A stretch of 64,000 nt of DNA. Origin: Candidatus Manganitrophus morganii (GTDB lineage Bacteria; Nitrospirota; Nitrospiria; SBBL01; Manganitrophaceae). The stretch is taken from positions 3,658,001 through 3,722,000 of the forward strand of contig JAJHOH010000001.1 of NCBI GenBank assembly GCA_021651055.1. The letters run 5' to 3'. The position numbers and the translations under genes are program-made. This document shows, in pieces, positions 1-64,000 of the stretch. Positions within the stretch are counted from its first letter, which is position 1. The number at the start of each line of letters is the position of its first letter. The notes under the pieces are model-generated. The model was not told the origin of the DNA, ran no database searches, and saw only the letters and a list, made by a program, of their open reading frames with translations.

Positions 1-423
1 TATTTTCTCAAGGAAGGAGGCTATGATATCGCCCTTCAGCATTTTGAGACGGCCAATGCCCTGAGTCCGGATAACGTTATTTTTCTAAACCTCCTCGGGG
101 TGGCTCACGGCCAGCTAAAGCAGGTGGAGCGATCGGAGGAATATTTCAAGCGGGCGCTCTCTCTGGACGCGCAATCCTTGGATGTTCAGAGAAACCTCGG
201 CATCCTTTATCTAGAGGAGAAGCGGTTTCAGGAGGCGGAAGGAGCCCTGTTGAAAGCGGCGATGCTTCAGCCCAAAAATGCGGAGACGAATTACCAATTA
301 GGGCTCCTCTATGAGGAAATGGGAAAGAAGGAAGAGGCCGCTTCTTATTTTGAACGAGCGATCGCAGCGTCTCCTGAATATAGAGATACCCGGAAACGAT
401 TGAATCAACTTCAATCATCATAA
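1..423 (+). CDS. TPR-repeat protein, 5' end outside window
   Basis: The frame is open from base 1, so the start lies to the left; only the last 140 codons are visible. They form about four tetratricopeptide repeats of the usual 34-residue spacing, with typical endings such as FKRALSLDAQ, LLKAAMLQPKN and YFERAIAASPEY. TPR arrays are protein-protein scaffolds. The gene runs into a GT2 glycosyltransferase gene after 10 bp, so it probably belongs to the polysaccharide locus, where TPR proteins often act in assembly or export. The GTG at 100 is internal and not the start. The true length and any signal peptide cannot be seen. Confidence 0.85.
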   Translation, partial: YFLKEGGYDIALQHFETANALSPDNVIFLNLLGVAHGQLKQVERSEEYFKRALSLDAQSLDVQRNLGILYLEEKRFQEAEGALLKAAMLQPKNAETNYQLGLLYEEMGKKEEAASYFERAIAASPEYRDTRKRLNQLQSS

Positions 424-433
424 GGGAAAAGGA

Positions 434-1384
434 ATGCTTGAAAATCAACGGATCGGGGTGGTCGTCCCGGCCCATAATGAGGAGAGGCTGATCGGGCAGG
501 TATTAGAGACGATCCCTTCTTATGTGGATCGGGTGTTCATTGTGGACGATTTCAGCACCGATCGAACGGTGGAAATCGTCAAAGGATATGTGCAGAGGGC
601 GCCTTATCGATTCACATTGATCCAGCACGCTCAAAATCAAGGGGTGGGCGCCGCCATCGTGACCGGCTATAAAAGCGCGACGGATGAAAAGATCGACGTG
701 GTTGCGGTGATGGCGGGCGACGCGCAAATGGATCCGGCCGATTTAGTCCGTGTCGTCTCTCCGATTCTTCGCGGCGAATCGGATTACGTGAAGGGAAATC
801 GACTGTTCCGTGGGGAGTCCTGGAAAATGATTCCGCATCATCGATACTTGGGGAATTCGATCCTTTCGCTCTTGACGAAGATCGCGTCGGGCTACTGGCA
901 TATTGCAGATTCTCAGTCGGGGTACACCGCCATCTCCTTGACCGCGCTCCGCGCGCTGGATCTGGACAGCATCTACCAGCGATACGGCATGCCGAATGAT
1001 CTGCTGATTACGCTGAATATTAATAATTTCCGAGTGAAGGATATCTCCGTTCGTCCGATCTATAACATCGGCGAGAAATCGGGAATCCGGCTTTGGAAGG
1101 TCATTCCGACCATCAGCTGGTTGCTGGTGAAAGGATTTTTTAAACGGATGGTCGAGAAGTACATCATCCGCGATTTTCATCCGCTGGTCTTCTTTTATTT
1201 TCTCGGGATTTGCCTCACCCCTTCCGGGGTATTGTTGGGACTCTACTTATTTTCATTGCGAGTGATGGGGCATGGTGTCACCGCGACCAGCGCCCTCTTT
1301 TCCGCCTTTTTAATTATTTCCGGGCTCCAGTCGCTTTTCTTCGCAATGTGGTTTGATATGGAGTATAACAAACATCTGAAGTGA
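434..1384 (+). CDS. Family 2 glycosyltransferase with C-terminal membrane anchor (DPM/GtrB-like)
   Basis: This 316-aa protein has an N-terminal GT-A domain: VVPAHNEE near residue 10, VDDFSTD near 38 and the acidic AGDAQMDP near 94, matching the nucleotide-sugar and metal-binding sites of GT2 dolichyl-phosphate-mannose-synthase-like enzymes. The last 75 residues contain two hydrophobic segments (about 247-275 and 282-305), an arrangement typical of enzymes that load a sugar onto polyprenyl phosphate at the membrane. ATG 434 follows a purine-rich AAGGGAAAAGGA. It sits between the TPR gene and a GT4 gene with very short gaps, so it is probably co-transcribed. The sugar and acceptor cannot be told from sequence. 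Confidence 0.88.
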   Translation: MLENQRIGVVVPAHNEERLIGQVLETIPSYVDRVFIVDDFSTDRTVEIVKGYVQRAPYRFTLIQHAQNQGVGAAIVTGYKSATDEKIDVVAVMAGDAQMDPADLVRVVSPILRGESDYVKGNRLFRGESWKMIPHHRYLGNSILSLLTKIASGYWHIADSQSGYTAISLTALRALDLDSIYQRYGMPNDLLITLNINNFRVKDISVRPIYNIGEKSGIRLWKVIPTISWLLVKGFFKRMVEKYIIRDFHPLVFFYFLGICLTPSGVLLGLYLFSLRVMGHGVTATSALFSAFLIISGLQSLFFAMWFDMEYNKHLK

Positions 1385-1388
1385 AATT

Positions 1389-2585
1389 GTGAATGTGAAA
1401 GTTTGTCTGCTCACGACATCATTCCCGCGCTCGAAGGAGGATCATTCGGGCATTTTTGTTTCACGTCTCTGTCGTGCTTTGGTTTCATCCGGCATCCGCG
1501 TTGACGTCGTCGCACCGGGTCATGAAGCGACCCCTGATTCCGAGATGATCGCTGGATGCCGTGTTTATCGATTCTCTTATTTTTTCCCACAGAAATGGCA
1601 GCGGCTGGCCTATGGACCGGGCGGCATTCCGGGTAATTTAAACAGAAGCCCCTGGCGTCTCATCCAACTTCCTTTCTTTCTCTTGGCGTTTTTGTTCAAG
1701 GCCGTGAAGGTTGCAAGAGGAGCGGACTTAATCCATGCCCAATGGATTCCCTCCGGGTTTATCGCGTGGGTCGTCAGCGTCTTTCGGGGAATTCCTTTCG
1801 TCGTCACCCTGCGCGGGAGCGATGCGCTTTATGCGCGAAGGAGCGGTTTTTTATCCGCGGCTTCTCTCTGGATTTTGAAGCGGGCGGCCGCCGTAACGAC
1901 GGTGAATAAAGAACTTCGTGCGTGGCTGATCACCTGCGGCCTTCCGCAGGACCGGGTTGTATTCGTCCGAAATGGCGTCGATCTGGAATCCGAGAGACGA
2001 GACGGAGAAGCGTCCCCCTTTTACCGGATGCTTTTTGTGGGAAATTTCATCCCTGTGAAAGGGATTCGATACCTCATTGAGGCTTTTTCAAAAGTGATCC
2101 GTTCCGAGAGCAACCTTCGCCTGACACTGATCGGGGAGGGGGAGGAGAGACCCGCCCTGGAGCGGCAGATCAAAGAAAACGGGATGGATGCGTTTGTGGA
2201 ATTTGTCGGGATGCAGCCTCCGGAGGAGATCCAAAACTGGATGAGTCGATCCGATTGCCTGGTTCTTCCCAGTCTCTCGGAAGGAACTCCCAATGTCGTT
2301 TTGGAAGCGATGGCGTGTGGGATCCCGGTCGTGGCGTCGGATCTTCCCGGCATACGGGAAGTGGTCCGAGACGGGGCGACCGGATTGTTGACAAAGCCTC
2401 ATGATCCGGAAGATTTGGCCGAGAAACTTTTGAAGCTGATTCGGGATCGATCCCTTTCCGAAGAAATGGGGAAAAGAGGGCGGGAGGCAATTGGTGAGAT
2501 GGGCCTGGACTGGGAAGCGGTTGCCGGGCGTTATCGAGAGGTCTACGAGCGGGTATGTGCGGGATCGCGGGAATCTTCAATTTAA
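1389..2585 (+). CDS. Family 4 (GT-B) glycosyltransferase
   Basis: This 398-aa protein starts at GTG 1389, five bases after the previous stop; GTG 1395 is an alternative. The N-terminal half has the donor-side loop HAQWIPSG and TLRGSDA. The C-terminal half has the GT4 signature, with SLSEGTPNVVLEAMACGIP carrying the E-x7-E pair that binds the nucleotide-sugar donor, and FVGNFIPVKGIRYLIEA at the start of the second Rossmann domain. It is probably a cytoplasmic, membrane-associated enzyme adding one sugar to a lipid-linked repeat unit. It overlaps the asparagine-synthetase-like gene by 31 bp. Donor and linkage are unknown. Confidence 0.9.
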   Translation: MNVKVCLLTTSFPRSKEDHSGIFVSRLCRALVSSGIRVDVVAPGHEATPDSEMIAGCRVYRFSYFFPQKWQRLAYGPGGIPGNLNRSPWRLIQLPFFLLAFLFKAVKVARGADLIHAQWIPSGFIAWVVSVFRGIPFVVTLRGSDALYARRSGFLSAASLWILKRAAAVTTVNKELRAWLITCGLPQDRVVFVRNGVDLESERRDGEASPFYRMLFVGNFIPVKGIRYLIEAFSKVIRSESNLRLTLIGEGEERPALERQIKENGMDAFVEFVGMQPPEEIQNWMSRSDCLVLPSLSEGTPNVVLEAMACGIPVVASDLPGIREVVRDGATGLLTKPHDPEDLAEKLLKLIRDRSLSEEMGKRGREAIGEMGLDWEAVAGRYREVYERVCAGSRESSI

Positions 2586-4420
2586 ACGGAAGACCGGTCG
2601 AGCAGGCTGAACTCGCTGCGATGACGGAGCGGCTTCGGCATCGCGGTCCCGACGGCTGGGGGCATTATCTTAGCGGGCCGGTCGGCCTCGGACAGACGCG
2701 GTTGGCCGTGATCGACCTGGAAGGGGGAAAGCAGCCGATCTACAATGAGGACAAGACGGTGGTAACCGTCTTCAATGGAGAGATCTATAATTTTCAAGAG
2801 ATCAAGCGGGACCTCGAAGCGGCCGGACATGTTTTTAGCACCCACAGCGATACGGAGGTCATTGTTCATCAGTACGAGAAAGAGGGAATCAATGGTGTTC
2901 AACGATTCCGGGGGATGTTCGCTTTTGCTTTGTGGGATCAACATCGAAAGAAACTCCTCCTTGTAAGGGATCGTGTCGGCAAGAAGCCGCTCTATTACTC
3001 CATCGATAAAGACCGATTGATCTTCGGATCGGAGATCAAGGCGCTGTTGGCGGTCGGAGGGGGCGGCCCTTTGAACTATCCCGCCCTAGATCTTTTTTTC
3101 AAGTATCAATTCATCCCCGGGCCAGAGACGATCTATCAAAACATCCGCTCGCTTCCCCCCGCGCATTGCCTGAGCATCGATACACAGGGTGTGGAGATCA
3201 AACGTTTCTGGGAAGCGCCTTACCCGTCGCACGAAAGAATCTCTGAAGAGGAGCATGTCGCGTCGCTCCGTCAGGCGCTTGAAGAGGCCGTTCACTTAAG
3301 GCTCATCAGCGATGTCCCCTTGGGCGCTTTTTTAAGCGGAGGAATCGACTCTTCGATTATTGTCGGGTTGATGAAAAAAAAGGGGATGGAACGGATAAAG
3401 ACCTTCTCGATCGGATTCAAAGAGGCAAGTTTTGATGAGAGCCCCTTTGCCGAACAGGTCGCCCGATTCTTCCAAACCGAGCATCAGAACCACACGCTGG
3501 AGGTTCAGATCGAGGAGCTCTTGCCGAAGCTGGTCGATCATTTCGATCAGCCCTTCGGAGATTCTTCCGCGATGGCCGTCTATCAATTGTCCGAGGCGAC
3601 AAGACGTTCGGTGACCGTGGCCCTCTCAGGCGATGGGAGTGATGAGATTTTTGCCGGCTATCGAAGATACGTCGCCAGGAAGCTCCTCAAATACTACTGG
3701 ATTCTTCCGAAAAAACTTCGGCAAAGAGGGATCGAGCCCCTTCTGTCCCTCTTCCCGGAATCGACCGTTTATTATGATCGTAGTCTTATCCGCCAGCTTC
3801 ATCTTCTGATCGGCGCCTCGCAGCGATTGGAAGCGGATCCCCTGGAACTTCTTCCCACCACATTTTCCCAACAGGAGCGCGATTGCCTTTATCGCCAACG
3901 GATGAAAACCGAGCTCAAAACATCGGAAAAAGATCAACCCCATCAGCTCGCGGATCGTTATTCAACTTTGGATGAGATTTCCCAGATGATGTGGGTCGAT
4001 TTTCATACCTACTTGCCGGATGACATTCTCGTCAAGGTGGATCGGATGAGCATGGCGCACGGGTTGGAAGTCCGATCTCCGTTTTTGGATCAGAAGGTAG
4101 TTGAATCGGTGATGAAAATGCCGATCGGCTTAAAGTTAAAAGGCTTCGAGACAAAGTCGATTTTAAGAAAAGCGTTTCGGGATTTGCTCCCTGCGCAGAT
4201 TACGCAGCGGAAAAAACACGGCTTTATGATTCCATTGGGGGATTGGTTCAAGGCGGGGCTGAAAGGTTTTATTCGCGATGTCCTGCTCAAACAGGACAGA
4301 GAAGGTCTATTCGATCTTTCCTATATCGAGCGGCTCTGCGCCGAGCATCGGAAAGGGTTTCGAGATCATAGCCAGAAACTCTGGCTGTTGCTGGTTTTCC
4401 GCTTGTGGGAGGAGCGGTGA
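2555..4420 (+). CDS. asnB: Asparagine synthase (glutamine-hydrolysing)-like amidotransferase, copy 1
   Basis: This 621-aa protein begins MCGIAGIF, so Cys2 becomes the N-terminal nucleophile of a class II glutaminase. RHRGPDGWG and FNGEIYNF follow as expected. The C-terminal synthetase domain has the PP-loop SGGIDSS near residue 262 and the later LSGDGSDEIFAGYRRY motif. Family chemistry is ATP-dependent amidation of a carboxylate with glutamine-derived ammonia. Copies inside polysaccharide loci often amidate sugar acids or have unknown acceptors, so asparagine need not be the product. The ATG lies within the preceding GT gene and was chosen because only it exposes Cys2. A second copy lies at 15523. 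Confidence 0.92.
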   Translation: MCGIAGIFNLNGRPVEQAELAAMTERLRHRGPDGWGHYLSGPVGLGQTRLAVIDLEGGKQPIYNEDKTVVTVFNGEIYNFQEIKRDLEAAGHVFSTHSDTEVIVHQYEKEGINGVQRFRGMFAFALWDQHRKKLLLVRDRVGKKPLYYSIDKDRLIFGSEIKALLAVGGGGPLNYPALDLFFKYQFIPGPETIYQNIRSLPPAHCLSIDTQGVEIKRFWEAPYPSHERISEEEHVASLRQALEEAVHLRLISDVPLGAFLSGGIDSSIIVGLMKKKGMERIKTFSIGFKEASFDESPFAEQVARFFQTEHQNHTLEVQIEELLPKLVDHFDQPFGDSSAMAVYQLSEATRRSVTVALSGDGSDEIFAGYRRYVARKLLKYYWILPKKLRQRGIEPLLSLFPESTVYYDRSLIRQLHLLIGASQRLEADPLELLPTTFSQQERDCLYRQRMKTELKTSEKDQPHQLADRYSTLDEISQMMWVDFHTYLPDDILVKVDRMSMAHGLEVRSPFLDQKVVESVMKMPIGLKLKGFETKSILRKAFRDLLPAQITQRKKHGFMIPLGDWFKAGLKGFIRDVLLKQDREGLFDLSYIERLCAEHRKGFRDHSQKLWLLLVFRLWEER

Positions 4421-5559
4421 GTCTCCAGGGGAAAAAGATCTTATCGATCTACTACAAACACAAGCCGGGCGGATTGTGCAAAAGACTCTATATGATGTTC
4501 AACGCCCTGACGGAGGGGGGTGGAGAGGTTCACTACATCGCGGTGGAGCCTTATCCGATCTCGCATGCCAAGGTCATCCCCCATCTTCTCTGGACCCCTT
4601 TCCATCGGACGGAGGGGGTCTTATTCTGGATTTACTTTATTGCGACGGCTCCTTTTTACGCCCTTTGGATCGGTTATCGGTTCAAAGTGGACATTGTCTC
4701 CGTCTTCGGCGCCGTGTACGGTTTTCTCGCTTTGCTTCTGAAGGGATTGTTCGGAAAACCGATCCTAACCTTTGTTCGATCCGATCCGTATGAAGTGAAT
4801 CGCTTGTTGCGGCGTCCCCCCTTCCTGCTGCTTCTGGAGGATCTGCTTGCGCGTATCGGTTTGAAATACTCGGACAGAATTATCACCGTCAATGATCGTT
4901 TGAGAGAGATCATTTCGTCGCGATATCGGATCAGTCCGGAAAAAATAAGCGTGTTGACGAACCATATTCAGTCTCGCCCGGAGCGTTTTTTGCCGATCGA
5001 TCTCTGTCGCAAGGAGCTGGGGCTCAACAGTGAAGATTTTGTCGTCATCACCGCCTCTGTCCTGGATCAGAGAAAAAATGTGGAGATCCTCATCCGGTCC
5101 GGCGCCTTCTTAACGGCGCCCGCCGTTTTCCTCATCGTCGGGGATGGCCCGGAGAAGCGGCGTCTGCAGCAGCTGGCCGAAGAGGCGAACGGAAAGGCGA
5201 GGTTCGTTTTTTCCGGTTGGCAAGGGGATCTCTCCCCTTTTTTTGGCGCGGCCGATCTGTTTGTGACGACATCACAACACGAAGGGTGTTCAAACTCCCT
5301 CCTCGAGGCGCTTGCTTGGGATCTTCCCTGCCTGGCAAGCGATCTTCCCGAAATCAGAGAAGTCCTCCCATCCGAGCGCCTTCTCTTTCGGCCGAATGAC
5401 GCAGCAGCGCTGGCCGAAAAAATATCGAGGGCGGTCCTGGATCAATCGAGTTTGGAACAGATGAGGAAAGCCTGTGCGGAGGCGAGAGAAAAGCTTCGTT
5501 TTGATTGGGATAAAGCGGTCATCCATCTTCATGAAGCGGCCTTCCATCGAGCGGCTTGA
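4417..5559 (+). CDS. Family 4 (GT-B) glycosyltransferase
   Basis: I place the start at GTG 4417, whose GTGA overlaps the upstream stop and which follows GGGAGGAG at 4407-4414; an in-frame GTG at 4405 lacks that site. The protein is then 380 aa. The C-terminal domain shows the GT4 donor site [19 protein letters not shown] with the paired glutamates, then [10 protein letters not shown]; the N-terminal domain has a hydrophobic stretch near residues 65-85 that may contact the membrane. It is probably a repeat-unit glycosyltransferase translationally coupled to the AsnB-like gene. Specificity is unknown. Confidence 0.87.
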
Positions 5560-5575
5560 GGGTGGCGAGGAATTC

Positions 5576-5603
5576 CCGACGCATCGTTGTAGCGGTGCGT
5601 CGG
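5576..5603 (+). other. Intercistronic stem-loop before the SDR gene
   Basis: CCGACGCA (5576-5583) and TGCGTCGG (5596-5603) form a perfect 8-bp stem with a 12-base loop in the 71-bp gap between the GT4 and SDR genes. No T-run follows, so it is not an intrinsic terminator. It could stabilise or process the mRNA, but that is only a guess. Confidence 0.4.
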
Positions 5604-5630
5604 AGAAATGAGGAGACGGGAGAATGCGCG

Positions 5631-6584
5631 ATGATTACGAATAAAAAAATCTTCATCACAGGGGGCGCCGGTTTTATTGCGAACACCCTCATTTCCAGGC
5701 TGGTCGCCGAGAACGAGATTCGGGTGTATGATAACTTCCATCGAGATACGTTGTCGACCAGTCTCCATGCAGGCCATAAAAACATCACCGTCTCGAAAGG
5801 GGATGTCTTAGACTACGATCGCGTCTTGGAGTGTATGAAGGGGGCCGACATCGTGGTTCATGCGGCCGCCATCGCCGGAATCGATACGGTGATCAAGAGC
5901 CCCACCAAGACAATGAAAGTGAATATGCTCGGCACCGCCAATGTTCTTGAGGCGGCCCATCAGAATCGCGTCAGGGACCGGGTCGTCGATTTCTCCACAT
6001 CCGAGGTTTTCGGCAGCATGGCATTCAAAGCGACGGAAGATCGGGAGACCGTGGCGGGGAGCGCCGGAGAGGCGAGGTGGACCTATGCGGTGAGCAAGCT
6101 GGCCGGTGAGCATCTCGCCGTCGCCTATTTTAGGGAGTTCGGTTTGCCGATCGTCTCCGTCAGGCCGTTTAACGTCTATGGCCCCGGGCAGACGGGGGAG
6201 AGCGCCATGCAGGTCTTCATTAAAAAAGCATTGAAGAATGAAGATCTGCACATCCACGGGGATGGGAGTCAGATTCGGGCCTGGTGTTATGTCGATGATT
6301 TCGTCGACTGCCTCATCGAATGTCTCGAAAATCCGAAAGCGGTCGGTGAGTCGTTCAACATTGGAAATGCAAGGGCCGTGGTGACGACCTATGGATTGGC
6401 GCAAACGATCTGTCGTGTTTTGGGATCGAACTCTAAAATTCTGTTTAAGCCGGCGCTTTCCGCCGAGGTCGAGCTGAGGGTCCCTTCCGTCGAGAAGTCC
6501 TATCAACTGTTAGGCTTCAGAGCCAAGATCAACATGGACGAGGGAATCATCAAAACGGCGGAGTGGATCAAAGGACATTTATGA
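5631..6584 (+). CDS. NAD-dependent nucleotide-sugar epimerase/dehydratase (extended SDR)
   Basis: The start is set at ATG 5631 because [16 protein letters not shown] places the NAD-binding GGAGFIA at the N-terminus, and GGGAG lies 8 bases upstream; the frame is open further upstream but gives no domain. The protein is 317 aa. It has FSTSEVFG with the active-site Ser/Thr and the Y-x3-K pair in [11 protein letters not shown], followed by [10 protein letters not shown], as in UDP-sugar 4-epimerases and related dehydratases. It should modify the sugar ring of a nucleotide-activated precursor in the cytoplasm. The DegT aminotransferase gene follows after 51 bp, suggesting a keto-sugar made or handled here is then aminated. 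Confidence 0.88.
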
Positions 6585-6635
6585 GTGTTCATGGGGAAGT
6601 TGGCGATCGACGTGATCAACCTCAGCGGGTGATGA

Positions 6636-7766
6636 ATGGATAGAGATCCGATTCGGTTGGTAAAACCGGATATTCCGGAAGAGGCCCTCCGGCGGGTGGC
6701 CGACGTCATCCGATCAGGCCGGCTGGTCCAGGGCGAGTATGTTCAGAAGTTCGAACTTGCCTTGCAAGATTATTTGGGAACCCGGAATGCCGTCGTTGTT
6801 TCGTCGGGGACCGCCGCCTTGCACCTCTCACTGATGGCGCTGGGTCTTCAGAGCGGCGATGAGGTGATCGTCCCCGCCTTTACTTTCCCTGCGACGGCCA
6901 ATGTGGTCGAAGTGATGGGAGGAAAGCCGGTCTTGGTCGACATCACCCTGGATGATTTCTGTATCGATACAGCGCAGATCGAAAAAGCGATCACGAAGAG
7001 AACAAAGGTGATTATGCCGGTGCACGAGTTCGGACAACCGGCGGAGATGGACCGGATCATGGCGATCGCCAGGAAGTATCGACTGGAGGTGATCGAAGAC
7101 GCGGCCTGTGCGCTGGGGGCGGAATTCAGCCATAAAAAGGTCGGGACGTTCGGGAGACTCGGCTGCTTCAGCTTGCATCCTCGAAAGATGATCACCACCG
7201 GTGAAGGGGGAGTCGTGATCACCGATGACGATGTTTTGGCCGAGAAGGTGAGATCGCTGAGGAATCATGGACTCTCTCCCAGCGGAAATGGATTTGATCT
7301 CATTTATGCCGGATTGAATTATCGAATGACCGACATTCAAGCGGCATTGGGGTTATCCCAATTGGGATCGATCGATGCGTTCGCTCAAGCCAGAGAGCAG
7401 GTGGCGCAGATGTATCAAGAACGGCTGACCGAGATCGGCTGGATAAAAATACCCTCCAGCTTTGAGAAGCGGAGATCCATTTACCAGACCTATCATTTGT
7501 TGCTCGATGAAAACATCCAGCGCGATTTCTTGATCACCTCCTTAAAACAGGAAGGGATTGAGACAAACTACGGCGCTTACGCATTGAATTGTCTCGGCTA
7601 CTATCAGCAAAAATATGGTTATACTGGAAAAGAGCATCGAAACGCCGTGAGGGCGTACAAGCAGGGACTGGCGTTGCCGATTGGAGCGCATGTCAGTAAA
7701 GACGGCATCGATTACATTGCCGGTACGCTGAAAAAAAAGGGAAGGCCCGCGGCAGATGGATTTTGA
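6636..7766 (+). CDS. DegT/DnrJ/EryC1/StrS-family PLP-dependent sugar aminotransferase
   Basis: This 376-aa enzyme fits the family length. The Schiff-base lysine is Lys184 in SLHPRKMITTGEGG; the phosphate-binding SSGTAALHLSL is near residue 52 and EDAACALGAE near 152. Such enzymes transfer an amino group from glutamate to a keto group of a nucleotide sugar. In this locus it may supply the 3-amino group needed before N-acetylation, the WbpE role, but the lysine motif looks more like uncharacterised or perosamine-synthase-type members, so that role is a hypothesis. It overlaps the next gene by 11 bp. The RBS is weak (AGCGGGTG). Confidence 0.9.
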   Translation: MDRDPIRLVKPDIPEEALRRVADVIRSGRLVQGEYVQKFELALQDYLGTRNAVVVSSGTAALHLSLMALGLQSGDEVIVPAFTFPATANVVEVMGGKPVLVDITLDDFCIDTAQIEKAITKRTKVIMPVHEFGQPAEMDRIMAIARKYRLEVIEDAACALGAEFSHKKVGTFGRLGCFSLHPRKMITTGEGGVVITDDDVLAEKVRSLRNHGLSPSGNGFDLIYAGLNYRMTDIQAALGLSQLGSIDAFAQAREQVAQMYQERLTEIGWIKIPSSFEKRRSIYQTYHLLLDENIQRDFLITSLKQEGIETNYGAYALNCLGYYQQKYGYTGKEHRNAVRAYKQGLALPIGAHVSKDGIDYIAGTLKKKGRPAADGF

Positions 7767-8325
7767 AAATCAGAAAAGACATGCCTCCCACGGGAGCGGT
7801 CAATTTAAAATCGAGTCGTTCAAGGAGATCGGGGAGAACGTCATTTTCGAGGAGGGGGTTCTTGTTTTTCATCCCGAGCAGATCCGCATCGGCAATAATG
7901 TCTATATCGGCCATCGGACGATCTTGAAGGGATATTATCAAAATGAGATCGTCATCGGAGACCATACCTGGATCGGCCAGAATTGCTTTTTTCACGGGGC
8001 GGGAGGAATTCGGATCGGGAAGGGGGTCGGGATTGGTCCGACGGTCCAGATCCTGACCTCGATGCACCGGTCGGAGGATCTTACAAAACCGGTCCTTGCT
8101 CACCCCCTTGAGTTCAAGCCGGTTGTCATCGAGGACGGCTCGGACATTGGAATCGGCTCCATTATTCTTCCCGGCATTCGGGTGGGGGAAGGGGCGATCG
8201 TGGGGGCAGGCTCGGTGGTGACGAAAGAGGTTCTTCCGTTTTGTATTGTCGCGGGGAATCCGGCAACGTTTCTGAGAAAGAGAGGAGCGTCGGATCGTGG
8301 CGCATCAGAAGATCGTCATCGTTGA
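7756..8325 (+). CDS. Left-handed beta-helix acyltransferase (hexapeptide repeat)
   Basis: This 189-aa protein consists mostly of hexapeptide repeats of the [LIV]-G-x4 type, for example IRIGNNVYIGHRT, IVIGDHTWIGQN and IRIGKGVGIG, ending in GAGSVVTKEVLPFCIVAGNPA, the usual C-terminal cap of trimeric sugar O- or N-acetyltransferases. The donor is probably acetyl-CoA. Lying directly after the aminotransferase, it could acetylate the new amino group or decorate a hydroxyl; sequence alone does not separate these. The start overlaps the upstream gene by 11 bp and the end overlaps hisH by 29 bp, so the genes are tightly coupled. Confidence 0.88.
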   Translation: MDFENQKRHASHGSGQFKIESFKEIGENVIFEEGVLVFHPEQIRIGNNVYIGHRTILKGYYQNEIVIGDHTWIGQNCFFHGAGGIRIGKGVGIGPTVQILTSMHRSEDLTKPVLAHPLEFKPVVIEDGSDIGIGSIILPGIRVGEGAIVGAGSVVTKEVLPFCIVAGNPATFLRKRGASDRGASEDRHR

Positions 8326-8920
8326 TTATGGGATGGGGAACTTGGGCTCCATCCAGAACATGCTCAAGCATCTCGGCGTCGAATCGGTGATCTCTTCTCA
8401 GATATCCGAGATTCAAGCGGCCGACAAATTGATCTTGTCGGGGGTCGGCGCTTTTGATACGGCGGTGAAGAATATTCACGAACGAAATCTGCTCCCGGCG
8501 CTCAATCACCGGGTCCTCAAAGAAAAGAAACCCGTTTTGGGGATCTGTTTGGGGATGCAGTTGCTGACGCAGCGGAGCGAGGAAGGAAAGCTCGCCGGTT
8601 TAGGATGGATCGAGGGGGAGACGATTCGATTCAAGTTGGATGGATCTCAAAAGCTCAAAGTCCCCCACATGGGGTGGAATCCGGTTGCGGTTCAGAAGGA
8701 GAGCCGGCTTTTTCAGGAGATGCCGGTGGAGCCCCGTTTCTATTTCGTTCACTCGTATCATGTGGTCTGCAGAAAAGAAGATACGCTCTGCGTGACGCAT
8801 CACGGCTACGACTTTGTCTCTGCGGTTGAGAAAGAAAATATTTACGGGACGCAATTTCATCCGGAGAAGAGCCATAAATTCGGACTCCGGCTGTTGAAAA
8901 ATTTTGCGGAGCGGGTCTGA
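8297..8920 (+). CDS. hisH: HisH-type glutamine amidotransferase of a sugar-amidination pathway
   Basis: This 207-aa class I glutaminase has an intact triad: Cys84 in GICLGMQLL, and His188 and Glu190 in GTQFHPEK. It should release ammonia from glutamine and pass it through its HisF partner. GTG 8297 was chosen because AGAGGAG lies 8 bases upstream and it leads into KIVIVDYGMGNLGS. Its neighbours are a HisF lacking a catalytic Asp and a WbpG-like ligase, with no other his genes, so it is best read as the HisH2/WbuY-type paralogue known from acetamidino-sugar (O-antigen) loci rather than the histidine enzyme. Confidence 0.9.
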   Translation: MAHQKIVIVDYGMGNLGSIQNMLKHLGVESVISSQISEIQAADKLILSGVGAFDTAVKNIHERNLLPALNHRVLKEKKPVLGICLGMQLLTQRSEEGKLAGLGWIEGETIRFKLDGSQKLKVPHMGWNPVAVQKESRLFQEMPVEPRFYFVHSYHVVCRKEDTLCVTHHGYDFVSAVEKENIYGTQFHPEKSHKFGLRLLKNFAERV

Positions 8921-8921
8921 C

Positions 8922-9701
8922 ATGTTACAGACCCGGGTCATCCCCTGCTTGTTGGTTCAAAATGAGCGGCTGGTGAAAACGGTTCGGTTCAAAAATCCTT
9001 CCTATGTGGGAGATCCGGTCAATGCAATCAAGATTTACAATGAGAAAGAGGTCGACGAATTAATTTTGGTCGACATTTCGGCCACCGTTGAACAGCGTCC
9101 CCCTTCCTTCAAGTTGATCGAGCAGGTGACCAGCGAATGCTTTATGCCCCTTTGTTATGGAGGGGGGGTCCGGACGCTGGAGGAGATCCAGCAAATTCTA
9201 ACACTGGGGGTTGAGAAGGTGGCGATCAACAGCCATGCGGTTGAAGACCCATCGTTTGTCAGAGAAGCCTCCGACCGGTTCGGAAGCCAAAGTATCGTTT
9301 TGTCGATGGATGTGAAGAAGACCCTCTGGGGAAAATATCTGGTCCACACGCACGGCGGGCGCAAAACAACCAAACTGGAGCCGGTCGAATTTGCCCAAGA
9401 AATGGAAGCGATGGGAGCCGGCGAGATCTTGCTTAATTCCATTGACCGGGATGGAACGTGGGAAGGATACGATCTCGCTTTGATTAAAGCGGTGGCCGAT
9501 GCGGTGAGCATCCCCGTGATTGCTTGCGGCGGCGCCGGTCGCATCGATGATTTTTCAGAGGCGGTCAAAAAGGGAGGGGCCTCCGCCGTTGCGGCAGGGA
9601 GTATGGTGCTTTATCAAGGCAAAGATTTGGGGGTACTCATCAACTTTCCAGCTCAGGAGGAGCTGAAAAAGGCGCTCCATACCGGAAGGGACGCAAGATG
9701 A
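8922..9701 (+). CDS. hisF: HisF-type (beta/alpha)8 barrel, ammonia-channel paralogue
   Basis: Starting at ATG 8922 gives 259 aa, and numbering then matches the classic enzyme. Residue 11 is Leu in RVIPCLLVQ, where IGP synthase has its catalytic Asp11, while Asp130 is kept in VLSMDVKK. Loss of Asp11 with an otherwise conserved barrel (SIDRDGTWEGYD, ACGGAGRIDD) is characteristic of the WbuZ/HisF2 group, which carries HisH-derived ammonia to a sugar amidotransferase. It sits one base after hisH and overlaps the WbpG-like gene by ATGA, so the three are coupled. An upstream in-frame start at 8904 lies inside hisH and is less likely. Confidence 0.9.
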   Translation: MLQTRVIPCLLVQNERLVKTVRFKNPSYVGDPVNAIKIYNEKEVDELILVDISATVEQRPPSFKLIEQVTSECFMPLCYGGGVRTLEEIQQILTLGVEKVAINSHAVEDPSFVREASDRFGSQSIVLSMDVKKTLWGKYLVHTHGGRKTTKLEPVEFAQEMEAMGAGEILLNSIDRDGTWEGYDLALIKAVADAVSIPVIACGGAGRIDDFSEAVKKGGASAVAAGSMVLYQGKDLGVLINFPAQEELKKALHTGRDAR

Positions 9702-10831
9702 TCTGCTCCCACTGCATTTACGATGATCACATCCCTTATATTACGTTCGATCCGGCCGGCGTCTGCAATTACTGCCGGCAGCATGATCAGCTGGAAAAGG
9801 AGTACCCGACGGGTGAGGAGGGATCGCGTCGTCTTCAACAACTTGCCGAGAAAATAAAACGGGCGGGACGGAATAAAAGATATGACGTGGTCGTCGGGGT
9901 GAGCGGCGGAACCGATTCGTCTTATCTGCTGTATCTTGCGAAAAAGCTCGGCCTGAGACCGCTCGCCGCCCATTTTGACAACACCTGGAATTCGAAGATC
10001 GCCGTGGAGAACATCCATGGTGTCTTAAAAGCGCTCCAGGTCGATCTCTTCACGCATGTCGTCGATAACCGAGAATTCTGCGATCTGTTTAAATCATTTT
10101 TGAAGGCCTCGGTTCCCGATATCGACACCCCTTCCGACATCGGATTGGCGACGACGCATTATCTGGCCGCCGAAAAATATGGAATCAAATATATCTTCGA
10201 GGGGCACTCCTTCAGAACGGAGGGAATCTCTCCCCATGGATGGTTCTATATGGATGCGAAATATATCGAAACCGTCCAATCGCAGTTTGGCTCATATAAA
10301 ATAGAGACCTTCCCGAATTTGTGGATGATGCGCTGGCTGAGATGGACGGCGGTCGATCGGGTCAAAAAAATCCGCCCTCTTTATTATATCGATTATCAAA
10401 AAGAGGAGACGAAGCAATTTCTCAATAAAGAGTATGGGTGGAAATGGTACGGCGGCCATCATATGGAAAACAGGACCGCTTATTTCACCAATAACTATTA
10501 TCTGCCGAGAAAATTCGGGATCGATCTGCGATATTCCGAATTCTCGGCGTTGGTCAGAAGCGGTCAGATGAACCGGTCGGAAGCCCTTGAAAAAATCAGA
10601 GAGCCGAAACCTTTCGATACCACGATTTTAGACGAGATTAAAAAAAGACTCGATATAAAGGATGAGGAATTCGAGCGGATAATGGACTTCCCACGAAAAA
10701 CCTACAGGGATTATAAAACCTACAAGGAGACATTCGAACGAATGCGATGGTTTTTCTGGGTCATGTATCGGTCGAATCTGGTCCCGAAAAGTTTTTATAT
10801 GAAGTATACGCAAAAGTATGATCGTCCTTAG
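9698..10831 (+). CDS. wbpG: N-acetyl-sugar amidotransferase (WbpG/PseA-like)
   Basis: This 377-aa protein has four N-terminal cysteines (3, 6, 23, 26) in two C-x2-C pairs, likely a metal site, then a PP-loop VGVSGGTDSSYLL near residue 66 of the ATP-pyrophosphatase fold. The family activates the N-acetyl group of a sugar with ATP and uses ammonia to make an acetamidino (amidine) group. The hisH-hisF-wbpG order with four-base overlap is the known arrangement for acetamidino mannuronic or nonulosonic acids. The substrate here is not shown; the WbpB-WbpD fusion at 20854 makes a 2,3-diamino uronic acid plausible. Confidence 0.88.
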   Translation: MICSHCIYDDHIPYITFDPAGVCNYCRQHDQLEKEYPTGEEGSRRLQQLAEKIKRAGRNKRYDVVVGVSGGTDSSYLLYLAKKLGLRPLAAHFDNTWNSKIAVENIHGVLKALQVDLFTHVVDNREFCDLFKSFLKASVPDIDTPSDIGLATTHYLAAEKYGIKYIFEGHSFRTEGISPHGWFYMDAKYIETVQSQFGSYKIETFPNLWMMRWLRWTAVDRVKKIRPLYYIDYQKEETKQFLNKEYGWKWYGGHHMENRTAYFTNNYYLPRKFGIDLRYSEFSALVRSGQMNRSEALEKIREPKPFDTTILDEIKKRLDIKDEEFERIMDFPRKTYRDYKTYKETFERMRWFFWVMYRSNLVPKSFYMKYTQKYDRP

Positions 10832-10858
10832 CCGTTCAGATGAGCATGGGGTTCTTAC

Positions 10859-12031
10859 GTGAGGGTTGCTTGCATCGGCAACAGCAATAATATTTTCTTC
10901 TCCCTTGCCCGTCATCTGCGGGATCGAGGAGTCGATGCCGATGTTTTATTGCTCAATGATGAGAGCGCCCACTTTCACCCTTCCGCCGATACGTACGATT
11001 TGGATTTTCAGCGTTACACGGCCTCTCTTTCGTGGGGGAAGCCGCTCGGATTCACAACCGTGCCGGCCAGGCAGATCGCCGAAGATGTAAAGAAGTACGA
11101 TTTTATTATCGGCTGCGGCTCGACCCCCGCCTTTCTTCATAAAATCGGCCGTCCCCTCGATCTGTTCATCCCTTATGGGACTGATGTCATCGTCTATCCT
11201 TTCTTTAGCCTGAAGCGCCCGGCCTATTCTTTGATGTGCGCCCCTTTTATACGAAACCAGCAGCGTGGAATCCGGAGCGCGTCCTACCTCAACTTCGACT
11301 TGACCAATGAGGAGATGGAGAAGGTGATATTGAGATTGAAGTATCCCGGAAAAAGGCTAGAGTGCGGAATCCCGATGGTCTACACGCCGATGTACCATCC
11401 GGAGCGGATCGCTCAGTTTTATGACCGGAGCCGTTGGTATCGCGAATTCGAGAAGATCCGGCGGGAGCACGACATCGTCATTTTTCATCAGACGAGACAT
11501 GTCTGGAAAAACAGCCCGGACCCGTTCAGCTGGAAGGGAAACGACAAGCTTTTTATCGGCTTCTCTGATTTTGTAAAACAGGCCGGCATCAAGGCCTGTA
11601 TTGTGACCTGTGAATACGGCGCGGATGTAGATGCGAGCAAAAAACTGGTTTGCGATCTTGGAATCGAAAAGCAGGTTTTCTGGTTTCCTCAGATGATGAG
11701 GAAAGAGATCATGATCGGGCTGAGTCTCGCGGATATCGGAACCGGCGAGTTTCACATGAGCTGGCTTTCGTGCGGAACGATTTATGAGACATTGGCGATG
11801 GCGAAACCGTTGATGCATTATCGTGAAGACAAGCTTTATGAGAAGCGTTATCCCGAACTCTACCCCATGATCCGTGTTAAAACGGCGGAAGATATTACGC
11901 GGGCGTTGCACGACTATGCCGCGCGGCCGGCCTATTACCAAAAAATGGGGGAAGCGGGGCGGAGCTGGCTTCAGCGGCATGCGATTGATGAGCCCCTTAA
12001 CGCGTATCTGAAGATCATGAAGGGTGGATAA
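10859..12031 (+). CDS. Putative GT-B glycosyltransferase, family unclear
   Basis: This 390-aa protein starts at GTG 10859 with MRVACIGNSNNIFFSLARHL, a first Rossmann strand and helix. The C-terminal part has a GT-B-like layout: IVIFHQTRHVW, GIEKQVFWFPQMMRKEIMIGLSLADIGTGEF, then YETLAMAKPLMHYRED with a glutamate where donor-binding residues sit in GT4 enzymes. The canonical E-x7-E is not clear, so the family is uncertain. Position between wbpG and the flippase suggests it adds a sugar, perhaps the amidinated one, to the repeat unit; this is inference. It overlaps the flippase frame only if the latter starts at GTG 12024. Confidence 0.65.
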   Translation: MRVACIGNSNNIFFSLARHLRDRGVDADVLLLNDESAHFHPSADTYDLDFQRYTASLSWGKPLGFTTVPARQIAEDVKKYDFIIGCGSTPAFLHKIGRPLDLFIPYGTDVIVYPFFSLKRPAYSLMCAPFIRNQQRGIRSASYLNFDLTNEEMEKVILRLKYPGKRLECGIPMVYTPMYHPERIAQFYDRSRWYREFEKIRREHDIVIFHQTRHVWKNSPDPFSWKGNDKLFIGFSDFVKQAGIKACIVTCEYGADVDASKKLVCDLGIEKQVFWFPQMMRKEIMIGLSLADIGTGEFHMSWLSCGTIYETLAMAKPLMHYREDKLYEKRYPELYPMIRVKTAEDITRALHDYAARPAYYQKMGEAGRSWLQRHAIDEPLNAYLKIMKGG

Positions 12032-12038
12032 TCATTTA

Positions 12039-13547
12039 ATGGACTCGACCCTTTCAAAGCCTCCCGCGACGACAGGTTATCAGGAGATCCGCGGCGCTTC
12101 CAGCGGCCAGCGCCTTCTCTTCTTATTTAAAGATTCGATGTTGTATGGCGGCGCATGGGCCTTCAGCCGGGTGCTCGCTCTCTTTACGATTCCGATCCTC
12201 ACCCGTCTTTTCTCCACCGAGGCGTATGGGGCCCTCGATGCGATTGCAACGCTGGGGGCATTATTTATCGCTTTCATCACCATGGGACAAGATTCCGCCA
12301 TCGCGAGATTTTATTACGAGACGGAAGATCCCACCGAAAGAAGGGAGATCATTTCACAATCGCTTCTGATTCAGGGAATCTTCTGCGCGGCGGTCGGCAT
12401 CATCTTATGGCTCACCGCCGATTGGGTGGTGCAGAAGATGATAGTGGTTCCGGATCATGCCGATACATTTCGTGTTCTCGTGATGAGTTATCCCTTCGTG
12501 ATTTTATTCCAATTCTGCCAGCATTTATCGAAGTGGACGTTCGGCCGGCGTCAGTTCATCCTCCTTTCGGTCGGATCGGGGCTGGTCGTCGCGATTTTGA
12601 CATTGATTTTGGTGTTGGGGTTCGGTCTGGGGATCGTGGGGGTTTTTTATGCCCAGCTTCTGGGGATGGGGTTGTTTGCCGTGATCGGCCTCTTCTTGTA
12701 TAAGGACTATTGGGTCTGGCCGAACCGATTCCGTTACGGCCGGAAGCTGCTGAGCTTCGGATGGCCCTATATGTTGGTGGCGATCATGGGGATGATGATC
12801 CCGGCGCTGGACCGGATTTTTATCACACACTTCTTGGATATGGAAGCGATGGGTTATTATGCGGCCGGTTTTAAAATGGCGGTCCTCATCGTTTTACCCA
12901 TTACCGCTTTCCAAACGGCATGGGGGCCGTTCATGTTGGCGCTCTATAAAGAAGAAAATGCGCTTGAAACGTACAACCAAGTGCTTGTTTACTACACGGC
13001 GGCAATCTCGTTTTTAGGGTTCTGTTTGGTCGCGATGGCGGAACCGTTGACGATGGTTCTCACCTCTTCCCGTTATTTGGCGGGGAGTGTCGTGATATTG
13101 CCGATTACGTTTTCTCTTATCGTGGAGTCGATTGCATGGATCATGGGAATCGGAATCGATCTCTCGAAGAAAACGTATGGGAGCACGTTGAGCTACGGCG
13201 CCGGAATGATCGTCTCGGGGATTTTTATCGCATTTTTGATCGTACCTTTTGGGATCTGGGGGGTGGCTTACGGGGTCTTGCTTGGGCGAATCGCACAAGC
13301 GCTCAGTTACATCCTTTTCGCTTATCGGGTCTACCCTCTTCGATTCGCTTGGAAAAAGCCGCTCGCCTTGTTTCTGATGACCCTTGCTTCCGCCGTATTG
13401 CTTCAACGGATCTCTCTGCCGACGCCGGTCTATCATGCTCTTTTCCGGTTTTTTCTTTTCCTGGTGTTAGGAGGGGTATTCTGGCGCTATGCGCTCTCCG
13501 CCGAGGGGCGGCATTGGCTTTCCGTCAAACTGAAGTCGTTCGCTTAA
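12039..13547 (+). CDS. Wzx-type polysaccharide flippase (MOP superfamily)
   Basis: I start at ATG 12039, with AGGGTGG upstream at 12021-12027; GTG 12024 in the same frame is possible but has a poor site. The 502-aa protein has an N-terminal cytoplasmic stretch then about 12-14 hydrophobic segments, starting with GGAWAFSRVLALFTIPILTR, a hallmark of Wzx/PST-type transporters. The function is to flip undecaprenyl-linked repeat units across the inner membrane, which implies a Wzy-dependent pathway; no polymerase was recognised in the window. It sits among the glycosyltransferases. Confidence 0.9.
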   Translation: MDSTLSKPPATTGYQEIRGASSGQRLLFLFKDSMLYGGAWAFSRVLALFTIPILTRLFSTEAYGALDAIATLGALFIAFITMGQDSAIARFYYETEDPTERREIISQSLLIQGIFCAAVGIILWLTADWVVQKMIVVPDHADTFRVLVMSYPFVILFQFCQHLSKWTFGRRQFILLSVGSGLVVAILTLILVLGFGLGIVGVFYAQLLGMGLFAVIGLFLYKDYWVWPNRFRYGRKLLSFGWPYMLVAIMGMMIPALDRIFITHFLDMEAMGYYAAGFKMAVLIVLPITAFQTAWGPFMLALYKEENALETYNQVLVYYTAAISFLGFCLVAMAEPLTMVLTSSRYLAGSVVILPITFSLIVESIAWIMGIGIDLSKKTYGSTLSYGAGMIVSGIFIAFLIVPFGIWGVAYGVLLGRIAQALSYILFAYRVYPLRFAWKKPLALFLMTLASAVLLQRISLPTPVYHALFRFFLFLVLGGVFWRYALSAEGRHWLSVKLKSFA

Positions 13548-13575
13548 GGGAGCGTTTCCTTTATTTGATTGGAAT

Positions 13576-14649
13576 ATGAGACTGACATTTGTAATCGGAG
13601 CATTAACGCTGGGAGGGGCCGAAAGAACCCTCGCCTTTTTAGCGAAGCACTTCATGGAGCGAGGACATGCCGTTTCCGTCGTTACCCTCTATTCGCCGGA
13701 AAAAGATTTTTATGCGCTTCCTTCAAAGATGAATCGGAAGACGTTGGGGATGACCCGTCCCGCTCAGATATTCCATCAGTTTCCATTGCTGCGGCGGACC
13801 ATTTTATCCACGGAGCCTGAAGTGATTATTTCTTTCCTCGACAAAATGAATGTGATGACATTGACATCGATGTGGGGAACAGAGGTTCCGGTCATCGTCT
13901 CCGAGCGGACCGACCCGAGCGGCTATTCAATTGGTCCGATTTGGGATCAGCTTCGCTGGTGGACTTATCGGGCGGCGACCAGAATTGTTGTTCAAAGCAA
14001 GGGAACGGCCGATTACTTTTTGCCCAAACTCAAAAACAAGGTATCGATTATCCCCAATCCGGTTACACGACCCGCTTTGTCCGATCGGCCGCCCGAGACG
14101 TCCCTTCCGAAACCTTATATTGTCGGAATGGGAAGATTGGTCGTGGAGAAACGTTTTGATCTCTTGATCCGCGCCTTTGCACAAATAAAGGACCAATATC
14201 CGGAATGGACCCTGGTGATTTTAGGAGAGGGACCTCTCAGAGGGGAGCTCGAGCGGCTCCGTGACGCAGTTGGGCTGGCCCATCGTCTTCTTCTTCCGGG
14301 GAGGGCGCAAAATCCCGATGACCTCCTCAAACAGGCCGATCTCTTCGTCCTCTCCTCCCGTGTGGAGGGTTTCCCCAATGCCTTGTGTGAGGCGATGGCC
14401 TGCGGCCTTCCGGTGATTGCAACCGATTGCCCCAGCGGCCCGCGAGAGATTGTCAGGGACGGCATCGACGGCCTTCTCGTTCCAAACCAAGACGAGGCTG
14501 CTTTGTCGAAAGCGATGGACCGCCTGATGTCCAATGAAGCGGAGCGCCGGCGTCTTGCCGCGCGTGCCGTGGAGGTCGTCGATCGATTCGGCGTGGAGAA
14601 GGTCGCGGAGATGTGGGAGGTCCTCTTTGCTCAATCCATCCGGCGCTGA
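13576..14649 (+). CDS. Family 4 glycosyltransferase (PglJ/GalNAc-transferase-like)
   Basis: This 357-aa protein begins MRLTFVIGALTLGGAERTL, where the GGAE loop is typical of GT4 enzymes acting on lipid-linked amino sugars. The C-terminal site SSRVEGFPNALCEAMACGLP has the E-x7-E donor motif, followed by ATDCPSGPREIV, common in the PglJ/PglH branch. It is probably a cytoplasmic transferase extending the repeat unit, perhaps with a HexNAc; the sugar is an inference from resemblance. The start has only a weak TTGGAA upstream. Its 3' end overlaps the methyltransferase gene by 23 bp if the TTG start at 14627 is right. Confidence 0.88.
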   Translation: MRLTFVIGALTLGGAERTLAFLAKHFMERGHAVSVVTLYSPEKDFYALPSKMNRKTLGMTRPAQIFHQFPLLRRTILSTEPEVIISFLDKMNVMTLTSMWGTEVPVIVSERTDPSGYSIGPIWDQLRWWTYRAATRIVVQSKGTADYFLPKLKNKVSIIPNPVTRPALSDRPPETSLPKPYIVGMGRLVVEKRFDLLIRAFAQIKDQYPEWTLVILGEGPLRGELERLRDAVGLAHRLLLPGRAQNPDDLLKQADLFVLSSRVEGFPNALCEAMACGLPVIATDCPSGPREIVRDGIDGLLVPNQDEAALSKAMDRLMSNEAERRRLAARAVEVVDRFGVEKVAEMWEVLFAQSIRR

Positions 14650-15481
14650 AAATAAGACCGGTCACCCAAACGAAATCGCGCTCGGGGAGCGCTTTGAGTT
14701 CGGAGAGAATTGGAGCCGCTTTCTGGCGGTGTTGGATGACGCCCGGATCGAAGAGGCCGAACGCTCGTTGAAGCAGATGCTCGGTCTGGAGAGACTGTCG
14801 GGGAAGCGGTTTTTGGATATCGGCTCCGGAAGCGGATTATTCAGCCTTGCCGCGCGAAGGATGGGGGCCACCGTACACTCTTTTGATTTCGATCCCAAGT
14901 CGGTCGCCTGCACGCAGGAGCTGAAGCGGCGGTATTGCCCGCAAGAGGCCGCTTGGTCGATCGAAAAGGGATCGGTTCTCGATCGAGACTATCTTCAATC
15001 TCTCGGAAAATTCGATGTCGTCTACTCCTGGGGGGTGTTGCATCATACCGGGGCGATGTGGCAGGCATTGGAAAATGCCGCAACATTGGTCGCCGACGAA
15101 GGGTTTCTCTTTATCTCCATCTACAACGATCAACTCTATAAATCGGTCCTCTGGCGCAAGGTGAAGCAATTTTATTGCTCCGGGCCGTTGGGGAAGGGAT
15201 TGACGGTCGGCTTCTTCATCCCTTATTTTGTTTTACGGGGGGCGATCTTCGACCTGCTTTGCCTGAAAAATCCGCTGAGGCGATACAGCGATTATAAAAA
15301 AGAGCGCGGGATGGCGAGATGGATCGATTGGTTTGATTGGCTGGGGGGGTATCCGTTTGAAGTGGCGAAACCCGAAGAAATTTTCAACTTTTACCGTCAA
15401 AGAGGATATCGGCTGCAAAAGCTGAAGACCTGCGGCGCAGGCCTCGGCTGTAATGAGTTCGTCTTTACCAAGGAACATTAA
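14627..15481 (+). CDS. Class I SAM-dependent methyltransferase, TTG start
   Basis: The frame is open from ATG 14534, but that would bury 115 bp in the GT4 gene and add a basic, shadow-like leader. TTG 14627 has GGGAGG at 14615-14620, six bases upstream, so I prefer it; the protein is then 284 aa. It has motif I FLDIGSGSGLFSLAA, an acidic residue in SFDFDPKSV that would bind the SAM ribose, and a post-motif VVYSWGVLHHTGAM, as in Methyltransf_11/23 proteins. It probably methylates a sugar or the glycan chain end. No substrate-specific feature was recognised. Confidence 0.8.
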   Translation: MLNPSGAENKTGHPNEIALGERFEFGENWSRFLAVLDDARIEEAERSLKQMLGLERLSGKRFLDIGSGSGLFSLAARRMGATVHSFDFDPKSVACTQELKRRYCPQEAAWSIEKGSVLDRDYLQSLGKFDVVYSWGVLHHTGAMWQALENAATLVADEGFLFISIYNDQLYKSVLWRKVKQFYCSGPLGKGLTVGFFIPYFVLRGAIFDLLCLKNPLRRYSDYKKERGMARWIDWFDWLGGYPFEVAKPEEIFNFYRQRGYRLQKLKTCGAGLGCNEFVFTKEH

Positions 15482-15522
15482 GTCCCGCCGTCTATGGAAG
15501 CATCCAATAGGAAAAGAATCCG

Positions 15523-17436
15523 ATGTGTGGTCTGAGCGGTTGCCTCGACATTTCTCTCCAAAGAGGTCCGGGCGAACTGGAATCGATCGTCACCCGAATG
15601 GCCGACGCCCTTGCCCACCGGGGCCCGGACGATCGCGGCGTCTGGGTCGATGCGGAGGCCGGCATCGCCTTGGGCCATCGCCGTCTCTCCATCATCGATC
15701 TTTCCCCGGAGGGTCATCAGCCGATGGCGTCGGCCTCCGGCCGTTACATGATCGCTTTCAACGGAGAGGTCTACAACTTTAGAGGATTGCGTCAGGAGCT
15801 GGAAGGGGCGGGCGGGCGCTTCCGGGGCCATTCGGATACGGAGGTGATGCTTGAAGCGATCAGCTGTTGGGGAGTGGAAGGGGCGGTTCGCCGATTGAAC
15901 GGCATGTTCGCCTTTGCCTTGTGGGATCGTAAAGAGCGGCGGCTCCACCTGGTTCGCGACCGTTTGGGAGAGAAGCCGCTCTATTATGGATGGATGGGGA
16001 GCGCATTTCTCTTCGGATCGGAATTGAAAAGCCTTTGCGCCCACCCGGAATTTCGGGGAGCAATCGATCGCGGTGCCTTGACCCTCTACCTCCGGCATAA
16101 TTATATTCCGGCGCCTTATTCGATCTATAAAGGAATTTACAAATTACCGGCCGGGATGATGCTGAATTTAAATCTTTCCGCCAGCCGATCGCTGCCGCCG
16201 CCCGTGCCTTACTGGTCGTTCAGGGAGGTGGCCGAAGCGGGGATGGCGCATCCGTTCGAAGGCTCCGCCGAGGAAGCCGCCGACGCGTTGGAGACCCTTT
16301 TGAAGGATGCAGTCAAGATGAGGATGGAGGCCGATGTTCCCCTGGGAGCGTTCCTCTCGGGCGGGATCGACTCTTCCACCGTGGTGGCGCTGATGCAGGC
16401 GCAAAGCAAACAGGCGGTGAAGACCTTTACGATCGGCTTCAGCGAAAGAGCTTATAATGAAGCGGACCATGCAAAGGCGGTCGCGCAGCATCTGGAGACC
16501 GATCATACCGAGCTTTATGTCACCCCCGAAGAGGCGATGGCCACCATCCCATCCTTGCCGATTCTCTATGATGAGCCTTTCGCCGATTCTTCTCAGATTC
16601 CAACCTTTCTTATTTCTAAACTGGCGCGTCAACATGTGACGGTGAGTCTCTCCGGCGACGGCGGGGATGAGCTTTTTGGGGGATATCGGCGATATTTTAT
16701 CGCGCAGCGGCTTTGGAATCTGATCGGATCGATTCCCGGAGGGATCAGAGACGTGACCGCCGGAGGAATCGAGGGGGTGTCTCCTTTCATCCCATTTATG
16801 AGTGATAAAGCGGAGCGGCTCGCTGAGATTCTGAAGGTCGAAGGGGCGGAAGCAATGTACCACGCTGCCATCTCCCATACGAATAAGCCGGCCGACTTTG
16901 TTCTCGATGCGGTCGAGCCGTCGACGGTGTTCAGCGATCCCGGCGCTTGGATCAAGACGCCCCATTTTATCGAGCAGATGATGTATCTCGATACGTTGAC
17001 CTATTTGCCGGAAGATATCTTGACCAAGGTCGACCGGGCGAGTATGGGGGTCAGCCTTGAGGCGAGGGTCCCCCTGCTGGATCATCGTGTCGTTGAATTT
17101 GCGCGGCGTCTCCCCCTCTCTATAAAAATCCAAGACGGAAAAGGGAAAGCGCCGCTCTGTCGAATACTGAAAAAATATGTTCCGTCCGAATTGTTCGAGC
17201 GCCCCAAAATGGGTTTTGGAATCCCCCTCGATGTTTGGCTCCGCGGCCCGCTCCGGGAATGGGGGGAGGCCCTTCTCAATCAAGAGCAGCTTCGGCGCGA
17301 TGGTTTTTTTCATCCGGAAAAGGTTCGCCGTCTCTGGGAGGGGCACCTCTCCGGAAAATGGAATCGGCAGTATCTCTTGTGGAATTTGCTCATGTTCCAA
17401 GCCTGGTTGAGAACAACGAAAAATTCCGGCGGATAA
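15523..17436 (+). CDS. asnB: Asparagine synthase (glutamine-hydrolysing)-like amidotransferase, copy 2
   Basis: This 637-aa protein begins MCGLSGCLD with Cys2 as glutaminase nucleophile, followed by AHRGPDDRGVW and FNGEVYNF. The synthetase domain has SGGIDSS near residue 278 and LSGDGGDELFGGYRRYF. It differs clearly from the 2555 copy (GDGGDELF versus GDGSDEIF and many other changes), so it is a divergent paralogue rather than a recent duplicate. This type is frequent at the ends of exopolysaccharide loci, with an amidation role presumed. A 41-bp gap separates it from the methyltransferase. It is the last gene of the main glycan block. Confidence 0.92.
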   Translation: MCGLSGCLDISLQRGPGELESIVTRMADALAHRGPDDRGVWVDAEAGIALGHRRLSIIDLSPEGHQPMASASGRYMIAFNGEVYNFRGLRQELEGAGGRFRGHSDTEVMLEAISCWGVEGAVRRLNGMFAFALWDRKERRLHLVRDRLGEKPLYYGWMGSAFLFGSELKSLCAHPEFRGAIDRGALTLYLRHNYIPAPYSIYKGIYKLPAGMMLNLNLSASRSLPPPVPYWSFREVAEAGMAHPFEGSAEEAADALETLLKDAVKMRMEADVPLGAFLSGGIDSSTVVALMQAQSKQAVKTFTIGFSERAYNEADHAKAVAQHLETDHTELYVTPEEAMATIPSLPILYDEPFADSSQIPTFLISKLARQHVTVSLSGDGGDELFGGYRRYFIAQRLWNLIGSIPGGIRDVTAGGIEGVSPFIPFMSDKAERLAEILKVEGAEAMYHAAISHTNKPADFVLDAVEPSTVFSDPGAWIKTPHFIEQMMYLDTLTYLPEDILTKVDRASMGVSLEARVPLLDHRVVEFARRLPLSIKIQDGKGKAPLCRILKKYVPSELFERPKMGFGIPLDVWLRGPLREWGEALLNQEQLRRDGFFHPEKVRRLWEGHLSGKWNRQYLLWNLLMFQAWLRTTKNSGG

Positions 17437-17469
17437 CTTTCTTTTATCCTAATTCTGAAAAGGTGGGGC

Positions 17470-17500
17470 ATCGTTTTTTTTAAAATTTTGGCTATACTAT
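17470..17500 (+). promoter_or_regulatory. Possible promoter for the TPR-ABC operon
   Basis: TATACT (17493-17498) in the AT-rich gap after asnB resembles a sigma-70 -10 box. The matching -35 position (about 17470-17475) is poor, so only the -10 supports the call. The first gene starts 90 bases downstream. Confidence 0.3.
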
Positions 17501-17585
17501 ACGTTGACTCGGCAAGTCGCCAAAAGTCGAATGGATGAGCGTTTTCCTTGAATCGCGAAATAAATTATGTAGGATTGAATTTGTC

Positions 17586-18278
17586 ATGATCAGAATTAAA
17601 TCTGAGGGTAAGAAAGGAGTCCTGGCCGTCTGTATGGCGGCGACGTTGCTTTTCGGTCTCGTTCAAACACAGCGGAAATTGGTGACTTATCAGCCGGTTC
17701 ATGGAGAATCATTGCTCTATCTTCCTTCCGGAAAATATTTGAAGCCGCTTGCGTTGGGATATGATCAGGTGGTGGCCGACCTTCTTTGGATGAAGACAAT
17801 TTCTTATTTCGGCGGCCATTTTATGTCGGACAAACAATATCCCTGGCTCGCTCATATGTTGAACCTCATTATCGATTTGGATCCTCGATTTGATTTTCCC
17901 TACTATTTCGGGGGGATTGTTCTGTCGCTGGAAGCCTCCCAGATTGAAGAGGCGAACAAAATTCTAGAGAGGGGGATCGAAGCGTATCCCGATCGCTGGC
18001 AGTATCCCTTCTACATCGGCTTCAATTATTACTATCACAAGAAGGATGCTCAGCGTGCGCTCCCTTACCTTGAAAAAGCCGCGTCTCTCCCCAGGGTGCC
18101 CGCTTTTGTTAAGAGCCTGGTTGCGCGTCTTTACGAAAAATCGGGGAAAGAAGAAGAGGCGCTCCATTTTTATGAAGAGATCTACCGGAACACGACTGAT
18201 GAGATGATTCGGCAGAAGATCAAAGAGAAGATCGATCGAATCAAATCGGGTGCTGAAGATGAAAACACTCGCCATTGA
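17586..18278 (+). CDS. Membrane-anchored TPR protein of an ABC exporter operon
   Basis: From ATG 17586 (TAGGATT about 10 bases upstream) the protein is 230 aa; ATG 17535 in frame would add 17 residues. A hydrophobic segment near residues 11-27 (VLAVCMAATLLFGLVQ) looks like an uncleaved signal anchor, placing the rest outside the cytoplasm. Residues from about 95 on form TPR-like helices (EANKILERGIEAYPDRWQYP, ALPYLEKAASLPRVP). The function is unknown. Its end overlaps the ABC ATPase gene by 20 bp, and the order TPR, ATPase, permease, membrane protein suggests a periplasm-facing partner of the exporter. Confidence 0.78.
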   Translation: MIRIKSEGKKGVLAVCMAATLLFGLVQTQRKLVTYQPVHGESLLYLPSGKYLKPLALGYDQVVADLLWMKTISYFGGHFMSDKQYPWLAHMLNLIIDLDPRFDFPYYFGGIVLSLEASQIEEANKILERGIEAYPDRWQYPFYIGFNYYYHKKDAQRALPYLEKAASLPRVPAFVKSLVARLYEKSGKEEEALHFYEEIYRNTTDEMIRQKIKEKIDRIKSGAEDENTRH

Positions 18279-19194
18279 AATCAAGCATCTTACGAAAAAA
18301 TATCGATCCGGTTTTTGGCTGAAGGAAACGGAGTCGCTCTCCGATCTCAACCTGGAGGTCGAGGCCGGGAGCATCTTCGGATTTTTGGGACACAACGGGG
18401 CGGGGAAGACCACCACGATCAAATTGCTGATCGGCGTCATTCACCCGACTTCGGGAGAGGCCTTCATCTTCGGACGTCCCATTTCGGACATCACGGTCAA
18501 GCGGGAAATCGGATTCCTTCCGGAAAGCCCTTACTTTTATGATTACCTGACCGGATCGGAGTTCCTCCACTTTTGCGGTCAGTTGTTCGGGATGACGGCG
18601 AAAGAGCGCGCCAAGCGGGTCGATGCTTTGGTAGAACTGGTCGGCCTGAAGGGTTCGGAAGGGGAGCAGATGAGGAAGTATTCCAAGGGAATGCTGCAGC
18701 GGATCGGCCTCGCCCAGGCCCTGATCAATGATCCCAAATTGGTCATTTTGGACGAGCCGATGTCGGGACTCGATCCGGTCGGCCGGAAGGATGTCCGCGA
18801 CATCATTCTTGGTCTGAAAGAGGAGGGGAAGACCGTCTTCTTCAGCACCCATGTCCTGACCGATGCGGAGATGATTTGCGATCAGGTCGGGATCATCATT
18901 AAAGGCCGCCTTCGCAGCAAGGGGAAATTGGAGGCATTGTTGAATCCGAAGGTGCGGTCGATCGAGGTCTCCCTGACCGGCATTGCACAGGACGGTCTGG
19001 AGTCGCTAAAGTCTTTCTCGAACACCGTTCTCCAACGGGGAGGGGACTTTTTGGTGGTTCTGCAAGAGGAAGCGCAACTTCCTTCCATCATAGATTGGAC
19101 CACCAAACGGGGGGGGAAGATCGTTTCGGTCGTCCCACGAAGGGAGAGCTTGGAAGACATCTTTATGGAGGAGATGAAGGGGGTGGGTCGCTGA
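18259..19194 (+). CDS. ABC transporter ATP-binding protein (ABC-2 type)
   Basis: The 311-aa form starts at ATG 18259 (MKTLAIEIKHL); GTG 18250 is a close alternative. It has Walker A GHNGAGKTT near residue 45, the signature region YSKGMLQRIGLAQAL, Walker B LVILDEPMSGLDP and the switch FFSTHV. The roughly 90-residue C-terminal extension (LTGIAQDGLESLKSF onwards) is common in DrrA/CcmA-like ATPases of ABC-2 exporters. It powers the permease encoded next, whose ATG shares one base with this stop. The substrate is unknown; neighbours suggest an envelope role. Confidence 0.92.
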   Translation: MKTLAIEIKHLTKKYRSGFWLKETESLSDLNLEVEAGSIFGFLGHNGAGKTTTIKLLIGVIHPTSGEAFIFGRPISDITVKREIGFLPESPYFYDYLTGSEFLHFCGQLFGMTAKERAKRVDALVELVGLKGSEGEQMRKYSKGMLQRIGLAQALINDPKLVILDEPMSGLDPVGRKDVRDIILGLKEEGKTVFFSTHVLTDAEMICDQVGIIIKGRLRSKGKLEALLNPKVRSIEVSLTGIAQDGLESLKSFSNTVLQRGGDFLVVLQEEAQLPSIIDWTTKRGGKIVSVVPRRESLEDIFMEEMKGVGR

Positions 19195-19973
19195 TGGTTG
19201 CTTGGGCGATTGCAAAGAATACATTTAAAGAGGCGGTTCGAAGCAAGATTCTCTATAGCCTCATTTTCTTTGCCCTGGTGATGATGGGGGTCTCGTTGGT
19301 GCTCGATCAGGTGACGGTCGGCCAGCGGAGCAAAATCATTATGGATTTCGGACTTGCCAGCATTAATCTCTTCGGGATTCTCATTGCGATTGTGGTTGGG
19401 ATCGGCCTGGTCTATAAGGAGATCGAAAAGCGGACGATTTATCCGCTTCTTGCCAAACCGGTGCGACGGAGCGAGTTTTTGATCGGGAAATATTTCGGCA
19501 TCGTCCTGACGCTCGGCGTCGAGGTGGTATTGATGTCGTTCTTCCTCTTCTTGTTGATGGCGATTTATGGGCTGAGCACCGATTCGCGGATGTTCGATCT
19601 TGGATTACTGGCGGCGATCTTTCTCATCTTCCTAGAAATGGCAGTCATTGCGGCGGTCGCGATTCTCTTCTCCTCTTTCTCGACCCCCTTTTTGAGCGGG
19701 ATGTTTACCTTGGCGGTTTATGTCATCGGCCATTTGACCGAAGACTTGAAAAGGCTCGGCGCCCTTTCGGGGAGCCCTGCTTTGGAAAAAATGACCGCTT
19801 TCCTTTATTATCTTCTCCCCAATTTGGAGAATTTTAATATTAAAGGAGAGGTCGTCTATCAGCTTCCGGTCGAAACAGGACGGATCCTCTTGGGCCTGCT
19901 GTACGGCCTGCTCTATATCGGCCTGTTGATCTTTTTCTCCTCCATGCTTTTTCAGAGAAGGGATTTCAGATAA
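19194..19973 (+). CDS. ABC-2 type permease
   Basis: ATG 19194 overlaps the ATPase stop as TGATG, and MVAWAIAKNTFKEAVRSKILYS is the usual ABC-2 permease N-terminus; a longer in-frame start inside the ATPase gene is rejected. The 259-aa protein has about six hydrophobic segments, for example LYSLIFFALVMMGVSLVL, LFGILIAIVVGIGLVY and LAAIFLIFLEMAVIAAVAIL, with the conserved short KRTIYPLLAKPVRRSEFLIGK loop of the NosY/ABC-2 group. With the ATPase it should form a homodimeric exporter. The substrate cannot be predicted. Confidence 0.9.
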   Translation: MVAWAIAKNTFKEAVRSKILYSLIFFALVMMGVSLVLDQVTVGQRSKIIMDFGLASINLFGILIAIVVGIGLVYKEIEKRTIYPLLAKPVRRSEFLIGKYFGIVLTLGVEVVLMSFFLFLLMAIYGLSTDSRMFDLGLLAAIFLIFLEMAVIAAVAILFSSFSTPFLSGMFTLAVYVIGHLTEDLKRLGALSGSPALEKMTAFLYYLLPNLENFNIKGEVVYQLPVETGRILLGLLYGLLYIGLLIFFSSMLFQRRDFR

Positions 19974-19975
19974 CG

Positions 19976-20629
19976 ATGAATGATCGACTCATCAGACGCG
20001 TCGGATGGATCGGCCTCTTCATCCTCATTTTTTTCTCGATGATCTATCTGAAGGTGTTCCTCTCTTCCAGGGCTGAATTCAGAACGGCCGAGGCGGCCTT
20101 GGCGAAGGGGAACGATCGCGAGGCGATTATCCATTACGAGCGGGCCATCCTCTGGTATCTACCGATCGGAGGATACGTGGAGCCTTCGGCCGAGGCGCTC
20201 TGGAAATTGGCGACGGCGCTGGAGGAAAAAGACAAGAAGCTCGCCCTGGAAGCGTTTCGTTCGTTGCGGAGCGGTTTTTATGCGGCGCGCAGTTTTTACA
20301 CCCCCGGAAAAGAATGGATCGCCCGTTCGGATCAAAAGATCGCCTCTTTGATGGCGCAAGAGCTTCCCTATTCCGAGGCCGATAAAAAGAAAACGGTCGA
20401 GCAGCGAACGGAGGAGGCATTGGCAATCTTGAAGCGACCTCTGAAACCACACACAGGGTGGTCGATTGTCCTCGAAATCGGATTTTGGGGGTGGGTGGCC
20501 GGGGTGCTTCTTTTTATTATGACCGGGTTTAATGCGGAAAACCGGGTGATCCCCAAGCGGGGCCTTCTCCTGGGGGGATGGATTGTCTTATTTTATGCGC
20601 TCTGGATTGTTGGAATGATGAATGCGTAA
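19976..20629 (+). CDS. Unknown membrane protein with TPR-like periplasmic domain
   Basis: I do not recognise a family for this 217-aa protein. It has one N-terminal hydrophobic segment (about 10-30), a soluble middle with a TPR-like FRTAEAALAKGNDREAIIHYERAI cut short here in description, and two C-terminal segments (about 160-180 and 195-213), so the middle would face the periplasm if the N-terminus is inside. It starts two bases after the permease stop, placing it in the exporter operon. The tetratricopeptide-like helices echo the first gene of the operon. It probably helps assemble or regulate the exporter. Confidence 0.72.
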   Translation: MNDRLIRRVGWIGLFILIFFSMIYLKVFLSSRAEFRTAEAALAKGNDREAIIHYERAILWYLPIGGYVEPSAEALWKLATALEEKDKKLALEAFRSLRSGFYAARSFYTPGKEWIARSDQKIASLMAQELPYSEADKKKTVEQRTEEALAILKRPLKPHTGWSIVLEIGFWGWVAGVLLFIMTGFNAENRVIPKRGLLLGGWIVLFYALWIVGMMNA

Positions 20630-20650
20630 TCTTTGCCGAGGTGAAAGGGG

Positions 20651-20830
20651 ATGAGCATCGTTTACATATTGATGATCCTCCTGGGAGTGATCGGAATCGG
20701 ATTCAGCTTTTGGGGCCAGGGGAGTCTCAGGCCGCCATACGACACGATCAGCGCAATCGGTCTTCCGCTGAGCCTCATCGTCGGACTCCTGGGGGTGTTG
20801 CTTTTGTGCGTTCCTCACTTTTTCGGCTAA
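20651..20830 (+). CDS. 59-aa two-helix membrane protein
   Basis: ATG 20651 follows GTGAAAGGGG, a good ribosome-binding site, and the frame runs to TAA at 20828-20830. The product has two hydrophobic helices, MSIVYILMILLGVIGIGFSF and LPLSLIVGLLGVLLLC, joined by a polar turn with WGQGSLRPPYDT. It has no family match that I know. It lies between the exporter-operon membrane protein and the WbpB-WbpD fusion, on the same strand with small gaps. The site, the composition and the position all favour a real gene; a shadow frame would rarely show all three. Confidence 0.65.
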   Translation: MSIVYILMILLGVIGIGFSFWGQGSLRPPYDTISAIGLPLSLIVGLLGVLLLCVPHFFG

Positions 20831-20853
20831 CCGTTTAGGATGGGAGAGATTCG

Positions 20854-22473
20854 ATGGAACAAAAAAGGGCCGGTAAAAAGAACATTGCGCTGATCGGCAG
20901 CGGTTACTGGGGTAAAAACCTTCTGAGGAACTTCCATCAACTCGGCGTCTTAAAAACGGTCTGCGACAGCGATCCCGCCCGTCTCTCCGGTTTCAAAGAA
21001 ACGCATCCTGACCTTACGTATACGACCCAGCTCTCGGAAGTCCTCAAAGATCCTCAAATCGACGCGGTGGCCATCGCGGCGCCCGCCGCGCTTCATTATG
21101 AGCTTGCCAAGAAAGCGCTGGAGGGTGGGAAGGATGTGTTCATTGAAAAACCGCTTGCCCTCGACGTAACCGACGGAGCCCGACTGGTGAGTCTGGCGGA
21201 GAAGAAGAACCGCATCTTGATGGTCGGCCATCTTCTTCAATACCATCCTGCGATTTTGAAGTTGAAGGCGTTGATCAATGACGGGGAGCTCGGAAAAATC
21301 GATTATATCTATTCGACCCGGCTGAACCTCGGAAAGATCCGAAGCGAAGAGAACATCCTCTGGAGCTTTGCACCGCACGACATCTCGGTGATCTTGTTGT
21401 TGCTCGGCGAGCTTCCGAAGGAGGTCTCCACGCATGGAGGGAATTATCTTCACCCGACCATCGCCGATGTCACCTTTACGAATTTTACCTTCGGCAGCGG
21501 GGTGAGGGCGCATATCTTCGTCAGCTGGCTCCATCCTTACAAAGAGCAGAAGATGGTGATTGTCGGTGAGAAGAAGATGGCCGTTTTCGATGATGTGTCG
21601 CCCGACCGGAAACTCCTCCTCTTTCCTCACAAGATCGAATGGATCAATCGAGAGCCGGTTCCATCGAGGGGAGATGGGGAGATCGTCCCCTTGGTGATGA
21701 AGGAGCCGCTCTTGGAGGAGTGCCTTCATTTTCTTGATTGCATTTCAACCCGGAAGAAACCGAAGACCGACGGGGCGGAAGGGCTTCGTGTCCTTCAAGT
21801 GCTTCAGGCCTGCCAATCCTCTTTGCACGAGCAGGGGAGACCGGCCTTAATCGAAAGTGCACCGAAGGTGAAAGTTGAGAAGAAGGGATTTTATATCGAT
21901 CCGACCGGTATTCTAGACGAAGGGGCCAAAGTAGGGGAGGGGACGAAGGTATGGCATTTCTCTCACATTATGACCGGAAGTGAGATCGGCCGAAACTGCA
22001 ACATCGGTCAGAACGTGGTCATCTCCCCCCAGGTCAAGGTCGGCAATGGGGTGAAGATTCAGAATAATGTCTCTGTCTACACCGGCGTCATCCTGGAGGA
22101 CGATGTTTTCTGCGGTCCGAGCATGGTCTTCACGAATGTGATCAACCCCCGGAGCGCCGTTTCGCGAAAAAACGAATATAAGTCGACCTTGGTCAAGCAG
22201 GGGGCGACCATTGGCGCCAACGCGACAATTGTCTGTGGGGTGACCATCGGACAGTATGCGTTTATCGGGGCGGGGGCCGTCGTTACAAAGGATGTTCCCG
22301 ACTTTGCTTTGGTTTACGGAAACCCGTCGGCGCAACACGGATGGATGTGCCGTTGCGGCGTAAAGCTGAGCTTCAAGGGATCAAAGGCGGTTTGCTCAGC
22401 ATGCGAGGCGACTTACAAGAAAGATAAATCAGGGTGTCACCTACTTTCCTCCCCAACCTCCGGAGGAGTGTAA
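20854..22473 (+). CDS. WbpB-WbpD fusion: nucleotide-sugar 3-dehydrogenase plus N-acetyltransferase
   Basis: This 539-aa protein joins two enzymes. Residues about 1-335 are a Gfo/Idh/MocA oxidoreductase, with IGSGYWGKN near residue 13 binding NAD and the EKP motif in FIEKPLALD near 100. Residues about 345-510 are a left-handed beta-helix ([42 protein letters not shown]) like WbpD. The C-terminus has a Cys-rich tail (CRCG near 501, CSAC near 515). In Pseudomonas WbpB oxidises C3 of UDP-GlcNAcA and WbpD acetylates the 3-amino group added by WbpE between them. The wbpA and wbpI partners are not in the window. GGGAGAG precedes the ATG. Confidence 0.85.
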
Positions 22474-22500
22474 GCGGAATCACCTGTAGTAAAAATTGAA

Positions 22501-22537
22501 GGGGCTGTCTTCACCAAATATTGAGAAGAACAGCCCC
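22501..22537. terminator. Bidirectional intrinsic terminator between convergent genes
   Basis: GGGGCTGT (22501-22508) pairs with ACAGCCCC (22530-22537), extended by CTTC/GAAG with one bulge. A T-rich stretch (TCGTTTAG) follows on the plus strand and an A-rich stretch (TAAAAATTGAA) precedes it, giving a T-run on the minus strand. It lies between the stop of the WbpB-WbpD gene and the stop of the minus-strand gene at 22562. Confidence 0.72.
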
Positions 22538-22561
22538 TCGTTTAGATCTACGTATGGCCTC

Positions 22562-23314
22562 CTAGAAACCGATATTGATCCTTCCTGAATAAAGCGGAAT
22601 TTTCGAAAAATCAGCCTCGGCGACAAAATTAATAATTAAAAGGGAGATCTTGACCCCAATAAAGCCTTTTGTTAGACTGAGGCTTTCTTTTTCCAGGTCA
22701 AGACTGCTGACTTTCTCCTTGCTTCTAATCCAAACCTGACCGATACCGGCATAGGGTGTGACAAAAGCAAGGCCTTTGCTGATAGAGAGATCCGCTCCGA
22801 TGGTTTCCAAGTCTAGATCATCAACGCCGAGGAGTCTGGTGTAAGACCCCCGAATGGCAACGGCCGGCCAAACGGCATTCCCCGAAATGAACGCCCATTT
22901 GAGTTCGCCTCCTACCATTGAAACGTTCGATTGAGGAACTTTTGAATAAACTGCTCCAATATCGAATCCGAAGGGAAGTCCCTTTTGAATATGCAGTTTT
23001 GGAAGGATGATTTGGCTAGGGGGATCTTCTGTCACTTTGGTCCAGTATGAATGGTCTTCGCGGATATTTGCTGCAGTCACTTCGGCTCCGATGTCGAAGC
23101 CAAGGACTCCAAGGGACTCTGCGGGGCTAAGAGGAAGATAACTTAATGCAAGGCCCATCTCCTCGCTCAGGTCTTTGAATTCTTCTTGGCTGAGGAGCGT
23201 GGGGCCCAGTCCCAGGTCGATATCTAGATCCAGGGCAGAGACGGGAGGGGAATAAATCGAGAGAAAGAGACCGAAGATTATCCAGAAAAAAAAGGATCTA
23301 AATAGGGTTGCCAT
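22562..23314 (-). CDS. Putative outer-membrane beta-barrel protein
   Basis: The 250-aa product has an N-terminal signal peptide (FFFWIIFGLFLSIYSPPVSA, cleavage after VSA likely). The mature part alternates polar and hydrophobic residues in many short strands (FDIGAVYSKV, AVAIRGSYTR, FVTPYAGIGQVWIR) and ends IGF with a C-terminal aromatic, as outer-membrane barrels do. No named family was recognised; the length fits an 8-10-strand barrel. The ATG has AGGAGG six bases upstream. It is transcribed away from the tRNA operon and toward the glycan genes, ending at a shared terminator. Confidence 0.75.
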   Translation of the reverse strand: MATLFRSFFFWIIFGLFLSIYSPPVSALDLDIDLGLGPTLLSQEEFKDLSEEMGLALSYLPLSPAESLGVLGFDIGAEVTAANIREDHSYWTKVTEDPPSQIILPKLHIQKGLPFGFDIGAVYSKVPQSNVSMVGGELKWAFISGNAVWPAVAIRGSYTRLLGVDDLDLETIGADLSISKGLAFVTPYAGIGQVWIRSKEKVSSLDLEKESLSLTKGFIGVKISLLIINFVAEADFSKIPLYSGRINIGF

Positions 23315-23389
23315 TAATACCTCCTGCTGAGTTTCACGGGTTTCATGGTGTGAGAAGGTTATAAATTAAAAATATTCTTGTTTTCCCTA

Positions 23390-23418
23390 TTGACAAAATG
23401 ATAACTCAAAACTATAAT
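23390..23418 (+). promoter_or_regulatory. Consensus sigma-70 promoter for the tRNA-tuf operon
   Basis: TTGACA (23390-23395) and TATAAT (23413-23418) are both perfect matches with a 17-base spacer. The predicted start is about 23425, giving a leader of roughly 115 bases before the first tRNA. The minus strand carries TTGTCA over the same -35 region, so the divergent outer-membrane gene may share this site; its -10 is not clear. Confidence 0.88.
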
Positions 23419-23539
23419 TAATCGTTTATCTGGCTGGTTTAGCCTCTTCCTTCCCTTTTTTCAGGGCTTCAATCGATTTGAAATTAAATGAAATACGGGA
23501 GCTTATAGCACAGTTTCTTTTAGGTTGTAAAGAATATAA

Positions 23540-23615
23540 GCTGGCGTAGCTCAGTCGGTAGAGCAGCTGACTTGTAATCAGCAGGTCGGGGGTTCAATTC
23601 CCTTCGCCAGCTCCA
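23540..23615 (+). tRNA. tRNA-Thr (anticodon TGT)
   Basis: The acceptor arms GCTGGCG and CGCCAGC pair fully; the anticodon stem GCTGA/TCAGC encloses the loop CTTGTAA, reading TGT. A discriminator T and CCA are encoded. It is the first of four tRNAs ahead of tuf, the same order (Thr, Tyr, Gly, Thr) as thrU-tyrU-glyT-thrT-tufB of E. coli. Confidence 0.96.
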
Positions 23616-23668
23616 GAGCAGGTGCTGTTTCAATTATAGCAGAGGAATCAGGAGGATGGGCCTCAGCT

Positions 23669-23754
23669 GGGGAGGTTCCCGAGTGGACAAAGGGAACAGA
23701 CTGTAAATCTGTCGCCTTAGGGCTTCGGAGGTTCGAATCCTCCCCTCCCCACCA
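23669..23754 (+). tRNA. tRNA-Tyr (anticodon GTA)
   Basis: The acceptor GGGGAGG pairs with CCTCCCC, the anticodon loop is CTGTAAA and CCA is encoded. The 86-base length comes from a long variable arm, as expected for bacterial tyrosine tRNA (type II). Confidence 0.95.
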
Positions 23755-23803
23755 CGTAAGTGAAGAGGATCTCAGCCGTTGACCGATTTAAAAATAAGCT
23801 CAT

Positions 23804-23878
23804 GCGGGAATAGCTCAGCGGTAGAGCGCTAGCCTTCCAAGCTAGGGGTCGCGGGTTCAAATCCCGTTTCCCGCTCCA
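23804..23878 (+). tRNA. tRNA-Gly (anticodon TCC)
   Basis: The acceptor GCGGGAA pairs with TTCCCGC, the anticodon loop CTTCCAA reads TCC (GGA codons), the T loop is TTCAAAT and CCA is encoded. Confidence 0.96.
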
Positions 23879-23972
23879 ATTCAGTTTCATGAAGCTGAGA
23901 AGAATTAAGAGAGGAATTAAGATAGAGAGCCGCTTGTTACCTTGCCTGATAACTCAATAGCAAATCTATTGA

Positions 23973-24048
23973 GCCCTTGTAGCTCAGTTGGCAGAGCACA
24001 TCCTTGGTAAGGATGAGGTCACCGGTTCGATCCCGGTCGAGGGCTCCA
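23973..24048 (+). tRNA. tRNA-Thr (anticodon GGT)
   Basis: The acceptor GCCCTTG pairs with CGAGGGC, allowing one T-G pair. The anticodon loop TTGGTAA reads GGT (ACC/ACT codons), and CCA is encoded. It lies 94 bases before the tuf start. Confidence 0.95.
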
Positions 24049-24142
24049 GTGAAGACGAAAGTCGGGCAATGTCTTAGTGTAATGAACAGCGCGGTGGGAA
24101 TGACGTAGGGGTCACCGTAAGACGGAATTTTTGGAGGGATAG

Positions 24143-25333
<1,191 letters not shown>

Positions 25334-25362
25334 GAGCTTATTAGATAAGGTAGGATCCAATC

Positions 25363-25512
25363 ATGCGCGATATCGTTACGATGGCTTGCACCGATTGCAA
25401 GAGACGGAATTATTCAACCAATAAGAACAAGAGGAATACTCCCGATCGGATTGAGCTCAAGAAGTATTGCAATTCCTGTCGCAAGCATACGGCTCATAAG
25501 GAAGTGAAATAA
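25363..25512 (+). CDS. rpmG: Ribosomal protein L33, zinc-binding form
   Basis: This 49-aa gene starts at ATG 25363 ([17 protein letters not shown]) and ends at TAA 25510-25512. The Cys pairs ACTDC and CNSC are the four zinc ligands of the C+ form of L33. The protein lies near the E site of the large subunit. It sits between tuf and tRNA-Trp, the usual bacterial order. Confidence 0.96.
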
Positions 25513-25519
25513 AGATAAG

Positions 25520-25672
25520 GCGAGGATCAGCCTTTGCCTGTCCGAGCAGCGGGGCGTGGGGGACATCGTATGATGTACCCCAGCAGGCTAGATGGGGACC
25601 CCTGAAAATTAGATGGCTGGGCAGGTGGGCATCGGAGGACCTTTCTTTTTGAGTTGCCGCACGGGCCCACAC
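25520..25672 (+). repeat. Family A structured intergenic repeat, copy A1 (composite)
   Basis: This lies in the rpmG to tRNA-Trp gap. The left end GCGAGGATC and the right part GCATCGGAGGACC, then CCGCACGGGCCCACA, match the other A copies; GTGGGC (25625-25630) pairs with GCCCAC (25665-25670). Unlike the others it carries about 65 extra bases, including the palindrome ACATC-GTAT-GATGT (25563-25576) within a GGGG/CCCC-flanked stem. It reads as an element with a second hairpin inserted. Confidence 0.72.
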
Positions 25673-25681
25673 ATATAAAAT

Positions 25682-25759
25682 AGGCCAGTAGCTCCAATTG
25701 GTTAGAGCGGCGGTCTCCAAAACCGCATGTTGGGGGTTCGAATCCCTCCTGGCCTGCCA
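25682..25759 (+). tRNA. tRNA-Trp (anticodon CCA)
   Basis: The acceptor AGGCCAG pairs with CTGGCCT, the anticodon stem GCGGT/ACCGC encloses CTCCAAA, and the discriminator G and CCA are encoded. The tuf-rpmG-tRNA-Trp-secE order is a conserved bacterial arrangement. Confidence 0.96.
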
Positions 25760-25807
25760 GGTCGAAACGCCGAGAAGGCAACGGGCGCAAACTGAGGTAG
25801 AGAAAAA

Positions 25808-26002
25808 ATGATCAAGCGGTTTTTCCAAACCATCAGCGATTTCTTTAAAGACGTTAAGAGCGAACTTTCGAAGGTCACCTTTCCTAGCAAAAGTGAGACG
25901 ATCGGGTCAACAACCGTGGTGATTGTTTTTACTGTGATTGTCTCCGTTTTCCTAGCCGTTGTGGATCTCATCTTGGTCCGCCTACTGCGCTTGGTCGTTT
26001 GA
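25808..26002 (+). CDS. secE: Preprotein translocase subunit SecE
   Basis: This 64-aa form is the short, single-span type of SecE. The amphipathic helix SDFFKDVKSELSKVTFPSKSE, shown in part, precedes one transmembrane segment (TVVIVFTVIVSVFLAVVDLI). It clamps SecY in the inner membrane. It has a GAGG-containing site upstream and is followed by nusG after 28 bases, a near-universal pairing. Confidence 0.95.
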   Translation: MIKRFFQTISDFFKDVKSELSKVTFPSKSETIGSTTVVIVFTVIVSVFLAVVDLILVRLLRLVV

Positions 26003-26030
26003 GTCCCAGATAATGTTGAAGGAGAGTTTG

Positions 26031-26561
26031 ATGGAAAAAAACTGGTATGTCATTCATACCTATTCCGGTTATGAGGGGCGCGTCAAAGCCAGTCTCGAGG
26101 AGCGGATCAAAGCGCTCGGTCTGGAAGAAAAAGTCGGCAAGGTGCTGATCCCGACGGAAGAAGTGGTTGAGATCAAAGAAGGGAAAAAGCGGGTCTCGAC
26201 GAAGAAGTTCTTCCCCGGTTATGTTCTCGTTGAGATGAACATGGATGATGAACTTCAACAACTGGTGAAGAGCACCCCCAAGGTCACCGGATTTTTAGGA
26301 GGCGGCGAGGCCCCTTCCCCCCTTTCTCAACATGAAGTCGACGTACTTTTAAAACAGATTGATGAAGGGGTCGGTAAACCGCGGGAGAAGACGCAGTTCG
26401 AGAAGGGGGACAATGTCCGGATCACCGACGGACCGTTCTTGGGATTCAATGGAGTCATCGACGAGGTGAACCCCGACCAGAGCAAGGTGAAGGTATTGGT
26501 CAGTATTTTTGGAAGATCGACCCCGGTGGAGCTAAGCTTTCTACAGGTAGAAAAGGTCTAA
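26031..26561 (+). CDS. nusG: Transcription termination/antitermination factor NusG
   Basis: ATG 26031 has GGAGAG just upstream and gives MEKNWYVIHTYSGYE, the usual NusG start; the longer open frame from 25959 overlaps secE. The 176-aa protein has the NGN domain (PGYVLVEM) and a C-terminal KOW domain (GDNVRITDGPFLGFNG). It binds RNA polymerase, and couples transcription with ribosomal protein S10, encoded downstream in this same array. Confidence 0.97.
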   Translation: MEKNWYVIHTYSGYEGRVKASLEERIKALGLEEKVGKVLIPTEEVVEIKEGKKRVSTKKFFPGYVLVEMNMDDELQQLVKSTPKVTGFLGGGEAPSPLSQHEVDVLLKQIDEGVGKPREKTQFEKGDNVRITDGPFLGFNGVIDEVNPDQSKVKVLVSIFGRSTPVELSFLQVEKV

Positions 26562-26600
26562 CGGTATCTCAGAGATTTATATCCGCTTTAAGGAGATCAA

Positions 26601-27023
26601 ATGGCGAAAGAAGTGACGGCAATGGTTAAGCTTCAAATTCCGGCGGGCAAGGCGAATCCGGCTCCTCCGGTCGGTCCGGCCTTAGGTCAGCATGGCGTCA
26701 ACATCATGGAGTTCTGCAAGGCCTTCAATGCCAAGACACAGGGGCAAGAGGGGACGATCATCCCCGCTCTCATCAGCATCTACTCGGACCGCACATTCAC
26801 CTTTGTCTTGAAAAGTCCTCCCGCTGCGGAGCTTCTTAAAAAAGCGGCGGGGATCATCAAGGGATCGGCCGTTCCTCAGAAAGACAAGGTCGGCAAGGTG
26901 ACCCGTGCCCAGGTCGAAGAGATCGCAAAAACGAAAATGCAGGATTTGAATGCAGTCGATCTGGAGGGGGCCCGCAAGATCGTCGAGGGAACGGCGCGAA
27001 GCATGGGCATTACAGTCGAGTAG
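26601..27023 (+). CDS. rplK: Ribosomal protein L11
   Basis: The 140-aa length matches the family. The N-terminal [20 protein letters not shown] is the conserved proline-rich domain contacting thiostrepton and release-factor regions, and the C-terminal domain binds 23S rRNA helices 43-44. AAGGAG is five bases upstream of the ATG. It is followed by rplA after 43 bases, as in the classical L11 operon. Confidence 0.98.
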
Positions 27024-27066
27024 TTCAGCACATACTTTGGAATGGGATCTATAAGCCGAGGGGAAA

Positions 27067-27756
27067 ATGGGTAAAAAATACGAGGGGGCAGTCGCAAAGG
27101 TTGAGGAGAGGGCATATAAGCTCGATGAGGCATTTGATCTGGTAAAGCAAGCTCATTTCGCCAAGTTCGACGAGAGTGTCGATATGGCGGTTCGCCTGGG
27201 GGTCGATCCGAAGCACTCCGATCAAATGGTGCGCGGCTCGGTCGTCCTCCCGCATGGAACCGGAAAAAAAGTGCGCATCCTGGTCTTTGCAAAGGGAGAA
27301 AAAGAAAAAGAGGCGACCCAGGCCGGAGCCGATTACGTCGGCTTGGATGACCTGATCGAGAAGATCAACCAGGGATGGCTTGATTTCGATACGGTTGTTG
27401 CGACCCCCGATTTAATGGGTGTGGTCGGTCGATTGGGAAAGGTCCTCGGTCCGCGCGGTTTGATGCCGAATCCGAAGACCGGAACGGTGACCTTCGATGT
27501 GGCGCGGGCGATCAGAGAGATCCGACAGGGAAAAGTGGAGTATCGGGTTGAGAAAGCCGCCATCATTCACGTGACGATCGGCCGCGTTTCCTTCACCGCG
27601 CAACAGCTTGCTGAAAATGCCGGTGTCATCATCGATTCCGTCATCAAGGCCAAGCCGGCCTCGGCCAAAGGGAAATATGTCAAGGGGATTACCGTCTCTT
27701 CCACAATGGGGCCCGGCATTCCAATTGATACGGGGAGCATCGGCGGCATCACTTAA
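27067..27756 (+). CDS. rplA: Ribosomal protein L1
   Basis: This 229-aa protein matches the family length, with [12 protein letters not shown] and the [17 protein letters not shown] block typical of L1. It forms the ribosomal stalk over 23S rRNA H76-78, and in several bacteria L1 represses translation of the L11-L1 mRNA. GAGGGG precedes the ATG. No leader matching the L1 target was evident. Confidence 0.98.
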
Positions 27757-27816
27757 CTCGGTTTTTTCGTGGCCGTACCAGGCAGGTTAACAAGAAACGA
27801 AGAATAAGGGCGGAAG
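27757..27816 (+). promoter_or_regulatory. Possible truncated L10 leader before rplJ
   Basis: The 60-base gap between rplA and rplJ contains CCGTACCAGGCAGGTTAAC, which resembles the conserved CCGTAGACAGCAGGT core of ribosomal L10 leaders. The gap is shorter than a full leader, so I only flag the resemblance. Confidence 0.3.
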
Positions 27817-28344
27817 ATGAAAAAAGAAGAAAAAGGTGTGATGATTGCGGAGTTGAAGGAAAAGTTTTCCCGAGCCAAGGTGGCCGTCCTGGCCGAGTTT
27901 TCCGGCATGGAGGTCGAAGAGATCCGAGCGGTGAAGAACGAGCTCCGCCGGGCGAAGGGAGAGTTTAAGGTCATTAAGAACACCCTTGCCTACCGGGCCG
28001 CAGAAGGGACGACGTTGCAGGGGATTCGTGATCATTTCAAGGGACCGATTGCCGTGGCCCTCGGTTATGACGATCCGGTCGCTCCGGCGAAGGCATTGAA
28101 TAACATTGCGGACAAACAGAAAAAGCTGAAGATCAAGGTGGGGGTTGTCGAAAATCAGGTCGTCGATCCGGTCCGACTGAAGCAGATCGCGAAGCTCCCA
28201 TCCAAAGAGGTCTTGGTCAGCCAGTTCATCGGCCGCCTGAAATCTCCGCTCTACGGATTGGCTGGTACCCTCAACGGCGTATTAAGCAAATTCGTCAGGA
28301 CCCTCCAAGCGGTCCATGATAAACGTCAGGCGCCCCCGGCCTAA
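27817..28344 (+). CDS. rplJ: Ribosomal protein L10
   Basis: This 175-aa protein is the base of the L7/L12 stalk; the N-terminal part (KVAVLAEFSGMEVEEIRAVKN) is the rRNA-binding region and the C-terminal helix carries L12 dimers. The length fits. Its gap to rplL holds a family B hairpin at 28367. Confidence 0.97.
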   Translation: MKKEEKGVMIAELKEKFSRAKVAVLAEFSGMEVEEIRAVKNELRRAKGEFKVIKNTLAYRAAEGTTLQGIRDHFKGPIAVALGYDDPVAPAKALNNIADKQKKLKIKVGVVENQVVDPVRLKQIAKLPSKEVLVSQFIGRLKSPLYGLAGTLNGVLSKFVRTLQAVHDKRQAPPA

Positions 28345-28366
28345 GTTTACGAAAGAGATCAAACAT

Positions 28367-28392
28367 GGGCGGCCACAGGGGGCCGCCCCTAC
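28367..28392 (+). repeat. Family B hairpin in the rplJ-rplL gap
   Basis: GGGCGGCC (28367-28374) pairs with GGCCGCCC (28381-28388) around ACAGGG, and ends CTAC. The right half (GCCCCTAC) matches the hairpins in the rpoB-rpoC gap. No T-run follows, so it is not a simple terminator. Confidence 0.7.
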
Positions 28393-28425
28393 AAACCCGT
28401 TCATTTAATAAGGAGAGAACCGAAA

Positions 28426-28830
28426 ATGGCACAGACAGAGGAAATGGAGTTAACGAACGATCAGATTATCAAGGCCGTTGAGAAGATGCCTGTACTTCAG
28501 TTGGCTGAGTTGATTAAGCTGGTTGAAGAGCGATTCGGCGTCACCGCCGCGGCGCCGATGGCCGTCGCCGCAGCCCCCGGGAGCGGGGGTGGCCAGGCGG
28601 CTGCAGCGGCCGAGGAGAAAACGGCGTTTGACGTGGTTCTTTCCGCTGCGGGCGATAAGAAAATTCAGGTCATCAAAGTGGTACGCGAGTTGACCAGCCT
28701 CGGTCTGAAGGAAGCGAAGGATCTCGTCGAAGGGGCCCCGAAAACCGTGAAGAGCGGTGTCACCAAGGAAGAGGCCGAATCGATGAAGAAGAAGCTCGAA
28801 GAAAATGGGGCCAAGGTCGAAATCAAGTAA
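28426..28830 (+). CDS. rplL: Ribosomal protein L7/L12
   Basis: The 134-aa protein is slightly longer than the usual 120-128. The N-terminal dimerisation helices ([20 protein letters not shown]) lead into an Ala/Gly-rich hinge (about 40-60), then the conserved C-terminal domain with [14 protein letters not shown], which contacts translational GTPases. GGAGAG precedes the ATG. It forms the stalk with L10. Confidence 0.98.
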
Positions 28831-28932
28831 GATGTTCGGCCACTCCAGACCGAGTGCGTCTTCAAATCGGTTTTAAACTGAGTTCGATCGAAGGATCATC
28901 ACGACGTAAAAGATCGGAAATCCAAATTCGGA

Positions 28933-28965
28933 GGCGGGACCTTTCAATGAAGGGGGATTCCCGCC
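28933..28965 (+). other. Stem-loop in the rplL-rpoB gap
   Basis: GGCGGGA (28933-28939) pairs with TCCCGCC (28959-28965), with an inner CCTT/AAGG pair. It lies 61 bases before rpoB and is followed by GTCGATTTTCC, a short T-run. By analogy with the E. coli rplL-rpoB gap it may be an attenuator or an RNA-processing site; nothing here separates these. Confidence 0.45.
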
Positions 28966-29025
28966 GTCGATTTTCCGGAACGGTCTTTACGGGATGACCT
29001 TGAACATGGACTCCAGGAGGATTGA

Positions 29026-32000
29026 ATGGCACAGAGCACCGTAAACGGTACTCGAGACAGAAAAGATTTATCAAAAATCAGCATCCAGATTCCGATTCCG
29101 AATCTGATTGAGATTCAGAGGCAATCGTACGAGCGCTTCCTGCAAAGAGATATCCCTGCGGAGCAGCGGGAGGATATCGGATTGCAGTCCGCCTTTACGA
29201 GCGTCTTCCCGATCTCCGATTACAATGACACGGCGATGATCGAGTTTATCGACTACTCGATCGGAACCCCGAAATATGACGTGCAGGAATGCCTTGAACG
29301 AGGAATGACCTTTGCGGCCCCGTTGAAGATCCGCGTCCGCCTGGTCGTCTGGGACAAAGAGGCCAAAGGGGACGCAAAGAAGGTCCGAGACGTCCGTGAG
29401 CAGGAGGTCTACATTGGCGAACTTCCCCTGATGACCGAAAACGGGACGTTCCTGGTGAACGGAACCGAACGGGTGGTCGTGAGCCAGCTCCAACGCTCTC
29501 CCGGCGCCGCCTTCACGCATGACAAGGGAAGAACCCACGCCAGCGGCAAGGTTCTCTATTCCGCCCGGATTATTCCTTATCGGGGCTCATGGCTCGATTT
29601 CGAATTCGACGCCAAAGACATTCTCTACGTTCGAATCGATCGCCGGCGCAAACTTCCCGCCACGATCCTATTGAAAGCCTTTTCGCAGGAAGAGGGAGAC
29701 AAGCAGGAGAAGAAGTACACCCTGGCCGGACGGGAAGAAAAGGCCGAGGGAGGGAGCCTCGAAGAGGCAATCCTTAAGCTCTTTTACCCGATCGAAGAGG
29801 TCCGGATCGCGGAAGGCGCTTTCTGGCGGAAGCTCGATTCCGATATCCATGCCGGTATCAAGGCCCCGACCGATTTCATGGATAAAAAAGAGAAGGAGCT
29901 CCTCGCAAAAGAGGGGAGCAAGATGACCAAGGGGGTCCTCAAGCGGATGAAGACCGAGGGGATCAAAGAGATGCCTTATCCCAAGGAGGAGTTGATTGGG
30001 AAAGCGGTCCTCAACGACATCATCGATCCGAACACCGGTGAAGTTCTCCTTGAGCGCAATCATGAATTAACCGATGCCGTTCTGGCCAAAATTGCCGAAG
30101 CCGGGATCAAAGAGATCAAAGTCCTCTACATCGACAACATCCAGGTCCTTCCGGTGATTCGCGATACCTTGTCGATGGAGAAGGTCGCCTCGCCGGATGA
30201 AGCGATGGTGGAGATCTATCGGCGTTTGCGCCCGGGGGAGACCCCGACCATGGAGACGGCCCGCGTTCTCTTCGACAATCTCTTCTACAACCCCAAGCGC
30301 TATGATCTTTCACCGGTCGGCCGGCTGAAGCTGAACAAAAAACTCAACCTCGATCTGCCGCTCGAACGGAGAACCCTGACGGCGCCCGATATCGTCGAAG
30401 TGATCCGTTATCTGGTCAATTTGAAAACCGGAAAGGGAGAGATCGAAGATATCGATCATCTCGGCAATCGCCGCGTCCGGTCGGTCGGCGAACTGCTTGA
30501 GAACCAGTTCCGGATCGGCCTGGTCCGGATGGAGCGGACGATCAAGGAGCGGATGAACCTGCTCGATCTGGAAACCGTTCTCCCGCACGACCTGATCAAC
30601 GCCAAGCCGGTGATCGCCGTCATAAAGGAATTCTTCGGAAGCAGCCAGCTCTCGCAGTTCATGGACCAGACCAATCCGCTGGCCGAAATCACCCACAAGC
30701 GGCGTCTCTCCGCGCTGGGGCCCGGCGGGTTGACCCGGGAGCGGGCCGGATTCGAAGTTCGCGACGTTCACCCGAGCCATTACGGCCGGATCTGTCCGAT
30801 CGAAACGCCGGAAGGTCCGAACATCGGCTTGATCACCTCGCTCGCCACCTATGCGCGGGTCAACGAGTTCGGCTTTATCGAGTCGCCTTACCGTAAGGTG
30901 AAGAGCGGACGGGTGACCGAGGAGATCGAGTTTATCTCGGCGATCGACGGCGACAAATACGTCATCGCCCAGGCGAACACCAAGGTCGACGGGAAGGGAA
31001 AAATTACTGCCGACAGCATCTCCGCCCGTTACGCGGGAGATTTCGTCATGGTCCCGGCCGAACGGGTCGAATACATGGACGTCTCGCCGAAGCAGATCGT
31101 CAGCGTGGCGACGGCGTTGATTCCGTTTTTGGAAAACGACGACGCCAACCGGGCGCTGATGGGTTCGAACATGCAGCGCCAGGCGGTGCCGTTGATCGCC
31201 ACCGAGGCCCCGTTCGTCGGGACCGGAATGGAAGCGATCGTCGCGCGGGATTCGGGTTACGTGCTGCTGGCCCGGCGGCCGGGGGTGATCGAAAGCGTCG
31301 ATGCGACCCGGATCGTCGTGAAAGCGGAATTGACCCGCAAAGAAAAAGAAAATGCCTCGGAAGATCCGGAGGTGGCGCTTGATGTTTACAACCTGATCAA
31401 GTTCCAGCGCTCCAATCAGAACACCTGTATCACTCAGAAGCCGGTCGTCACCGTCGGAATACGGGTGAAGAAGGGGGATGTCCTGGCGGACGGCCCCGCG
31501 ATCGACCAAGGAGAATTGGCCTTGGGCCGAAACGTCCTGGTCGCCTTCATGCCGTGGGGCGGATACAACTTCGAAGACGCGATCCTCATCTCCGAAAGAC
31601 TCGTGCGCGAAGATCACTTCACCTCGATCCACATTGAGGAGTTCGAGCTCGAAGCGCGCGACACCAAGCTCGGAAAGGAAGAGATCACCCGGGATATTCC
31701 GAACGTCAGCGAAGATGCGTTGAAGAATCTCGACGAATCGGGAATCATTCGGATCGGCGCCGAAGTGAAGCCGGGAGACATCCTGGTCGGCAAGGTGACC
31801 CCGAAAGGGGAAACCCAGCTGACGCCGGAGGAGAAGCTGCTGCGGGCGATCTTCGGCGAGAAGGCGGGCGACGTGAAGGACGCGTCGCTCTATGTTCCCC
31901 CCGGCATCGAGGGGATCGTCGTCGACGTGAAGATCTTCTCGCGAAAGAGCGTCGAGAAAGATGAGCGCTCCAAGAGCATCGAAAATGAAGATGTGATCCG

Positions 32001-33069
32001 GCTCCAAAGGGATCATCAAGACGAGCTTCGGATCATCGAAGAGGAGAAACATAAAAAGATCCGCAAGCTCCTTCTCGGAAAGCTCGCCGGGGTCGATATC
32101 GTCGATCCGGAGACGGGTGAGAGCCTTCTCAAGAAAAAGAAAAAGATCACCAAGGAGATCCTCGATCGAATTCCGGATGAGGAGTTGAAGAACGTCCTCT
32201 TGAATGAGCCGGAGGAGCAGGAGAAGATCGACCGGATCGAGGCCTTCACCAAAGAGCAGATCGATATTTTGCAGACGATCTACGATGAGAAGGCCGGCCG
32301 GTTGAAGCGGGGCGACGAGCTTCCTCCGGGGGTGATCAAGCTGGTGAAAGTCTTCATCGCCATGAAGCGGAAACTCCAGGTCGGAGACAAGATGGCCGGA
32401 CGGCACGGAAACAAGGGGGTTGTCTCCCGCGTTCTGCCGGAAGAGGATATGCCCTATCTTCCGGATGGGACGCCGGTCGGGATCGTTCTGAACCCATTGG
32501 GCGTTCCTTCCCGTATGAACGTCGGCCAGATCTTGGAAACCCATCTCGGTTGGGCGGCGAAAGCGCTGGGGCTCCATTTGGCGAGCCCGGTCTTCGACGG
32601 CGCCACCGAGAAAGAGATCAAGGAGATGCTTCAGAAGGCGAAACTCCCCACAAGCGGACAGACGGTCCTCTACGATGGGAAGTCCGGAGAGCCGTTTAAT
32701 CGCCCTGTGACGGTCGGCTACATGTATATGATGAAGCTCCACCATTTGGTGGACGACAAGATCCACGCCCGTTCGATCGGCCCTTATTCGCTGGTGACGC
32801 AACAGCCGCTCGGAGGAAAGGCGCAATTCGGAGGACAACGTCTCGGAGAAATGGAGGTCTGGGCGCTTCAAGCCTACGGCGCCGCCTCCATCCTTCAGGA
32901 GTTCCTCACGGTGAAATCGGATGACGTTCCCGGACGATCCCGGATCTACGAGGCCATTGTGAAAGGCGAGAACTTCCTCGAGCCGGGCCTTCCGGAGTCG
33001 TTCAACGTCTTGATCAAAGAGCTGCAAAGCTTGGGTCTCGACGTGGAACTCATCAAGGGAAGAGAGTAA
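29026..33069 (+). CDS. rpoB: RNA polymerase beta subunit
   Basis: This 1347-aa subunit is close in length to proteobacterial beta. The rifampicin region reads [20 protein letters not shown] and continues [10 protein letters not shown]: Asp516, His526 and Ser531 (E. coli numbering) are wild type, with Thr where E. coli has Asn518. The active-site lysine loop is [12 protein letters not shown] near residue 1120. The ATG has AGGAGG upstream. Beta and beta-prime form the catalytic core with alpha (56709). A family B element fills the gap to rpoC. Confidence 0.99.
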
Positions 33070-33100
33070 CAAAGACGCATATTAGGGGGTCTCTTGCTGT

Positions 33101-33178
33101 GTAGGGGCGAATCTTGTATTCGCCCCTCATTTAGGGCGGGAGGCTTCTCTTTAGGGCGATCACAAGGATCGCCCCTAC
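33101..33178 (+). repeat. Family B composite palindrome in the rpoB-rpoC gap
   Basis: Two hairpins sit in tandem: AGGGGCGAAT/ATTCGCCCCT (33103-33112 with 33118-33127, loop CTTGT) and GGGCGATC/GATCGCCC (33154-33161 with 33167-33174, loop ACAAG). The ends GTAGGGGCGA (33101-33110) and TCGCCCCTAC (33169-33178) are also perfect inverted repeats, so the whole is one palindromic unit with two sub-hairpins whose loops are complementary. The rpoC site follows it closely. Confidence 0.8.
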
Positions 33179-33191
33179 TTTTGGAGGTTCA

Positions 33192-36100
33192 ATGGAGACA
33201 ATTAGTAAGGTCGAAGCGATTAACAGCCTGTTTGAAAAATCGAAAGACCCGATCTCTTTTGATGCCATCCGTATTCGAATTGCTTCGCCGGAGAAAATCC
33301 GCTCCTGGTCCTACGGCGAGGTCAAGAAACCGGAGACGATCAATTACCGTTCGTTTAAACCGGAGCGGGACGGGCTCTTCTGCGCCCGGATCTTCGGGCC
33401 GATCAAGGACTGGGAGTGCAACTGCGGAAAATACAAACGGATGAAGCACCGCGGGATCGTCTGCGACAAGTGCGGCGTCGAAGTGATTCAGTCGAAGGTT
33501 CGCCGCGAGCGGATGGGACATATCGAGCTCGCCTCTCCGGTGGCGCACATTTGGTTTTTGAAGGGGGTCCCGAGCCGGATCGGCGCGCTGCTCGACATGA
33601 CCTTGAAGCAGCTCGAGCGGGTTCTCTATTTCGAGAATTACATTGTCATCGATCCGAAAGACACCGATCTGAAAGAAAAAGAGATCCTGACCGAGGACCG
33701 CTATCGTGCCTTGTTGGAGCAATACGGAAACCACGGATTCCGCGCCGACATGGGGGCGGAGTCGATTCGCGAATTGCTGCGGAAGCTCGATCTCGATACG
33801 ATGTGGAATGAGCTGCATCTGAAGGTGGCCGAGGCCAGCTCAACCGCCGTGAAGAAAAAGCTGACGAAGCGATTGAAGGTGATCGAGTCGTTCCGGAAGT
33901 CGGGGAACCGCCCGGATTGGATGATCCTCGACGTCATTCCGGTCCTTCCGCCGGAGCTGCGGCCGTTGGTGCCGCTCGACGGGGGACGGTTTGCGACGTC
34001 CGATTTGAATGATCTTTATCGGCGCGTGATCAACCGGAACAACCGGTTGAAGCGTCTGATCGAATTAAAGGCCCCTTCCGTCATCATCCGGAATGAGAAG
34101 CGGATGTTGCAGGAATCGGTCGACGCCCTCTTCGACAACGGCCGGCGCGGCCGGGCGATCCGAGGACCCAATAAGCGTCCGCTCAAATCGCTCTCCGATA
34201 TGCTCAAAGGAAAGCAGGGGCGGTTCCGTCAGAACCTGCTCGGAAAGCGGGTCGACTACTCGGGGCGGTCGGTGATCGTCGTCGGGCCGGAGCTCAAGCT
34301 CCATCAGTGCGGTCTGCCGAAGAAGATGGCGCTGGAGCTTTTCAAGCCGTTCATCTTCCAGAAGCTCGAAGAACGGGGTTATGTCACCACGATCAAGAGC
34401 GCGAAGAAGATGGTGGAAAAAGAGCGGCCCGAGGTGTGGGATGTGCTCGATGAGGTGATCAAAGAGCATCCGGTCCTGCTGAACCGGGCGCCGACATTGC
34501 ACCGGCTCGGCATCCAGGCGTTCGATCCGTTGCTGGTGGAAGGGAAAGCGATCCGTCTTCATCCGCTCGTCTGCGCCGCGTTTAACGCCGACTTCGACGG
34601 AGACCAGATGGCGGTCCACGTCCCCCTTTCGGTCGAAGCGCAGATCGAGGCGCGCGTTTTGATGATCGCGATCAATAACATCCTCTCCCCCGCCAGCGGA
34701 AAGCCGATCATGGTCCCCTCTCAAGACATGGTGCTCGGCTGCTACTGGCTGACGAAGGAGCGGAGCGGGGCGAAGGGAGAAGGGAAGCTCTTCTCCTCCG
34801 CGGAAGAGGTGCGGATCGCCTACGATCATCGAGAAGTGGAAGAGCATGCCCGGATCAAGGTCAAGCGGGACGGCAGTATGGTTGAGACTACGGTCGGCCG
34901 GATCATTTTGGGCGAGATCCTTCCTCCCTCGATTCCGTTTTCGATGATCAATAAAGTCTTGAACAAGAAAGAGCTGATGAAGCTGATCGATACGGCCTAC
35001 CGCGAGGCGGGCCATCGCGAAACGGTCGTCCTGCTGGATCGGGTCAAAGATCTCGGTTATCTCTACGCGACCAAAGCCGGCATTTCCATCAGCATCGACG
35101 ACATGCACATTCCGAGCAAGAAGGAAGCGTCGATTGAAAAGGCAAAAAAGGAAGTGCTGGAGATCGAGAAACAGTATGCCGAGGGTCTGATTACGAACGG
35201 CGAACGTTATAACAAAGTAGTCGATATCTGGGCGCATGTCACCGAAGTGGTCGCCAGCGAAATGATGAAAGAGCTCGGGCAAGAGGAAGAGAACATCAAG
35301 AAAGGATCGGGCAAGGGAAAACAGTTCAACTCGATCTTCATGATGGCCGATTCGGGCGCCCGGGGCAGCACCCAGCAGATCCGTCAACTCGGCGGAATGC
35401 GGGGATTGATGGCGAAGCCGTCGGGGGAGATCATCGAAACCCCGATCACCGCCAACTTCCGAGAAGGATTGACGGTGTTGCAATACTTCATCTCGACGCA
35501 CGGCGCCCGGAAAGGTCTTGCCGATACGGCGTTGAAGACGGCGAACTCCGGCTACCTGACACGGCGTCTGGTCGATATCGCCCAGGATGTGATCGTGAAC
35601 GACCTCGACTGCGGCACGTCCGACGGGATCACGGTGACCGCCCTGGTGGAAGGGGGAGAGGTGATCGAGCCGCTCGAGGAAAGAATCCTCGGCCGGGTGA
35701 CCGCGGAGGACATCCGCGACCCGATCACCGGAGAGTTGATCTGCGCGGCCATCGAAGAGCTTGATGAGAAAAGAACGCAGGACGTTGTGGAAGCCGGTAT
35801 CGACAAGGTGAAGATCCGTTCGGTGCTGACCTGTCAGGCGCGCCGGGGTGTTTGTGTGAGATGCTACGGACGGGATCTGGCACGGGGCCGATTGGTCGAG
35901 AAAGGGGAGGCGGTCGGCGTGATCGCGGCCCAATCGATCGGAGAGCCCGGAACACAGCTGACGATGCGGACCTTCCACATCGGCGGTACGGCGAGCAAGG
36001 TCATCGAGCAGACGGTTCTTGAAGCGAAGAATGCCGGTATCCTGAAATATCTCAATCTTAATACCGTGAAGAATAAAGACGGCGACATGGTCGCGATGAA

Positions 36101-37358
36101 CCGGAACGGGAAAATCGCGGTCTATGATGAAACCGGCCGTGAGAAAGAGAAATACTCGGTCGTTTACGGCGCCAGAATCAAAGTAAAAGATGGCGCACGG
36201 GTAGAGCCGAGCCAAAAGTTGGTGGAATGGGATCCTTACTCCCTCTCGATTTTGACCGAGGTCGGCGGAAAGATCGCCTTCGGAGACATCATCGAGGGGC
36301 AGACGATGCGGGAAGAGGTTGACGAGGTGACCGGATTGTCCCGACGGGTGATCGTCGATTATCCAGGCTCCAATCTCAGACCGCGTATCTCGATCAAGGA
36401 CGAAGGGGGGAAGACGGCGAAGATCTCCTCTTCCGCCGCCGTCGCCCGGTATCTTTTGCCGGCCGGAGCCCACATTCTGGTCGAGCGGGGACAGGTTGTT
36501 TTTCCGGGGGATGTTCTTGCGAAGATCCCGCGGGAAACGACCAAGACCAAAGATATCACCGGCGGTCTTCCCCGCGTGGCCGAGCTCTTCGAGGCGAGAA
36601 AGCCGAAGGAGCAAGCGGTCATCTCCGAGATCGACGGAACCGTCGAATACGGCGGCTTCGTCAAAGGAATGCGGAAGGTCATTGTCCGGAACGAGATGGG
36701 AGACGCCCGGGAGTATTACATCCCCAAAGGCAAACATGTCAACGTCCATGAGGGAGACTGGGTTCATGCCGGCGAGCCGCTTATGGACGGCTCGGCGAAC
36801 CCGCACGATATCTTGGATGTCCTCGGTCCGAAGGAACTACAAAAGTATCTTGTGGACGAAGTCCAGGAAGTGTACAGGCTACAGGGGGTCTCGATCAACG
36901 ATAAACACATCGAGATCATCGTTCGCCAGATGCTCCGAAGGGTGAAAATTGAAGAGCCGGGGGACACCGAGTTTCTCATCGGGAACCAGGTCGATAAGTT
37001 CGTCTTTCAGTTGGAAAACGAACGGGTGATGGCCAAAGGAGGACGGCCGGCGATTGGAAAACCGATTCTGCTCGGAATCACCAAAGCGGCCCTCTCGACC
37101 GACAGCTTCATCTCGGCGGCCTCGTTCCAAGAAACCACCCGTGTTCTGACGGAAGCGGCGATCAGCGGAAAAACCGATGATCTCTTGGGGCTCAAAGAAA
37201 ATGTGATCGTCGGAAGGCTCATTCCGGCGGGAACCGGATTAAGCAGCTATCGCGAAGTCTATGTCCGGGTGCCGCAGCCGGAGGAAGCCGCGGCGGTCGC
37301 GCAAGAGGCCGTCCCGCAGCTCCCCGCCCCGAGCGAGGAGCCGGCTCCGGCCGAGTAA
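33192..37358 (+). CDS. rpoC: RNA polymerase beta-prime subunit
   Basis: This 1388-aa subunit carries the catalytic NADFDGDQM near residue 466, whose three aspartates hold the active-site Mg. The N-terminal zinc site CNCG...CDKC is near residues 76-94 and the second site [11 protein letters not shown] near 881. The trigger loop includes MRTFHIGG near 925. GGAGG precedes ATG 33192. The C-terminal tail is Ala/Pro/Glu-rich ([18 protein letters not shown]). It is co-transcribed with rpoB. Confidence 0.99.
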
Positions 37359-37387
37359 GCGCAGTACGGATCGATTTTTGTTTCGTG

Positions 37388-37423
37388 TTGAAGTCTCCCG
37401 TGTTTTGCAGCGGGAGACTTCAA
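37388..37423 (+). terminator. 13-bp stem-loop after rpoC (no T-run)
   Basis: TTGAAGTCTCCCG (37388-37400) pairs perfectly with CGGGAGACTTCAA (37411-37423) around a 10-base loop, 30 bases after the rpoC stop and just before the rpsL promoter. No plus-strand T-run follows, so termination may be partial, or the stem may protect or process the 3' end. Confidence 0.55.
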
Positions 37424-37431
37424 CAAAGCGC

Positions 37432-37460
37432 TTGACAAATAAGAATTCTTTCACTATACT
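37432..37460 (+). promoter_or_regulatory. Sigma-70 promoter of the str operon
   Basis: TTGACA (37432-37437) and TATACT (37455-37460) are separated by 17 bases, with the predicted start near 37467 and a leader of about 28 bases to the rpsL GTG. It would drive rpsL-rpsG and, by read-through, fusA-tuf and the S10 array. Confidence 0.85.
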
Positions 37461-37494
37461 TCCACAGTTTCGGTGCTTCATTACAGGAGGGTCT

Positions 37495-37866
37495 GTGCCC
37501 ACAGTCAGTCAGTTGATTAAAAGAGGACGTGAAAAAGCCCGGACAAAGACCAAAAGTCCGGCGTTGAAGGGATCGCCTCAGAAGAGAGGGGTCTGCGTCC
37601 GTGTCTACACCACGACGCCGAAGAAGCCGAACTCTGCTTTGAGAAAGGTGGCGCGTGTCCGCCTGACCAATGGGATGGAAGTCACTTCTTATATTCCGGG
37701 GGTCGGTCACAATCTGCAGGAGCATTCGATCGTGCTTGTCCGCGGAGGAAGGGTGAAGGATCTTCCCGGCGTTCGTTATCACATTGTCCGGGGCGCGCTC
37801 GACACGGTCGGCGTCGCGAATCGGAAGCAGGGGCGCTCCAAGTACGGAGCGAAGACACCGAAATAA
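37495..37866 (+). CDS. rpsL: Ribosomal protein S12
   Basis: GTG 37495 follows AGGAGGG and gives [14 protein letters not shown], the standard S12 start, 123 aa. The decoding-centre loops [16 protein letters not shown] and DLPGVRYH keep the lysines whose change gives streptomycin resistance, so the gene looks wild type there. The protein monitors codon-anticodon pairing at the A site. It begins the str operon. Confidence 0.98.
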
Positions 37867-37917
37867 GGAGAGGTTGATCTGATTCGTCTCCGATTGTAAT
37901 TTCTTACTGAGGTTGAG

Positions 37918-38388
37918 ATGCCAAGGCGAAAAGTAGCCGTCAAAAGAGAAGTTCTCCCGGACCAGCGATTCGGCGATCGGCTGGTCTCGAAATTTATCAA
38001 TATGCTGATGCACCAGGGAAAAAAGAGTATTGCTGAAATGGTCTGCTATAGCGCTTTCGAGTTGATCAAGCAGAAGAGCGGTTCGGACCCGATGAAGGTT
38101 TTCAAGGGCGCCGTCGAAAATGTGAAACCGATGGTTGAGGTAAAATCGCGGCGGGTCGGCGGTGCCTCCTACCAGGTTCCTGTTGAAATTCGCCAGAGCC
38201 GCCGAACCACCTTAGCCCTGCGATGGATCACCCTTTACGCAAAACAGCGGGCCGGAAAGAGCATGGAAGAAAAACTGGCCGCCGAGCTGATGGACGCCTC
38301 GAATAATACCGGCGGCGCGGTGAAGAAGCGGGAGGATACCCACAAGATGGCCGAGGCCAACAAGGCCTTCGCGCATTATCGCTGGTAA
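37918..38388 (+). CDS. rpsG: Ribosomal protein S7
   Basis: This 156-aa protein matches the family length: [20 protein letters not shown] at the start and [20 protein letters not shown] in the conserved middle. It nucleates 30S head assembly, and E. coli S7 represses its own operon by binding the rpsL-rpsG junction. The gap here is 51 bases and I saw no close copy of that target. An intrinsic terminator follows it. Confidence 0.98.
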
Positions 38389-38408
38389 TTGTTCAAAGAA
38401 TACCCGTC

Positions 38409-38437
38409 GGGTGAGGGCGCTGCCTTCACCCTTTTTT
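38409..38437 (+). terminator. Intrinsic terminator between rpsG and fusA
   Basis: GGGTGAGGGC (38409-38418) pairs with GCCTTCACCC (38422-38431) around a 3-base loop (one G-T pair), followed directly by TTTTTT (38432-38437). This is a textbook rho-independent terminator inside the str operon. No clear new promoter lies between it and fusA, so it probably acts as an attenuator. Confidence 0.82.
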
Positions 38438-38495
38438 ACTCTATCTCCTCTCGCTTTGAGTGCCGGAGAGGAAAAACAGCGGTAGACAGAGTCCA

Positions 38496-40583
38496 ATGGC
38501 ACGCGAATATCCTTTAGAGAGAACGAGAAACATCGGGATCATGGCCCATATCGACGCCGGAAAAACGACCACGACTGAGCGCATCCTCTACTATACCGGC
38601 GTGACCCACCGCATCGGCGAAGTCGATGAAGGGACCACGACGATGGACTGGATGGAGCAGGAACGGGAGCGCGGAATCACGATTACCTCCGCCGCCACGA
38701 CCTGTTACTGGAAAAACCATCGGATCAACATCATCGATACCCCCGGCCATGTCGATTTCACGATTGAAGTGGAGCGTTCGCTCCGTGTTCTGGACGGCGC
38801 CGTGGCGGTTTTCGATTCCGTGCAAGGGGTCGAGCCGCAGTCCGAGACGGTCTGGCGTCAGGCCGATCGATACAACGTTCCGCGCATCGCGTTCATGAAC
38901 AAAATGGACCGGACCGGCGCCGATTTTTTCGCCAGCGTTCAGTCGATGGTCGATCGGCTTGGAACCCGGCCCGTTCCGATCCAGATCCCGATCGGGAAAG
39001 AAGGGACCTTCCGCGGGCCGGTCGATTTGATCACGATGAAGGCGATTTTCTTCGATGATGAAACGCTCGGCGCAAAATTCGTTGTCGATGAGATCCCGGA
39101 AGATCTCCGCGAAACCGCCCAAGCGTATCGCGACAAGATGATCGAGGCGTTGGCCGACGTCGATGACGCGATCATGGAAAAGTTTTTAAGCGGAGATGCG
39201 ATTGCCCCCGAGGAGATCAAGCGGGCGCTGAGAAAAGGAACACTGGCCATGAAGATCGTTCCGGTCCTCTGCGGCGCTTCTTTTAAGAACAAAGGGGTTC
39301 AGCTTCTGATCGATGCCGTCGTCGACTTTCTCCCCTCTCCGCTCGATGTTCCGCCGGTCAAGGGGATCGATCATAAAACGGGAAACGAGGTCATTCGAAA
39401 CGCCAGCGACAGCGAGCCGTTCTCCGCGCTGGCGTTCAAAATCATGAGCGATCCTTTCGTCGGACAGCTTACTTATTTCAGGGTCTATTCCGGCGTGCTC
39501 CATTCCGGTTCGTACATCTATAACTTGACCAAGGACACGAAGGAGCGAATCGGGCGGCTTTTGAAGATGCACGCCAACAAGCGGGAAGAGATCAAAGAGG
39601 TGTATGCGGGGGATATCGCCGCCGCCGTCGGCCTCAGGAATTCGACGACGGGGGACACCCTCTGCGATGAGAACCACCCGATCCTTCTGGAGGTGATGAA
39701 ATTTCCGGAGCCGGTTATCTCGATGGCGATCGAGCCGAAGACCAAGGCCGATCAGGAGAAGCTCGGCCTCTCGCTCCAGAAGCTCGGGCAGGAAGACCCG
39801 TCGCTCCGGATCTCCAGCGATGAAGAGACTTTGCAAACGATCATCTCCGGGATGGGGGAACTGCACCTTGAGATCATCGTTGATCGTTTGAAGCGGGAAT
39901 TTAAAGTCGAGACCAACGTCGGAAAACCGCAGGTGGCCTATCGCGAAACCATCCAGGCGAAGGCCGAGGCGGAAGGGAAATATATCCGGCAGTCGGGAGG
40001 CCGGGGTCAATACGGCCATGTCTGGCTGACCGTCGAGCCCCAAGAGTCCGGAAAGGGATTCGAGTTCGTCAATAAAATCGTCGGGGGCGCGGTTCCGAAG
40101 GAATATATCCCCGCGGTTGAGAAGGGGGTTCGCGAGGCGATGACCTCCGGCATTGTCGCCGGATATCCGATGGTCGATTTCAAGGTCACCCTCACCGACG
40201 GATCGTACCACGAGGTCGACTCCTCGGAAATGGCGTTTAAGATTGCCGCCTCCATGGGATTCAAGGAGGCAACAAAGCGTGCCAGCCCGGCGTTGCTGGA
40301 GCCGATCATGGATTTAGAGGTCATCGTCCCGGAAGAATACATGGGGGATGTCATCGGAAATCTCAGCTCCAAGCGGGGGAAGATTCTCGGAATGAAAATG
40401 CGGGGCGGGGCGCAGGTGATTTCTGCCCAGGTCCCGCTGGCGGAGATGTTTGGATATGCGACCGATCTTCGGTCGATGACGCAGGGACGGGGTGTCTTTA
40501 CCATGCAATTTGCTCACTACGACGTGGTTCCGAAAAATATCTCGGATGAGATTATTGCAAAGAGCCAAGGGACCGCCGCGTAG
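38496..40583 (+). CDS. fusA: Elongation factor G
   Basis: ATG 38496 gives [20 protein letters not shown]; the frame is open from 38460 but that extension has no homology to EF-G. The 695-aa protein has the P-loop [14 protein letters not shown], switch [11 protein letters not shown] and the NKMDRTGAD motif, then domains II-V ending [12 protein letters not shown]. It drives translocation with GTP hydrolysis. The RBS is weak, so its dose may depend on read-through from rpsG. Confidence 0.98.
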
Positions 40584-40589
40584 AAGTGA

Positions 40590-40662
40590 GAAGACGTTAA
40601 TCGCTAAACGTGAATTGTTAATCGCTTTGATTTCACGATTCACGAATAACGACTCACGAATA
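40590..40662 (+). repeat. Family C repeat, copy C1 (fusA-tuf gap)
   Basis: The gap is made of repeated words: GTTAATCGC twice and ACGAATAA twice, plus CGCTAAACGTGAA and TCACGATTCACGAATAACGA. The words match those in the secY-adk and rpsK-rpsD gaps. It is AT-rich compared with flanking genes and ends just before the tuf RBS. Confidence 0.65.
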
Positions 40663-40683
40663 ATGATTATTTTGGAGGGATAG

Positions 40684-41874
<1,191 letters not shown>

Positions 41875-41906
41875 CAGGACTTGATCTAAAAAGAAGTAAG
41901 GAAGAA

Positions 41907-41966
41907 GCGAGCGCCGGGCGTGGGGCATCGGAGCATCCTGCGAAGCAGGAGCGCACGGGTCCCACA
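41907..41966 (+). repeat. Family A structured intergenic repeat, copy A2 (before rpsJ)
   Basis: GTGGG (41920-41924) pairs with CCCAC (41961-41965). The inner hairpin is TCCTGC (41936-41941), GAA, GCAGGA (41945-41950). The core GCATCGGAGCA and GCGCACGGGT match other copies. This is the shortest copy and lacks the left-end hairpin seen in A3-A5. The rpsJ start is 20 bases downstream. Confidence 0.75.
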
Positions 41967-41985
41967 TAGAAATAAAGGGAAAAGC

Positions 41986-42291
41986 GTGAATCAGAAAATT
42001 CGAATTCGGTTAAAAGCGTACGACTATCGCGTTCTGGATCAATCGGTCGGGGAGATCGTCGAAACGGTGAGGCGAACCGGTGCCAAGGTGGCCGGTCCGA
42101 TTCCTCTTCCGACGAAGATCAACAAGTATACGGTCCTTCGGTCGCCGCACGTCGATAAGAAGTCCAGGGAGCAGTTTGAGATCCGAACACATAAGCGCCT
42201 CATCGATATTTTGGAACCGACGCCGGAGACGGTCGATGCCCTGATGAAATTGAATCTCTCGGCGGGCGTGAATGTGGAGATCAAGCTTTAA
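41986..42291 (+). CDS. rpsJ: Ribosomal protein S10 (NusE)
   Basis: GTG 41986 gives 101 aa, the normal length, starting [19 protein letters not shown]; the longer open frame includes translated repeat sequence and is rejected. S10 sits in the 30S head and also works with NusB and NusG in antitermination. It heads the S10 operon. AAGGGAAAAGC upstream is a fair site. Confidence 0.97.
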
Positions 42292-42309
42292 ATAGCGAAG
42301 GTGAGAGAG

Positions 42310-42969
42310 ATGGTAGACGGATTAATCGGATATAAGCTTGGGATGACGCAGGTGTATGACGAGGGGAAGCTCGTTCCCGTCACGGTCATCGAGGTCGGCC
42401 CTTGTAAGGTGGTTCAGATCAAGACGGTCGAAAGGGAAGGTTACCCGTCGGCGCAGCTCTCCTTTGACGAGGTGAAAGAACACCGCGTGACCCAACCGGT
42501 GCGAGGGCATTTCAAACGGGCGAATGTCGCCCCCGCCCGGGTGCTCAGGGAGTTTAAGGGAGACCTCAACGGGATCAGCGTCGGCCAGGTCATTACGGCG
42601 GAGATTTTCCAAAAGGGGGAATTCGTCACCGTGACCGGAACCTCCAAGGGGAAGGGTTTTCAAGGGGTGATGAAGCGGCACCACTATCGGGGCGGTCCTG
42701 CGACACACGGATCGATGTTCCACCGTCGTCCCGGATCGATCGGGGCGAGCTCTTTTCCCTCCCGCGTTTGGAAGAACAAGGGAATGCCGGGCCATATGGG
42801 AAGCGAGCGGGTGACCGCGGAAGGGTTGGAGATCGTCGATGTCCGCGCGGAGGAAAATCTTGTTTTCGTCAAGGGATCGATTCCCGGGAGCGAGAACGGA
42901 TTGGTCCTGATCCATAAGGCAAAGCGGGGGAAGGTCAAAAAGCAGGCGGAGCCGGCTAAGAAAAAATAG
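42310..42969 (+). CDS. rplC: Ribosomal protein L3
   Basis: ATG 42310 gives MVDGLIGYKLGMTQVYDEG, the usual L3 start, 219 aa; GTG 42301 would add three residues. The signature TGTSKGKGFQGVMKRHHYRGG is present in the central loop that reaches the peptidyl-transferase centre; I cite only its ends here (TGTSKG, HHYRGG). L3 initiates 50S assembly. It begins 18 bases after rpsJ. Confidence 0.97.
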   Translation: MVDGLIGYKLGMTQVYDEGKLVPVTVIEVGPCKVVQIKTVEREGYPSAQLSFDEVKEHRVTQPVRGHFKRANVAPARVLREFKGDLNGISVGQVITAEIFQKGEFVTVTGTSKGKGFQGVMKRHHYRGGPATHGSMFHRRPGSIGASSFPSRVWKNKGMPGHMGSERVTAEGLEIVDVRAEENLVFVKGSIPGSENGLVLIHKAKRGKVKKQAEPAKKK

Positions 42970-42986
42970 ATCATTTTGAGGGAACC

Positions 42987-43625
42987 ATGCCTGAAGTAGA
43001 AGTGAAAAATATTCAGAATGAAAAAACGGGGACCATCACCCTGGATGAGCCGATCTTCGGCGCAGCGGTTTCCAAGGGCCTTCTTCATGAGGTGGTTCTG
43101 ATGCAGCAAGCTTCCATGCGCCAGGGGACGGCCTCGACGAAAACGAAGGGTTTTGTCAGCGGCGGCGGAAAGAAGCCGTGGAAGCAGAAGGGAACCGGAC
43201 GGGCCCGGGCGGGATCGAATCGCTCTCCGATTTGGAGGGGCGGGGGAACGACTTTCGGTCCGCTCCCTCGTTCGTATGCGTACGACATTCCTAAAAAGAA
43301 GTCGAGGAAGGCGCTCTTTTCGGCCCTCTCCTCCAAGGTGGAAGAGGGAAAGTTGCTCGTCCTGGAGGATCTTGAGATCTCCGAGCCGAAAACAAAAACG
43401 ATGGTGAATCTGCTCGGACGGCTCGGATTGGACGGGAAGGTCCTCCTCGTCGTCTCGCAAATCCAGGAGAATCTCGATCGTGCGGCGCGCAATATCCCGC
43501 TGGTCAAGATGCTGGAAGTCCGACAATTGAACGTTTATGATCTCCTGCTGGCGGATACGGTCGTCATTACGCGCCGGGATGTCGCCAGGCTGGTAGAGGT
43601 GTGGGGAAACCATGAATCGGCATGA
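42987..43625 (+). CDS. rplD: Ribosomal protein L4
   Basis: This 212-aa protein has the basic extended loop with KKPWKQKGTGRARAGSNRSP, which lines the nascent-chain tunnel, and the GGGTTFGPLPRSY stretch. In E. coli L4 represses the S10 operon; no matching leader is visible here. The 3' end overlaps rplW by 14 bases, implying coupled translation. Confidence 0.97.
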   Translation: MPEVEVKNIQNEKTGTITLDEPIFGAAVSKGLLHEVVLMQQASMRQGTASTKTKGFVSGGGKKPWKQKGTGRARAGSNRSPIWRGGGTTFGPLPRSYAYDIPKKKSRKALFSALSSKVEEGKLLVLEDLEISEPKTKTMVNLLGRLGLDGKVLLVVSQIQENLDRAARNIPLVKMLEVRQLNVYDLLLADTVVITRRDVARLVEVWGNHESA

Positions 43626-43896
43626 TATTATCCTCCGTCCGGTTTTGACGGAGAAGAGCACGCAGCTTCGTGAAGCGCAGAATAAGTACTGTTTTGCGAT
43701 CCGGCGGAATGCGAACAAGAGTGAAGTGAAGCGGGCCGTCGAAGATACCTTGAATGTGAAGGTCAAGGATGTCCGCATCGTGAATGTGCCTGGAAAAGAG
43801 AAACGATTGGGGCGGTTTGTCGGAAAGCGGCCCGATTGGAAGAAGGCGATCGTCACCCTGAAAGAGGGTGAGAAGTTAGCGCTGTTCGAAGGATAA
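43612..43896 (+). CDS. rplW: Ribosomal protein L23
   Basis: The 94-aa length fits L23. It begins MNRHDIILRPVLTEKST and has the KSEVKRAVEDTLNVKVKDVR helix and strand, shown in part by EVKRAVE. It sits at the tunnel exit where SRP and trigger factor bind. The ATG lies inside the end of rplD. Confidence 0.97.
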   Translation: MNRHDIILRPVLTEKSTQLREAQNKYCFAIRRNANKSEVKRAVEDTLNVKVKDVRIVNVPGKEKRLGRFVGKRPDWKKAIVTLKEGEKLALFEG

Positions 43897-43951
43897 TTGC
43901 AAGAGCAGGACGCTTTTCAACAGGTCTCTACCGTATAGAGGTTATTGATCA

Positions 43952-44776
43952 ATGGGAGTAAAGACATACAAGCCAACGTCACCGGGTCGCCGTTCTGCAA
44001 TGGGTTTGACCTTTGAGGAGATTACGAAGACCGAACCCGAAAAGAGTTTGGTTCGCTCGCTTCCCCCTTCGGGCGGAAGAAACAATCGCGGAAAGATCAC
44101 GGTGCGCCATCGCGGCGGCGGACACAAGCGGGCCTACCGGATCATCGATTTCAAGAGAAATAAGTTCGACATCCCCGCCACCGTGGCGTCGATTGAATAC
44201 GATCCGAATCGGTCGGCCCGGATTGCCCTGCTCACCTATGCGGACGGCGAGAAGCGCTATATCATCGCGCCGGACGGTTTAAGGGTGGGGGAGCATCTGA
44301 TGTCGGGACCGAACGCCGAGATTCGGAACGGAAATGCCCTCCCGTTGTCCAACATCCCCGTCGGGAGCATGATTCATAATATTGAGCTGAAGCAGGGAAA
44401 AGGGGGCCAGCTTGCCCGGAGTGCCGGCGCGTCGGCGCAGTTGATGGCGAAAGAGAACGAGTGGGTTCAGATCCGTTTGGGTTCGGGCGAGGTTCGTCTT
44501 GTCCACGCCGCCTGTATGGCGACCATGGGGCAAGTCGGAAATATCGATCATGAAAATTACTCTTTGGGCAAGGCGGGACGAACCCGTTGGTTGGGCCGTC
44601 GGCCGACCGTCCGAGGGGTTGCGATGAACCCGGTCGATCATCCGCACGGCGGAGGAGAAGGAAAGGCCGGTCAGGGGAATCCGCATCCGGTCTCTCCCTG
44701 GGGCCAGTTGACCAAAGGATATAAGACGCGGCGCAGAAAAGACACCGACGCCTTCATTATTAAGAGAAGAAAATAA
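43952..44776 (+). CDS. rplB: Ribosomal protein L2
   Basis: The 274-aa length matches. [14 protein letters not shown] at the start, and the conserved [17 protein letters not shown] near residues 221-237, which includes the histidine near the peptidyl-transferase centre. A family A element fills the gap to rpsS. Confidence 0.98.
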
Positions 44777-44777
44777 A

Positions 44778-44862
44778 GCGAGCGACTGGCTGTGCCAGCG
44801 CGAGCGCGGGGTGTGGGGGCATCGGAGGATTCCTGCGAAGCAGGAACCGCACGGGCCCCACC
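44778..44862 (+). repeat. Family A structured intergenic repeat, copy A3 (before rpsS)
   Basis: The left hairpin is CTGGC (44786-44790), TGT, GCCAG (44794-44798). The outer stem is GTGGGG (44813-44818) with CCCCAC (44856-44861), and the inner hairpin TTCCTGC (44830-44836), GAA, GCAGGAA (44840-44846). This is the most regular copy. It ends 24 bases before the rpsS start. Confidence 0.82.
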
Positions 44863-44885
44863 GAACGATAAACCAAAGGTTAGCG

Positions 44886-45173
44886 ATGCCGAGATCAGTT
44901 AAAAAAGGACCGTTCGTCGACACACATCTGGCGGAAAAAATCGCCAAGATGAACGAATCGAACGACAAAAAGATCCTCAAGACGTGGTCGCGCAGATCGA
45001 CCATTACCCCGGAGATGATCGGACATACCCTCGCCGTCCACAACGGAAAGAAGTTTATCCCGGTCTACATCACGGAAAACATGGTCGGCCACAAGCTCGG
45101 AGAATTTTCGGCGACCCGGTTCTTCAAGGGGCATGGCGCTGCCAAGACGGAAAAGGCGACGGCGTTAAAGTAA
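44886..45173 (+). CDS. rpsS: Ribosomal protein S19
   Basis: ATG 44886 gives [19 protein letters not shown], 95 aa, with the C-terminal [14 protein letters not shown]; the upstream open frame is repeat sequence. S19 sits in the 30S head and contacts the A-site finger. It is in the standard L2-S19-L22 order. Confidence 0.97.
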
Positions 45174-45229
45174 CGAATGAGTCAGTGCCGGATTGATCCC
45201 GGTCTGTGCGGTTTAGGAGTGGAGTTCAA

Positions 45230-45787
45230 ATGGAAGCGAAAGCCGTTTTGCGGTACATCCGTGTGGCGCCCCGAAAGGCAAGGTTGGTCGTCGATCTCAT
45301 CCGAGGCAAAAATGCCGCGGAGGCGCTCACGATTCTTAAGTTTACGCCGAGGCACGCCGCCAAGGTGATCGAGAAGGTTTTGAAATCGGCCGTCGCCAAT
45401 GCCGCCCAGAAAGAGATGGGGGATGTCGATGATCTCTGGGTTTCCAAGGCGCTCGTCGACGGAGGCCCGGTGATGAAACGAATGGAGCCGAGGGCGATGG
45501 GACGGGCCAATATTATTCGGAAGCGGACGAGCCATATTACCTTGATCTTATCCGTGGTGGAGATTGCCCCCAAAAAGCCGAAGGCAACGAAGGCAGAACC
45601 GGTTCAGGCGGCGCCTGTTGTGGAAAAGGAAGTTGAAAGCAAGGCCAAGAAGCCGAAAGCCCGTAAAGCCGTCGCCGATAAAGAAACAAAAACGGAGAGT
45701 AAACCGAAGAAGCCGAAAGCCCCCAAGGCAGAGGCGACAAAGAAGAAGGCGGAGAAGAAATCCTCCGCTGCCGAGAAGGAGCAATAA
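45230..45787 (+). CDS. rplV: Ribosomal protein L22 with long basic C-terminal tail
   Basis: ATG 45230 (AGGAGTGGAG upstream) gives 185 aa, where typical L22 is about 110. Residues 1-112 are standard, including [16 protein letters not shown] and the tunnel loop [17 protein letters not shown]. The remaining 70 or so residues are a Lys/Ala/Pro/Glu low-complexity tail with repeated KPKA and AKKPKA motifs. L22 lines the exit tunnel, so the tail would hang outside the ribosome. The stop shares one base with the rpsC ATG. Confidence 0.95.
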
Positions 45788-46461
45788 TGGGGCAGAAAGT
45801 TCATCCGATCGGATTCCGATTAGGTTATATCAAAACGTGGAGCTCGCGCTGGTATGCCGAGAAGGACTATGCCAAGCTGCTTCATGAAGATCTGAAGATC
45901 CGGAAGATCGTCAAAAAGAAACTCTACCACGCGGGTGTTGCGCGGGTCGAGATCGAGCGCTCCGGAAATCAGATCCGGATCACCATCCACACCGCCCGGC
46001 CCGGAATCATCATCGGGAGAAAAGGGGCCGAGGTCGACAAGCTCAAGGTCGAGCTCGAAGCGATGACCAAGAAGCAGGTCTACATCAACATCAAAGAGAT
46101 CAAGAAGCCGGAGCTCGACGCGCAACTGGTCGCGGAGAACATCGCCATGCAGTTGGAAAAGCGGGTCGCCTACCGGCGCGCCATGAAGAAAGCGGTCGCC
46201 TCTTCCCTTCGGCTGGGCGCGTTGGGGATCAAGGTCTACTGCGCAGGAAGGTTGGCGGGGGCCGAAATCGCGCGGACCGAGTGGTATCGGGAGGGGCGGG
46301 TTCCGTTGCATACCCTTCGCGCCGATATCGATTTCGGGTTGGCGGAAGCGGCGACGACCATGGGCCAGATCGGCGTGAAGGTTTGGATCTATCGAGGCGA
46401 GATTCTTCCGGAGACGCAAAAAGAGCGAGAATTGGCTGCTGCACGAGGTGAGAGAAGATAA
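45787..46461 (+). CDS. rpsC: Ribosomal protein S3
   Basis: This 224-aa protein begins [18 protein letters not shown] and has the KH motif [17 protein letters not shown], and [11 protein letters not shown]. It is at the mRNA entry site of the 30S subunit. Single-base overlaps with both rplV and rplP indicate translational coupling. Confidence 0.98.
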
Positions 46462-46874
46462 TGCTGTCCCCTAAGAAGGTAAAATACCGAAAACGGATGA
46501 AGGGTCGGATGGCCGGCAAGGCGTACCGCGGGTCCGATCTGAGTTTTGGCGAGTTCGGTCTCAAGGCAATGGAGCCGGGCTGGATTACGGCGAGGCAAAT
46601 CGAGGCGGCGCGTATCGCGATGACCCGCTTCGTCAAGCGGGGAGGAAAAATCTGGATTCGCATCTTCCCGGACAAGCCGATTACCAAGAAGCCCGCCGAA
46701 ACGCGTATGGGAAAGGGAAAGGGCGCCCCCGAATATTGGGTGGCGGTGGTCAAGCCGGGCCGGATCATCTACGAGATGGACGGAGTCACCCCCGAGGTGG
46801 CGAAAGAGGCCTTCCGGTTGGCCGCGTACAAGCTTCCGATCGCTACGCAGTTTGTAGCGCGGGGGGAGGAATAA
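46461..46874 (+). CDS. rplP: Ribosomal protein L16
   Basis: The 137-aa length fits. The N-terminus is [17 protein letters not shown] and the core has [20 protein letters not shown], with the arginine that is hydroxylated in some bacteria. It organises the A-site region of the large subunit. The TAATG overlap couples it with rpsC. Confidence 0.97.
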
Positions 46875-46877
46875 GAA

Positions 46878-47099
46878 ATGGCGGATGTAAAGGATTTTAG
46901 AGAGTTGACGGCGGAGGAGCTCTCTCAGAAAGAGAAAGAGCTCCGGAAGGAGCTCTTCAACCTCCGTTTTCAGGCGGTTTCCGGACATGTCGAGAACCCC
47001 AATCGGATCAAGTTGATTAAGCGAGACGTCGCGCGGGTTCTGACCTTTTCTCAAATGAAAAAGAAAGAAGCGACCGAGAAAGAAGGCGCTTCGAAATAG
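46878..47099 (+). CDS. rpmC: Ribosomal protein L29
   Basis: This 73-aa helical-hairpin protein has FRELTAEELSQKEKELRKEL and FNLRFQAVSGHVENPNRI, the L29 signature. It lies beside L23 at the tunnel exit. It starts three bases after rplP, with GGGGAGG inside that gene as its site. Confidence 0.96.
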   Translation: MADVKDFRELTAEELSQKEKELRKELFNLRFQAVSGHVENPNRIKLIKRDVARVLTFSQMKKKEATEKEGASK

Positions 47100-47125
47100 G
47101 ATTCCAGGTGAACGACAAGGAAAAC

Positions 47126-47383
47126 ATGTTGAAAAAGAGAAAAGAATACGTTGGCCAGGTTATCAGCGACAAGATGGAGAAGACTGTCGTCGTCGCGATC
47201 GACCGGATGGTGCAGGATCCTCGATACAAGAAATTTTTAAAGAGAACCAGCAAGCTGAAAGCGCACGATGAGAAAAACGAGGCCCATGTCGGCGATCGGG
47301 TCAAGCTCATCGAGACGCGTCCAATCAGCCGGGAGAAGCGGTGGGTCGTCGTCGAAGTGCTGGAGCGGGCGAAAGAGGTTTAA
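47126..47383 (+). CDS. rpsQ: Ribosomal protein S17
   Basis: I choose ATG 47126 (AAGG five bases upstream), giving 85 aa starting MLKKRKEYVGQVISDKMEK, the common S17 layout; GTG 47108 in frame would add six residues and also has an AGG nearby. The OB-fold core has KTVVVAIDRMVQDPRYKK. It binds 16S helix 11 early in 30S assembly. Confidence 0.94.
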   Translation: MLKKRKEYVGQVISDKMEKTVVVAIDRMVQDPRYKKFLKRTSKLKAHDEKNEAHVGDRVKLIETRPISREKRWVVVEVLERAKEV

Positions 47384-47432
47384 GAAGAAACAATCCAAAA
47401 CGGTTTAATCTTAACGGAAGCGGGTGCTTAGC

Positions 47433-47801
47433 ATGGTACAAATTTACACAATGCTCGATGTCGCTGATAACTCCGGGGCCAAGAAGGTGATGTGCTTCCA
47501 TGTCAAAGGGGGCTCGAAGAAACGTTATGCGCGCCTGGGCGATATCATCGTTGCCACTGTGAAGGAAGCGATCCCACAAGGGAGCGTCAAAAAGGGAGAT
47601 GTGGTGCGGGCGGTGGTGGTCCGGACGACGAAAGAAGTGCGTAGAGACGACGGCTCCTACATCAAGTTCGATCGGAACGCGGCGGTTCTGATCAATGCCC
47701 AGGGAGAACCGATTGGAACGCGTATTTTCGGCCCCGTTGCAAGAGAGCTCCGCTGGAAAAAGTTTACGAAGATTATTTCACTTGCGCCTGAAGTTTTATA
47801 A
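47433..47801 (+). CDS. rplN: Ribosomal protein L14
   Basis: ATG 47433 gives 122 aa, the exact family length, starting [22 protein letters not shown] 47424 is rejected. [23 protein letters not shown] near the end fits, seen as ARELR and KIISLAPE. L14 forms the intersubunit face and binds RsfS in starvation. Confidence 0.97.
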
Positions 47802-47812
47802 AGGATTTGATG

Positions 47813-48163
47813 ATGGGAAAAGCCACTTTACCGTTGCTCAGGACCAAGATTAAGAAAGGCGATATTGTTCATGTGGTCGCCGGCAAAGAAAAAGGAAAAG
47901 AGGGAAAGGTCTTGCAGGTCCTTCCGGATAAGCAGGCCGTTGTTGTTGAAAAGCTGAATCTCTTGAAGAAGCATACCCGGCCGAACCAAAAAAACCCAAA
48001 GGGGGGAATCGTCGAGCGAGAGGGGAGGGTCCATCTCTCGAATGTGATGATTGTCTGCGCAAACTGCGTGAAGCCGAGAAGAATCGGGAGCAAGACGCTG
48101 CCGGACGGAAAGAAGTTGAGGGTCTGCAAATCTTGCGGCGAAGCGCTGGATAAAGAAGCTTAG
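47813..48163 (+). CDS. rplX: Ribosomal protein L24
   Basis: Three start codons lie in a row (TTG 47807, ATG 47810, ATG 47813); AAGGA at 47801-47805 best fits ATG 47813. The 116-aa protein has the KOW motif KKGDIVHVVAGKEKGKEGK and a C-terminal Cys pair region (CANC, CKSC) that may hold zinc, as in some L24s. It is a 50S assembly initiator. Confidence 0.95.
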   Translation: MGKATLPLLRTKIKKGDIVHVVAGKEKGKEGKVLQVLPDKQAVVVEKLNLLKKHTRPNQKNPKGGIVEREGRVHLSNVMIVCANCVKPRRIGSKTLPDGKKLRVCKSCGEALDKEA

Positions 48164-48221
48164 TTTTCGATCGACAGAGATCGGAACACATCTTAAGCGA
48201 GGCGAGGAACGGTAAAGGATC

Positions 48222-48794
48222 ATGAAAACAACCAATAATATTGCGTCAGCCAAAGAACGATACCAGCAGGAAGTGGTTCCTGCGATGATGAAGGAATTTG
48301 GGTATAAGAATCCGATGCAGGTGCCCAAACTCGAAAAAATCGTCGTTAATGTCGGAATGGGAGAGGCGATCTCCAACGTCAAGTTGCTCGATGCGGCGGT
48401 GAAAGAGCTCGGCCAGATTACCGGACAGAGACCGGTCGTCACCAAGGCCAAAAAATCGATCGCCGGATTTAAGCTTCGGGAAGGGATGCCGATCGGCGCC
48501 AAAGTCACCCTTCGGCGGGAGAGAATGTATGAATTTTTGGATCGGCTCCTCAATGCGGCCCTTCCCAGAATTCGTGACTTCAGGGGGATCTCCCTCAAAG
48601 CATTCGACGGAAAAGGAAACTACACCTTGGGAATCAAGGAGCAGTTGATCTTTCCGGAGATTAACTACGATGAGGTGGCTGCGATTCACGGAATGGACAT
48701 TACCATCGTCACCACCGCGACGAACGACACCGAGGGAAGAGCGTTGCTGCGAATTTTCGGTTTCCCCTTCCGCAAACCGAGTGAGCCGAAGTAA
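48222..48794 (+). CDS. rplE: Ribosomal protein L5
   Basis: This 190-aa protein is at the long end for L5. It has [11 protein letters not shown] and [19 protein letters not shown], and it ends with the [12 protein letters not shown] stretch. It binds 5S rRNA and contacts the P-site tRNA. A family A element and a TTG-started S14 gene follow. Confidence 0.97.
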
Positions 48795-48817
48795 GTTTTG
48801 GAGTATCACAGATAAAG

Positions 48818-48904
48818 GCGAGGATCGGGCTGAGCCCATCCGAGCCGCGGGGAGTGGGGACGTCGGAGGACCTTCTCTTTGGGTCCACCGGACAGGTCCC
48901 CACA
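48818..48904 (+). repeat. Family A structured intergenic repeat, copy A4 (before rpsN)
   Basis: The outer stem is GTGGGGAC (48854-48861) with GTCCCCAC (48896-48903), 8 bp. The left hairpin is GGGC (48827-48830), TGA, GCCC (48834-48837). The inner pair is GGACC (48868-48872) with GGTCC (48882-48886). It ends 19 bases before the TTG of rpsN. Confidence 0.8.
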
Positions 48905-48922
48905 TAAAAATAGAGGTAGACA

Positions 48923-49108
48923 TTGGCAAAGAAATCTTTAATTGCAAAAGCCCAAAGGACCCCCAAGTTCCAGGTGAGAAAATACAATCGCTGCGCCACT
49001 TGCGGTCGGGTGCGCGGTTATATTCGAAAATTCAACATGTGCCGGATCTGTTTTCGCCTGTTGAGCTTGAAGGGAGAGATCCCTGGGGTGATCAAATCGA
49101 GTTGGTAG
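48923..49108 (+). CDS. rpsN: Ribosomal protein S14, zinc type (type Z)
   Basis: TTG 48923 is the only start that fits: AGAGGTAG is upstream and it gives [19 protein letters not shown], 61 aa, the length of the zinc-containing form. The zinc site is C-x2-C at residues 24 and 27 (CATC) and a second pair near 40-43 (CRIC). It binds the 30S head. It lies between rplE and rpsH as usual. Confidence 0.95.
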
Positions 49109-49180
49109 GTCGGACTGTCCTTAACATCATCGTAGATCGATGATAGGAAACGCCGATCACGGAAGTAATTGGAGTCGAGA

Positions 49181-49573
49181 ATGACAGATCCTATTTCAGA
49201 TATGCTGACCAGAATCAGAAATGCCAAAATGCGGAAACACGAAGTAGTCGATATTCCCCTTTCGAAGGTTAAGGTGGAGCTTGCGCGGATCTTAAAAGAA
49301 GAGGGGTTTATTCGAAATTATCGTGTGGTCGGCGAATCGGTGAAGAAGAATTTGAGGGTTTATCTCAAATATGTCGAAAACGACGAGCCGGTGATCAGCG
49401 ACCTGCAGCGCGTCAGCAAACCGGGCCGGCGCGTGTATGTCGGCAAGGATGAAATTCCTTCGGTGAAGGGGGGGATCGGCGTTGCAATCCTCTCCACCTC
49501 GAAGGGGCTGATGACCGATCAGAAATCGCGTGAAGCGAAGGTCGGCGGAGAGGTCCTCTGTTACATCTGGTAA
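49181..49573 (+). CDS. rpsH: Ribosomal protein S8
   Basis: ATG 49181 gives [19 protein letters not shown], 130 aa, ending in the conserved [11 protein letters not shown]; the four extra upstream codons are not conserved. S8 organises the 16S central domain and in E. coli represses the spc operon. No copy of its helix-21-like target was obvious nearby. Confidence 0.97.
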
Positions 49574-49593
49574 CGAGCTGAGAATAAATCAAG

Positions 49594-49678
49594 GCGAGGA
49601 GCAGGCTTTGCCTGTCCGAGCCGCGGGGTGTAGGGGCATCGGAGGACCTCTCTTCGATCCGCCGCACGGGTCCCCACA
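49594..49678 (+). repeat. Family A structured intergenic repeat, copy A5 (before rplF)
   Basis: The left hairpin is CAGGC (49602-49606), TTT, GCCTG (49610-49614). The outer stem is TGT-A-GGGG (49629-49636) with CCCCACA (49672-49678), with one bulged A. The inner hairpin is weak here (GGA with TCC). The rplF start is 22 bases downstream. Confidence 0.78.
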
Positions 49679-49699
49679 ATAAGATAAAAGGTTGAGATT

Positions 49700-50236
49700 A
49701 TGTCGCGAGTCGGTTTAAAAAAAATTACGATTCCCAATGGGGTCAGCGTCAAAGTGAATCCGGACAACGTCCACGTCAAAGGCCCGAAGGGAGAAAATCA
49801 AAAGGCGCTTCGGCCCGAGATCAAGGTTGACGTTCAGGGAACCGAGATTGCTGTCTCTCGCATTTCGGACGATCGGTTTGTCCGATCGCTTCACGGTTTG
49901 ACCCGAAACGAGATTCAGAACATGATCGTCGGCGTGACACAGGGATTCGAGAAGGTGCTCGAGATCAATGGGGTCGGTTTCCGCGCCGCGGTGCAGGGGA
50001 GAGTGCTGGTTTTAAATTTAGGATATTCCCATCCGATCAATTTTGAGCTTCCAAAGGGGATTGATGCAACGGTTGAAAAGCAGACGACCGTCACGATCAA
50101 AGGAATCGACCGGTATCTGGTCGGACAGGTGGCGGCGAATATCCGCGCATTAAGAGAGCCCGAACCCTATAAAGGGAAAGGGATCAAGTACAAAGACGAG
50201 CGGATCATCCGTAAAGAGGGAAAGACTGGAAAATAA
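49700..50236 (+). CDS. rplF: Ribosomal protein L6
   Basis: This 178-aa protein begins [19 protein letters not shown] and ends with [16 protein letters not shown], the L6 signature. It lies near the sarcin-ricin loop where translation factors bind. AAAAGG precedes the ATG. Confidence 0.97.
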
Positions 50237-50256
50237 CTCGTAAAACGGGGTTTGTG

Positions 50257-50634
50257 ATGGCGGTATCGGCGAAAGAAAAGGTTCTGGCAAGAACGAGAAG
50301 GCACGAACGGGTTCGAAACAAAATTATGGGAACCCCCGAGCGGCCGCGTCTCTCCGTTTATCGGAGCCTGGACAATATTTATGCTCAGATTATTGATGAC
50401 CTTTCCGGAAAAACATTGGCGGCGGCTTCCTCCCTTACGAAAGCGGCCAAAGGAAAAAAGGGGAAAGCGTCGGGGGGAAATATCGAAGGGGCAAAGATGG
50501 TCGGCGCAAAGCTGGCCGCCCTTGCGAAGGAGAAAAATATCAGCAAGGTGGTCTTTGATCGGGGGGGGTATATCTATCACGGGAGAGTGAAGGCGCTTGC
50601 AGACGCGGCCAGAGAAGGCGGACTTGTATTCTAA
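50257..50634 (+). CDS. rplR: Ribosomal protein L18
   Basis: ATG 50257 gives 125 aa starting [23 protein letters not shown] 50254 is adjacent in frame. [20 protein letters not shown] and [20 protein letters not shown] are typical. With L5 it binds 5S rRNA. It starts 20 bases after rplF. Confidence 0.96.
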
Positions 50635-50685
50635 GCACGACGGCAACCCTTCTGTTTGATGGGACGGGTTTTTAGGAGGCGGTAC

Positions 50686-51186
50686 TTGGCAAAAATTAAT
50701 GCAGACGAACTGACGTTAAAAGATAAGGTCGTATTCATCAACCGCGTGGCGAAAGTAGTGAAGGGGGGCAAGCGCTTCTCCTTTTCCGCCGTGGTGGTGG
50801 TGGGAGACGGCCAGGGGCATGTCGGGGTCGGCAAGGGAAAAGCGGCGGAGGTTCCTGAAGCGATTCGAAAAGCGATTGAGAATGGAAAGAAGAATCTGGT
50901 CCGCGTCCCCTTGAAAGAGTCGACGATTCCTTTTGAAATCACCGGGCATTACGGGGCCGAGAATGTTCTGCTCAAGCCGGCGGCGGATGGAACCGGGATC
51001 ATCGCGGGGGGGCCGGTCCGGGCCGTGATGGAGATGGTCGGAATTTCGAATATCCTCTGCAAGTCGCTCGGGAGCGGAAACCCGCTCAACGTGGTCAAGG
51101 CGACGTTGGAAGGTTTCTCGAAACTGAGAGATCCCGGAGAGATGGTCAGGCGGAGGCAGACGGCCCTCGCGCTGTCGGAGAGATAG
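50686..51186 (+). CDS. rpsE: Ribosomal protein S5, TTG start
   Basis: TTG 50686 follows a perfect TTTAGGAGG with six bases spacing and gives (M)[18 protein letters not shown], the usual S5 start, 166 aa; the frame is open from 50656 but that extension is not S5-like. The conserved [14 protein letters not shown] motif is present. S5 helps accuracy at the mRNA channel. Confidence 0.95.
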
Positions 51187-51187
51187 A

Positions 51188-51400
51188 ATGGCAAAGAAAG
51201 AAGCTTCGAAAACGGCGACAAAACAGTTATCGATTACCCTGGTGCGGAGCTATATCGGGCGGCCCGGAAAACATAAAAGAGTGGTTGCCGGACTCGGCCT
51301 CCGTAAAATGAATCAAACGGTGATCCGCCAGGATACGCCTCAAACGCGCGGGATGATTCATAAAATTTCGCATCTGCTGGAGGTCAAGGAAATCTCGTGA
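51188..51400 (+). CDS. rpmD: Ribosomal protein L30
   Basis: The 70-aa protein has [20 protein letters not shown] and [17 protein letters not shown], typical of L30. It starts one base after rpsE. The stop overlaps rplO by four bases (GTGA). Confidence 0.96.
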
Positions 51401-51840
51401 AGATATCGGATTTAGCGCCCACTCCCGGGGCCAAGAAAAAAGAAAAAAGGATCGGGCGGGGACCGGGTTCGGGACATGGGAAGACATCGACCAAGGGGCA
51501 TAAAGGCCAAGCGGCCCGATCAGGCGGAACGAAGGCTCCCGGTTTCGAAGGGGGACAACAGCCGTTGATTCGCCGGGTTCCAAAACGCGGCTTTAAGAAT
51601 ATCTTCAAGAAAGAATACGCGGTCGTCAATCTGAGCAGACTCGATCAGTTCCCGGCCGAGACGGTGATCAACCCCGAGTTTCTCCATCAAGCCGGCATCA
51701 TCAAAAGATCAACCGAAAGCGTTAAGATTTTGGGGGAAGGAGCGCTGACGAAGCCGTTGGTCATCGCCGCCCATAAGTTCAGCGAAGAGGCCCTCAAGAA
51801 AATTCAGGCGGCCGGCGGGCGGGCCGAGGTCCTCTCATAG
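51397..51840 (+). CDS. rplO: Ribosomal protein L15
   Basis: GTG 51397 gives [19 protein letters not shown], 147 aa, with [20 protein letters not shown] and the [13 protein letters not shown] segment. The basic N-terminal arm threads through 23S rRNA. It is coupled to rpmD by overlap and followed by secY after 11 bases. Confidence 0.97.
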
Positions 51841-51851
51841 GAGAGAGTGGG

Positions 51852-53165
51852 TTGTTCGACAGATTTATCACCAGCGTTCAAAATATATTTAAGATCGCCG
51901 AGCTCCGACAGCGAATTATCTTTACCGCGTTGATGCTGATTGTTTACCGGATCGGATCTCACGTCCCGACCCCCGGAATCAACAATGAGGCGCTCGCCAA
52001 ATTCCTGACCGAACGAGGGGGCGCTTTGATGGGCTTCCTCGATATCTTTTCGGGGGGCGGGCTCTCGCGGTTGACCATTTTCGCGTTGGGGATCATGCCG
52101 TATATTTCGGCCTCGATCATCCTTCAGTTGCTGACGGTGGTGATTCCTACCCTCTCCAAACTGGCCAAGGAGGGAGAGCGGGGGCGAAAGAAGATCATCC
52201 AGTATACCCGAATCGGCACCATCGGGATCGGCATTGTTCAAGCGCTCGGAATCGCGATCGGCCTTGAAGGAATGGAAGGGGGGGCCTTCGTCCAGAACCC
52301 CGGCTGGGCATTCCGATTAATGACGATGATCACGATCACGGCCGGGACCGCTTTCCTCATGTGGCTCGGAGAGCAGATTACGGAGCGTGGAATCGGAAAC
52401 GGCATTTCGTTAATTATCTTCGCCGGGATCGTCACCGGGATGCCCGCCGCCGTGATTAACACCTATCAGCTTTTTCAGGCGGGGCAGATCAACTTTTTCC
52501 TCATTCTCTTTCTGGCGATTTTGATGATCGGCGTCGTTGTCGCGATCGTTTTTCTGGAGAGCGGCCGGCGGAAGATTCCGGTTCAATACGCCAAGCGGGT
52601 CGTCGGCCGGAGAGTGTATGGGGGGCAGAGCACACATATTCCGTTGAAGATCAACACCGCCGGCGTGATTCCGCCGATCTTCGCCTCCTCGATTATCGCC
52701 TTTCCTGCCACCATTGCAGGATTCATTACCGTTCCCTGGGTGCAGGCGATCGGGAGGAATTTGACGCCGGGGACGGTTTTTCACACCGCGCTCTATGCGA
52801 TGCTGATTATCTTTTTTGCCTTCTTTTATACGGCGGTGGTGCTTAATCCGGTGGATATGGCCGACAATATGAAAAAGTACGGCGGCTTCATCCCGGGGAT
52901 CCGACCGGGGCAGCGGACCTCCGATTACATCTACCGCGTCTTGACCCGAATTACCTTTGCCGGGGCGATCTACCTGGCGATGGTGGCGATTATTCCGGAA
53001 ATCTTGATCTATCGATTCAACGTTCCCTTCGCCTTCGGGGGAACTTCCCTTCTGATTGTGATCGGGGTCGGTCTCGATACGGCGCAGCAGATTGAGACCC
53101 ATATGTTGACCCGAAACTACGAAGGCTTTATGAAGAAGGGAAAGCTGAAAGGGCGAGGGTTCTAG
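51852..53165 (+). CDS. secY: Preprotein translocase subunit SecY, TTG start
   Basis: TTG 51852 (GAGAGAGTGG upstream) gives 437 aa, the normal size; no later ATG comes early enough. There are ten membrane segments, with the plug region after IGSHVPTPGI, and cytoplasmic loop KRVVGRRVYGGQSTHIPLKI. The last residues EGFMKKGKLKGRGF fit the family. It forms the Sec channel with SecE (25808). Confidence 0.97.
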   Translation: MFDRFITSVQNIFKIAELRQRIIFTALMLIVYRIGSHVPTPGINNEALAKFLTERGGALMGFLDIFSGGGLSRLTIFALGIMPYISASIILQLLTVVIPTLSKLAKEGERGRKKIIQYTRIGTIGIGIVQALGIAIGLEGMEGGAFVQNPGWAFRLMTMITITAGTAFLMWLGEQITERGIGNGISLIIFAGIVTGMPAAVINTYQLFQAGQINFFLILFLAILMIGVVVAIVFLESGRRKIPVQYAKRVVGRRVYGGQSTHIPLKINTAGVIPPIFASSIIAFPATIAGFITVPWVQAIGRNLTPGTVFHTALYAMLIIFFAFFYTAVVLNPVDMADNMKKYGGFIPGIRPGQRTSDYIYRVLTRITFAGAIYLAMVAIIPEILIYRFNVPFAFGGTSLLIVIGVGLDTAQQIETHMLTRNYEGFMKKGKLKGRGF

Positions 53166-53168
53166 GGG

Positions 53169-53240
53169 ATCGTTAAACACTACCCGTTAACCGTTAAACG
53201 CAAAGACCCGATTAACGAGTAACGATTCGCGAATAACGAT
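53169..53240 (+). repeat. Family C repeat, copy C2 (secY-adk gap)
   Basis: ATCGTTA (53169-53175) is inverted as TAACGAT at 53220-53226 and again at 53234-53240. CGTTAAACGCAAAGAC matches CGTTAAACGTAAAGAC in copy C3. The stretch fills most of the 92-base gap. Confidence 0.68.
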
Positions 53241-53257
53241 CATAGAGGGATAGAACA

Positions 53258-53911
53258 ATGCGGTTGATCTTCCTCGGTCCTCCCGGGGTTGGAAAAGGGA
53301 CGCAAGCGGAGAAATTATCGAAAGAGTATCGAATCCCTCACATCGCCACGGGCGATATGCTCAGAACGGCGATGGCCAAGAAAACACCGGTCGGCATGGA
53401 AGCCAAATCCTATATCGATGCCGGCAAGCTGGTCCCAGATGATGTGATTATCAACCTGGTTGCGGAGCGGTTGAAGGAGCCGGATACGTCGGCCGGATAT
53501 ATCCTGGATGGTTTTCCAAGGACGATCAAGCAAGCCGAGGCGCTGTCGAAGATTTTAAAAGAGAACCGCCAGGGGATCGATCGGGTCCTTTATTTTGATT
53601 TGAATGAAGAGGAGTTGGTCAAGCGGATTGCCGGAAGACGAAGCTGTCCCGCTTGCCAGAAGGTTTATCATACCTCTTTTAATCCCCCCCCTCAGGAGGG
53701 GATCTGCAGCTGTGGAACCGCTTTGGTTCAAAGAAAGGATGATCGTCCTGAAACAGTCAAAGCGCGTCTCGTCGTATATCGGAATGAGACGTCGCCGCTG
53801 ATTCAACACTATCGAGAGCAGGGCCTCTTGTCGCAGATCGAGGCCGACGCCGGCGTGGACGCCGTCACCGGTCGGGTCAAAGAGGCGGTTCTGGGAAAGA
53901 AGTCATCCTGA
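53258..53911 (+). CDS. adk: Adenylate kinase, zinc-LID form
   Basis: This 217-aa enzyme (ATP + AMP = 2 ADP) has the P-loop GPPGVGKGTQ, and DGFPRTIKQAE. The LID domain is the long, Cys-containing type: CPAC near residue 130 and CSC near 149. Classical zinc LIDs have C-x2-C in both pairs, so the second here is one residue shorter (see findings). It sits after secY, as in many bacteria. Confidence 0.97.
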   Translation: MRLIFLGPPGVGKGTQAEKLSKEYRIPHIATGDMLRTAMAKKTPVGMEAKSYIDAGKLVPDDVIINLVAERLKEPDTSAGYILDGFPRTIKQAEALSKILKENRQGIDRVLYFDLNEEELVKRIAGRRSCPACQKVYHTSFNPPPQEGICSCGTALVQRKDDRPETVKARLVVYRNETSPLIQHYREQGLLSQIEADAGVDAVTGRVKEAVLGKKSS

Positions 53912-53949
53912 TGGGTTCAAAGCAATCCGGTTGACCCAAAGGGAAGAAA

Positions 53950-54699
53950 ATGATTATTTTAAAATCTAAAGAAGAGGTCGCCAAGATCGCAAAAGCGAGC
54001 CGGATCGTCGCAGAGTCGCTTGAAGCGGTAAGAGCGTATCTGAAGCCGGGGATGACGACAAAAGAACTCGACCTCTTCGTTGAAAAGCAGATTCGAGAGC
54101 GGGGCGGGACGCCGGCTTTTAAAGGTTACCGCAACTATCCGGCGACCCTTTGTATTTCCGTCAACGAGGAAGTGGTTCATGGAATCCCCTCTCCCGACAA
54201 GGTGATTAAAGAGGGGGACATTGTCGGCCTCGATCTCGGCGCGATCTATGACGGTTTCTACGGCGATTCAGCGGTCACGGTTGCCGTCGGAGAGGTGAAG
54301 CCGGAAGCAAAGCGGCTGATTCAGGTCACCGAAGAATCTCTTTATGCCGGCATCGCACAGGCATGTGAGGGAAGCCGGTTGTCGGATATCTCCCACGCGG
54401 TTCAATCGCATGTGGAGCAAGCCGGTTTTTCGGTCGTCACCGATTTTGTCGGTCATGGAATCGGACGCGCTTTGCATGAGGAGCCTCAAATCCCTAATTT
54501 CGGCCCCCCCGGTCGAGGGCCGCGGCTGAGAGAAGGAATGGTTTTGGCGATCGAGCCGATGGTCAATATAGGGAAGGCCGCCGTTCGGGTTTTGGACGAC
54601 CGTTGGACGGCGGTGACGGCGGATGGGAGTCTTTCCGCTCACTTTGAGCATACGATTGCGGTGACGAAAGAGGGGCCGGTCATCCTAAGCAAATTGTAA
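53950..54699 (+). CDS. map: Methionine aminopeptidase, type I
   Basis: The 249-aa enzyme removes N-terminal Met from new proteins. The metal ligands appear in order: Asp in DLGAIYDGFYGDSA, His in VGHGIGRALHEEP and Glu in LAIEPMVNIG and EHTIAVT. HGIP and the NEEVVHGIPS substrate loop match type I. It begins 38 bases after adk. Confidence 0.97.
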   Translation: MIILKSKEEVAKIAKASRIVAESLEAVRAYLKPGMTTKELDLFVEKQIRERGGTPAFKGYRNYPATLCISVNEEVVHGIPSPDKVIKEGDIVGLDLGAIYDGFYGDSAVTVAVGEVKPEAKRLIQVTEESLYAGIAQACEGSRLSDISHAVQSHVEQAGFSVVTDFVGHGIGRALHEEPQIPNFGPPGRGPRLREGMVLAIEPMVNIGKAAVRVLDDRWTAVTADGSLSAHFEHTIAVTKEGPVILSKL

Positions 54700-54762
54700 C
54701 GGGGGGATGTCTCGCAAAGCGTTTGATGCATTTCAGAGATCGATAGATTGGGAAAAAATAAT

Positions 54763-54984
54763 ATGGCGAAAGAGGATGTCATTGAAGTGCAAGGAACCAT
54801 CGTGGAGACATTGCCGAACGCCATGTTTAGGGTGGAGCTTGAAAACGGCCATCGCGTTCTTGCTCATATTTCCGGAAAGATGAGAATGCATTACATCAAG
54901 ATCCTTCCGGGAGACAAGGTCACGCTGGAGCTCTCTCCATACGATCTGACCCGTGGGCGGATTACGTACCGCTTTAGCAAATAA
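54763..54984 (+). CDS. infA: Translation initiation factor IF-1
   Basis: ATG 54763 gives [19 protein letters not shown], 73 aa; a TTG 15 bases earlier is in frame but not conserved. The S1/OB fold ends [11 protein letters not shown] as usual. It binds the A site of the 30S subunit during initiation. Followed by rpmJ after nine bases. Confidence 0.97.
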
Positions 54985-54993
54985 GGAGTTTAG

Positions 54994-55107
54994 ATGAAAG
55001 TTCGGTCATCGGTGAAGGCGATCTGCGCCAAGTGTAAAATTATCAAGAGAAAAGGGGTGATCCGCGTGATCTGCGAGAACCCCCGCCACAAGCAACGGCA
55101 AGGCTAG
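54994..55107 (+). CDS. rpmJ: Ribosomal protein L36, zinc form
   Basis: This 37-aa gene begins [20 protein letters not shown] and ends with RHKQRQG at TAG 55105-55107. The ligands are Cys11, Cys14, Cys27 and His32, the zinc (C+) form. AAGGAGTTTAG precedes the ATG. Confidence 0.97.
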
Positions 55108-55128
55108 TTTAAATGACGAGGAGATTTC

Positions 55129-55509
55129 ATGGCTAGAATCGCAGGCGTTGATTTGCCGAGGGATAAAAGGATCGAAATCGGTCTGACGTATATTTATGGA
55201 ATCGGACGGTCCATCTCTCAAAGGATTTTAAAAGAGACGAACGTCAGTCCGGACATCCGCGTGAAGGATCTCAAGGAAGATGAGGTCATCCGGCTTCGCG
55301 AGGCGATTGAGCGAGGCGTCCGGGTGGAAGGGGATCTTCGCCGCGAAGTCTCGATGAGCATCAAACGCTTGATGGATATCGGTTGTTATCGAGGGCTGCG
55401 TCATCGTCGCGGCCTGCCTGTTCGCGGTCAGCGGACCCGGACGAATGCAAGAACCCGAAAGGGCCGGAAGAAACAGACGGTCGGCGCCAAGCGAAAAGAG
55501 ACGAAGTAA
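55129..55509 (+). CDS. rpsM: Ribosomal protein S13
   Basis: This 126-aa protein begins [20 protein letters not shown] and ends with the basic tail [17 protein letters not shown] that contacts the P-site tRNA. GAGGAG lies upstream. It starts the alpha-operon block S13-S11-S4-alpha-L17. Confidence 0.98.
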
Positions 55510-55531
55510 TTCATCAGCGAAAGGGTTATGA

Positions 55532-55918
55532 ATGGTTGCAAAAAAAGGTGCGAAGAAAAAAGAAAAGCGGAACGTTCAGACGGGGGTGGCCCATATTCAG
55601 GCCTCGTTCAATAATACGCTTGTGACCATCACCGACATGGCGGGGAATGTGATCGTCTGGTCGAGCGCCGGAAGCCAAGGGTTTAAGGGCTCGCGGAAGA
55701 GCACCCCTTTTGCCGCGCAGAGGGCGGCTGAAATCGCGGCCAAGAAGGCGATGGAGAACGGGATGAAACAGGTCGATGTCTATGTGAAGGGCCCCGGCTC
55801 CGGCCGTGAATCGGCCATTCGGGCGCTTCAGGTCGCAGGGTTGAAGATCAATCTGATTAAGGATGTGACCCCGATCCCGCATAACGGCTGCCGTCCCCCC
55901 AAGAGAAGAAGAGTTTAG
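55532..55918 (+). CDS. rpsK: Ribosomal protein S11
   Basis: The 128-aa protein has ATG 55532 ([14 protein letters not shown]), [16 protein letters not shown] and the closing [18 protein letters not shown]. It shapes the 30S platform and the Shine-Dalgarno cleft. Confidence 0.98.
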
Positions 55919-55924
55919 GGATAC

Positions 55925-55987
55925 CGTTATTCGTGAATCGTTAAACGTAAAGACACGAATAACGATTAACGACGAACGAGTAACGAA
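55925..55987 (+). repeat. Family C repeat, copy C3 (rpsK-rpsD gap)
   Basis: CGTTATTCGTG (55925-55935) pairs perfectly with CACGAATAACG (55954-55964), an 11-bp stem around 18 bases, followed by further TTAACGA, CGAACGAG and TAACGA words. It shares the CGTTAAACGTAAAGAC core with C2. It ends just before the AGGAGG of rpsD. Confidence 0.75.
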
Positions 55988-56004
55988 CAACAGGAGGTGT
56001 TTGC

Positions 56005-56631
56005 TTGGCTAGATATGTCGGTCCAGTATGTCGGCTTTGTCGAAGGGAAGGGACCAAGTTGTTTTTAAAAGGAACCCGTTGTTTTTCCGAAAAGTGTGCG
56101 ATTGATCGGCGAAGTTATCCGCCGGGCCAGCATGGACAGGCTCGGCCGCGCGCCTCCGAATACAGCGCACAGTTGCGGGAGAAGCAGAAGCTGAAGCGGA
56201 TTTACGGACTGCTGGAGCGTCAGTTCAGACAATATTTCTTCAAAGCGGAACGAAAGAAGGGAATCACCGGCGAGAACCTACTCAGGTTGTTGGAATCGAG
56301 ACTCGACAATGTGGTCTACCGCCTTGGTTTTGCTTCTTCCCGGAAGCAAGGCCGCATGCTGATCAGACAGAATCATTTTATCGTCAATGGAAAAGGGGTC
56401 AATATTCCTTCTTTCCTGGTCAGTCTTAATGATGCGATCGAGGTAAAAGAAGGCAGTCGCGGTCTTGTCGCTATCCAGGCTGCGCTTGAGGGGATTGGAA
56501 CCCGTGGTGTTCCTTCCTGGCTGGAGCTCGATCAGAACCAAATGAAGGGGACCGTAAAGTCACATCCGAGCAAGGAAGAAATCGCGCTTCCTGTCAACGA
56601 GCAGCTGGTTGTTGAGCTTTATTCCAGATAA
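56005..56631 (+). CDS. rpsD: Ribosomal protein S4, zinc form, TTG start
   Basis: TTG 56005 follows CAGGAGGTG and gives (M)[19 protein letters not shown], 208 aa. Cys9, Cys12, Cys26 and Cys31 form the zinc site of the C+ S4 type. The RNA-binding [14 protein letters not shown] domain is intact. S4 nucleates the 30S body and often regulates the alpha operon; no leader pseudoknot was recognised. Confidence 0.97.
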
Positions 56632-56708
56632 AGACATTGAGCCATTCGGGCGTCGGAGCAACGTCTTCGATCGTCCGGTCGCTCCCACTCAAAACGGGTG
56701 AGGATCTT

Positions 56709-57698
56709 ATGATTATTAGAACAAAAGATTTTCAGATACCAAAAAAGCTTGAAGTCGAAAAAGAAACACTCACAAAAACGTATGGAAAATTCTTTGCCGA
56801 GCCGTTCGAACGCGGATTCGGCAGCACCATCGGCAATTCGCTCCGGCGCGTTCTCCTTTCATCCATTGCAGGGGCCGCGGTCACGTCGATTAAAATCGAA
56901 GGGGTCCTGCACGAGTTCTCGACGATCCCGGGGGTGAAAGAGGATGTCACCGATATCATTTTGAATGTCAAGAATCTTCGCTTGAAGATCCATACCGATA
57001 AACCGAAGGTGATCCATATTAAGAAAAAAGGGGCGGGCGAGGTCCTGGCGAAAGATATTATCCACGATGCCGACATTGAGATCCTGACCCCCGACCTTCA
57101 TATCGCGACATTGGACAAAGACGGGAATCTCGATATGGAATTGGTTGTCAAGGTGGGCCGCGGTTATGTTCCTTCGGAGCGGAACAAAGAGGAGGGGATG
57201 CCGATCGGTGTGATCCCGATCGACGCCATTTTCTCGCCGATCCGCAAAGTGAATTTCATCGTTGAGAACGCGCGCGTCGGCCGTGTGACCGATTATGACA
57301 AGCTGGTCATGGAGATTTGGACCGACGGCAGCGTGAAGCCGGACGACGTGCTCGGTTTTTCCGCAAAAATTTTGAAGGACCATTTGAATATCTTCATCAA
57401 CTTTGAGGAACTCGAGCAGCCGGTCGAGCAGGAGCGGGATGAGGTCAAGGAGTTCAACAAGAATCTCCTCCGAAGCGTGCACGAGCTGGAGCTCTCCGTC
57501 CGCGCCGCCAATTGTCTAAAAAATGCCAATATCCGGACCATCGCCGATCTGGTCCAACGGTCCGAATCGGAGATGCTGAAAACGAAAAATTTCGGCAGAA
57601 AATCGTTGAACGAAATTAAGGAAATTCTTTCTGAGATGGGATTGTCCCTTGGAATGAAGCTGGAGGGGCATTCCGCCGAGGTCGGTAAAGAAGGATAA
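56709..57698 (+). CDS. rpoA: RNA polymerase alpha subunit
   Basis: ATG 56709 gives [19 protein letters not shown], 329 aa, the standard length; the open frame from 56637 adds a non-conserved leader. The N-terminal domain has [19 protein letters not shown] for dimerisation, and the C-terminal domain ends with the RTIADLV and [14 protein letters not shown] helices that bind UP elements. Confidence 0.98.
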
Positions 57699-57730
57699 CG
57701 AAATAATGCGATTGGGAAAGGAAGTGCGAG

Positions 57731-58177
57731 ATGCGTCATCGTAAGGCAGGTCGTCCCCTCGGAAGGAACAGCGCTCACAGAAGGGCGCTCTTTCGAAATC
57801 TGGTCACCTCTTTTTTAAGGCACGAGCGGATCGAGACCACGGAAGCCAAGGCGAAGGAGATTCGTTCCATCGCCGATAAGATGATCTCCCTGGGAAAGCG
57901 GGGAGATCTTCATGCAAGGAGAATGGCCGCGGCTTATATTCTCGATCAAGATGTGGTTTTCTCCCTTTTCTCGGAAGTGGCCCCCCGTTTTCAAAATAAA
58001 AACGGCGGGTACACGCGCCTGATCAAAACGCGGGTCCGGCACGGCGACGGCGCTCCCATGGTCATCCTGGAATTGACGGAGGCCAAAAAGGTTGAGAAAG
58101 CGCCTAAGAAGGAACGTAAGCAGAAGAAAGAAAAAGAGGCCGGCACGGAAGAAACAGCCTCCGCGCCAGCCTCATAG
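57731..58177 (+). CDS. rplQ: Ribosomal protein L17 with short basic tail
   Basis: Residues 1-118 are standard L17 ([32 protein letters not shown]). The last 30 residues are Lys/Glu-rich ([16 protein letters not shown]) then an Ala/Ser end, a smaller version of the L22 tail. L17 is beside the tunnel exit. It is the last gene of the array; the next gene converges on it 24 bases away with no clear terminator between. Confidence 0.96.
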
Positions 58178-58201
58178 TTCGTCCAATCATTTTTCAGTCG
58201 T

Positions 58202-58948
58202 TTACTTTTTTGTCTCTTCTTTCGCCGCGGGCTTTGCTTCCGCCGCCGCCGTGTTTGCCGCTGTCAGCTTTGCATCAACCGCGCTGAGAATGACGTCGGC
58301 GGGAAGCCCCGCCTTTTCCGTGTTTGGATCAGCGTCAACCCACGCCCGCTTGGTATCATCGTGAATTTCGAACTTCCGTTCCACGAGCACCTTGACGACA
58401 CGCGGCTTGGCGGCCAGGGCCTTTGCCTCTTCTTCCATTTTCTTCGCCGCTTCCGCCGATTCTTTTCCGTCCTTTTCGGACTGTTTTGCTTCCTCTAATA
58501 ATGTTTTTGCCTCGTCTCCGCTTTTCCCCTTTGCTTCTTCCATCTTGGTTTTCGCTTCGCCGAGAAAGAATTCAGCCTCCTCGGCTTTCTTTTTCGCTTC
58601 TCTTGCCTTGAAGCTGGCCGCTTCGGTGATGGTGACCGTGTACGTATCCCGATAATGCGACTCTTTCACCGGTTTGGCGGAGAAGATCCTAAAGTAGCGG
58701 AAAGTGGGGGTTGTGATTTTTCCGGTGTCTTTGTTTGCAGACATTTTACCGTGCGGATGATCGGAGAGCCCTTTCTCCGTCAAGACTTCTACCACTTTAT
58801 CCCAAACCTGGTCGTACGGTAAGGAATAGGTCTTTTCAGCGGGTCCTTTCGGCGCCGGTTTTGCCGCGTCCTGGGCATGGACGGCCTGAATAAACAACGG
58901 GTGAACCAGAAACAGGAACCATAGGAAGATGTTTAATTTTTTTCTCAT
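58202..58948 (-). CDS. Secreted coiled-coil-rich protein of unknown function
   Basis: The ATG at 58948 has GGAGGAAAGG directly upstream; a longer frame to 59008 is less likely. The 248-aa product has a signal peptide (NIFLWFLFLVHPLFIQAVHA, cut after VHA). After an N-terminal domain with YSLPYDQVWDKVVEVLTEKG and a middle that resembles BamC/NlpB-type lipoprotein domains only loosely, residues about 115-185 are a charged Ala/Glu/Lys coiled coil, and the C-terminus is Ala/Lys-rich. No cysteine lipobox was seen. Function is not recognised. Confidence 0.72.
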   Translation of the reverse strand: MRKKLNIFLWFLFLVHPLFIQAVHAQDAAKPAPKGPAEKTYSLPYDQVWDKVVEVLTEKGLSDHPHGKMSANKDTGKITTPTFRYFRIFSAKPVKESHYRDTYTVTITEAASFKAREAKKKAEEAEFFLGEAKTKMEEAKGKSGDEAKTLLEEAKQSEKDGKESAEAAKKMEEEAKALAAKPRVVKVLVERKFEIHDDTKRAWVDADPNTEKAGLPADVILSAVDAKLTAANTAAAEAKPAAKEETKK

Positions 58949-58979
58949 CCTTTCCTCCAGGTAATTGGCGGTATCGATA

Positions 58980-59008
58980 TTTCTAGCGTTTTTACTAGTG
59001 TGTGTCAA
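58980..59008 (-). promoter_or_regulatory. Possible sigma-70 promoter for the secreted coiled-coil protein
   Basis: On the minus strand TTGACA (59008-59003) is followed after 17 bases by TAGAAA (58985-58980). The -35 is perfect, the -10 matches four of six. The predicted start leaves a leader of about 25 bases with the GGAGGAAAGG site. Confidence 0.5.
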
Positions 59009-59392
59009 GAGAAATCGATTGAATAAAACCGGTTATCGGATCTGTTTTCAGCCTTTATTGTACAATGCAGGCAGGTCCGTTGTCATCCGGTCGATGGAAG
59101 ATTGAACCGGGAGCCTTGTCTTTGTATCGTCGGGAGATTTCTGCGTCATCGGTAGACGTTAAGAGGGCCTATTCTGTGATTTTTCTGATGCGAGGGTCTT
59201 CCAAAAAAGGGAATCCGGATGATCAGAATTTAAGGTCGGATTGGAATATCGACCCGGTATATTTTAGCCTAAATGGCCGCTTCAATATCCTCTTCTCGCG
59301 TGACGAATCGCGTTTATTCATGGGATGTTGCAATCGATTTTTCAATGGGTTTTCATAGATGAAGCAAGAAGCACGCCGAATTGGACATTTGC

Positions 59393-59421
59393 TTTACTCG
59401 CATTTTCTTTTGTGTTATATT
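59393..59421 (+). promoter_or_regulatory. Possible promoter at the lptC start
   Basis: TTTACT (59393-59398) and TATATT (59416-59421) with 17 bases between resemble a weak sigma-70 promoter. Transcription would start at or near the GTG 59428, implying a nearly leaderless message unless a later start is used. Confidence 0.35.
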
Positions 59422-59427
59422 TAGACC

Positions 59428-59994
59428 GTGCTGACGCTAAGAATACAATCGAAGCAAGTTTTGCTTATGCTCATCATGACCTTCCTCCTTTTTTTGTCTT
59501 TTGCGCTTGTCTCCGGCATGAAAAAAAGAAATTTGCTTGTCTTTTTTAATGATATCGGCGGAAAAGCGGATGTAAAGATCGGTCAATTCTCGGTTGTCCA
59601 GTCACACGAAGGGGTGAAAAATTGGGAGTTGCGGGCGGATCGCGCCGAGATATTCGAGAAAGACCAAAAAGCGTTGCTTGAAAAAGTCGCCGTGACAATT
59701 CAGACCTCTCAGGGGGTTGAATTATCTCTGGATGGAGACTCGGGAACGATCAATACGCGGACAAAAGATTTTTCCCTGGAGAAGAAAGAGGGTCCGATGG
59801 TGATCCAGTTGAGCAACGGTTACACCATTGAGACGCCGGCGTTGTCTTGGCTCAACGATCAGAAGATAATTGTCGCCGAGGGACCCGCTCGCATCACCGG
59901 CCCCCAAATTGAGATTAACGGGAACGAATTACGCGTTGCGCCGGAAAACCAAGAGGTCACCGTCTCGGGTCATGTTCAGGCGCTGGTTCATTAA
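59428..59994 (+). CDS. lptC: LPS export protein LptC
   Basis: From GTG 59428 the protein is 188 aa, the usual size; ATG 59467 would shorten the membrane anchor. One N-terminal membrane segment (VLLMLIMTFLLFLSFALV) is followed by a beta-jellyroll domain with WELRADRAEIFEK and LSLDGDSGTINTRT, as in LptC. It links LptBFG to LptA in the periplasm. The 3' end overlaps lptA by 23 bases. The start is unsure because no good RBS is visible. Confidence 0.88.
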   Translation: MLTLRIQSKQVLLMLIMTFLLFLSFALVSGMKKRNLLVFFNDIGGKADVKIGQFSVVQSHEGVKNWELRADRAEIFEKDQKALLEKVAVTIQTSQGVELSLDGDSGTINTRTKDFSLEKKEGPMVIQLSNGYTIETPALSWLNDQKIIVAEGPARITGPQIEINGNELRVAPENQEVTVSGHVQALVH

Positions 59995-60517
59995 ATACGT
60001 TTTTTCTCCACTCCTCCTCATCGAACTCCTCGGAGGGAGCGGGTTTACCGTCGCCGGTGAGATACCGGTTAAAAATAATCCTCAGGAACCCATCTCCATT
60101 ACTTCCAATAAAATGACGATTAAAAGTCTGGAAGACAAAATCATCTTCGAGGGAGAGGTCTTTATTAAAAAAGGCGATTTAACGATTAAGGCGGATCGCG
60201 CGGAAGTTTTCATGTCCGAGTCCTCTTCTTTATTGATTGAACCTTCGACCCAGGAGAAGCGGGAGGTCTCTCGAATCGAGACCTCCGGCAACGTCGACAT
60301 TCGACAAGGCGAAAAACATGCCAAAGCGGAGAAGGGGATCTATGACCAAAAGAAAGAGACCATTACCCTGACGGGGGATGCCGAAGCTTGGGAAAAAGAG
60401 TACCGCGTGAAGGGGAAGGTGATCACCCTTTTTATTGCGGAGAATCGGAGCCTGGTCGAGGGAAGTCAGGTGATTATTCATTCCGGGGTAAGCGATTTGA
60501 ATTTAGGAAAAAAATAA
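59972..60517 (+). CDS. lptA: LPS transport periplasmic protein LptA
   Basis: ATG 59972 gives 181 aa with a signal peptide ([20 protein letters not shown]); the longer frame adds residues inside lptC. The OstA-type repeats read [20 protein letters not shown] and [12 protein letters not shown], then [20 protein letters not shown]. LptA forms the bridge that carries LPS across the periplasm. Confidence 0.93.
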
Positions 60518-60534
60518 ACTTTCCGGATAAAGAG

Positions 60535-61281
60535 ATGCTCGAAGCAACGGAACTCGAAAAAAAATATCAGGGCCGCAAGGTCGTTCGGAATGTCAATATC
60601 CGTGTGGGAGCCGGGGAAATCGTCGGATTGCTCGGTCCGAACGGCGCCGGAAAGACAACGACCTTTTATATGATTGTCGGTTTGACCCCTCCGGACCGCG
60701 GGGATATCTTTTTGAACGGAGAGCGGATGACAGGGATGCCGATGTATCTTCGCGCCCGCAAGGGGATCAGTTATCTTCCTCAGGAACCATCGATCTTCAG
60801 AAAGTTGACGGTCGAAGAGAACATTATGGCGATTCTCGAAACGCTCGATCTCTCTCCCGCCGAGCGGCAGTCCCGTCTGGAAGCGCTTCTCGGCGAATTA
60901 AACATTTCACATTTGGCGAAGCACAAGGCGTTCACCCTCTCCGGAGGAGAGCGTCGTCGTCTTGAAATCACACGGGCCTTGGTGATCTCGCCCCAATTCA
61001 TCCTCCTCGACGAACCGTTCGCCGGAATCGACCCGATCGTCGTCATGGAGATTCAAAAGATTATTTTTCAACTCAAGAAGCGCGGGATCGGAGTCCTCAT
61101 TACCGATCATAACGTTCAAGAGACGCTCGAAATTACCGATCGATCGTATATCATCTATGAAGGGGAAATCCTCATTTCCGGGACTTCCTCCGAGATCGCC
61201 AATAGTCCGCAAGCGCGGGAAATTTATCTGGGCGATCGTTTCCGTTGGCAGGATCGAAACGCGCCGTCTCTTCAATCATAA
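60535..61281 (+). CDS. lptB: LPS export ABC ATPase LptB
   Basis: ATG 60535 gives [20 protein letters not shown], 248 aa. Walker A is [14 protein letters not shown], the signature [15 protein letters not shown] and Walker [14 protein letters not shown] with the LptB-typical FAGIDP. It powers extraction of LPS from the inner membrane. It starts 17 bases after lptA; lptF/G are not in the window. Confidence 0.96.
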
Positions 61282-61304
61282 CGTAGGCTTGTAGGGGTTC
61301 GGAT

Positions 61305-62762
61305 ATGTCTTGGTCAGAGAGTGGGATGCGAGCCAGACTCGATCTAAAGATGACGCAGAAGCTGATCATGACGCCTCAGCTGCAGCAGGCCATTAAGCTT
61401 CTCCAGCTTTCAAGACTCGAGTTGACCCAAACCATTAATCAGGAGATGCTGGAAAATCCACTTCTTGAAGATACGGCCGCCGATTCCCCAGAAGAGGAAA
61501 CCGCTTCTGCGACCTTGGACGGAGAGACCGAGAAGAGAGAGGAAGAATCGTCTGAGAAGTCAGATGAACTCGATCTCAAGTGGGAAGATTATTATACAGA
61601 TGATGATCGGGGAGACGAGGGGGGAAGCTACTCGGCCGCCTCTTCGGAAGAGCGGCCGTCGTATGAGCAAACCCTTACGAAGGCCGCCTCTCTGGTAGAT
61701 CATCTTCTTTGGCAGTTGGGGCTTTCCTCGGTGACGGAGAAAGAGAAGGAGATCGGGACGGTACTCGTCGGCAATATAGACGATAACGGTTATCTTGGCG
61801 CTTCACTTGAGGAAATTGCGCAGACGGTCTCGAGCTCGGTCGAATCGGTTGAAAAAGTTTTAAAAGTAATCCAGGGATTTGATCCCACCGGCGTCGGCGC
61901 CAGAGACTTGAAAGAGTGTCTACTCATCCAGACCGCTCAGTTGGGACTGTCCGGCTCTTTGGTTGATGCGGTGATCAAGGATCATTTGGAAGACCTGGAG
62001 AAGAAGCGGTATCAGAATATTGCAAAATGCTGTAATGTCACCCTTCAAGAGGTGTTGCATGCCTCGAAGGTGATCGAGCATCTGGAGCCGAAGCCGGGTC
62101 GTCCCTTCACTTCGTCGGAGAACCTCCATATCATCCCGGATGTTTTCGTCGTCAAATCGGAAGGGAAATATGTGGTCCTGTTGAATGACGACGGTCTTCC
62201 CAAATTGAAGATCAGCCCTTTTTACCGCAGTCTCCTCCGATCGAAGGAGACCGTTGCGGAGACGACAAAAACCTATCTTGAAGAAAAGTTTCGGTCGGCC
62301 CTTTGGCTTGTCCGCAGCATTGAACAGAGAAACCGGACCATCCAGTTGGTGGCCGAGAGTATCGTTAATTTTCAATACGAGTTCATGGAGAAGGGAATCA
62401 GTTGTTTGAAGCCGCTGATCCTCAAACAGGTGGCGGATGACATCTCGATGCATGAGTCGACGGTGAGCCGCGTGACCACCAATAAATATATGTTCACCCC
62501 GCAAGGTATTTTCGAGCTGAAATTCTTTTTCAATAGCAGCCTTCCCCGCGTCGGGAACGGCGCAGAAAACCTTTCCTCAATTGCCGTTCGAGAGATGATC
62601 CGGAAAATGGTCTTGGAAGAAGATCCGGTCCACCCCTTAAAAGATCAGGAAATTGTAGAGCGCCTCAAGCAAAATGATGTGGACATTGCCAGGCGAACGG
62701 TGACAAAGTATCGGGCCTGGCTCAAGATTCCACCCGCGAGTCGGCGGAAAAGACCTTTTTAG
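61305..62762 (+). CDS. rpoN: RNA polymerase sigma-54 factor
   Basis: This 485-aa factor has the Gln/Leu-rich region I (MTQKLIMTPQLQQAIKLLQL), an acidic region II (about 55-120), the core-binding region, and the RpoN box ARRTVTKYR near residue 467. It directs RNA polymerase to -24/-12 promoters with enhancer-binding activators. The order lptB-rpoN-hpf is widespread. The start is ATG 61305; ATG 61326 is possible. Confidence 0.97.
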   Translation: MSWSESGMRARLDLKMTQKLIMTPQLQQAIKLLQLSRLELTQTINQEMLENPLLEDTAADSPEEETASATLDGETEKREEESSEKSDELDLKWEDYYTDDDRGDEGGSYSAASSEERPSYEQTLTKAASLVDHLLWQLGLSSVTEKEKEIGTVLVGNIDDNGYLGASLEEIAQTVSSSVESVEKVLKVIQGFDPTGVGARDLKECLLIQTAQLGLSGSLVDAVIKDHLEDLEKKRYQNIAKCCNVTLQEVLHASKVIEHLEPKPGRPFTSSENLHIIPDVFVVKSEGKYVVLLNDDGLPKLKISPFYRSLLRSKETVAETTKTYLEEKFRSALWLVRSIEQRNRTIQLVAESIVNFQYEFMEKGISCLKPLILKQVADDISMHESTVSRVTTNKYMFTPQGIFELKFFFNSSLPRVGNGAENLSSIAVREMIRKMVLEEDPVHPLKDQEIVERLKQNDVDIARRTVTKYRAWLKIPPASRRKRPF

Positions 62763-62812
62763 ACGATCCAACGGGAATATCCCATTTGTACCGACCGTCG
62801 CAAGGAGGATCA

Positions 62813-63334
62813 ATGGAAGTCATGATCACCGGAAGACAGATGGAGGTCACCCCCGCGTTAAAGGAGTATATTGAGGGCCGTGCGCGGAAAATTGAAAAAT
62901 ATTCCTCCAAAACCACACAGATCGCATTTACGCTCAAGGTAGAAAAGTACCGTCATATTGCAGAGGTGTTGGTTCGAGCGAACGGATTTCTCTTGCAGGC
63001 CGAAGAAGAGACCGACGAGATGTATGCCTCGGTCGATCAGGCCATGAGCAAAATCGAAAGGCAATTTAAAAAATATAAGGAAAAACTGACCAATCACCGG
63101 GTTCGGCAGGAAGCGGTTTCAGGGGAGTCCCAACCGGAGGCCGAACCGTCTATTCCGACGGTCCAAAAGAAGAAGGTTTTCCCCGTGAAGGCGATGCGCT
63201 TGGAAGAGGCGGCCTTACAAATGGAGCTGCTCGGAAAAGATTTTTTTCTGTTCGGAAATCATGAAAATCACCGGATCAATGTTCTCTACAAACGAAAAGA
63301 TGGAACACTCGGGCTGATCGAGCCGATTTATTAA
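62813..63334 (+). CDS. hpf: Ribosome hibernation promoting factor, long form
   Basis: ATG 62813 (AAGGAGG upstream) gives MEVMITGRQMEVTPALKEYI, 173 aa. The N-terminal domain (about 1-100) is the ribosome-binding HPF/YfiA fold and the C-terminal domain (LEEAALQMELLGKDFFLFGN, NVLYKRKDGTLGLIEP) is the long-HPF dimerisation domain that joins 70S particles. It follows rpoN in the usual order. Confidence 0.96.
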   Translation: MEVMITGRQMEVTPALKEYIEGRARKIEKYSSKTTQIAFTLKVEKYRHIAEVLVRANGFLLQAEEETDEMYASVDQAMSKIERQFKKYKEKLTNHRVRQEAVSGESQPEAEPSIPTVQKKKVFPVKAMRLEEAALQMELLGKDFFLFGNHENHRINVLYKRKDGTLGLIEPIY

Positions 63335-63379
63335 CGCAAGATCTTAATTAAGCGCCATTCATCCCCGGCGTTTTACCCT

Positions 63380-64000
63380 ATGCCTGCAGCAAAAAATGTC
63401 CGCCTGGTCGTCATTAGCGGCCTTTCGGGTTCCGGCAAAAGTTATGTCATCAAGTACTTTGAGGATCTCGGCTTTTTTTGCATTGATAACCTCCCGCCCC
63501 CCCTTCTTCCGAAGTTTGTAGAGCTGTGCAACCAGTCGCGAAGCCATATTACGAAGGCGGCGCTCGGCATTGATATCCGAGAACGGGATTTCCTCGGCCA
63601 TTTTCTGAACATCTTCGATCAGTTGAAGGAAGAGGGGTACCAGATGGAACTCCTTTTCCTCGAGGCGAATGACGAGGTGCTCGTGCGGCGGTTTTCGGAA
63701 ACGCGTCGTCCGCATCCGTTGGCCCGGGACGGTTCGGTGATCGACGGCATTCGGATGGAACGTGAGAAACTAAGCGACCTGAGGAAACGCGCCGATAAAA
63801 TTTTGGACACCTCCAATTATCATGTTCACCAGCTCAAAGAGGTGATCACCCAATATTATTTGGAGAAAGGAGAGAACAACCATTTGAATATCTCCTTGAT
63901 CTCCTTCGGCTATAAATTCGGAATTCCGTATGATCTGGATCTCCTGTTCGATGTCCGCTTTCTCAGCAATCCCAACTTTGAAAGGGAGTTGAAGCCGCTC
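63380..64000 (+). CDS. rapZ: RNase adapter protein RapZ, 3' end outside window
   Basis: The frame runs from ATG 63380 to the right edge with no stop (207 codons). It has the P-loop ISGLSGSGKSYVIKYFEDLG near residue 12, CIDNLPP after it, and LISFGYKFGIP near residue 175, all standard in RapZ (YvcJ). The C-terminal sensory part is cut off. In E. coli it controls GlmZ and so glucosamine-6-phosphate synthase; a role in this organism is assumed only by family. The RBS is weak. Confidence 0.93.
   Translation, partial: MPAAKNVRLVVISGLSGSGKSYVIKYFEDLGFFCIDNLPPPLLPKFVELCNQSRSHITKAALGIDIRERDFLGHFLNIFDQLKEEGYQMELLFLEANDEVLVRRFSETRRPHPLARDGSVIDGIRMEREKLSDLRKRADKILDTSNYHVHQLKEVITQYYLEKGENNHLNISLISFGYKFGIPYDLDLLFDVRFLSNPNFERELKPL

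Follow-up and report, generated by a model that had tools for sequence, protein, structure and literature searches.

A partial terminator between the genes of a ribosomal-protein operon is familiar from E. coli, in which the rplL-rpoB attenuator is of this kind; the genes past that terminator are needed in a smaller amount, unlike those of the array described here. For the S10 and L10 leaders, gating of ribosomal-protein genes by a terminator is established (passages of PMC10931766 on these leaders). The L4-controlled E. coli S10 leader resembles the locus studied here, a 64,000-nt stretch of the genome of Candidatus Manganitrophus morganii (the window), in having a read-through-capable intrinsic terminator in a ribosomal-protein transcript; however, the S10 attenuator is part of a long structured 5′ leader that precedes rpsJ and binds L4, whereas the terminator of the window lies between two genes. 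The Bacillus L10-leader terminator likewise is intrinsic and gates ribosomal-protein genes, but it has anti-antiterminator and kink-turn parts, none of which was seen in the terminator of the window (same passages of PMC10931766). In E. coli, S7 feedback on the str mRNA is described in that source as translational, with a site between rpsL and rpsG and with fusA translationally coupled to rpsG; in the window, by contrast, a 107-nt gap with a terminator separates rpsG from fusA. Such feedback acts on the same operon and could feed the gate proposed below.

At the rpsG-fusA junction itself, an attenuator is predicted in streptococci, and attenuation ahead of rpsL is widely predicted (sections of PMC2965389). 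Peaks of 3′ ends after rpsG and in the rpsG-fusA gap, listed under S. pneumoniae-type gene names in portions of the PIPETS report (PIPETS 2024, PMC11585934), likewise point to a terminator in this gap of the same operon, in a phylum unrelated to that of the window. The literature searched held nothing on the rpsG-fusA junction in Nitrospirota, and the terms fusA, uS7, uS12 and Nitrospir are absent from the main text of PMC7247131, which presents 20 novel ribosomal leaders. Termination at rpsG-fusA is already known in kind; the lineage is new in the literature searched.

The hairpin between rpsG and fusA

The window comes from a genome assembled as a single contig of 4.29 Mb. On its + strand the genes run in the order rpoB-rpoC, rpsL, rpsG, fusA, tuf, rpsJ and the S10-spc-alpha genes. 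Ribosomal protein S12 is encoded by rpsL (37495..37866, +, GTG start, from its open reading frame and a home-made gene call) and S7 by rpsG (37918..38388, +, stop codon 38386-38388, from its open reading frame, with relatives in 54 of 58 genomes); among the named relatives of S7, records of Nitrospira and further Nitrospirota score best. The first gene past the terminator is fusA for EF-G (open reading frame 38496..40583, +, the ATG at 38496 being picked by N-terminus alignment), followed by tuf for EF-Tu (open reading frame 40684..41874, +, the second copy in the window, with a protein identical to that of 24143-25333) and by rpsJ for S10 (41986..42291, +, open reading frame and gene call), which opens the S10-spc-alpha part. 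The terminator is followed by about 25 ribosomal-protein genes. Elsewhere in the array, GGGCGA...TCGCCC palindromes at 28367-28388, 33104-33126 and 33154-33174, in the rplJ-rplL and rpoB-rpoC gaps, look like a dispersed intergenic repeat, and a GTGGGG...CCCAC-type paired element at 41915-41970, in the tuf-rpsJ gap before rpsJ, is common to G000, G002 and G005 with changed letters and is a possible S10-operon leader.

The rpsG-fusA gap holds a 10-bp stem-loop (38409..38431, +), supported by sequence, folding, a scan for T-tailed hairpins and conservation in the order. Its 5′ arm GGGTGAGGGC (38409-38418) and 3′ arm GCCTTCACCC (38422-38431) enclose the loop GCT (38419-38421), one of the ten pairs is G-U, and the T-run TTTTTT (38432..38437, +) follows directly 3′ of the stem; relatives mostly have 6 to 9 T. 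The stem starts 20 nt past the rpsG stop, and 58 nt separate the end of the T-run from the fusA ATG. The 10-bp stem, 3-base loop and six T that the earlier note had placed after rpsG are thus confirmed by sequence and folding, and the element has the sequence features of an intrinsic terminator, namely a G+C-rich stem of at least five pairs, a short loop and a T-run directly after the stem. In a 51-nt context it folds at -18.7 kcal/mol (z -3.8, with 0 of 200 shuffles as good), and its stem energy ranges from -17 to -19 kcal/mol across scans.

By energy the hairpin ranks third of 247 T-tailed hairpins on the + strand of the whole window, and it is the first with a tail that starts with six T among the 25 listed in the + strand scan of the window. 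In a consensus scan of the + strand from 36001 to 56000 no site is longer or richer in G+C; as a class, however, terminator-like sites in this interval are barely above chance (33 found against 25.8 expected), so that it is conservation that carries the case. Rfam at gathering score matched only tRNAs in the whole window, with no ribosomal-protein leader, and in the str region gave only chance matches at E up to 5. A small hairpin, ACCC-GTC-GGGT (38402..38412, +), read from the sequence and compared among the forms in the genus, uses part of the terminator 5′ arm as its 3′ half and is a possible minor antiterminator of the genus only.

How often such hairpins occur elsewhere was gauged by home-made gene calling on 40 stretches of 20 kb from the same genome together with the window (864 kb, 785 genes). 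Among co-directional gaps of 60-149 nt, a hairpin with a T-run occurs in 3 of 139 at -17 kcal/mol or better and in 5 of 139 at -13 kcal/mol or better; the corresponding counts for convergent gaps of this length are 5 of 46 and 7 of 46. The gene caller put the fusA start late, so that the gap of the window itself was counted in the 150-299 nt class, in which 6 of 59 gaps reach -17 kcal/mol.

Conservation of the junction in the order

The order was sampled with 18 genomes, in 17 of which rpsG was found (G001 has no rpsG match). The junction was counted in the 16 that carry rpsG and fusA on one contig, leaving out G007, in which the hairpin is present and the contig end (locus L005) folds back as a palindrome centred on it, running into the reverse complement of rpsG, a likely assembly artefact. 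A hairpin with a T-run occupies the rpsG-fusA gap in 13 of the 16, with the letters of stem and loop changed and the stem starting 15-28 nt past the rpsG stop; per genome, 0 to 8 of 100 shuffled gaps matched the observed hairpin. The three genomes without a terminator are G004, G006 and G008. G004, a draft genome of the same genus (locus L134), has an rpsG with a broken frame, and the hairpin is gone from its gap, which may reflect sequencing error; the gaps of G006 and G008 measure 150 and 203 nt.

The stems fall into two types, GGTGAAGG/CCTTCACC in the window, three further genomes of the genus, G009, G010, G013 and G014, and GGAGC/GCTCC in G011, G012, G015, G016 and G017. A single alignment of all the hairpins misaligned the two types and was unusable for pair counts, and each type was therefore aligned apart. 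Pairs were counted in seven type-one stems, leaving out the five type-two stems and G002, whose stem is identical to that of the window. In these seven, 97% of cells pair, as against 50-64% with the partner slid; variation occurs in 6 of 10 pairs, and in 2 of these both partners change. The excess of covariation is modest, with 38-58 of 500 column shuffles reaching the observed values on all five measures.

Outside the order, a loose rule for the terminator found none in 14 other genomes of the class that lie outside families f6 and f13, and matched 2 of 29 loci in the rest of the phylum and 6 of 66 in other phyla. The rule also fires in 22 of 73 loci of f6, the Nitrospira-type family, and in 3 of 5 loci of f13, neither of which was counted as canonical terminators; in the f6 alignment the T-run begins about 4 nt after the outer stem, which is why the f6 matches were set aside. 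Judged from sequence, the terminator at the rpsG-fusA junction is real and not due to chance, and it looks to be under selection. That its position is kept while its letters change makes a chance hairpin improbable and a leaky or regulated valve probable.

Promoters and readings of the junction

Upstream, rpsL-rpsG has a promoter, TTGACA-17-TATACT (37432..37460, +), which matches the consensus at 11 of 12 positions, ends its -10 box 34 nt before the rpsL start codon and, with a weight-matrix score of 16.1, ranks second among the + strand sites of the window. The form TTGAC(A/T)-17-TATA(A/C)T stands 31-35 nt before rpsL in 14 of 17 genomes of the order; G006 and G010 have TTGACA-18-TAGAAT before rpsL at other distances, and G008 has no consensus promoter there. 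G008 therefore lacks both the consensus promoter and the terminator, and G006 combines a variant promoter with no terminator. Just past the rpsL -10 box, the first transcribed bases (37466-37474) include a short stretch like GTTTTGGG, here GTTTCGG, which recurs in the rpsL leaders of several relatives in the order. Between rpoC and this promoter lies a long hairpin without a T-run, GTTGAAGTCTCCCG...CGGGAGACTTCAAC (37387-37424), which is present in G002 and G004, changed in sequence in G003 and absent in G005.

Downstream, nothing comparable is seen. Apart from the rpsL site, no promoter scores above 8.9 by weight matrix between 37359 and 43900, and the best scores are 3.5 in the rpsG-fusA gap (rank 1469 in the window), 7.1 in the fusA-tuf gap (rank 162) and 4.6 in the tuf-rpsJ gap; the scans recognise sigma-70-like sites only. 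Within the limits of a sigma-70 scan, the remark of the earlier note that fusA-tuf and the S10 array have no good promoter of their own holds, and within such sites the junction has the arrangement of an attenuator, a terminator ahead of a gene without a later promoter. Since the stretch running from the terminator across tuf and rpsJ shows no comparable promoter, transcription of fusA-tuf-S10 most likely relies on read-through.

With slightly better than even confidence, we take the rpsG-fusA element to be a conserved attenuating intrinsic terminator at which termination is partial or conditional. A strong promoter, two genes, a kept terminator and then genes without a visible promoter make an attenuator the simplest reading, from which we infer termination in vivo, leakage and gating by the ribosome. 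Transcription would start at the strong rpsL promoter and cross rpsL-rpsG; part of it would stop at 38432-38437, and the rest would enter fusA-tuf and the S10-spc-alpha array. A ribosome that trails RNA polymerase closely to the rpsG stop would hinder folding of the stem. When rpsL-rpsG is well translated, this trailing ribosome, which NusG-S10 might link to the polymerase, would favour read-through; lagging translation, or its repression, for instance by S7 feedback, would let the stem fold and cut off the array.

The E. coli terminator tR2 offers a parallel: in the experiments excerpted from PMC4824070, it is repressed when its stem is near the stop codon, and the repression is lost at distances above about 27 nt. 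By analogy, the stems of the order, at 15-28 nt, would lie within or near the zone of ribosome repression, which fits gating. Among strong terminators in the genome of the window the spacer has a median of 30 nt and falls within 13-30 nt in 15 of 34, so that the 20-nt spacer alone is no argument for gating. A link between ribosome and polymerase through NusG and S10 is mentioned in the same excerpts of PMC4824070; it would be a softer form of antitermination and is compatible with gating by the ribosome.

The main rival is that of hidden promoters, in which the terminator is a full transcript boundary, rpsL-rpsG is a two-gene operon, and transcription of fusA-tuf and the array starts at promoters that escape a sigma-70 scan, being weak, before tuf or inside fusA. 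This is unlikely but deserves attention, because two promoters of E. coli tufA lie within fus (passage of PMC10931766 on str). A strong hairpin with a T-run could stop most polymerase, and the array would then be starved unless undetected promoters exist; moreover, the consensus promoter directly before rpsL and the terminator directly after rpsG occur in the same genomes, and the AT-rich fusA-tuf gap holds the weak site that scores 7.1. Against such a boundary speak the lack, between 37461 and 43867, of any + strand sigma-70 site that scores at least 9/12, the small room between T-run and fusA in some relatives (only about 30 nt in G011), and the fusA-tuf gap itself, which in G000 is unlike those of G002, G005 and G009, so that no shared promoter is visible there. 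A constant partial termination that keeps S12/S7 mRNA above EF-G mRNA, as at rplL-rpoB in E. coli, agrees with a conserved terminator between genes of one operon, but we consider it improbable. Most ribosomal proteins are encoded downstream and are required in equal number to S12 and S7, and a constant drop would require translational compensation for all of them, so that the roughly 25 downstream ribosomal-protein genes, needed in the S12/S7 amount, weaken this reading. The proposal of the earlier note that most transcripts stop here, giving more S12/S7 than EF-G, accordingly survives as partial termination or conditional read-through and loses ground as pure stoichiometry.

The remaining readings are each given very little weight. 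Control by the ribosome could in principle have the opposite sign, with the codons GCC TTC GCG near the end of rpsG pairing with the terminator 5′ arm, so that translation favours termination. An alternative duplex of 8-10 bp does form in the genus (-17.1 kcal/mol in G000, -18.9 in G005; matched or bettered by 16, 9, 2 and 0 of 200 shuffles in G000, G002, G003 and G005), but most of the nine other order genomes tested do not show it (eight are matched by 44-161 of 200 shuffles, G013 by 13 of 200), the pairing codons encode an S7 C-terminal stretch kept in 14 of 14 order loci read, and folds of nascent-RNA prefixes do not favour the duplex. Strong only in the genus and weak in G013, it was rejected as a general antiterminator, and the reading is highly improbable. 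We think it hardly more credible that processive antitermination of the NusB-S10-NusG type carries a modified polymerase through: the S10 and NusG genes lie within the array and a boxA-like GCTCTTTGACA occurs in the same gap of two myxobacterial loci, but the window has no boxA-like site on the + strand from rpsL to fusA, which leaves the NusG/S10 antitermination suggested earlier unsupported. With up to 2 mismatches, GCTCTTTGACA has no + strand match in the window from 34138 onward, as a query uncalibrated on the organism's own rRNA leader; no rRNA was found in the genome copy by RF00177 or a 530-loop pattern, perhaps because it is masked. The myxobacterial sites (L038:717-727 and L040:2713-2723) are the only two exact matches among 268 loci, and boxA-type control of this junction may exist elsewhere. 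That the hairpin is neutral, or does no more than stabilise the mRNA 3′ end or mark a processing site, we regard as a slim prospect, since the T-run is kept directly after the stem in the genomes of the order and stabilisation alone would not need one.

A structured RNA at the same junction in Nitrospira-type genomes

In f6 the rpsG-fusA gap has a median of 113 nt and holds an RNA of about 100 nt, with an outer helix around GTGCTGCAG/CTGCAGCAC, an inner helix TGCTGCGAT/ATCGCAGCA and, on its 3′ side, a T-rich stretch followed by the fusA ribosome-binding site (L029:1969-2085, L127:3054-3168, L122:3026-3139 and comparable loci of the family). The 75 distinct gaps were reduced to 40, of which 27 were aligned, leaving out short gaps, f13 and more divergent ones. 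Across the 27 rows 94.7% of cells pair and 11 of 26 pairs show changes on both sides; the observed value was reached by none of 500 shuffles on four of five measures and by 1 of 500 on the fifth.

A covariance model of this RNA, searched with strict filters, matches once in each of 63 genomes among the 116 of the class, and 62 of the 63 belong to f6, the training rows matching by construction; among the places compared with rpsG positions, the matches follow rpsG directly. With stricter filters it matches none of the 18 genomes of the order, and no match was found in the window or its order among 37 sources searched. Rfam at gathering score found nothing in ten loci, including L031 and L035, which carry the RNA, and nothing above threshold in the carriers L031, L035, L127, L260 and L262; a sub-threshold hit (E 0.42) was seen in four loci tested for the RNA. 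The f6 RNA is unrelated to the terminator of the order. It adjoins the ribosome-binding site, which suggests control of fusA translation. It may be more novel than the terminator of the order and gives a concrete candidate for a leader family that would be new.

If polymerase leaks through the terminator of the window or is gated there, EF-G, EF-Tu and roughly 25 ribosomal-protein genes would stand under one hairpin, and the junction would offer a simple test of translation-to-transcription feedback on ribosome genes outside the model phyla. More speculatively, and with a good deal of doubt on our part, the rpsG-fusA junction could be a main valve of the str-S10-spc-alpha superoperon in the class, built in at least two unrelated ways, as a ribosome-gated terminator in the order of the window and as a structured RNA in the Nitrospira-type family. 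Were this so, everything downstream would have its transcription or translation set by how well rpsL-rpsG is translated, by a ribosomal protein or by EF-G.
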